Shown here: in pieces, positions 1 to 23,264 of the stretch
Position numbering within the stretch: the first letter of the stretch is position 1
Layout: the number at the start of each line of letters is the position of its first letter
From: a virus
Direction: 5' to 3' (one strand)
Virus record (IMG/VR): IMGVR_UViG_3300021963_000673
Coordinates: 1-23,264 of that record
DNA length: 23,264 bases
Translations under genes and position numbers: made by a program
The notes under the pieces: model-generated
What the model was told of the DNA's origin: nothing
The model's database searches: none
The model's input: the letters and a program-made list of their open reading frames with translations, nothing else

Positions 1-519
1 AATTTTACCTTGTCTAATACACATTGGTTCTTTATTGAAATATGTGCTTACTATTTCTGAATGACTAAGGTCACCAACAAATGTACAACCATCACGGAAG
101 AATATTCGTTCTTCTTCGCCTTTCCATACACAATGAGCTGCAATATTAAAACTTCTCATAATATCAGCAGTCGGTCTCTTTATGTATTGAACTGGTTCAG
201 CACCCTTCAATATATCAAAGTAATCAGGTCCTGCCCAATATGCACCAACACAAACACCCAAATAGGCTCCACCATTTTCCACAAATTCTGCTACAGCATT
301 TGCATTTTTTCTTGGGAACATATGGAAGTAATCGTCTGCACCCCCAATCGCACCACCAGGAAATATTAGCATATCTACACCAGAAAATGTTTCAGCCTTA
401 CATTCTTCTTTTCTGAAAATTTTAATATTATAATGTGGAGATAGCACATGAAGAAAACCATCACTCATTGATATTGCACTTTTGGTTCGGTCATCTTGAA
501 ATAAAGCTATAGTTTTCAT
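1..519 (-). CDS. Class I glutamine amidotransferase-like protein (BPL_N type), 3' end outside window
   Basis: The first 173 residues are present; the reading frame stays open to base 1, so the C-terminus lies outside the window. The fold signature is a class I glutamine amidotransferase-like domain: a hydrophobic strand ending in FPGGA (residues 53-57) and a nucleophile elbow GVCVGAYWAG with the presumed catalytic Cys90. The GxCxGAY form resembles the N-terminal domain of biotin-protein-ligase-like proteins (BPL_N) more than a standard GATase, whose elbow is usually GxCxG followed by other residues. The catalytic His and acid would lie further on and cannot be checked. The start is the ATG at 519, which overlaps the stop of the upstream membrane-protein gene as ATGA. 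Its place downstream of thyX and nrdA hints at a role in nucleotide or cofactor metabolism, but the substrate is unknown. Confidence 0.8.
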   Translation of the reverse strand, partial: MKTIALFQDDRTKSAISMSDGFLHVLSPHYNIKIFRKEECKAETFSGVDMLIFPGGAIGGADDYFHMFPRKNANAVAEFVENGGAYLGVCVGAYWAGPDYFDILKGAEPVQYIKRPTADIMRSFNIAAHCVWKGEEERIFFRDGCTFVGDLSHSEIVSTYFNKEPMCIRQGKI

Positions 520-764
520 ACTAATAATTTTCTCTTTCTCAAAATCATACCAACATATGTTCCACAAAATGCACCCACGCCTGCTGGTATTAATAACCAA
601 TAGTTGGTGGTGTAATTTATGACTGCTACGCAAGCGATTACGAATACAACTACTGCCCAAAAACTAGCCTTAATTGTTTGTTCTTCTTGTACTGCCTTTA
701 AATAATAAGTATAAAATATATCTGTAAAAAACACAGCAAAAAAAGTCACAACATAATCTATCAT
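516..764 (-). CDS. Small membrane protein resembling the UPF0316/DUF5698 membrane module
   Basis: This 82-residue protein has three likely membrane segments (about residues 3-22, 33-52 and 55-75) and a basic end (LRKRK). The spacing, and the motif AGVGAFCGTYVGM near the third helix, look like the membrane half of UPF0316/DUF5698 proteins, whose third helix carries G-x-x-x-GTYVG. The cytoplasmic DUF2179 domain that usually follows in cellular proteins is missing, so it would be a stand-alone membrane module. The family match is by eye only. It starts at an ATG 9 bases after the nrdA stop and is coupled by ATGA to the next gene, so it is part of the primase-thyX-nrdA operon. Function is unknown. 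Confidence 0.75.
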   Translation of the reverse strand: MIDYVVTFFAVFFTDIFYTYYLKAVQEEQTIKASFWAVVVFVIACVAVINYTTNYWLLIPAGVGAFCGTYVGMILRKRKLLV

Positions 765-773
765 AATTATCTT

Positions 774-2573
774 TTAGCCTTCACAAGCTAAACATACATC
801 ATCACTTGATGCCATTTGTTTTAGGTCAATTTCATCAATCACCTGACGTTCAATCTTTTTAGATACTTTATCTGCCTTTGCTAGTTTCTCAGAACGGCAG
901 TAGTATAGTGTTTTTAGTCCTGCTTTCCATGCCATAAAATGAACAGCATGGAGATATTTCACATTTACATCTGGTCTAAAGAATAGGTTAACGGATTGCG
1001 CTTGGTCAATGTAATGTTGTCTGTCAGCTGCGTGTTCCACAACCCATCGCTGGTCAATTTCCATAGACGTTTTGAATACATCTTTGGTCCAGTCATCCAA
1101 AAACTCCAAGTGCTGAACCGATCCATCGTTTGCAATGATACTTGACCAGATTTCTTGGTAGTCCAAAGATTTGTCTGCATCACATTTCTCCTTGATGATT
1201 TTATCCAAATAACGATTCTTGTTTAAGAAAGCACCACTCAATGTATCTTGGCGATATGCATTTGCACGATACGGTTCAATAGATGGACTTGTGTTACCCA
1301 TAAGAATAGAGCTAGATGCATTTGGTGCAATAGCCATCACATGAGCAAATCTACGACCAGTACCTTCACAATCAGGTGGTGAACCACGTTCTGAACCAAG
1401 TTCTAAGTTTGCTTTTTCCAATCCTTGATTGATATGTTGGAAGATTTGTTTGTTTCTTCCAACCGCCATCGCTGACTCCCAAGGAAAGTTATGACGTTGT
1501 AAGTAAGCGTGAAACCCAAGAGCTCCAATGCCAATGCTTCTCTCACGTTGAGCAGAATATTTTGCTCTGGAAATAGTGTCTGGTGCATTATCAATAAAAT
1601 ACTGCAACACATTATCAAGCATTTCTGCTACATCTTTAAGGAATAATTCATTATTTTTCCAATCGTCATAATATTCCAAATTTAAACTAGACAGGCAGCA
1701 TACAGCTGTACGTTCTTTGTCGGTTGGTAAAATAATCTCTGAACACAAATTTGATTGGCGAATTTTCAAACCAAGTTTCTTTTGGAACTCAGGCATCGCA
1801 CGATTACTTGTATCAATAAAGTGTAAATATGGTTCACCAGTTTGCATACGCATTTCTAAAATACGTTGCCATAATTCTCTTGCAGGTATGGTGTCTTTCA
1901 CCTCACCGTTGTGAGGGTCTTTTAACTGCCATGTATCATCAAATTCAGGGTCAAGCATACACTTTTCAATGATGTGCATGAAGTCATCGGTGATATTAAT
2001 ACCATGATGTAGGTTCAATGTACGCATGTTGGGGTCACCAGTTGGTTTTCTCATCTCCAAAAAGATAAGAATATCTGGATGACTAATATCAAGATAAGCG
2101 GCATAAGAACCACGGCGAGTACGACCCTGACGGTATGCGAGGCTTGATGCATCATAAGTACGCAAATGAGGCATGACACCAACAGACTTATCATCGGTAC
2201 TACGAATTCCAATTCCAATTCCAACTCCGCCTCCTAACATTGATAACCAGTTTACTTCCGCCAAGCAATCAACAAGACCTTCTGCACTATCATCGAGATA
2301 AGGTAAGAAGCATGAAATAGGAAGGCCACGCTTAGAACGCCCAAAACTAAGAATGGGAGTAGAATAAGAAAGCCAATGTCTGCTAGAATAATCATATAGT
2401 CTTTGCGAATGTTCTTGATTAGAACCAAAAGCTTTCGATACATAGGCGAATCTCTCCTGTGGTGATACTTCTTCTTCTTTCATGTAAGATTCTTTAAGGC
2501 GCATTTTGCCTAAATCATCAAACAAATTGTCCCGAGAATAGTCGACCTTAATACCGTGAACGATATCTTCCAT
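774..2573 (-). CDS. nrdA: Class I ribonucleoside-diphosphate reductase, alpha subunit
   Basis: NrdA reduces ribonucleoside diphosphates to deoxyribonucleotides for phage DNA synthesis. Every catalytic feature is visible in the 599-residue form: Cys88 (PISCFL) and Cys293 (VCCLSSLN) as the redox pair, the active-site loop NLCSEI with Asn275, Cys277 (thiyl radical) and Glu279, the adjacent tyrosines Tyr557-Tyr558 (radical transfer from the beta subunit), and a C-terminal CLAC pair (Cys594/Cys597) that would pass on reducing power. The glycine-rich LGGGVGIGIG (about 113-122) is typical. The N-terminal ATP cone is absent, so dATP feedback through that site should be lost, and the protein is shorter than E. 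coli NrdA (about 760 aa). The ATG at 2573 has GGAG six bases upstream; a TTG at 2585 is less likely. It follows thyX directly. No nrdB is present in the window. Confidence 0.97.
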   Translation of the reverse strand: MEDIVHGIKVDYSRDNLFDDLGKMRLKESYMKEEEVSPQERFAYVSKAFGSNQEHSQRLYDYSSRHWLSYSTPILSFGRSKRGLPISCFLPYLDDSAEGLVDCLAEVNWLSMLGGGVGIGIGIRSTDDKSVGVMPHLRTYDASSLAYRQGRTRRGSYAAYLDISHPDILIFLEMRKPTGDPNMRTLNLHHGINITDDFMHIIEKCMLDPEFDDTWQLKDPHNGEVKDTIPARELWQRILEMRMQTGEPYLHFIDTSNRAMPEFQKKLGLKIRQSNLCSEIILPTDKERTAVCCLSSLNLEYYDDWKNNELFLKDVAEMLDNVLQYFIDNAPDTISRAKYSAQRERSIGIGALGFHAYLQRHNFPWESAMAVGRNKQIFQHINQGLEKANLELGSERGSPPDCEGTGRRFAHVMAIAPNASSSILMGNTSPSIEPYRANAYRQDTLSGAFLNKNRYLDKIIKEKCDADKSLDYQEIWSSIIANDGSVQHLEFLDDWTKDVFKTSMEIDQRWVVEHAADRQHYIDQAQSVNLFFRPDVNVKYLHAVHFMAWKAGLKTLYYCRSEKLAKADKVSKKIERQVIDEIDLKQMASSDDVCLACEG

Positions 2574-2593
2574 TAATTGCTCCAATTTTATTA

Positions 2594-3271
2594 TTATTCT
2601 GTGATAAACTCATTCGCCATTGGAAATACTTTGGCGATTACTTTTGCACATTGTAGTGCAATCTCTCTGTGTTCTTTTTGTGTGCCGTTTGCTGAGCGGA
2701 GTTGTATATAGTGAATCCAAGAACGCAAGGTTCCATTCATATACAACCGTGAAACTGTTAGGCCTTCAGGTAGAACAGCACGAGCCTGTTCTTTTGCAAT
2801 ACCATTTTTGATAGCCCATTCATACTCCTGCTTGACTGAAAACAATACACGTTTCTGAGCACGTTCCCATTCAATCGCTAGCAGTTTTTGCGTTTCATCA
2901 TTCATATCAAATTCAACAGAATTTTGGCGATTCTTTGTATCCTGAAATCTTGCTTCACGCAATACAAATGCATCATCTAATTCTGCCGTTGGGTCAGCGT
3001 AGCGTTGTGAAAACTCCTGAAAACTAAACGAACGGTGACGTAAAATTTGACGAGCAATATCTCTTGTCGTTTCAATTTCCAAGCACATACTCACCATCTC
3101 CAAAGGAGACCAATGTTGGTTTTTAACCAAATATCTAATTAACTTCTCTGCGGTATCTTTATTGTTTTGATTTGCGGGATTTGATACCCGAGCACAAAAC
3201 GCCACCAGCTCAGTCATATTCTCTGCAAAATAACTCTCAGGTTGTGAATAACTAATCAATTCTATCTTCAT
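2594..3271 (-). CDS. thyX: Flavin-dependent thymidylate synthase
   Basis: ThyX makes dTMP from dUMP using methylene-tetrahydrofolate and FAD/NADPH. The 225-residue product carries the ThyX signature as RHRSFSFQEFSQRY (residues 78-91), a variant of RHRxxSxNExSxRY with Gln in place of Asn. It also has the upstream HWSPLE (53-58) and the C-terminal substrate-binding stretch around NGTLRSWIHYIQLR. The length is normal for the family. The ATG at 3271 is chosen because it overlaps the primase stop as ATGA and has GGAAGA just upstream; a TTG four codons earlier (3283) is unlikely. The order primase-thyX-nrdA is a compact replication and dNTP-supply operon. A phage with its own ThyX does not depend on host ThyA and does not turn tetrahydrofolate into dihydrofolate. 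Confidence 0.97.
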   Translation of the reverse strand: MKIELISYSQPESYFAENMTELVAFCARVSNPANQNNKDTAEKLIRYLVKNQHWSPLEMVSMCLEIETTRDIARQILRHRSFSFQEFSQRYADPTAELDDAFVLREARFQDTKNRQNSVEFDMNDETQKLLAIEWERAQKRVLFSVKQEYEWAIKNGIAKEQARAVLPEGLTVSRLYMNGTLRSWIHYIQLRSANGTQKEHREIALQCAKVIAKVFPMANEFITE

Positions 3272-4299
3272 AATTTCTTCCAAAAAACATATTTGGCCTG
3301 TGCTTGCAGACCATTGAATGTGTTACTACTTATAATATTCTCAATTTCGTCCGGTGATATGCCAGACATGACCATTTCATTAATATCTTTTGCTGCAATA
3401 TTGTCTGGCCAAATAACAACATCGTAACCCATCTTAATTGAGTCAGCCATCAACTTGACAATTTCTTTATTTCTAGGTTCATTATCAAATATCAATACTT
3501 TATTTTCATTCTCAAATAATTTGGCAGTTTGAATCAACGCACTATCACCACTGGCAATACAGTTTGATAGGAACATAGAATCAATAGGACCCTCAACAAT
3601 CTTAATAAGTTTGTTAGTGTCTACTTTGTCCACGCCATAAATTAATTTGTCCTGCGTTTCTTTCGTTCGCAAGGTAACATATCTTAATTTATAGTCGGAG
3701 TTTTCGAGGGCACGACCAGAGATACCAATGAGCTCATTATACTTATCATAGAAAGGAATTACAAGCCTTTTATCGGCAGTTAATTCTTTTTCATGGTTAG
3801 GCATAACTTCATCACAGAATTTTTTAAAGTTATCTGTGTATAGAAGTTTGTCATAGAAGTTTTTTGGTAGTTGGCGTTTCTCTGCATAGGTTAGACAAAA
3901 ATGTCCACTCGGCAGTTTGCTGAGCCATTCGGCGTTTTCGAAGACTTTTTGTTTTTCGAGTTTGTCGAACCTTGGTGAAGGTATGTCGAAAGCTGGGTCT
4001 TTGAAATTGGAGAAACCGGATTCACCCGATTTGTATCGTTCAAGCACGTACTCTTTATGTAGTGCTGGGTCGACATGTTTGATGAGATTACCAAGATTAG
4101 TACCTACCCCACAGTTATGGCAGTTATAGAAAAGATTTGTGCCTTTTTGAAACACATACCCACGAGCCTTACTTAGGTTCTTCTTACTGTCACCACAAAT
4201 TGGGCAGGAGAAGTTCCATAGGTAATCTTTCTTCTGCTTGAAGTTACGCAAGCGAGAAGAAATTAACCTGATATATTTGGATTCGATTGAGATTGACAT
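3268..4299 (-). CDS. DNA primase, T4 gp61-type (zinc finger + TOPRIM)
   Basis: The primase makes RNA primers for lagging-strand synthesis and works with the gp41-type helicase encoded at the right end of the window. In the 343-residue form the N-terminal zinc-binding domain has CPICGDS (Cys32, Cys35) and YNCHNCG (Cys60, Cys63) with the KARGY motif between them, as in T4 gp61. The C-terminal TOPRIM part shows EGPIDS (Glu236, Asp240), IFDNEPRNKEI (Asp272) and WPDNIAAKDINEMV, all typical of T4-like phage primases. The ATG at 4299 is chosen because the family starts close to this point; a GTG at 4317 lies inside the likely promoter. Almost no leader separates that promoter from the ATG. The stop overlaps the thyX start as ATGA. 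Confidence 0.93.
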   Translation of the reverse strand: MSISIESKYIRLISSRLRNFKQKKDYLWNFSCPICGDSKKNLSKARGYVFQKGTNLFYNCHNCGVGTNLGNLIKHVDPALHKEYVLERYKSGESGFSNFKDPAFDIPSPRFDKLEKQKVFENAEWLSKLPSGHFCLTYAEKRQLPKNFYDKLLYTDNFKKFCDEVMPNHEKELTADKRLVIPFYDKYNELIGISGRALENSDYKLRYVTLRTKETQDKLIYGVDKVDTNKLIKIVEGPIDSMFLSNCIASGDSALIQTAKLFENENKVLIFDNEPRNKEIVKLMADSIKMGYDVVIWPDNIAAKDINEMVMSGISPDEIENIISSNTFNGLQAQAKYVFWKKL

Positions 4300-4307
4300 A
4301 GAATCAT

Positions 4308-4336
4308 AATATAACACAACCTAAAGAGGTTGTCAA
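4308..4336 (-). promoter_or_regulatory. Sigma70-like promoter for primase-thyX-nrdA
   Basis: On the minus strand a perfect -35 box TTGACA (4336-4331) is followed by exactly 17 bases and a -10 box TATATT (4313-4308, 5 of 6 to consensus). Transcription should begin near 4301, two or three bases before the primase ATG. It lies directly behind the stop of the last lysis-region gene, where an independent start for the replication genes would be expected. It differs from the late-type TATAAATA-like motifs elsewhere in the window, so it would be read by host sigma70 polymerase, probably early. Confidence 0.6.
4317..4332 (-). promoter_or_regulatory. Perfect 16-base dyad in the promoter spacer (operator or weak hairpin)
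   Basis: CAACCT-CTTT-AGGTTG is a perfect six-base inverted repeat with a four-base centre lying between the -35 and -10 boxes of the primase promoter. As DNA it could be an operator for a repressor or co-activator. As RNA from upstream it could form a short hairpin, but no uridine run follows, so a strong intrinsic terminator is unlikely. Confidence 0.45.
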
Positions 4337-4338
4337 TC

Positions 4339-4779
4339 TCAATTAAAAAGTTTGCCTAACATTCCTAAATCAACGTGTGAGAATAACCAGGCAAGAACAA
4401 GAATACCACCCGCAGCCATCCACTTCCATTCCAAAATCTTCTTCAACTCATTATCTTCTTTTCTATTATGTTCTGCAATGTCTTCACGCAAGGATTTAAT
4501 TTCGTCCATGATGCGGCGCTCGGTCAACTCTAACTTGTCGGATAAGTTTCTATCGACCGTTGTGATTCTGGAATGTAATTCTTTGATATCGGCCACAGTA
4601 TCTTGCTTTCTTTTGTCCATGTCATTATATATCTGATTAACCATTTGGTCGTGGTTATCCACCAGTCTGTCAATGACTTTATCCATTTTATCACAAAGCT
4701 GGGTGATGGTGGCGACCTGTGTTTTAAGGACGCCAACATCAACCTTCATATCAATAAAATCGCTGTCCTGTGAAGACAT
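4339..4779 (-). CDS. Coiled-coil protein with C-terminal membrane anchor (XhlA-like layout)
   Basis: The 146-residue product is a long, highly charged heptad-type helix (about residues 12-112) followed by one hydrophobic segment (about 117-136) and a short tail. This is the layout of XhlA/hemolysin-type phage proteins, which sit at the inner membrane beside holins, but no motif proves that identity. The ATG at 4779 overlaps the stop of the upstream secreted-protein gene as TAATG. It is the last gene of the lysis region; the primase promoter begins right after its stop. A lysis accessory or membrane-tethered role is inferred from layout and position only. Confidence 0.8.
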   Translation of the reverse strand: MSSQDSDFIDMKVDVGVLKTQVATITQLCDKMDKVIDRLVDNHDQMVNQIYNDMDKRKQDTVADIKELHSRITTVDRNLSDKLELTERRIMDEIKSLREDIAEHNRKEDNELKKILEWKWMAAGGILVLAWLFSHVDLGMLGKLFN

Positions 4780-4994
4780 TATTTCTTTTCTGGCAACTTG
4801 GTGCCTTCAAGTTTCTTGTGAGATTTCATTTCTTTACAGGTTTGCTTTACTTTTCCTGTTTTTGGATCCTTAACAGGTTTACCCTCTTTATCTTTTACAT
4901 CAACGCAAACTGTAACAGTTTCTTTCTTTTCTTGTGCTTGAACTGGTAGAATAAAGCCGAGTGCAATGATTGCTGAAATTAAAATATTTTTCAT
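4779..4994 (-). CDS. Small secreted protein with signal peptide
   Basis: A 71-residue protein with a clear Sec signal peptide: MKN, a hydrophobic core to about residue 16, then VQAQ with a likely cut after residue 20 (VQA|Q). The mature part is about 51 residues, lysine-rich, with two cysteines (about residues 29 and 52) that could form one disulfide in the periplasm. A short alternation of Lys, Gly, Asp and Pro suggests a beta hairpin. The ATG at 4994 overlaps the upstream stop as ATGA and has AGGA seven bases upstream. I do not recognise a family. Its place among membrane and lysis genes suggests action in the host envelope. Confidence 0.8.
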   Translation of the reverse strand: MKNILISAIIALGFILPVQAQEKKETVTVCVDVKDKEGKPVKDPKTGKVKQTCKEMKSHKKLEGTKLPEKK

Positions 4995-5227
4995 GGAATT
5001 TCCTTTTTGGTATCTTTGTTTAATGGTGCAAATTTTTCAGATGCTGTCACGCCTAATCCAACCATAGCCAAATATATCATGCTATCAAACATAAATTGTT
5101 TTACTTCAAAACCCCAAAATAAGTTTGCAACAAACGCAACGGCACATAGCAAAAAAGATAGAAATGTAACTACTCTTTTGCTACTGAGCGTGCCGTTGTG
5201 GCTATCGTTTAATAGACCGTTTATCAC
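4991..5227 (-). CDS. Two-helix membrane protein, holin candidate (GTG start)
   Basis: The 78-residue product has a short polar N-terminus containing SSKR, two membrane segments (about residues 18-40 and 45-62) and a charged tail with KDTKK. Size, two helices and position just behind the endolysin fit a class II holin, which would form the membrane lesion that releases the signal-less endolysin. Small SSKR-containing two-helix proteins occur in many marine phages, but I know of no proof of holin activity for them. The start is GTG at 5227, forming a GTGA overlap with the upstream stop. There is no clear Shine-Dalgarno site, so translation is probably coupled. Confidence 0.75.
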   Translation of the reverse strand: MINGLLNDSHNGTLSSKRVVTFLSFLLCAVAFVANLFWGFEVKQFMFDSMIYLAMVGLGVTASEKFAPLNKDTKKEIP

Positions 5228-5700
5228 AATAATTGTTGTGGTGGTTGAACTGGTGCTGGTTTACCACCAAATCCTGTGACAACTTGTGGTGCAAAATCTG
5301 CCGCAGCAGGCCCTCCACTTATTGTACTTGATGATCCAGATGATACTGTCGGCGCAACAGTAGCAGAAAGTAAAGAAGCACTATTTTTTGCAGCAGAGTC
5401 AGCATTAGATGCGGCCTGTTTTTGTGCTGCTAGCATTGCTTCTTGGTCTTCTTTTTTAGCACCTGCAAGCATAATACCTGATAGAGTACCAGTTAAAAAT
5501 GTTGCAATAGGAATAATTAACTCAAAGAATTTTTGGTCAATTGGTGATATTGCGTTTAATGGCTGTGTAACAAAAATTATTGAGTACAAAACGACAAAAA
5601 CAATTCCTGTTAGTGTTAATGCAAGACAAACACCAATGAAGAATTTCAGTCGAGCCATCAACTGTTCTTCGGTGTAAATGAATGTATCTTTATTTTCCAC
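5224..5700 (-). CDS. Two-helix membrane protein with Ala/Ser/Pro-rich tail
   Basis: The 158-residue product has two membrane segments (about residues 18-44 and 58-79) joined by a short loop, then a low-complexity tail rich in Ala, Ser, Gly and Pro that ends in PVQPPQQLL. The start is GTG at 5700, supported by AAGGAG with good spacing; the gene overlaps the preceding one by 11 bases. Similar phage proteins keep the segment around PIDQKFFELIIPIATFLTG, but I know of no tested function. In this position it may be a second holin-like or antiholin-like protein. The tail could be periplasmic or cytoplasmic depending on topology, which the sequence does not settle. Confidence 0.8.
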   Translation of the reverse strand: MENKDTFIYTEEQLMARLKFFIGVCLALTLTGIVFVVLYSIIFVTQPLNAISPIDQKFFELIIPIATFLTGTLSGIMLAGAKKEDQEAMLAAQKQAASNADSAAKNSASLLSATVAPTVSSGSSSTISGGPAAADFAPQVVTGFGGKPAPVQPPQQLL

Positions 5701-5986
5701 AATTTGCTCCTTGTACAGGTGTTGGGCATGCTGCAGGCGCTGTGCTTTGCATCATAGGTTCAGTTCTGGTTGGCGGTGGTCCTAATCTTGGATCACGTTG
5801 GCCTTTAAAAATATGTTCTGGACATGTTCTACTTACATCACACTTTGGCATTTTACAAAAATCTTTTTCCCAATTATCAGGGTCCTGACATGGATATCTA
5901 AATCTGTCACCCCCAAAAATTGCAAGACCCAATGGCAAAAGTATTAACACCAATAATGATAAAAATAATTTTCTATCATTCAACAT
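5690..5986 (-). CDS. Cysteine-rich membrane-anchored or secreted small protein
   Basis: A 98-residue protein with one N-terminal hydrophobic segment (about residues 8-25) followed by GGDRFRYPC. Six cysteines follow in the remaining part (about 33, 44, 49, 55, 87 and 96), and the end is proline-rich. The even number of cysteines after a signal anchor suggests a disulfide-bonded domain in the periplasm. I recognise the GGDRFRYPCQDP start as recurring in aquatic T4-like phages but know no function. The ATG at 5986 has AGGAG eight bases upstream, one base after the endolysin stop. It belongs to the lysis and envelope block. Confidence 0.8.
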   Translation of the reverse strand: MLNDRKLFLSLLVLILLPLGLAIFGGDRFRYPCQDPDNWEKDFCKMPKCDVSRTCPEHIFKGQRDPRLGPPPTRTEPMMQSTAPAACPTPVQGANCGK

Positions 5987-5987
5987 C

Positions 5988-6611
5988 TTACGCTCCTAAA
6001 ACATGTAGTGCGTGTTCATAATGTTTAATTCGGTCATCAAGTCCAATGGTACCACCATTGATACGCTTTGTTAATGTTACGATATCACCTTTATCCGCCC
6101 ATTGATTCAACTTGTTCGTTTCCCAGAACCAACAAGCAGACTGAGCTGCACCTTCAAAGGTTTGTGTATATTCAGCCGCTTCTTCGACAGAAATTCCAAG
6201 TGAACCAGCAAAGAATGTGTAATTGTCTTTACCAGTCAATTGAATGAGTCCACGTCCACGATAACGAAAACCATCGCCTGACGCTTCATCACCGTTACCC
6301 ATGCGGCTTGCATAGATTCGGTTTGCAATTGCTTCTTGTTTGTTTGGACGACTGCAATATTGATTCGCAAGTTCATCTGTTGGAAAATATTTACCAAACA
6401 ACTTACGCAATGTTGCAGGTTTATAGTTTAGATTTTCTTGTAATGCAGTAAAACCACCTGATTCGTGAGCGCATTGTGCGATAAATGCAGCAATTCTTTG
6501 TGCTGTGTTTATTTCATAATCAGGCAATAATTGTGCCAATGCGTTGTGCCATTGGTCAACATAGGGGTTTTTTGGAAGTAATTGTTTTAGTTGTTGTTTT
6601 GTAAGTTCCAT
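5988..6611 (-). CDS. Endolysin, glycoside hydrolase family 19 (chitinase-like)
   Basis: A 207-residue GH19 enzyme that would cut the peptidoglycan glycan chain at lysis. The catalytic pair fits small bacterial GH19 enzymes: Glu50 in AHESGGF as general acid and Glu59 in QENLNY as base, nine residues apart. The substrate-site motif GDGFRYRGRGLIQLTG (112-127) is near-perfect. The whole protein is one catalytic domain without a separate wall-binding domain. It has no signal peptide, so it needs a holin to reach the wall; candidates lie directly downstream. Two spanin-like genes lie directly upstream. The ATG at 6611 overlaps the upstream stop by one base. Confidence 0.95.
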   Translation of the reverse strand: MELTKQQLKQLLPKNPYVDQWHNALAQLLPDYEINTAQRIAAFIAQCAHESGGFTALQENLNYKPATLRKLFGKYFPTDELANQYCSRPNKQEAIANRIYASRMGNGDEASGDGFRYRGRGLIQLTGKDNYTFFAGSLGISVEEAAEYTQTFEGAAQSACWFWETNKLNQWADKGDIVTLTKRINGGTIGLDDRIKHYEHALHVLGA

Positions 6612-6898
6612 TATTTGACACTCTCATAAATGTTTTTTTGAATTTCATACCATTCAATCCATGCATCATTTTTCACGGCGCACTCATAGTAACTTGTGTA
6701 GTTATTTGATATAGTTTTGGTTATATCACTTAACTTTGCATTATCTTTTATTTTTTCTAATTGAGGACATTTTTCTTTTGTGATAGATGGTGCCTCAGGA
6801 AATTTAGCCTTAACAGGCACGGTTGTAGAACAACCTGTCATCAATAATATAATTGCGGCCACCACAAAAAAGAAAATTATTGTTGGAAGTCTCATCAT
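6611..6898 (-). CDS. Outer-membrane lipoprotein, o-spanin (Rz1-like) candidate
   Basis: A 95-residue protein with a lipoprotein signal: basic start, hydrophobic stretch to about residue 20, then the lipobox LMTGC with Cys23 as the lipid site. The residue after Cys23 is Ser, not Asp, which favours sorting to the outer membrane. The mature part has two more cysteines (about 44 and 73) and a conserved-looking end WIEWYEIQK. The gene immediately upstream encodes an inner-membrane coiled-coil protein and overlaps as ATGA, which is the usual two-component spanin order. The endolysin follows. The o-spanin call rests on lipobox plus context, because spanins diverge too much for motif proof. GGAG lies upstream of the ATG. 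Confidence 0.82.
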   Translation of the reverse strand: MMRLPTIIFFFVVAAIILLMTGCSTTVPVKAKFPEAPSITKEKCPQLEKIKDNAKLSDITKTISNNYTSYYECAVKNDAWIEWYEIQKNIYESVK

Positions 6899-7341
6899 TT
6901 TGGTGGCTCCGATGCATCATTTATTGCTTTGACGAATTCTGTAGGTATCTCACATTGCCCGCCAGGAGCAAATTTTACATCATATTTAACTACTTCTCTG
7001 TCAACATACTTGATAACTTCTTCGCCTTTTACACGAACAACTTGTATTTTCTTAACTACCTTTTCAACAATCTTCACATTTTCTTTTGCTGATTTAGCCT
7101 CAGCTTCTGCAACTTTTGCTTCCATTTCTCTCACTCGAGCAAGCCATGCTTCTTCGTTTGAAATTGCACCAGACATATAGGTGCCAATTGCAATCAGAAT
7201 AACAGAAGCAACTTGAATTGGTGTTCTGTAAACATAGACAAATGGAATAAATTTCATCACATATGTTGCTACAACACCTAATAGTCCAGCAAAGAACATT
7301 AGGTAAAAAATCCAATTAGGCAACCATTGTAGTATCCACAT
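6895..7341 (-). CDS. Inner-membrane coiled-coil protein, i-spanin (Rz-like) candidate
   Basis: A 148-residue protein with two hydrophobic segments (about residues 5-28 and 40-58), then a strong heptad coiled coil (about 61-110) and a short end containing GGQCEIPTEFVKAIN. An inner-membrane anchor plus long periplasmic helix is what an i-spanin needs to reach an outer-membrane partner, and the lone cysteine near the end could link two copies. Classical Rz has one N-terminal helix, so the two helices here are unusual, unless the segments are a hairpin anchor. The next gene is a lipoprotein with an ATGA overlap, followed by the endolysin. The start at 7341 forms TAATG with the upstream stop. Confidence 0.8.
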   Translation of the reverse strand: MWILQWLPNWIFYLMFFAGLLGVVATYVMKFIPFVYVYRTPIQVASVILIAIGTYMSGAISNEEAWLARVREMEAKVAEAEAKSAKENVKIVEKVVKKIQVVRVKGEEVIKYVDREVVKYDVKFAPGGQCEIPTEFVKAINDASEPPK

Positions 7342-7586
7342 TATGGATTTTTCCTTCTCATAAAGGATACAAATGATGCAATCTTTTTCTTCTTATTGAC
7401 GCCTGGTTCTCCCTGTGCGCCAACGCCAAGACCTGCGACTGCTGACCCATTACCAACCGCATTAGTTGGTGCATCTTCTTGTTTTACAGGTTCTGCATAT
7501 TTGTCCCAATATGATGGACCATAGGCACATTCAGACCTAGTTTCCATCTTCTGACATTTAGGACAATATCTCATTTCTTGTTTCAT
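7341..7586 (-). CDS. Small protein with N-terminal cysteine cluster (partial zinc-ribbon look)
   Basis: An 81-residue protein with CPKC (Cys8, Cys11) and a further cysteine at residue 20, which gives only three of the four ligands of a normal zinc ribbon; His or Asp may supply the fourth, or it may not bind metal. Residues 45-60 are Gly/Ala-rich and flexible, followed by a basic patch KKKK and an end with MRRKNP. The ATG at 7586 overlaps the upstream stop as ATGA; no clear Shine-Dalgarno site is seen, so it is probably coupled. I do not recognise the family or a function. Confidence 0.7.
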   Translation of the reverse strand: MKQEMRYCPKCQKMETRSECAYGPSYWDKYAEPVKQEDAPTNAVGNGSAVAGLGVGAQGEPGVNKKKKIASFVSFMRRKNP

Positions 7587-7969
7587 TTTTTTCTTAATGC
7601 CTCTGCAATAGAATAATCAATCGGTATATCCGAAGAAATTATATCATAGCCTTTGATTCCTTTTACCCTATCAGGCATAATGTTGAGAAACAACAAATAT
7701 GTTTTTAAGGCAGAATAGTCATCTTTAGCCATTTTAAAAAATAATATTCGTGATGCAACTTCGGGACCAAAAACATTGTAGATAACAACTAGGTGATTTA
7801 ACACCAATTGTTCTCTCAATTCATTATACTTGCGATATCTTTTAAATAATCGTTTCAAGTAATTGAATCGTTTCATGTCCTCTTTAAATTCACTCATTAT
7901 GCAGTTTGGTTTATCATAAGCCTTAACCGCATACATCATTATATTATCATTATTTAATTCATCAAACAT
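7583..7969 (-). CDS. Conserved T4-like phage protein of unknown function
   Basis: The 128-residue product starts MFDELNNDNIMMYAVKAYDKP, then has a basic helical middle (KRLFKRYRKY, about residues 38-47) and the motif LNHLVVIYNVFGPEVASRILFFK (about 58-80). This pattern recurs in T4-like phages of several hosts, usually as a small protein among structural genes; I recall it as a DUF-type family but will not name a number with certainty. It has no signal or membrane segment, so it should act in the cytoplasm. The start is an ATG at 7969, right after the stop of the upstream gene; the stop overlaps the next start as ATGA. Confidence 0.82.
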   Translation of the reverse strand: MFDELNNDNIMMYAVKAYDKPNCIMSEFKEDMKRFNYLKRLFKRYRKYNELREQLVLNHLVVIYNVFGPEVASRILFFKMAKDDYSALKTYLLFLNIMPDRVKGIKGYDIISSDIPIDYSIAEALRKK

Positions 7970-7971
7970 TA

Positions 7972-8340
7972 TTATTCTTCTTCGTCTTCTCCCTCATCCG
8001 ATAAGATTTCGCTTAGACCTTCTTCATCAGTTAATTCAGCGTAAAAATCATAACGACCATCATCGGTGAGAGCGTAGATAATATAAAGGTAAGAACCATC
8101 AATTCCAAAAACCATTTCTTCACCCTCTGGATCAACATCGTAAAGCGCAGGCATATCCATATCGAACATACCTAACACTTTACGAATCTTTTGAATACCA
8201 GATTCTGGAGAAAGAATTGATTGTTGTAATTCGGTTTCCAATTGAGAATTGACTTCTTCCATAATGTCACCATTTAGAGAAGGCATATTTTCAATTTCTT
8301 GGTCAGAATTCATTTCTGCCAAATATTGTGCGAACCTCAT
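7972..8340 (-). CDS. Acidic protein with capsid-targeting-like leader
   Basis: A 122-residue, very acidic protein ending in a run of Asp and Glu (about residues 115-122). Its start, MRFAQYLAE|M, resembles the leader shared by four other proteins here and matches the T4 prohead-protease pattern (Leu/Ile-x-Glu before the cut), though Met after the site is not the usual small residue. The middle (about residues 75-105) predicts beta strands around FGIDGSYLYIIYAL. It may be a scaffold, chaperone or internal head protein, but this is inference from the leader and location. The ATG at 8340 overlaps the preceding stop as TAATG. There is no obvious Shine-Dalgarno site, so it probably relies on the highly translated gene upstream. 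Confidence 0.78.
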   Translation of the reverse strand: MRFAQYLAEMNSDQEIENMPSLNGDIMEEVNSQLETELQQSILSPESGIQKIRKVLGMFDMDMPALYDVDPEGEEMVFGIDGSYLYIIYALTDDGRYDFYAELTDEEGLSEILSDEGEDEEE

Positions 8341-8681
8341 TATGCGTCAGCGAAAGTTACGTCATCGTTAGCGATAGCGCCACCGTCACCAGTCATAGAA
8401 CCCATTGCAACCAATGTTTCTACGTGAACACGGTTTGCACGGCCACCAGAACCAGTTGTCATTAGAACCCAACCAGCGTGACCGCCTTTTGGATTAGATG
8501 CAACGTTTTGTTCTGTTGTGTCTACACCGAACACACCGATGGTTTCGCCAGTAACAAAAGCACCAGCTGTTGTGTTTGCGTACATCAAGTTACTGTTAGC
8601 CTGAGTGTTAGTCAGATTAACTAATGAAGGTGCAAACTTTGGTACGCTTGTGTTTGCATCTGTATTTGACCATAAAGCCAT
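8340..8681 (-). CDS. Small conserved phage protein, probable virion component
   Basis: The 113-residue product starts MALWSNTDANTSVPKF and has a beta-rich middle with GVFGVDTTEQNVA, GGHAGWVLMTTG and VETLVAMGSM. This start and the AGWVL...VAMGSM pattern are common in marine T4-like phages, where I believe it is a small head or virion protein; I know of no experimental proof. It has few charged residues and many Thr, Asn, Gly and Ala, in keeping with a structural protein made in quantity. It has the best expression signals of the block: AGGAG seven to eight bases before the ATG and a late-promoter-like box about 30 bases upstream. Confidence 0.82.
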   Translation of the reverse strand: MALWSNTDANTSVPKFAPSLVNLTNTQANSNLMYANTTAGAFVTGETIGVFGVDTTEQNVASNPKGGHAGWVLMTTGSGGRANRVHVETLVAMGSMTGDGGAIANDDVTFADA

Positions 8682-8711
8682 GTTTTTTCTCCTAGTTTAG
8701 AATTTATTGCT

Positions 8712-8719
8712 TATTTATC
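8712..8719 (-). promoter_or_regulatory. T4-like late promoter motif GATAAATA
   Basis: On the minus strand GATAAATA matches the T4 late -10 element TATAAATA at 7 of 8 bases. It lies in a 45-base gap between genes, 31 bases upstream of the ATG at 8681, leaving a leader of about 25 bases with AGGAG. No -35 box is needed in T4-type late promoters. It would drive the small virion-protein and lysis block. Confidence 0.6.
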
Positions 8720-8726
8720 ACTCAAA

Positions 8727-9761
8727 TTAATTATCTGATTTGACAACTGATGAACCTAATTCAGGTTCAGACTGGAAAGTTTCATCATTTTTCTTTTTAG
8801 CTTTCTTGAAAACTTCTTTCACAATATCACCTTTGCGAGATTCTTCCAGGCTTTCTTTAACAGGCATCTTTTCTGCTTGTTTTTTCAATGCTTGTCTTGC
8901 AAGATTTCTTGCAACTGACATTGGGCTATGTTTTGCACCGGATTTGTCTGTTACTGTGCCGGTTGTTTTCTTGTATGGACCGTCAAATGGTGGTTTGTTG
9001 GCATCATCAGCTTTCTTTTGACGAGCTTGAATAGACAAACTATATTTTGGTTCATCCATAGGTCTAAATGATTCTTTCATATGACCATATTTCTTTTTGT
9101 ACCAGTCAGGCATGCCACTTGTTTTACGGAAATGTCTTACTGTTGCAGAATCATTTGCTTGGTCACGATACTTATTTTCAGCAGTAGTATTGTGACCTTT
9201 CATTGCTTCAGCAGCCTTGTGTGCATCTTTAGCAATATGAATCAATGCCTCATCAGACTTTTTGTGGTACTCATGTCCTTCTAATGGATGGCGTTGTGAT
9301 GGACGACCTTCTTCAAGGTGTTCAACTTCTTCTTTGTTGTATTTCTTTTTCAAATACTTGTCAACTTTACGTGCATATTCATCTTTGACTTCTTCACTCA
9401 TTTCAGAAGTCATATAATTTGCAACAGTTGAAATGTAATCTTCTGCTTTAGTAATCTTGGACTGAACCCACTCAGGAAGATTATCTGCATCGTCAATCAT
9501 ATCATGCATTTTTTGTGCATTAGCAATGATTGAGCGCAAATCAGATTTGGCCATATCACCTTCTTGGTCATACTCACCAATATCAAACTTATCTTTGACT
9601 TTTTCTTGCATAGCCATTTTCTTAGCGTGTTGTACTTGTTGATTCCATTCTTTTTCACCGACTGTATAATGTTCTTCATTGTCGGTTGAAAGGTGTGGTT
9701 TATCTCTAGGTTCACCTTTGGCGAACCGAATAGATTTAAATATTTCTGAAGGCTTTTTCAT
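8727..9761 (-). CDS. Modular charged phage protein with YDQEG and ENKYRDQ repeat-type modules
   Basis: The 344-residue protein is charged and helical, with at least two modules I recognise from other aquatic T4-like phages. The first (about residues 63-120) has YDQEGDMAKSDLRSI, then NLPEWVQSKITKAEDYI. The second (about 155-230) has HPLEGHEYHKKSDEALIHIAKD, ENKYRDQANDSATVRHFRK and WYKKKYGHM. Both modules occur in changing combinations in phage proteins; their role is unknown, but they tend to sit in large multidomain or virion-associated proteins. The C-terminal third is lysine-rich and probably disordered. There is no signal peptide. The start at 9761 forms TAATG with the upstream stop, and the two genes probably act together. 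Confidence 0.85.
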   Translation of the reverse strand: MKKPSEIFKSIRFAKGEPRDKPHLSTDNEEHYTVGEKEWNQQVQHAKKMAMQEKVKDKFDIGEYDQEGDMAKSDLRSIIANAQKMHDMIDDADNLPEWVQSKITKAEDYISTVANYMTSEMSEEVKDEYARKVDKYLKKKYNKEEVEHLEEGRPSQRHPLEGHEYHKKSDEALIHIAKDAHKAAEAMKGHNTTAENKYRDQANDSATVRHFRKTSGMPDWYKKKYGHMKESFRPMDEPKYSLSIQARQKKADDANKPPFDGPYKKTTGTVTDKSGAKHSPMSVARNLARQALKKQAEKMPVKESLEESRKGDIVKEVFKKAKKKNDETFQSEPELGSSVVKSDN

Positions 9762-10618
9762 TATGCACTCTTTTTAGCTTGCTTTGTTGCAGTTGCATAC
9801 ATCACATTCTTTGCACGGTCACCGTAACGCTCTTTGAAACCTGCCATGCCTTTTTTCATAGACATAACAATTTCTTCACGTTTTTTCATTTCTGGTTCAG
9901 TCATTTTTTTTTCTTCAATGACTTCCACTTCTTCTTGCTTAACAGCATCGACTTTGCCTTTAGCAATGTCAGGATTCTTTTTTGCACCAGAAGCCTTTGC
10001 CTTAACGTCCTCTAATTCTGCTTTGTATTCATCATTTGTTGGTTCTTCTTTGACCAACATTTCAGATAAAGATTTTAGACCTTTCTCTTGGTAAAGATTT
10101 ACCATTTCGGAGAATTTCTTTTGTTTCTTTTTCTTCTCTGCTTCAATTTTTTCTAAGTCTTTTTGACCTGGACCACGAACGCCTGCAAATGGGTCGGTTG
10201 GTTTCTCTGAACCACCGTAACGACCTGTCTTTGCATTGTGAACGAACTTACCATCTTTAGATTCATATTCTAAGATAGTTTCTTCTTGTTCTGATTCTTC
10301 CTTCTTTACTTCTTTACTGGCAGGAACTTGTCCTGACAAACCAGTTTTAGGATTGCTTACTGGTTTTAATGTGCTATGTTGACTTACTTTTGCTTGTGGT
10401 GCTTTGGAACCCAATTTACCGGCAGCTTCTTCAACTGTTTCAACTTCTTCCTTCTTTACTTCTTTTTTAGCACGAAGTTTCTTAAAGTCGTCAGCTGTTA
10501 GCTCGTCTTTCTCTGGTTCATGCACATCCAACTTTTGTTGGTTTGGGTGCAATTTTTCATTCATAACTTTCATTACCGCATCGGCAACTGAACGTGTAGT
10601 GTTTGTATCTGAGTACAT
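9761..10618 (-). CDS. Lys/Glu-rich phage protein with ERYGDRAK C-terminal module
   Basis: A 285-residue protein made mostly of Lys and Glu, with two copies of KEVKKEE (about residues 52-58 and 102-108) and long helical, partly disordered stretches. The C-terminal 50 residues form a compact module, KKREEIVMSMKKGMAGFKERYGDRAKNVMYATATK, that recurs in aquatic T4-like phages. The middle has a recognisable DGKFVHNAKTGRYGG stretch. Sites such as VEE|AAG and SEM could be cut by a prohead protease. A scaffold, head-core or internal-protein role fits composition and place, but is not shown. The ATG at 10618 has a strong AGGAG eight bases upstream, in a 19-base gap. Confidence 0.83.
   Translation of the reverse strand: MYSDTNTTRSVADAVMKVMNEKLHPNQQKLDVHEPEKDELTADDFKKLRAKKEVKKEEVETVEEAAGKLGSKAPQAKVSQHSTLKPVSNPKTGLSGQVPASKEVKKEESEQEETILEYESKDGKFVHNAKTGRYGGSEKPTDPFAGVRGPGQKDLEKIEAEKKKKQKKFSEMVNLYQEKGLKSLSEMLVKEEPTNDEYKAELEDVKAKASGAKKNPDIAKGKVDAVKQEEVEVIEEKKMTEPEMKKREEIVMSMKKGMAGFKERYGDRAKNVMYATATKQAKKSA
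10295..10465 (-). repeat. 21-base direct repeat, copies 150 bases apart
   Basis: Identical 21-base stretches at 10295-10315 and 10445-10465 lie in the same frame, exactly 150 bases apart, and both encode KEVKKEE. They look like an internal duplication within the Lys/Glu-rich gene. Recombination between them would delete 50 codons without a frameshift. Confidence 0.8.
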
Positions 10619-10637
10619 AGGGTTTCTCCTGTTTTAA

Positions 10638-11363
10638 TTAATTTTTTACTAATAAAAGGTCAAAGGCTGCAGTATAGCGACCATTATTACTTCTTGTTGT
10701 CAATCTTACATCAATATCTGATTTTTGTGATATTTCTGGTGGAAATGAAAATGGATAGGAATATTGGCCACCATCACCATCAACCTCAAAGGTGTGAGCA
10801 ACTCTGAACGCTGATGTTCCACCAAATCTAATAAACATATTTCCTGTCGCATCAGCACCAGCTTGAGCTGATGCAGTACCTTGATACAAATATCCCGTAT
10901 AATTTCTTGGTATGGTGTAAATTGCCATTAAAGTTTGACCGGAACCAGCAGTAATTAAAGCCACATCCGTTGCGCCATTTTTAATTGAAATTGTTCCAAC
11001 ATTAGTGTTTCCATTAAGACCCATGTAAGCACGGTGAACTCTTATAAAACTATTAGAACTAACATTGTTTGCTTGTGATACTAATGTTATTTCTTCTTCT
11101 AAGATATCATAGTTAGCATCCAAACCAACAACAACCACACTTGCGTTTACATCAGAGGCACTTGAACTGCTTACTGTAATTGTATTTGCTCCAGCACTCC
11201 AAGTCGACCAAGGATAAACTGTATCATTTTTATCCCATACTGTTCCAGTTTGACTTGTTGACATTGCAGGAACTGCGCCAAATTTATGAACAGGAATAAC
11301 TCCCTTGACCATGCCACGGGAAATTTTAATTCTTTCATCTTCCAAATAAGCAATTTGTGCCAT
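10638..11363 (-). CDS. Probable virion protein (beta-rich, marine-phage family)
   Basis: A 241-residue, beta-rich protein with many Ser, Thr, Gly and Asn and few charges. Recognisable blocks are KISRGMVKGVIPVHKFG (about residues 13-29), the VWDKNDTVYPWS stretch (about 42-53), VFRAY-like RVHRAYMG, TLMAIYTIPRNYTGYL (about 145-160) and the C-terminal KSDIDVRLTT...AAFDLLLVKN. This pattern recurs in many marine phages, and I take it as a head- or tail-surface structural protein; the exact place in the virion is unknown. The ATG at 11363 touches the stop of the upstream gene with no gap and has GGAA upstream. It is not a fibre, as there is no collagen-like or adhesin domain. Confidence 0.83.
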   Translation of the reverse strand: MAQIAYLEDERIKISRGMVKGVIPVHKFGAVPAMSTSQTGTVWDKNDTVYPWSTWSAGANTITVSSSSASDVNASVVVVGLDANYDILEEEITLVSQANNVSSNSFIRVHRAYMGLNGNTNVGTISIKNGATDVALITAGSGQTLMAIYTIPRNYTGYLYQGTASAQAGADATGNMFIRFGGTSAFRVAHTFEVDGDGGQYSYPFSFPPEISQKSDIDVRLTTRSNNGRYTAAFDLLLVKN

Positions 11364-12191
11364 TTAGCAATTCCAACGGCGTAGTGCCTTGTTGATTGGA
11401 GAATCAGGGTCTCTTGCGTTTTCATCTTTAGTTAAACGTTTCTTCATGCCGCCCATACGAGCACAGAATGATGCACGGCGTGATTTTCTTTTTCCTGTTG
11501 GGTTCTTTTCTGTTACAGCAGTCTGTAACTTTGAACCTGGATTTTCACGGCGATATGCGTTAACTGCCTTCTGTGAAAGACCATCGGTTTTATCTTGTTT
11601 ATTGATTTTGTTCCAATCTTCATTGAGTTGCTTCTCTTGTAGATACTTTGAAGCATCATCAACGATAGTAGATTCTGACTTCCATCCACCACCCATTGCT
11701 TTATATTTCTTTGCAGCCCAACCATTGGCATATGCGGATGGATAAACATCGAACTTAGCTTTTGCTTGTGCTTTTGCTTGTGCCCATTTTTCAGGACTTG
11801 TTGGTACATTTTTTTCGTCTAATTGTTCCATAGATTCGCTTATCTTTCCTTTACCAAAGTTAGATACGTTGATTGGTTTACCCTTGCGTTCTGGATTAGG
11901 GTCGTGTTTGCGTTTTGTTGCAACAGCAGAGGCTCTTTCTTTTTTAGTGAGTGATGCTCTCTTTTTGTTTGACATACATTTTGGCTTAGCTTCGCCTGGC
12001 TCTCTCGCACAAGGACCAATTGCTTCACCTTTACTATTGATTCTTTTCCAACCACCATCTGGATGGTCTTTATCAAACCAATTACGCAAATCTTCTTTCA
12101 CGCAAGAACCTGGCGAGTAAGGCTTTTTACCTGGAACAGGTTTATGACCAGGCCAACATCTTTCTGCAATGAAGTCTTTTAATCTTTTCAT
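11364..12191 (-). CDS. Basic multi-module protein with capsid-targeting-like leader (DUF5872/DUF6321-like)
   Basis: The 275-residue basic protein starts with the shared leader MKRLKDFIAE|R and then has three small, Lys/Gly/Trp-rich modules. The first (about residues 37-72, DGGWKRINSKGEAIGPCARE, ending in PKCM) resembles DUF5872. The second (about 133-170) has FDVYPSAYANGWAAKKYK and GGGW. The third (about 200-275) has KTDGLSQKAVNAYRRENPGSK, SFCARMGGMKKRL and a final KALRRWNC, close to DUF6321. These modules occur in phages and giant viruses. High charge and the leader suggest a DNA-binding protein packed in the head, but this is inference. The ATG at 12191 overlaps the upstream stop as ATGA. 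Confidence 0.87.
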   Translation of the reverse strand: MKRLKDFIAERCWPGHKPVPGKKPYSPGSCVKEDLRNWFDKDHPDGGWKRINSKGEAIGPCAREPGEAKPKCMSNKKRASLTKKERASAVATKRKHDPNPERKGKPINVSNFGKGKISESMEQLDEKNVPTSPEKWAQAKAQAKAKFDVYPSAYANGWAAKKYKAMGGGWKSESTIVDDASKYLQEKQLNEDWNKINKQDKTDGLSQKAVNAYRRENPGSKLQTAVTEKNPTGKRKSRRASFCARMGGMKKRLTKDENARDPDSPINKALRRWNC

Positions 12192-12415
12192 TTTGGTCTC
12201 AGTTCAGGATACTTGGCATGCATTTGTTCTTTTGACAATTCATGCATGTCTTTCCACAGTTTTGCTTCTTTTTTTGTTTTAGTGGTTCTAATGTGACGGC
12301 CATTTTCATCATGTACATTATATTCAATATCAGCTGTTGTTCTACCACGATAACTTTCTTTTTTAGTTATTGTAGCTTTCTTTTCTTCAAAAATAAAAGA
12401 CTTGAAAGATTTCAT
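12188..12415 (-). CDS. Small basic protein with capsid-targeting-like leader
   Basis: A 75-residue protein that starts MKSFKSFIFE|E, the same kind of leader as its two neighbours, then a basic stretch KKATITKKESYRGR and a mixed domain with IEYNVHDENGRHIRTTKTKKEAKLWKDM. The central part may be one small beta hairpin and helix in which HDENGRHI forms the turn. After cutting at the leader about 65 residues would remain. It overlaps both neighbours as ATGA (with the upstream kinase stop at 12412-12415 and the next start at 12188-12191), so the three leader-bearing genes are translated as one coupled set. I do not recognise a family. Confidence 0.8.
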   Translation of the reverse strand: MKSFKSFIFEEKKATITKKESYRGRTTADIEYNVHDENGRHIRTTKTKKEAKLWKDMHELSKEQMHAKYPELRPK

Positions 12416-14868
12416 ATGGCCTTCTTTGATTTAAATGAAGAAAGGTTGATACCCTTCTTCTTTAACTCATCTTCTTTTTGGTCACCAATAGATGCAGTTG
12501 TTTCATCGCCTTGCATTTCTTCTAGTGGTTTCTTAATCAACTTGGTCTTGGTTAAACCACGACTCATGTTTTCACCAGAACTAGCCATTGAAAGGCCAGT
12601 TTCTATGCCTTTGTCGATGCTTTCTTTGGTGGTCGTTTTTTGTTTGGACCTGATTTGTGAGAGGGTGATTTTGGTTTTGCCGGCGGTGTTACCTTGTTCG
12701 GAGCTTTTGGTGCCGATGCTTTCTGCGGCTGGGGTGGTGTTGTAGTTTCCACCTTCAAATCCTGTACTGGTTGTGTAGTCTCTGCTCTCTCTAAGAATTT
12801 TTCCGTTGCTGCTCGAGTTGCTCCATCCAATGGATGTTTCTCTGACGCTGGTTCTTTTGCTTTCATTCCCAAAAGACTCTTGAAAAATCGAATCATGTTC
12901 TATCTCCTCTTTAATTTTAATTACATAACCCTTAGGGTGTTTCATCACTTCACCGCCATTGATGTGCGCTTCTTTAGCAGCACCACGGCGCAGAAGGAAT
13001 ATTCTTGGTTTGCCAGATGTATCTCTTAGCAATTTCACTTTCTTTTCTTCAAAAATAGATTGAAGGTCATCATTGGTTACAACAAGTTCTTCTTGCTTTT
13101 CGCCAATGGCTTGAACTTTTTTACCTAATGTTAAACTTTCATTAGTGTCTGACAATTCAATTCCAGGATCAGTTTCTTCAACTTCTAAATTATATCCTTG
13201 AATTGAACTAATCATTGAATGTACTTCGTCTACTGTGTCACCTGTAATTGAAAGTGTTACAGATTCAGAAAGTAATCCACCAAATTGTTTTTCGAATTCT
13301 TCATTAACTTTTTTCTTCATTGAAGTTCCAGGCGCAGGAATATTTGGTTCTTTTGGTTGTTCTTGGTCAACTTCAACTAATCTATCATGTACTGAACGGT
13401 GTGTTACTTTTCCGTTTTTACCATATCTACCAAATCCATAATATTGTAATCCTAGTTTTCTCGCTTCTTCAGCTGAACCGGAATCTGGATGTGGTGTTTG
13501 TTCTGCACCATCTTTAGGAACAGGTAATGTATCTTTTTTCTGTAATTCCATTGCAACCCAAGCATCAGCTGTTTCGTTGCTTGGTGGTGTACCTGTGAAT
13601 TCTTTAATGCGAGTAAATAGATTAAGCATTTCATCTTTTTTCTGCTTAACTACTTCAGGTGGTGCTTGGCGCAAATCTTCTGAGTTATCAAACTCCATGT
13701 ATTTGTCGCCAAACATTTTTGCAAATTCTACTCGGCCTGCTTGAACACCATCCCACTTTTGTTTACGAATTTCTTCTGGTACAGTACGACCGCCACGTTG
13801 ACCACGTTCGATGTTGCGTTGTTTAGATACTTCATCCTCTGTTTGAACCAATAACATAGAAGTATCGTAACCAACAGTTTCTAATCGTTCTTTAATCTTT
13901 TTAATCTTGTCTACGTCATCACCAGTACCATTGATGATTAGGCCATTGCGACCTAATAGTGCAAGGCGTTGACGTAACTCTGTCATGTTTTTTGCTTTAC
14001 CACGGACAAAATCACGCTTTTCTTGTTCAGAGGCTGGCATTGTTTTATCAAGACCTTCTTTGTCCATCAAAAACTCTAATGCTTTATCTGAATTGATTTC
14101 TGTAAGGCCGTGACCTGCAAGTGTATTGTCTAGCACATAATCTTTGCCAGAGCCAGGACCACCTGCTAAGAATACTGCTTTGAAAATAGCCTTGTCATGC
14201 ACACCTTCAATTAATAGTTCATTGAAAGATTCATTTAAATCAAATTCTTCATTTAAACCACCCAAGTATTTGTTCAATAACTCTTTTACTTTAACTGGTT
14301 TATTGGCTTTTGGATATAAATCTTTAACTATTTCTTTACGACCTTTATCATCGGCCTTTGAGTACATGGAACGAACTTGGCTACCTGAATAAACTTCTTG
14401 GCCATTAACTTTGAAAACATGTTTCTTCGTTACGTAGATGTAACCATGCCCACCTTCTGGATTAAAAGGTTTGCAATCTCTCAATGATTTGAATGGTTGA
14501 TAATATGCTGGTGAACCATCTTTTTTAGTGTAGTTCACAGGGTCACGTTCACTACGAACCAAAATAAGAATATCTTTCTTTGGATTGTAGTGTTTTAGAA
14601 TTTCTGTAGGATTTACAGGTTGAGAAACCTGAACGAAATTATCCTTGACACCAGCTTGTTGTGCCAAGAATTGTTTATCTTTGAATGGGATTGGTCGATT
14701 TTTTGTGTCGTTACTGGCAGCAACATAAAAATCAGCTGAGGGGAAAGCATTTTTTGCTTGCTCATAACTGCTCATGTGACCAGCATGAAATGGTTGGAAG
14801 CCACCGCCGTAAACAACGATTACTTTTTGACGAGTTGTAGCTTCTTGTATAAAGTCTCTAAATTTCAT
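12412..14868 (-). CDS. HxGH nucleotidyltransferase / P-loop kinase fusion with capsid-targeting-like leader
   Basis: An 818-residue multidomain protein. After the leader MKFRDFIQE|A comes a nucleotidyltransferase domain (about residues 15-200) with GGGFQPFHAGH (His28, His31) and the second motif SGSQVRSMY (161-169), as in NMN adenylyl- or cytidylyltransferases. A P-loop kinase follows (about 228-410) with GGPGSGK (236-242), NSDKA and a later RxxxR-type run ERGQRGGR, similar to zeta-toxin/polynucleotide-kinase-like enzymes. The C-terminal half has small conserved phage modules (PHPDSGSAEEARKLG; FLLRRGAAKEAHINGGEV) and ends in KKKGINLSSFKSKKAI. The order transferase-kinase recalls NadR, but substrates are unproven. 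Residues about 658-755 are Ser/Thr/Asn-rich with unusual C-ending codons, where a nested gene overlaps. GGAG precedes the ATG. Confidence 0.9.
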   Translation of the reverse strand: MKFRDFIQEATTRQKVIVVYGGGFQPFHAGHMSSYEQAKNAFPSADFYVAASNDTKNRPIPFKDKQFLAQQAGVKDNFVQVSQPVNPTEILKHYNPKKDILILVRSERDPVNYTKKDGSPAYYQPFKSLRDCKPFNPEGGHGYIYVTKKHVFKVNGQEVYSGSQVRSMYSKADDKGRKEIVKDLYPKANKPVKVKELLNKYLGGLNEEFDLNESFNELLIEGVHDKAIFKAVFLAGGPGSGKDYVLDNTLAGHGLTEINSDKALEFLMDKEGLDKTMPASEQEKRDFVRGKAKNMTELRQRLALLGRNGLIINGTGDDVDKIKKIKERLETVGYDTSMLLVQTEDEVSKQRNIERGQRGGRTVPEEIRKQKWDGVQAGRVEFAKMFGDKYMEFDNSEDLRQAPPEVVKQKKDEMLNLFTRIKEFTGTPPSNETADAWVAMELQKKDTLPVPKDGAEQTPHPDSGSAEEARKLGLQYYGFGRYGKNGKVTHRSVHDRLVEVDQEQPKEPNIPAPGTSMKKKVNEEFEKQFGGLLSESVTLSITGDTVDEVHSMISSIQGYNLEVEETDPGIELSDTNESLTLGKKVQAIGEKQEELVVTNDDLQSIFEEKKVKLLRDTSGKPRIFLLRRGAAKEAHINGGEVMKHPKGYVIKIKEEIEHDSIFQESFGNESKRTSVRETSIGWSNSSSNGKILRESRDYTTSTGFEGGNYNTTPAAESIGTKSSEQGNTAGKTKITLSQIRSKQKTTTKESIDKGIETGLSMASSGENMSRGLTKTKLIKKPLEEMQGDETTASIGDQKEDELKKKGINLSSFKSKKAI
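12603..12896 (-). CDS. Nested out-of-frame gene: 97-aa Lys/Pro/Ala-rich basic protein
   Basis: This frame lies wholly inside the kinase-fusion gene, shifted by one base. It begins MIRFFKSLLGMKAKEP, has a helix-like middle (DGATRAATEKFLERAE, about residues 24-39) and a strongly basic Pro/Lys/Ala tail from about residue 55, like histone H1 or other DNA-binding tails. Two signs favour a real gene: AGAGGAGA with ideal seven-base spacing before the ATG, and A-ending codons (GCA, CCA, ACA, AAA) like the neighbouring genes, whereas the large frame here uses AGC, ACC, ATC and GGC. It has no signal peptide. Function is unknown. The overlap could mean overprinting, or capture of a small gene into the larger one. 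Confidence 0.6.
   Translation of the reverse strand: MIRFFKSLLGMKAKEPASEKHPLDGATRAATEKFLERAETTQPVQDLKVETTTPPQPQKASAPKAPNKVTPPAKPKSPSHKSGPNKKRPPKKASTKA
12903..12910 (-). promoter_or_regulatory. Strong Shine-Dalgarno site for the nested gene
   Basis: AGAGGAGA on the minus strand lies inside the kinase-fusion coding sequence; its GGAG ends seven bases before the ATG at 12896. It is among the best ribosome sites in the window and has no role in the larger frame. Confidence 0.6.
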
Positions 14869-14905
14869 TCTCTCCGCCTCTGCAGCAGTTAATGTTCTAT
14901 TTAGT

Positions 14906-14913
14906 TATTTATT
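14906..14913 (-). promoter_or_regulatory. T4-like late promoter motif AATAAATA
   Basis: AATAAATA on the minus strand matches T4 late TATAAATA at 7 of 8 bases. It overlaps the methyltransferase stop and lies 38 bases upstream of the ATG at 14868, leaving a leader of about 32 bases with a GGAG site. It would start the block from the nucleotidyltransferase-kinase to the two charged proteins. Confidence 0.5.
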
Positions 14914-15532
14914 CAGCTACAATGAAAGCATTTCCGTGTGGATGGTTGCCAGTCCAGTTTTCTTTAAGGTGACCAAATTCATAGTCAAAGTATTTGATTT
15001 TGAAACCAGCTTCAACTAAAGTGGTCAACCACCATTCTTCTGGTTCACGTACCACATGGGTAACATCCATCTCATATTCACGGATGCGGTATCTTTTGCC
15101 GTCTCCTAACGGTACAGCTACAAATAGAGTTTTACAACGGCGGCGCAACTCATGTAGTACAGAAGGGATTACGTCTTTTGGAATGTGTTCCAACACATCC
15201 TTTGCGATGATAAGGTCCCAACCACCAGTCAGTTGTTCGGTGCTCTCAATCACTTGTAGGTAATCTTTGACCTTTGGGTGACAATTTTGCACGGCATACT
15301 CAGACACATCGGCACCATACGCTTCTTTACCTAAAAGCCTTAGTGCATGAACCATGAAACCTTTGGCACAACCATAATCCAATACTGTATCAAATTTGAT
15401 ATTGTTAATGATTGAAGATGCCTCACGAATGGTGCGTTCAGGCATCCATCGGTAGTTTTCATAAGCACTTACACGATGGCGAACACCATCTTCGAAATAC
15501 TTTTCATCAAATACATTTTTAAGCGAACTCAT
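14909..15532 (-). CDS. SAM-dependent class I methyltransferase
   Basis: A 207-residue Rossmann-fold methyltransferase. Motif I is VLDYGCAKG (residues 50-58), the acidic end of strand 2 is GADVS (73-77), and motif IV is DLIIAKDVLEHI (106-117), the pattern of small-molecule and sugar methyltransferases (UbiE/Methyltransf_11-like) and unlike DNA methyltransferases, which carry DPPY or PCQ motifs. It overlaps the radical SAM gene by 14 bases and closes the cassette of two glycosyltransferases, radical SAM protein and methyltransferase, so it probably modifies the same sugar or glycan product. The acceptor is unknown. The late promoter of the next block overlaps its stop codon. Confidence 0.93.
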   Translation of the reverse strand: MSSLKNVFDEKYFEDGVRHRVSAYENYRWMPERTIREASSIINNIKFDTVLDYGCAKGFMVHALRLLGKEAYGADVSEYAVQNCHPKVKDYLQVIESTEQLTGGWDLIIAKDVLEHIPKDVIPSVLHELRRRCKTLFVAVPLGDGKRYRIREYEMDVTHVVREPEEWWLTTLVEAGFKIKYFDYEFGHLKENWTGNHPHGNAFIVAE

Positions 15533-16637
15533 TATGGCGGGTCTCCGTTACAATATCATCAATCAATTCATTTTGAATAGAATACTTACAGAAAGAACAA
15601 TTATGGTGTCTACGTGTCACATCAGGCCCACCAACTTGTGAGTTATAAAAATCTGTAATACCATCAATGTCACAAATTTTAAATTCTTCATTCACTTGAT
15701 AGTTATTTTCTGGTGCCAACTCGGCAGAAGGACAAACATATACATTACCATCTGTAAACACACAAGGTTTAACCATGTGCATATAACAGTTGTCGTTACG
15801 GCGTTCACCTTTAAAGTTAAAGTCTGACAAGAAAGCATACTTCAACTTGCCATGTTTTTCTTCGTGTTGTGCAATCAATACACGAATACGGTCAATATCT
15901 TGTTTAACCAATTCAACAGCCTTAATCGCATTGAAAGCAATACGACATGGGATTTTCTTTTCTTCAACCCATGCCAACATCTTCATAAAGTTTTCTTCTT
16001 TATAACTGTTGGATGCCAATCGTTTGGCCTTTGAATCTAACCACTCACCTGTAATATTTGGATTTGTAGATGTTTCAGTTGCACCATCCCAAACATAGGC
16101 TGCGGAGATTTCAATATCTAAACCTTCGAACACTTCAAGGTGATATTCATATGGTTCTTTTTCATCCCAAGAATACATGCCAAGGCGAACCCATGACAAC
16201 ATATGCCAGTTCTTAATCTTCTTCAAGCGTGAACCATTGGTACAAATACCAATCTTCAAACCTTTACTGTTTGCGTATGCGATAACTTCATCTAGTTTTG
16301 GATGTAGTGTTGGTTCTCCACCGCCTGTAAACTCCATACCTAGAACACCTAATGCAGCAAACTGGTCAATTGCAGATTTCATCTGTTTGACAGTCAGCAT
16401 TTCTTTCATTGAACGGTTGGCAAAGCAACAGAATGAACAGGTCAAGTTACATGGGTTTGCAGGTGACATGTGAAACATAACTGGTTTCGGTCTGCCACCT
16501 TTTTGAATGATTTCTAATCGGTCAAGGTGCTTCAACAACTTGGTTGCGTTACTTGTGTAACTGCGACCTTGCACTTTCTCGGTTGCTTCTGCAACCGGTT
16601 TCTTCTTCATAATTTTACTTGCATCAATTTTCTGCAT
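15519..16637 (-). CDS. Radical SAM protein with SPASM-type C-terminal cluster domain
   Basis: A 372-residue radical SAM enzyme. The iron-sulfur motif CNLTCSFC (Cys63, Cys67, Cys70) binds the 4Fe-4S cluster that splits SAM; GGGEP (105-109) and ICTNGS are the usual SAM-contacting motifs. The C-terminal part has cysteines at about 284, 292, 302, 322, 347 and 350 with CVFTDGNVYVCPSAEL and CSFCKYS, a SPASM-type auxiliary cluster region. SPASM enzymes act on peptides, proteins or sugars such as aminoglycosides. The neighbours (glycosyltransferases before, methyltransferase after) favour a sugar or glycoprotein substrate. It is not a viperin, which lacks SPASM. AAGG precedes the ATG at 16637, one base after the upstream stop. 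Confidence 0.93.
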   Translation of the reverse strand: MQKIDASKIMKKKPVAEATEKVQGRSYTSNATKLLKHLDRLEIIQKGGRPKPVMFHMSPANPCNLTCSFCCFANRSMKEMLTVKQMKSAIDQFAALGVLGMEFTGGGEPTLHPKLDEVIAYANSKGLKIGICTNGSRLKKIKNWHMLSWVRLGMYSWDEKEPYEYHLEVFEGLDIEISAAYVWDGATETSTNPNITGEWLDSKAKRLASNSYKEENFMKMLAWVEEKKIPCRIAFNAIKAVELVKQDIDRIRVLIAQHEEKHGKLKYAFLSDFNFKGERRNDNCYMHMVKPCVFTDGNVYVCPSAELAPENNYQVNEEFKICDIDGITDFYNSQVGGPDVTRRHHNCSFCKYSIQNELIDDIVTETRHNEFA

Positions 16638-16638
16638 T

Positions 16639-17367
16639 TTATACCTTCAATGTAAATTCATATTCTATTTGTGGTTCTCTGTACGGGCCAACGTCTTCGC
16701 CATATACATCTTTCATAAAGTTTGGATAAACTTCATTTAAAATCTTTTCCATCTCTGCATGTGCTGCTGATTTATCATAGTAACTAGGTTTACCTGGATG
16801 ATACATTGAAACTTCGTGTATCACACCACATTTTTCTTTCATAATAGAAGACATAATCAGGTCAAATCCCCAACCACTTTTTACATTATGGTGTTGGAAA
16901 AATCTCAATACATTATCTAGTAGAGAAGAATGGATGAATTGACCCATACCTTCGTTGAAATTGGTTACACTATATGATTTACTCAGGTCTTGATGTAAAA
17001 TCCTATGTGTAGAATCTGAACCAGCAATAGTTGATAACTGAAACAATTTTAGGTTGTTCTTTGTTGCAATCTCAATTGCACGATTTACACTTCGAATATC
17101 TGTAACAAGGTCATCATCCCAAAATCCAATATAATCATAATCTGTGTAATCAAATGTTTCAAGGAAGTGTTTAACAAGTTCCCACTTATAACCATTGTCT
17201 CTAATCAGTATGTCATATGTTCCAAGGTCTGGTTGAAAATCATTGTAAGTGTATGCAATAACTTCATAATTTCTTGTCGGCTTTGTTACACGCCAATGAT
17301 TGTCTTTATCATAGGCATCATGGTATGCAATAGGAATACCAACAGGACAGAAAATTATATTACGCAT
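16639..17367 (-). CDS. GT-A-like glycosyltransferase (DUF707-like)
   Basis: A 242-residue protein with a GT-A-like layout. YDYIGFWDDDLVTD (residues 77-90) holds an acidic cluster (Asp84-Asp86) of the DxD type that binds a metal and sugar nucleotide, and SGWGFD (164-169) looks like the acceptor/catalytic GWGxD block found in DUF707-like and related transferases. The end is rich in acidic and aromatic residues. No membrane segment is seen, so it works in the cytoplasm. The ATG at 17367 gives an eight-base overlap with the preceding transferase; a TTG at 17379 is less likely. Paired with the other transferase it may add sugars to a virion protein or to DNA bases. Family assignment is by motif only. 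Confidence 0.78.
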   Translation of the reverse strand: MRNIIFCPVGIPIAYHDAYDKDNHWRVTKPTRNYEVIAYTYNDFQPDLGTYDILIRDNGYKWELVKHFLETFDYTDYDYIGFWDDDLVTDIRSVNRAIEIATKNNLKLFQLSTIAGSDSTHRILHQDLSKSYSVTNFNEGMGQFIHSSLLDNVLRFFQHHNVKSGWGFDLIMSSIMKEKCGVIHEVSMYHPGKPSYYDKSAAHAEMEKILNEVYPNFMKDVYGEDVGPYREPQIEYEFTLKV

Positions 17368-18214
17368 ATTTTTTCTCAATCAATTCTTTCAATTCAGGCA
17401 CTCTATCATATTGGTGAACAATTGCAAAAGGTGTACCGTCACTTGTACATACAGTATTATACACTATTATTGGAGATTTTTCAACTAGCCTAGAACCATA
17501 TTTGCCTGCAATTTGTGGGCCTGTTGTGCCTAACTGTGCAGCCCAACCTTCTTCTGACATTGTTTTTCTTGCAACGTCATGGTATGTTTGCATACCCAAC
17601 AGAATGTTCCATGCCGCTTGGTCAGGTCCACCGCCACCTTCAATGTGATGTGATGTGCCTTGGCATAACATATAGATGTTTAGAAACACATCAAGCATTG
17701 TATCAAACTCACCAGAGATAACACCTGCATTGAAAATTAAATTGTCCTTGTATGCATCATGTATCAATGGACCAAATGACTTCATTAAATTGTTTGTACC
17801 CCAATCTTCATCTTTGTAGTACATGGATTCACAGGCAGCATTAATCTTCTTGTCGCCAAGATTGTTTTCTAACCAAGTGGATGGGTTTGATTGAAACACA
17901 ACATCTTTTACATCTGTAGTAATGATGTAACGATATTGGCCTTTGAATTGTTTGAGTAGGTACCAAAGGTGTAAGAACCTTTCGACCATGATTGAGAAGT
18001 CTTGTTTATATTCTAACCGTTTTGCTTCATCATTTCTTTTAAAAGCAAAAACGGTATAACCACGCTTGGTTAATTCATCTGCAACATCATAACCAATATT
18101 GTAACAAATCATGGCTTTAGTACCAGTAAAGCCAGACCTATCTAACGAATTAACCCAAGGCGCAATTTTGTCAAAACTGTAGCCAGTGATAAAGCCAATC
18201 ACCATATCTTTCAT
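17360..18214 (-). CDS. Predicted GT-A-like glycosyltransferase
   Basis: A 284-residue protein with a nucleotide-sugar transferase pattern: an N-terminal strand MVIGFITGY, then YRYIITTDVKDVVFQSNP (about residues 94-111) where TDVKD is the DxD-like metal site and the following Asp-Val-Val-Phe-Gln is typical of GT-A folds. NAGVISG and GGGGPDQAAWN (about residue 200) match the acceptor-side NxG and DQxxxN motifs of such enzymes. It lacks a signal or membrane helix. The ATG at 18214 is preceded by TTGGAG at good spacing; a TTG at 18226 is unlikely. It opens the sugar-modification cassette behind two small phage proteins. Donor and acceptor are unknown. Confidence 0.85.
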   Translation of the reverse strand: MKDMVIGFITGYSFDKIAPWVNSLDRSGFTGTKAMICYNIGYDVADELTKRGYTVFAFKRNDEAKRLEYKQDFSIMVERFLHLWYLLKQFKGQYRYIITTDVKDVVFQSNPSTWLENNLGDKKINAACESMYYKDEDWGTNNLMKSFGPLIHDAYKDNLIFNAGVISGEFDTMLDVFLNIYMLCQGTSHHIEGGGGPDQAAWNILLGMQTYHDVARKTMSEEGWAAQLGTTGPQIAGKYGSRLVEKSPIIVYNTVCTSDGTPFAIVHQYDRVPELKELIEKKYA

Positions 18215-18229
18215 AACAAACTCCAATAA

Positions 18230-18583
18230 TTATTTCTTTTTGTAATCCTTAAATGATTTCAACTTACCTTGACCAGGAGTATCATTCATATAATTCTTAA
18301 CTAACGTATCAGTACCATCATTTCCTGCACCAGATGGTGGAAGAATATCTGGTTTAATTTCTTCATACACACTCTTATGTAGTTTAACACCAGTAACGTG
18401 TTGAACTAACTTCCATGCTTCTTTATGTTTCTTGTTCTTTACATGGTCGTTGAACTGTTTCTTTTGTTGTTCATTTGCCTTTTGTTTGAACTTAACTAAT
18501 TCCATAATACCGATATTACCGGCATATGAGGCTTCTTTTAAAATTTTTCGGTTAGAAACCACTCTGATAACAGCTTCACTCAT
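18230..18583 (-). CDS. Conserved T4-like phage protein of unknown function (AGNIGIMEL type)
   Basis: A 117-residue basic protein with a recognisable core: EASYAGNIGIMELVKFKQKA (about residues 17-36), the motif AWKLVQHVTGVKLHK (about 56-70) and a Gly-rich end with PPSGAGNDGTDTLVKNY. I recall the AGNIGMME/AWKLLQ pattern from aquatic T4-like phages, always as a small protein without assigned function. It has no membrane segment, is helical in the middle and may be disordered at the end. GAGG precedes the ATG at 18583, one base after the upstream stop. It sits with another small conserved phage protein downstream of the ligase-like gene, so both may be virion or assembly factors. Confidence 0.82.
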   Translation of the reverse strand: MSEAVIRVVSNRKILKEASYAGNIGIMELVKFKQKANEQQKKQFNDHVKNKKHKEAWKLVQHVTGVKLHKSVYEEIKPDILPPSGAGNDGTDTLVKNYMNDTPGQGKLKSFKDYKKK

Positions 18584-18584
18584 A

Positions 18585-18857
18585 TTATCCTCGTGTCAAT
18601 GCTAAAATCTTTTGCATTTGTGTTTCAAGGATTGGTCCACGGTTTGGCCAATGAATGTATGGTTGATTTGAAGTCTTATAAAGATTCGTTAGAAAAGGCA
18701 TAATCAACTTCTCTACTTGGGCCAATCTTTGTTTATATTCTTCCGCAGTTTCTTCTTTCTCGGCTATAACAGCTTGATACTCAGCTTCATTGACAGCAGA
18801 GAAACCAAAGTCATTATCACCATACTCAGCAAGAATTTTATTTAAATCATATGCCAT
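18585..18857 (-). CDS. Small conserved phage protein (YIHWPNR motif)
   Basis: A 90-residue acidic, helical protein that starts MAYDLNKILAEYGDNDFGFS and has a coiled-coil-like middle (EETAEEYKQRLAQVEKLIMPFL, about residues 32-53) and the motif PYIHWPNRGPILETQMQKIL (about 65-84) that recurs in T4-like phages of aquatic bacteria. KILAE|Y near the start looks a little like a head-protease site, but the leader is not of the MKxFxxFIxE type, so I do not count it. The ATG at 18857 overlaps the ligase-like stop as TAATG, and GGGA lies upstream; a GTG at 18869 is less likely. Function is unknown. Confidence 0.82.
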   Translation of the reverse strand: MAYDLNKILAEYGDNDFGFSAVNEAEYQAVIAEKEETAEEYKQRLAQVEKLIMPFLTNLYKTSNQPYIHWPNRGPILETQMQKILALTRG

Positions 18858-20086
18858 TATTTGTCCCACGCTTTCTGTGCATTAAAGTTTGCATGTGCAA
18901 ATTCTAGTCGGTCAACCAACTTAACTGCATTGCCTTTTAATTTATCTACTGCTACGAATCCTTCTGGATTAGTAATCTTGAAACCATCATCTGTTCTTAG
19001 AAAAGTACCAGTAACTTGTTTCATTTGTTGTAGTTTTTTGATAATCATATTTTTTGCATCAACAATATCATTCTGAATTTGAAAAATCTTTTCCAGTTCA
19101 AAAGCATTGTTACGATAGAAACGCATCAATTCATTCTTTTCGAATTGTCGTTTCTGTTTTGTTTCTTCTTTTTTGGCAGCAATGATTTCTTTGTTCAATC
19201 GTTCTTCAACCCAACGAATCAAATCTCTTGTGTGTTGATTCACATTACGTATTGGTTCACCTGCACGTACTTTGGTGTTGTTGAAGGTCTTAATCTGTAA
19301 CTGAATCATCTCTGTGGTTGCAATACGATTCAATGTCATAGAATTGACTGTTCTAAACATACCACCCGCACGAGACAGAACGGAAGTAATCTGTTTTGTT
19401 TCTTCTTGTGTAAAGGTTGCAGTACCAGAAGCATCAACAAAGTATGCATCACGGAACCAAACATCTTTAGTGGTAGTCAAATTCTTAATGTCGATATTAA
19501 ATGAAGACTTCATATCTGCCATTGTTTTGCCGGTGTATGAAGTATGAAACACAATACCGAGTTGAGCCGCCAACATAGATGTGGCTAATTTAGAATCAGA
19601 AGGCACAGCATAGACAATTGTGTTTGGTTGAAAAATGATGTATTTGGTTCCATCAATTGTTTCTTCTTCAATATCACCTTTACTAAACATCATATCGCCT
19701 TGCAATACACCTTTAATGCCTAGTTTTGGTAAGTATCTCAATGCCACTTTCAGTTTAGCATTAAGTCCTTCACCTGGATGGTTTCTATCAATGTCATCAT
19801 CTGTATAATTTAATTTTGCATTTGCGTTGAAGACACCTTTAGTACCAACAAAGAATTTACCATTCTCTGGATTAATACCACAGAAAACAGCAGGTGCACC
19901 ATCCCATTTTGTTGTTACGTTTACTTTACTTGAAGAATGTCCTGCCAACATATCTCGGAGAGATTGTAGGAAATTGATTGCATCACGAGTACCGGATACA
20001 CCACGGTTAAGAACTTCATCTTCGATGTGTTCTAGATGAAGGTTCTTACCTTCTTTTGCTTCGGTTATAAATTCTGTGAATTTCAT
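18857..20086 (-). CDS. DUF6267 protein, ligase-like nucleotidyltransferase with capsid-targeting-like leader
   Basis: A 409-residue phage protein that I recognise as DUF6267. After the leader MKFTEFITE|A there is a conserved block (NLHLEHIEDEVLNRG, residues 15-29) and then TTKWDGAPAVFCG, where Lys60-x-Asp62-Gly63 is motif I of the covalent nucleotidyltransferase superfamily (DNA and RNA ligases, capping enzymes). KGVLQGDMMF (125-134) fits motif III, and the following strand YIIFQPNTIVYAV fits motif IIIa/IV. The C-terminal third is helical. It should bind a nucleotide on Lys60 and may seal or modify nucleic-acid ends, but no ligase activity is established for the family. The start at 20086 lacks a clear Shine-Dalgarno site and follows the upstream gene by one base. 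Confidence 0.87.
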   Translation of the reverse strand: MKFTEFITEAKEGKNLHLEHIEDEVLNRGVSGTRDAINFLQSLRDMLAGHSSSKVNVTTKWDGAPAVFCGINPENGKFFVGTKGVFNANAKLNYTDDDIDRNHPGEGLNAKLKVALRYLPKLGIKGVLQGDMMFSKGDIEEETIDGTKYIIFQPNTIVYAVPSDSKLATSMLAAQLGIVFHTSYTGKTMADMKSSFNIDIKNLTTTKDVWFRDAYFVDASGTATFTQEETKQITSVLSRAGGMFRTVNSMTLNRIATTEMIQLQIKTFNNTKVRAGEPIRNVNQHTRDLIRWVEERLNKEIIAAKKEETKQKRQFEKNELMRFYRNNAFELEKIFQIQNDIVDAKNMIIKKLQQMKQVTGTFLRTDDGFKITNPEGFVAVDKLKGNAVKLVDRLEFAHANFNAQKAWDK

Positions 20087-20087
20087 T

Positions 20088-21188
20088 TTAACTATACTTT
20101 ATGAAAATGCTACTGTTTTTTGTTGCTGATGATGCATATTCATATATGTATTTACACAAGGCATCCATCTTTTTTTCTTTGATAACTGTATACACTAAGT
20201 CGATACCAATATACTTTGACATCCACCAAGTCTTATCTTTTCTTTGTCCTGCTTTTGCTTGAACGATTAATGTTTCTAATTTCTCTTTTGAACCAGATAA
20301 TTCCTTAAACATCATTGCAAACTTTTTGAAATCAGCTTCAGATGGTTTCTCAATAGGTGTTTGATTTGGTAAAGTCAACTTTGCTTTGGCAACACCAGCA
20401 TCTATCGCACCTTCGAAAATAACACCGCCGCCGATTTTACCGCCTGCAGCCGCTTTACCTTTAATCTCACCTTGCCATGAAGATGGAACTGGACGACTAG
20501 AGAAGTTTCGCAATTGAACTTCACCAGGATTACCTTCAGATTTGTATTGAATGTAAATGTCTTTTGAGTCCGTCATAGTCATACCAAGTTTCACACCTGT
20601 GAATTCAGCAACAAGAGGTTTACCATTGTTGAAGAACTTAGAATGTGGAGTATCTTTTGGCCCAATCTTCTTTAATGAAATACCAATCATGTTGGTGTAT
20701 GCAAACTCATCATACACATAACGATTATATTCTGTTAATGTATCGAAATCTTTTCTGAGTTTGAAGTCTTTTTTAATCATCCAAATATCAGCAGGATTCC
20801 ACTTATCATCACCAGTAATACCACTACCTTTTTTGAACTTGCGCCAGTTGTCGTAAATATCATTTACTAATTTACCACCACGATAAAATTTGAATTTCTT
20901 TCCAGTGTTTGCGCCAGGAACTTCTTCAAAAATTAGATTAGCAGTCAATACGACACTTCTAAACCAGTTCTCATCAAGGCCTTTCATACATTGTGCCAAG
21001 GTTCTGTCACAATCAGCGTCAGAAATTGTTTTATCTGTTATCTGAGCAACGTCAATTAAATCTTTACCTAGATGTTGGCGTGTAGCACAAGCATAAGCCT
21101 GTAGACTTTCCGCTAATGCAGTAACTTCTGCGCCGGCACCTGATATTTTACCTTCTGTATCAATGTTAACTTTTGATGGGATTTTCAT
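20088..21188 (-). CDS. Unrecognised conserved-type phage protein upstream of DUF6267
   Basis: A 366-residue soluble protein that I cannot assign. Visible landmarks are IDTEGKISGAGAEV near the start, a basic patch KKFKFYRGGKLVNDIYDNWRKFK (about 97-119), the stretch DKWNPADIWMIKKDF (about 128-142), GEVQLRNFSSR (about 224-234) and a helical, lysine-rich end. WNPADIW with nearby acidic and basic residues recalls nuclease-like proteins, but that is weak. It opens a late unit and is directly followed by the ligase-like DUF6267 gene, so the two may act together. The ATG at 21188 is preferred, as AGG lies seven bases upstream; the ATG at 21194 is an alternative, two codons longer. Both lie inside or beside a hairpin that could mask the ribosome site. 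Confidence 0.8.
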   Translation of the reverse strand: MKIPSKVNIDTEGKISGAGAEVTALAESLQAYACATRQHLGKDLIDVAQITDKTISDADCDRTLAQCMKGLDENWFRSVVLTANLIFEEVPGANTGKKFKFYRGGKLVNDIYDNWRKFKKGSGITGDDKWNPADIWMIKKDFKLRKDFDTLTEYNRYVYDEFAYTNMIGISLKKIGPKDTPHSKFFNNGKPLVAEFTGVKLGMTMTDSKDIYIQYKSEGNPGEVQLRNFSSRPVPSSWQGEIKGKAAAGGKIGGGVIFEGAIDAGVAKAKLTLPNQTPIEKPSEADFKKFAMMFKELSGSKEKLETLIVQAKAGQRKDKTWWMSKYIGIDLVYTVIKEKKMDALCKYIYEYASSATKNSSIFIKYS

Positions 21189-21192
21189 GTTC

Positions 21193-21219
21193 ATACCTAG
21201 AGTTTGTTTAACTAGGTAT
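21193..21219 (-). promoter_or_regulatory. Hairpin over the ribosome site (8-base perfect inverted repeat)
   Basis: ATACCTAG, an 11-base loop and CTAGGTAT form a perfect dyad on the minus strand. The 3' arm contains the AGG ribosome site and the first two bases of the ATG at 21194, while the 5' arm overlaps the late promoter box. RNA coming through from the helicase unit could fold and hide the site. RNA begun at the late promoter (near 21211) would lack the 5' arm and stay open. The same logic is known for T4 genes e and soc. Confidence 0.6.
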
Positions 21220-21224
21220 TTATC
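21217..21224 (-). promoter_or_regulatory. T4-like late promoter motif GATAAATA
   Basis: GATAAATA on the minus strand is 7 of 8 to T4 late TATAAATA and identical to the motif at 8712-8719. It lies in the 45-base gap behind the DUF4338-like gene, about 23-30 bases before the two candidate ATGs. The predicted start is near 21211, inside the loop of the overlapping hairpin. Confidence 0.62.
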
Positions 21225-21233
21225 CTATCTTGG

Positions 21234-22349
21234 TTACCTGATAATGTCAAGCACTTTATCGCCAGTCCAAACTTCTTGTTCAGTACGGATTCGACCCTCT
21301 GTATTCAAAGTATCGAATCGGTTGATGGCCTTCTTGCGCCACCACTCAATAATGTTGGATAGGTTATGTTTCTCATAGTTCTCACCTGGCACCAGTTTTG
21401 TAGCCTTTCCGTTTACAAAATCAACCATGTTTTTGAAACCATAATCAGAGATAAAGTATCGTTTCTGTTCGTTCAGGTTCTTGGCGTTCTCAATTGTCTG
21501 TGCAAACTTAGCACCCTCTGGTGTGCCTTTGAGTGTTGTTTTAATGATACTAACCATTGCATTTGAGATTTTCAACTTACGTGACGATGCACCTTCTGGT
21601 GCCAATGGTTCACCAAGAATATTCTCCATGTAATCCTTGAGGTTGGTGTAAGTATCACCATGCAACATTGGTAAGAAGTCACTATCAGTCAGGCCTTTGA
21701 AACGAATCAGAGGTTTCATACCATCATATTGTGACACAGCCTTAGAACTACCATACAAACTGGTTGTCTCAAACAGGCAAGTTGTCATGCCATACTTTTC
21801 ATCCAACATTTTACGGACTTCGTGTGTGGTACAGATTGCAGCCAGTAATTTACCACCAAGATAATTGAAACCAAATGGTTGTGCAGGTACAATAACAAAA
21901 CCCATTACTGCACATTGATTGAATCTCTGAGCACCACCCTCATGTTGTGTGAATACTTGACCCAACATTTCATTACGAGGTTTACAATTGATAACAGGTG
22001 AACCAAGACGAATGAAACCACACCACTTGTTGGTTTTCTTTTCTAAGATAGCAAGACGCAAACATCTACCAGGAATACTGGTCATATTTGAGTGACTTGA
22101 AATCATATTCAAGTATGTGTCCCATCGGTCTTGTGGCAGTTCAACGAGTTCAAACTCCATGTCAGCAGGTGACATAGTGAAATCAGAAAACAAATCTTCT
22201 TCAGGTCCCATGCCGAACAGTACAGGTGACCGTTCTGCCATAGAGGCCAGTTTTTGTTCACGCATGTATTCATCAATACGACCAAACTTATCAAAGTAGT
22301 CGGAGAATACTCCTGCACACTTTACTGCTTGTTCATGCGTTAATTTCAT
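21234..22349 (-). CDS. DUF4338 (DruA-like) phage protein
   Basis: A 371-residue protein whose middle matches the DUF4338 pattern, the family of the Druantia defence protein DruA: GRCLRLAI...CGFIRLGSPV (about residues 94-119), a helix with QRFNQCAVMGFVIVPAQPFGFNYLGGKLLA (about 141-170), the CTTHEVRKMLDEKYG stretch and FETTSLYGSS (193-202). NYLGGKLLA followed by TTSxYGxS is the hallmark I rely on. The C-terminal third (about 250-371) is a phage-type extension with WWRKKAINR. Phage DUF4338 proteins are known but not explained. The gene is coupled by ATGA to the helicase, so it is likely made early or mid-infection and may work in replication or recombination rather than defence. Confidence 0.72.
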   Translation of the reverse strand: MKLTHEQAVKCAGVFSDYFDKFGRIDEYMREQKLASMAERSPVLFGMGPEEDLFSDFTMSPADMEFELVELPQDRWDTYLNMISSHSNMTSIPGRCLRLAILEKKTNKWCGFIRLGSPVINCKPRNEMLGQVFTQHEGGAQRFNQCAVMGFVIVPAQPFGFNYLGGKLLAAICTTHEVRKMLDEKYGMTTCLFETTSLYGSSKAVSQYDGMKPLIRFKGLTDSDFLPMLHGDTYTNLKDYMENILGEPLAPEGASSRKLKISNAMVSIIKTTLKGTPEGAKFAQTIENAKNLNEQKRYFISDYGFKNMVDFVNGKATKLVPGENYEKHNLSNIIEWWRKKAINRFDTLNTEGRIRTEQEVWTGDKVLDIIR

Positions 22350-23264
22350 ACTTTAAGTCCGCCAAAATCTTTTCTGCGTTCACGATTGCCAAATGTATTC
22401 AATGGTGGTGTATCGTTAGGTTGACCAGAATCAATAATGCCGTTCTGTGCATCAGGTTCTGCATCATACAATCTCATCTTTGCACGGTCAACACCAAGGA
22501 CAAATCGTTTGTTCGCACTTGGGTCTGCATAACGATTCTTCAATTGTTTGACCAAGATTTGATTTAGACCTTCTAGTTCTTCATTCGTAATCAAAGCAAA
22601 CATAAAGTCGGCAGTTGCAGGCAAACCAAACGATTCAGAAGTATCGGTCAATTCAACGTCAGAGTTGGAATAACCACTACGAGTTGTTTGTGTTGCAGAA
22701 ACAATAGGCACATCCGATTCAACAGCAAGACCACGCAATTCTTCTGCAATAGACTTGATGTATGAATAACTGTTTACGTTAGCGCCTGGTTTGATACGAG
22801 CAGAGCAACAAATGTTCAAATAGTCAATGTAGATAATATCTGGTCTGAAATTTTTCTTCAAGGCCAAATCATTCAACAAAGCACGGAAGTGCAAGGCGGA
22901 TGCACTAGCGGTTGGATATTCTTTGATGATTAACTTACCATGCGTTTTGTTTTGTAGTGTAGAAAACTTACGAATGTAGTCATCTTTACCAATGGTGTGC
23001 AGTTCATTCAAATCAATGTTCAATAGATTAGCATCAATACGTTCTGCAATCTTTTCTTCGGCCATTTCCATTGTAATATACAATACATTTTGGCCTTCTG
23101 ATAGATTTGCGGCTGCACAATGACACATGAACAAGGACTTACCAACACCAGTACCAGCAAGAGCAATGTTCAAAGTCTTGCGAGGCAGACCGCCTTTGGT
23201 AATTTTATTGAAATAGTCTAGGTCGAATCGAATACGTGATTCAACTTTATGATAGGACTCATAA
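22346..23264 (-). CDS. Replicative DNA helicase, T4 gp41/DnaB-type, 5' end outside window
   Basis: The last 305 or so residues of a RecA-fold hexameric helicase are present, and the frame runs open to the right edge. The visible part starts with RIRFDLDYFNKITKGGLPRKTLN, as in T4 gp41, then the Walker A loop GTGVGKS, the acidic METxE-like element ITMEMAEE, a Walker B strand DIIYIDYLN, the sensor SATQTTRSGYS and the arginine-finger region KQLKNRYADPS. The N-terminal primase-binding domain is outside the window. It would unwind DNA at the fork and team with the gp61-type primase encoded at the left end. A TTG at 23173 inside the conserved domain is not a real start. The stop overlaps the DUF4338 start as ATGA. 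Confidence 0.95.
   Translation of the reverse strand, partial: YESYHKVESRIRFDLDYFNKITKGGLPRKTLNIALAGTGVGKSLFMCHCAAANLSEGQNVLYITMEMAEEKIAERIDANLLNIDLNELHTIGKDDYIRKFSTLQNKTHGKLIIKEYPTASASALHFRALLNDLALKKNFRPDIIYIDYLNICCSARIKPGANVNSYSYIKSIAEELRGLAVESDVPIVSATQTTRSGYSNSDVELTDTSESFGLPATADFMFALITNEELEGLNQILVKQLKNRYADPSANKRFVLGVDRAKMRLYDAEPDAQNGIIDSGQPNDTPPLNTFGNRERRKDFGGLKV

Follow-up and report, generated by a model that had tools for sequence, protein, structure and literature searches.

The stretch of viral DNA analysed here, termed the window, is a fragment of 23 kb (23,264 nt) under IMG/VR record IMGVR_UViG_3300021963_000673. Five genes on its minus strand, which also carries every feature described below, encode proteins that open with a similar leader of 9 or 10 residues. 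A DUF6267 protein of 409 aa (18857..20086; pI 9.1; Pfam PF19782, E 1.6e-113) begins MKFTEFITE↓A (leader 20060..20086; arrows mark cut sites, here predicted after Glu9), and an 818 aa nucleotidyltransferase-kinase (12412..14868) begins MKFRDFIQE↓A (leader 14842..14868). The remaining three are a 75 aa basic protein (12188..12415; pI 9.7) with the leader MKSFKSFIFE↓E (12386..12415), a very basic protein of 275 aa (11364..12191; pI 9.9) with MKRLKDFIAE↓R (12162..12191), and an acidic 122 aa protein (7972..8340; pI 4.1) with MRFAQYLAE↓M (8314..8340). The 275 aa protein comprises a CWPG module, a DLRNWF module and DUF6321 (Pfam PF19846).

The first-pass annotation had described these leaders as near-identical. 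All five are present, each starting at the first ATG of its own open reading frame, but the wording was slightly strong, MRFAQYLAE being the most divergent. The count of five was also low. A 117 aa protein provides a sixth candidate, with a 17-residue N-terminal propeptide (MSEAVIRVVSNRKILKE↓ASYAG; 18533..18583), and in its family Glu at P1 and a hydrophobic residue at P3 are kept in 12/12 distinct homologues, most of which have a leader-like start. The seventh and weaker candidate is a 94 aa protein beginning MAYDLNKILAE↓YGDNDF (18825..18857), whose Glu at P1 and hydrophobic P3 recur in 29/29 homologues, a pattern that could be ordinary family conservation. At each junction among the genes from 14868 to 11364, previously proposed to be a translationally coupled set, the two neighbours share 4 nt, and coupling is therefore plausible.

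In the phage T4 internal protein IPIII, residues 4 and 7 of the leader are needed for targeting and residues 8 and 10 for processing (PMC9026906). The leaders of T4 internal proteins, taken from the T4 sequence, read MKTYQEFIAE↓A. All five window leaders carry the four IPIII determinants, namely a hydrophobic residue at −6, an aromatic residue at −3, Ile or Leu at −2 and Glu at P1. For a test of chance occurrence, the motif was fixed from the T4 mutational data (aromatic or Leu at −6, aromatic at −3, Ile or Leu at −2, Glu at P1) and had to fall within the first 12 residues. It occurs in 5 of the 33 window genes, where residue shuffles predict 0.013 (P ~5e-13), which rules out chance as the origin of the five leaders. 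Outside the leader families, it is found in one of 1,875 proteins.

Motifs of the late-promoter type ATAAATA precede leader-bearing units. One lies roughly 37 bp ahead of the start of the nucleotidyltransferase-kinase gene (14906..14912) and occurs at the same place in relatives G001, G002, G003 and G004. The others precede the unit formed by a 368 aa gene and the DUF6267 gene (21217..21223) and the unit of 113 aa and 122 aa genes (8712..8718). The relaxed ATAAATA motif is found only three times in the window, where chance alone would give 6.6 copies, and all three copies precede leader units. No exact copy of the T4 late promoter, TATAAATA, occurs in the window. Judged by the relaxed motif, the leader units would be expressed late.

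The leader in relatives and in virions

Homologues of the window proteins retain the leader. It is present in 85/88 homologues of the DUF6267 protein, 23/23 of the nucleotidyltransferase and 24/28 in a third leader family, and in none of five neighbouring gene families that were checked. Individual positions are also constrained: F3, F/Y6, L/I7 and E9 are kept in 25/25 aligned DUF6267 homologues, and M1, F3, F6 and E9 are invariant across 13 homologues of the nucleotidyltransferase-kinase. An orthologue of the 122 aa protein in G002 (MDQVIPAQEP...) has no leader. The DUF6267 proteins of Syn1, P-HM1 and S-SM1 also lack it, so packaging of DUF6267 is not universal. Non-homologous bodies sit behind the same leader, which is a trait of T4-type internal head proteins. 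In 11 of 12 aligned homologues of the 818 aa protein, identity to the window sequence is 56-89% in the leader and 72-82% in the kinase, versus 19-24% in the domain between them. This domain is evidently a replaced module, with both flanks conserved.

The window fragment holds neither a protease gene nor head genes. A gp21-like protease, which had been suggested as a check on the leader reading, is nevertheless encoded by relatives, with a gp21-type S77 enzyme found in G001, G002, G004-G007, G015-G017 and G020. Near-complete relatives (G001, G002, G015, G016 and others) combine this S77 protease with T4-like head genes and a T4-type prohead core. The G003 contig has no S77 protease, which is a coverage gap because gp23 is missing there as well. 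Among the relatives, gp23 cut sites read IIAE↓A, YLNE↓A and MLYE↓T, the gp21 propeptide ends VKYLTE↓A and a core protein starts MKFVELIAE↓N, in the same register as the leader. These sites suggest that the protease of the clade cuts after Ile/Leu-x-Glu.

Virion data come from a cyanophage. The T4-GC190 cytidylyltransferase of S-SM1 starts MKKFSAFLNE↓A and lies at the same gp41-gp61 locus, adjoining a DUF6267 homologue. This leader-bearing orthologue was detected in purified S-SM1 virions by mass spectrometry (PMC3037559). The S-PM2 orthologue lacks the leader and went undetected in S-PM2 virions, a contrast of one phage against one with differing sensitivities. Cyanophages S-RIM8 and S-SSM5 share this arrangement, the T4-GC190 leader reading MKKFSAFL[NT]E↓A across the three phages. 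T4-GC190 proteins differ from the 818 aa window protein: they have 385-387 aa and a single recognised nucleotidyltransferase domain, and they lack the kinase. The papers found on T4-GC190 make no remark on its leader.

Taken together, the T4 determinants and their conservation across domain swaps, with the protease and gp23 sites in relatives, the late promoters and the S-SM1 virion orthologue, strongly support T4-style capsid targeting and gp21-type cleavage, as the first-pass annotation had proposed. We consider it highly probable that the leaders act as IPIII-type capsid-targeting sequences, with prohead cleavage after Ile/Leu-x-Glu and internal cuts, and the leader proteins are very likely to be packaged and cleaved. 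Another reading, in which the leader docks proteins to a different phage or host structure (a replication complex, the membrane or the tail) and its T4 likeness is incidental, appears highly improbable. The leader cluster does sit between the replication genes for gp41 helicase and gp61 primase, and the window phage is known here from sequence alone. Yet the register of Glu and Ile/Leu is that of gp21 specificity and recurs in the core protein and gp21 of relatives, the late promoters are as for head genes, and a leader-bearing orthologue is found in S-SM1 virions.

Candidate cut sites within the 818 aa protein

Behind its leader, the 818 aa protein has a cytidylyltransferase-like domain (Pfam CTP_transf_like), a P-loop kinase (Zeta_toxin/AAA_33) and C-terminal modules. 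Foldseek matches to adenylate, UMP-CMP and polynucleotide kinases and to NadR agree with Pfam in supporting the earlier assignment as an enzyme. An AF2 model resolves a pattern of domains and linkers, and predicted cut sites fall in the linkers of low pLDDT. Specifically, FNELLIE↓GVHD (Glu221; 14206..14226) directly precedes the kinase within linker 204-225, leader-like FGGLLSE↓SVTL (Glu535; 13264..13284) lies within linker 503-543, and LQSIFEE↓KKVK (Glu608; 13045..13065), a weaker and only possible site, is within segment 556-610. The 275 aa protein has an internal site of its own, CVKE↓DLRNWF at Glu33.

At the Glu221 site, P1 is Glu and P3 is Leu or Ile in 45/45 distinct fused homologues. 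The kinase is a separate gene in HTVC008M and Melnitz, and stand-alone kinases have Glu at P1 of the equivalent site in 29/29 cases. When module boundaries are pooled, P1 is Glu in 125/125 and P3 is hydrophobic in 93-100% versus a 31% background, although the homologues share descent, are not fully independent, and could owe part of this conservation to structure. The Ile/Leu-x-Glu boundary site is kept with the kinase or the DLRKWF module whether that module stands alone or is fused. Fusion also involves the 75 aa protein, whose body is joined to the C terminus of the nucleotidyltransferase-kinase in L032/G003. Searching bacterial genomes for the DLRKWF module yielded no confirmed relative.

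From these sites the 818 aa protein looks like a polyprotein, with Ile/Leu-x-Glu at its domain boundaries, a feature that the first-pass annotation had overlooked. On balance, we favour a model in which the T4-like prohead protease serves as a polyprotein processor, so that a multi-enzyme protein is packaged whole, cut in the head and injected as a kit, while fusion and fission of leader genes reshuffle the cargo. Among the non-subscription papers listed on polyproteins and prohead proteases, none seems to report cargo polyproteins.

Alternatively, the leaders could be targeted and cleaved as in T4 while internal Ile/Leu-x-Glu residues merely belong to linkers or helix caps and the 818 aa protein stays whole. 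Across the genome, enrichment of the internal motif is only mild (14 in G001 versus 7.6 expected from shuffles, about twofold), and the motif is therefore informative only by position. Moreover, E↓GVHD could belong to the kinase fold, the distant jumbo phage Atu_ph07 also has VTE↓GVND at the kinase site, and in the 39 kb phage C75C1 the DLRKWF protein starts directly, with no boundary site. We judge the uncut form unlikely. Stand-alone kinases have a leader that ends exactly at the Glu221 equivalent, DLRKWF has Glu at P1 and a hydrophobic P3 behind unrelated fusion partners, and the sites lie in linkers predicted to be disordered.

Under the processing model, tagged proteins would bind the prohead scaffold core via the leader late in infection and become enclosed in the head. 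The gp21-type S77 protease would then cut after Ile/Leu-x-Glu to remove the leader, and would also cut the 818 aa protein at the internal copies of the site. The nucleotidyltransferase, the P-loop kinase and the C-terminal modules would thereby be set free within the head. We infer the actual cleavage, injection and action on a new host: the freed enzymes may be delivered with the phage DNA and act there against host defence, possibly in nucleic-acid end repair or in NAD or nucleotide metabolism.

Possible cargo functions and known systems

The DUF6267 protein was initially called ligase-like. Its invariant motifs KWDG (60-63), EGxV (375-378) and KxVxR (389-393) follow the order KxDG...EGxV...KxVxR, which suggests membership of the ligase/nucleotidyltransferase superfamily. 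Neither Pfam nor PDB searches independently supported a ligase; PDB sequence searches with both alignments returned nothing useful, the AF2 model was poor, and a Foldseek search with it came back empty.

Kinase, nucleotidyltransferase and ligase-like DUF6267 could tentatively be viewed as a nucleic-acid end repair kit that counters host nucleases. This idea draws on the DUF6267 motif order and on Foldseek matches to polynucleotide kinases and the Pnkp1/Rnl/Hen1 complex, but adenylate and UMP-CMP kinases outscore polynucleotide kinases, and the ligase is without Pfam or PDB support. It is somewhat unlikely that the cargo instead acts in NAD or nucleotide metabolism, with a NadR-like cytidylyltransferase and kinase restoring NAD+ depleted by host defence. 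The NadR match (6gyf) spans both domains over 462 alignment columns (E 6e-5), and the N-terminal nucleotidyltransferase and C-terminal P-loop kinase are ordered as in NadR. However, the overall fit to NadR is low (TM 0.27, rmsd 18), relatives carry a different N-terminal domain in exchange, and the kinase can be a separate gene, as in HTVC008M and Melnitz.

If correct, packaged enzymes and cargo polyproteins would offer a new way to act on the host before phage genes are expressed. The T4 capsid-targeting code would then hold across a large group of aquatic T4-like phages, whose members among the relatives infect Pelagibacter, Methylophilales and cyanobacteria. It would also allow injected proteins to be predicted from genomes by a sequence rule, and the leader would explain why the cyanophage 'core' cytidylyltransferase is present in virions. 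Of the papers found on capsid targeting sequences, none seems, judging by title and abstract, to deal with marine phages, subscription literature being outside this search.

Ejection proteins of phiKZ and SPN3US are likewise packaged in the head and processed by a prohead protease, but these phages use A/S-x-E and mostly much longer propeptides (several exceed 100 residues), with no short capsid-targeting sequence. As compared from the literature, T4 Alt is also a head-carried enzyme whose N-terminal propeptide is removed by gp21; it is a single ADP-ribosyltransferase, in contrast to the multi-enzyme chain of the window. Likeness to T4 IPI, IPII and IPIII extends to the 9-10 residue N-terminal leader, which agrees in all four determinants and in register, an Ile/Leu-x-Glu↓Ala cut site, non-homologous bodies behind one leader and, in relatives, a T4-type head module with an S77 protease. 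Whereas the T4 internal proteins are small and inhibit type IV restriction enzymes, the window cargo includes an 818 aa multi-domain enzyme and DUF6267, and predicted cut sites also lie inside the cargo itself.

Probable capsid-targeting leaders and their conservation

Each of the five leaders proposed in the first-pass annotation was found at the first ATG of its named gene, encoding the DUF6267 protein (start 20086), the 818-aa nucleotidyltransferase-kinase (14868), a 75-aa protein (12415), the 275-aa DUF6321 protein (12191) and a 122-aa protein (8340). The T4 record shows that ipII and ipIII start with MKTYQEFIAE/A (slash, predicted cut), and mutational work on T4 IPIII assigns targeting to residues 4 and 7 and processing to residues 8 and 10 (reviewed in PMC9026906). 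A motif fixed from this work before the window was scored fits all five leaders in register, where 0.013 are expected from residue shuffling (P about 5e-13), and occurs in 1 of 1,875 unrelated background proteins. These leaders are very likely capsid-targeting sequences.

The window is a complete 23,264-base IMG/VR contig and a piece of a T4-like phage genome. Genes around the cluster, assigned by sequence and synteny and all on the minus strand, encode a DnaB/gp41-type helicase, ribonucleotide reductase, ThyX and primase. This helicase-to-primase locus is also present in Kyanoviridae (cyanophages Syn1, S-PM2 and S-SM1, pelagiphage HTVC008M and methylophage Melnitz). Between the DUF6267 and nucleotidyltransferase-kinase genes lies an island (14909-18226) of glycosyltransferase-, radical SAM- and methyltransferase-like genes whose content varies from relative to relative. 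The DruA-like product of 21234-22349, conserved in related phages, matches Pfam DruA (Druantia protein, E 5e-9) and phrog_19197.

Among relatives, the leader sits at orthologous genes and hardly anywhere else: it is carried by 85 of 88 DUF6267, 23 of 23 nucleotidyltransferase-kinase and 24 of 28 DUF6321 homologues, and by none of the five neighbouring gene families examined. Across 25 aligned DUF6267 sequences, F3, F/Y6, L/I7 and E9 are invariant, while positions 4 and 5 and the residues directly behind the Glu vary. Of 12 aligned homologues to the 818-aa protein, 11 are 56-89% identical to the window in the leader and 72-82% in the kinase, but only 19-24% in the intervening domain. Judged from these alignments, the nucleotidyltransferase domain is a replaced module, and the leader would outlast its cargo.

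Leaders also occur on other proteins. In Melnitz-3, the gene upstream of DUF6267 (L129:1920-3005) begins MQGFKTFLSE/A, unlike the 368-aa DUF6267 neighbour in the window, which has no leader. The 821-aa g130 of Synechococcus phage S-CRM01 (L296:4679-7144) starts MISFDQFLSE/K and has a domain resembling protein kinases (Pfam Pkinase, E 4e-6, short of the curated cut-off); it is possibly a packaged protein kinase. P-loop kinase-like proteins (L207:4464-5048, L208:1261-1863, L202:3937-4512) carry MKRFKSYIKE, MVQTFVNFLKE and MKTFKQYFFE, and leaders are also found on HAD-like proteins that contain an IFDIDDTLF motif (L156:636-1355, L173:2202-2825).

Head protease, late-promoter-type motifs and virion content

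A gp21-type protease is present in every relative whose contig is known to cover the head region, where gp20, gp67-like and basic core proteins, gp21, gp22 and gp23 follow the T4 order. Propeptides of gp23 end in IIAE/A, YLNE/A or MLYE/T, and gp21 has an N-terminal YLTE/A; the prohead protease of the clade therefore appears to retain the T4 [I/L]xE rule. In one related contig (G002), the basic core protein itself begins MKFVELIAE/N.

A late-promoter-type NATAAATA lies 22-37 bp upstream of every leader unit in the window. The only three ATAAATA sites in the window all precede leader units (6.6 expected by chance). In four related contigs (G001-G004) the late-promoter-type motif lies 34-40 bp upstream of the nucleotidyltransferase-kinase, and likewise upstream of head genes.

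The putative cytidylyltransferase T4-GC190 was found in purified S-SM1 virions (Sullivan et al. 2010, PMC3037559). Its gene (148256-149419 of NC_015282) adjoins the DUF6267 homologue T4-GC71, and the product starts MKKFSAFLNE/AERSF, an exact IPIII-register leader; the S-RIM8 and S-SSM5 orthologues start MKKFSAFLTE/A. In contrast, the S-PM2 product lacks a leader and was not detected in the S-PM2 virion (PMC3037559), a contrast of single phages that is suggestive only. In S-PM2 (L130:3992-5771), DUF6267 is broken by a frame change, with its C-terminal half fused directly to the cytidylyltransferase.

Probable internal cut sites in the 818-aa protein

Leader-like sites precede both the kinase (FNELLIE/GVHD, Glu221) and the C-terminal part (FGGLLSE/SVTL, Glu535) of the 818-aa protein. 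In HTVC008M, Melnitz and numerous contigs the kinase is encoded on its own, and there it usually opens with leader-like residues that run up to this Glu (MKTFAELQE/GVYD, MIPFILKE/GLYD). Among 125 distinct kinase and DLRKWF module boundaries, counts inflated by shared descent of the homologues, P1 is Glu in all 125 and P3 is I/L/M/V/F in 93-100% (background 31%), with P2 less strongly selected. In one contig (G001) the DLRKWF module comes directly after an N-terminal leader (MKSFKQFVNE/DLRKWF); in another (L087) it comes after an internal site (FEEFFAE/DLRRWF). An entire leader, KSFKDFTE/GAAWTKKSGKN, is buried within a fusion in S-BM3; its counterpart in contig G005 is a gene start, MKSFKAFITE/TPAWTRKEGKN.

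In an AlphaFold2 model of low mean confidence (56), the better-ordered domains are separated by low-confidence stretches that contain Glu221, Glu535 and Glu608. Across the genome as a whole, the internal motif shows only about a twofold enrichment. The 818-aa protein is probably an enzyme polyprotein cut by the protease, an arrangement of which no description was found in the literature that could be searched. A DLRKWF-like module (L300:695-931) stands right at the start codon, with no leader, in the small 39-kb phage C75C1.

Possible functions of the cargo

Pfam assigns cytidylyltransferase-like and Zeta_toxin/AAA_33 domains to the 818-aa protein, and Foldseek matches it to nucleotide and polynucleotide kinases, with NadR matching across both domains. 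The description of DUF6267 as ligase-like comes from its invariant KWDG, EGxV and KxVxR motifs, which follow the order of the ligase superfamily; ligase identity found no independent confirmation. Nucleic-acid end repair and NAD or nucleotide metabolism are the leading guesses for the cargo's role. Like the T4 internal proteins, the 275-aa and the 75-aa protein are strongly basic; the 122-aa protein is acidic. T4 Ip1-3 inhibit type IV restriction enzymes (PMC12373910), and the precedent is therefore one of counter-defence.

Follow-up and report, generated by a model that had tools for sequence, protein, structure and literature searches.

Glycosyltransferase, UDP-glucose dehydrogenase (UGD) and radical SAM genes have already been reported in pelagimyophages, including cassettes that combine glycosyltransferases with a radical SAM gene, and the glycosyltransferases of these phages have been read as modifiers of the host O-chain (PMC7029224). 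Heptose genes have likewise been reported in phage SynMITS9220M01 (PMC7378029). Pelagimyophage HTVC008M is T4-like and aquatic and carries glycosyltransferase, radical SAM, methyltransferase and UGD genes, a cassette of the same kind as the one analyzed here, although its radical SAM protein and methyltransferase are only 23% and 45% identical to ours. In SynMITS9220M01 the same two genes stand in the same order and overlap, with products 58% and 50% identical to ours, whereas there they adjoin ADP-heptose genes, a gene for a fused carbamoyltransferase and a GT25 gene rather than the two glycosyltransferases described below.

Our window, the whole stretch of 23,264 bases that was analyzed, is a fragment from the virus record IMGVR_UViG_3300021963_000673. 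It encodes two predicted glycosyltransferases (GT1 and GT2), a radical SAM enzyme (rSAM) and a methyltransferase (MT). The literature, which we covered in part, yielded no description of this conserved four-gene module or of an rSAM-MT kernel across three phage groups, and the interest of the locus lies in its phage-borne radical SAM family. We propose, with a probability of roughly 45%, that the genes form an accessory cassette for assembling and tailoring a glycan, in which glycosyl transfer, radical editing of a sugar and O-methylation are combined, with a virion protein as the likeliest acceptor.

Layout and conservation of the cassette

Nearly all genes of the window lie on the minus strand. 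Its replication genes (DnaB-like helicase, primase, thymidylate synthase and ribonucleotide reductase), together with an endolysin and a DUF6267 protein (18857..20086, minus strand; PF19782, 1.6e-113), point to a T4-like myovirus, here an aquatic one. Among isolates, the closest DUF6267 matches are the Methylophilales Melnitz phages (~52% identical) and most of the others are cyanophages. The cassette runs on the minus strand from 18214 to 14909 in the order GT1, GT2, rSAM, MT. With ATG starts, GT1 and GT2 overlap by 8 bases (17360-17367), a single base separates GT2 from rSAM, and rSAM and MT overlap by 14 bases (15519-15532), confirming the coordinates and spacing given in the original prediction.

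Unlike the pelagimyophage set, this cassette is flanked by the DUF6267 gene, which with two small genes marks its left boundary, and on the right by a gene for a nucleotidyltransferase fused to a zeta-toxin-like kinase (12412..14868, minus strand; PF01467 and PF06414 over cut-off), which is syntenic in relatives. Just upstream of GT1, a conserved 117-aa protein (18230..18583, minus strand) is syntenic in most relatives. In a complete Melnitz phage the equivalent place holds no cassette; there stand DUF6267, an ORF of 130 aa and one resembling a nucleotidyltransferase (judged by eye, as tblastn with the window protein stayed below threshold). As the flanks are present, the cassette is absent and that complete genome gave no radical SAM match, the Melnitz arrangement looks like an empty site.

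We scanned IMG/VR with the radical SAM protein as query and obtained 65 viral contigs; all module counts are conditional on this query and include some near-identical contigs. GT1 and GT2 were both present in 62 of 62 contigs that reached at least 3.2 kb upstream, and MT in 35 of 35 that reached 1.7 kb downstream. The order GT1-GT2-rSAM-MT was kept in all but one of the 34 contigs testable on both sides (33/34), the exception (L051) having a diverged GT1 located downstream. Sampled pairs with estimable dS gave dN/dS values of 0.01-0.31 for all four genes, which are therefore under purifying selection. The four genes are a real conserved module: the claim of one coupled cassette holds across relatives, and we did not find the genes scattered among contigs without co-occurring. 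The description of the modification route as complete-looking did not hold, because no sugar-nucleotide gene was recognized in the 23 kb fragment and a Methyltransf_24 gene that lies in or beside the cassette in 42 of the 65 contigs is missing here.

Predicted activities of the four enzymes

GT1 (17360..18214, minus strand; 284 aa) starts at an in-frame ATG at 18214 or at an alternative TTG (17360-18226). Its only family match was a weak PHROG glycosyltransferase (2.4e-4), and neither its sequence nor its profile matched a PDB chain at E values up to 1. Its AlphaFold2 model is of high confidence (pLDDT 94.7, pTM 0.92), and the matches listed by Foldseek and VIA-align were all GT-A-type glycosyltransferases, with Z scores of 16.6-18.6 to 50 PDB entries. 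The best VIA-align match was the collagen glucosyltransferase domain of LH3 (Z 18.6, rmsd 2.8, 207 aligned residues), and the mimivirus collagen glucosyltransferase R699 scored 17.6; these top fold scores come without sequence homology detectable at E up to 1. GT6 enzymes reached 17.3, about 1 below LH3, so the fold does not tell the acceptor class. Across 21 sequences, D101xxD104, E129, W138, D198-Q199 and H267 are invariant and N162 nearly so. LH3 (LH3/PLOD3) carries DxxD, Glu141, Trp145, Asn165 and Asp191-Gln192 (PMC9546862, PMC10342707), and the conserved residues of GT1 follow the same order, a match of order and identity and not of a structural alignment. The predicted structure confirms GT1 as a candidate metal-dependent GT-A enzyme with an acidic metal-binding motif.

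GT2 (16639..17367, minus strand; 242 aa) is a DUF707/GT-A-like glycosyltransferase. It exceeds the cut-off for DUF707 (PF05212; 27.4 against 24.1 bits), with residues 62-128 alone aligning, and weakly matches Glycos_transf_2 (8e-4). Its D84-D85-D86 motif is invariant in 20 sequences, and a PDB sequence search with the GT1 and GT2 profiles gave no useful match. The ATG lies at 17367; an upstream TTG (16639-17379) may be the true start, since the N-terminal MRKNM stretch of GT2 is conserved in several relatives. The expectation of two GT-A-type transferases is borne out, for GT1 by predicted structure and for GT2 by the family match and the invariant DDD.

The rSAM gene (15519..16637, minus strand; ATG start) encodes 372 aa that score 49.6 bits against PF04055 (cut-off 29.5). 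The cluster motif CX3CX2C (C63/C67/C70) is invariant in 29 sequences, as are the auxiliary cysteines C284-X12-G297-X4-C302 and C347-X2-C350, while some relatives have F or Y in place of C292. Twitch domains have a C-terminal CX9-15GX4C followed by CX2C and hold one auxiliary cluster. A full SPASM domain binds a second cluster through additional cysteines (CX2CX5CX3C plus a final C), and these are missing: the window protein has no cysteine after C350 and lacks the second half of the domain. The prediction of a radical SAM enzyme with auxiliary-cluster cysteines therefore stands, whereas its SPASM assignment does not; the protein fits the radical SAM superfamily as a Twitch-type member with a putative single auxiliary cluster. 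A Twitch domain is a shortened SPASM that keeps one cluster, for which BtrN provides four cysteine ligands (PMC9012708); the phage enzyme shares with BtrN both CX3CX2C and one four-cysteine auxiliary set. Solved radical SAM structures match the sequence over the radical SAM core only, beyond which the phage family has conserved N- and C-terminal parts. We dropped a cellular origin for this family, as one genome scan gave five loci with generic core similarity only; with just two short patterns, the scan may have missed cellular members.

MT (14909..15532, minus strand; ATG start) encodes a 207-aa class I SAM-dependent methyltransferase (Methyltransf_23, PF13489; 44 bits, cut-off 27), in keeping with the small-molecule type expected of it, and is 45-50% identical to the methyltransferases adjoining the rSAM gene in HTVC008M and SynMITS9220M01. 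All NCBIfam matches to rSAM and MT were far below cut-off.

The rSAM-MT pair among sugar genes

The rSAM-MT pair is the constant part of these loci, and glycosyltransferases are exchanged around it. In contig L038, rSAM and MT are 84-85% identical to those of the window, in contrast to 39% for GT1 and 53% for GT2, and the cassette has gained an epimerase and a GT8-like gene; L063 is similar. At 24 HTVC008M-type loci the pair, where testable, lies behind glycosyltransferase-like genes and before UGD. These contigs carry three other glycosyltransferase-like genes; most of the contigs also encode NAD synthase, and a NolO-like carbamoyltransferase occurs in some. The UGD, NolO and NAD synthase genes are all absent from the window. 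Homology of these glycosyltransferases to ours was rejected, profile comparison giving a probability of at most 0.2% (two were compared with GT2, one of these also with GT1). Since the pair recurs both beside unrelated glycosyltransferases and UGD and in the ADP-heptose island of SynMITS9220M01, a sugar is very likely its substrate.

Sugar-nucleotide genes, sought elsewhere, were found in most of the larger relatives' records. An epimerase/dehydratase protein occurs in 14 of 20 such records, with its gene beside the cassette in L041, L045, L048 and L055, and record G001 has a PfkB kinase and an epimerase. L123 has GT1 and GT2 and no rSAM gene nearby; they sit in a cluster with a GT10 fucosyltransferase, a C-methyltransferase and, both named by eye, a dTDP-glucose-4,6-dehydratase-like enzyme and a UDP-sugar dehydrogenase. 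This context supports the methylated-sugar product of the original prediction, and the four genes very probably assemble such an unusual sugar.

Alternatively, rSAM could modify a peptide or protein directly, in RiPP-like fashion or on a side chain, with the glycosyltransferases being neighbors of separate or later role. Its fold and profile matches do include the RiPP maturases SkfB and SuiB, but the sugar and nucleoside enzymes DesII, BlsE, AbmM and BtrN match about as strongly. The rSAM structure model is poor (pLDDT 66.9), so the structure match list cannot separate sugar from peptide enzymes, and we dropped the structure as a guide to substrate. As we noticed no conserved short precursor peptide among the conserved neighbors, and the pair recurs by sugar genes in three phage groups, direct peptide modification appears improbable.

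For a sugar-modifying route, GT1 and GT2 would be cytosolic GT-A enzymes that transfer sugars from nucleotide sugars, supplied by the host or by genes elsewhere in the phage genome, to an acceptor. A 5'-deoxyadenosyl radical generated by rSAM would abstract hydrogen from a carbon of the sugar ring. A two-electron oxidation would be the likeliest outcome for an enzyme that, like BtrN, has one auxiliary cluster bound by four cysteines, though epimerization or deoxygenation could also result. MT would then O-methylate the edited sugar.

Candidate acceptors of the sugar

We searched eight large or complete relatives, including the complete SynMITS9220M01 and HTVC008M genomes, for proteins of pathways that would identify the acceptor. 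DNA bases were one acceptor originally suggested, and the cassette could in principle serve T-even-like glucosylation or another base hypermodification, as glycosyltransferases and methyltransferases are known from phage DNA hypermodification. A QueC-like gene beside rSAM and MT in L042 and L055 gives a weak hint of deazaguanine chemistry, but it is confined to these 2 of 65 contigs. None of the eight relatives has a PF00303 protein (thymidylate-synthase fold; dCMP/dUMP hydroxymethylase family), which argues against T-even-type glucosylation, and the window's thymidylate synthase, judged by eye, is of the ThyX type. Modification of phage DNA is, on this sequence evidence, highly improbable.

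The same eight relatives have no match to an initiating phosphoglycosyltransferase (PF02397, PF00953) or to a Wzx-type flippase (PF01943), so that a de novo lipid-linked O-unit pathway also appears disfavored. By hydropathy, GT1, GT2, rSAM and MT have no membrane-spanning stretch. With DNA and de novo O-units disfavored and no such stretch, a virion protein or an existing host glycan would be left as acceptor.

Because the fold of GT1 matched collagen glucosyltransferases, we examined collagen-like fibers as the acceptor. Collagen-like proteins are absent from six other records above 130 kb, and of 23 records searched just two, G003 and G004, have PF01391 above its cut-off; we rejected such fibers as a general acceptor.

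The same enzymes might instead act on the host surface, on LPS or another envelope glycan, blocking superinfection or the loss of progeny onto debris. The ADP-heptose genes of SynMITS9220M01, the PfkB kinase and epimerase of G001 and the UGD and NolO-like genes of the HTVC008M group fit such a role, as does the published O-chain reading of pelagimyophage glycosyltransferases (PMC7029224), and surface diversity would predict the exchange of glycosyltransferases around a constant rSAM and MT in L038 and L063. Against it stand the lack of PF02397, PF00953 and PF01943 proteins in the eight relatives and of a membrane anchor in the four enzymes, though both are compatible with modification, at the cytosolic face, of a lipid-linked glycan that is already there. 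We regard host-surface modification as a realistic possibility.

We lean slightly toward a virion protein over a host surface glycan. The absence of membrane spans and of the three O-unit families speaks for it; against it, no acceptor gene is tied to the cassette, and the ADP-heptose, UGD and NolO-like genes also fit a host-envelope modifier. In the weakest step of our proposal, the sugar would be placed on a tail fiber or another virion protein, where it could alter recognition or protect the particle. The fuller proposal, that a Twitch radical SAM enzyme found only in phages edits a sugar ring carbon and phage glycosyltransferases place this sugar on fiber proteins, so that the virion carries a methylated glycan made by radical chemistry and undescribed before, seems unlikely. 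If our main proposal for the cassette is right, widespread aquatic T4-like phages produce a sugar that requires radical C-H chemistry, with rSAM-MT marking the constant step and glycosyltransferases swapped around it. rSAM-MT would then be a defined enzyme pair with which to ask what the many glycosyltransferases of marine myophages decorate.

Genes for an IscU-like scaffold (NifU_N) and an IscA-like carrier (Fe-S_biosyn) lie just upstream of the cassette in L033/L034, L042 and L055, as if they might supply the radical SAM clusters.

MKFxxFIxEA-type N-termini in window proteins

Five proteins of the window begin with an MKFxxFIxEA-type N-terminus: the DUF6267 protein (18857-20086) and the nucleotidyltransferase-kinase protein (12412-14868), which bound the region of the glycosyltransferase, radical SAM and methyltransferase cassette, and the products of 12188-12415, 11364-12191 and 7972-8340. 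Among relatives, these N-termini are kept in both boundary proteins. They resemble T4 capsid targeting sequences, and the five proteins may be packaged in the head. The T4 sequences are described in PMC9026906. The nucleotidyltransferase-kinase protein is a single 818-aa chain in which a cytidylyltransferase-like domain is fused to a zeta-toxin-like kinase domain.

Cassette surroundings in relatives

Phage-encoded IscU-like (NifU_N) and IscA-like (Fe-S_biosyn) genes adjoin the cassette in the viral contigs L033 (2475-3166), L042 (1954-2662) and L055 (2697-3405). A QueC-like ORF adjoins the radical SAM and methyltransferase genes in L042 (7059-7610) and L055 (7682-8224). The equivalent place in the cultured phage Melnitz (L193) apparently lacks the cassette.

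Collagen-like proteins

Two relatives, L152 (about 7446-10000) and L158 (about 3300-16700), encode very long, Ser- and Thr-rich Gly-X-Y collagen-like proteins, with open frames of up to 2272 aa.
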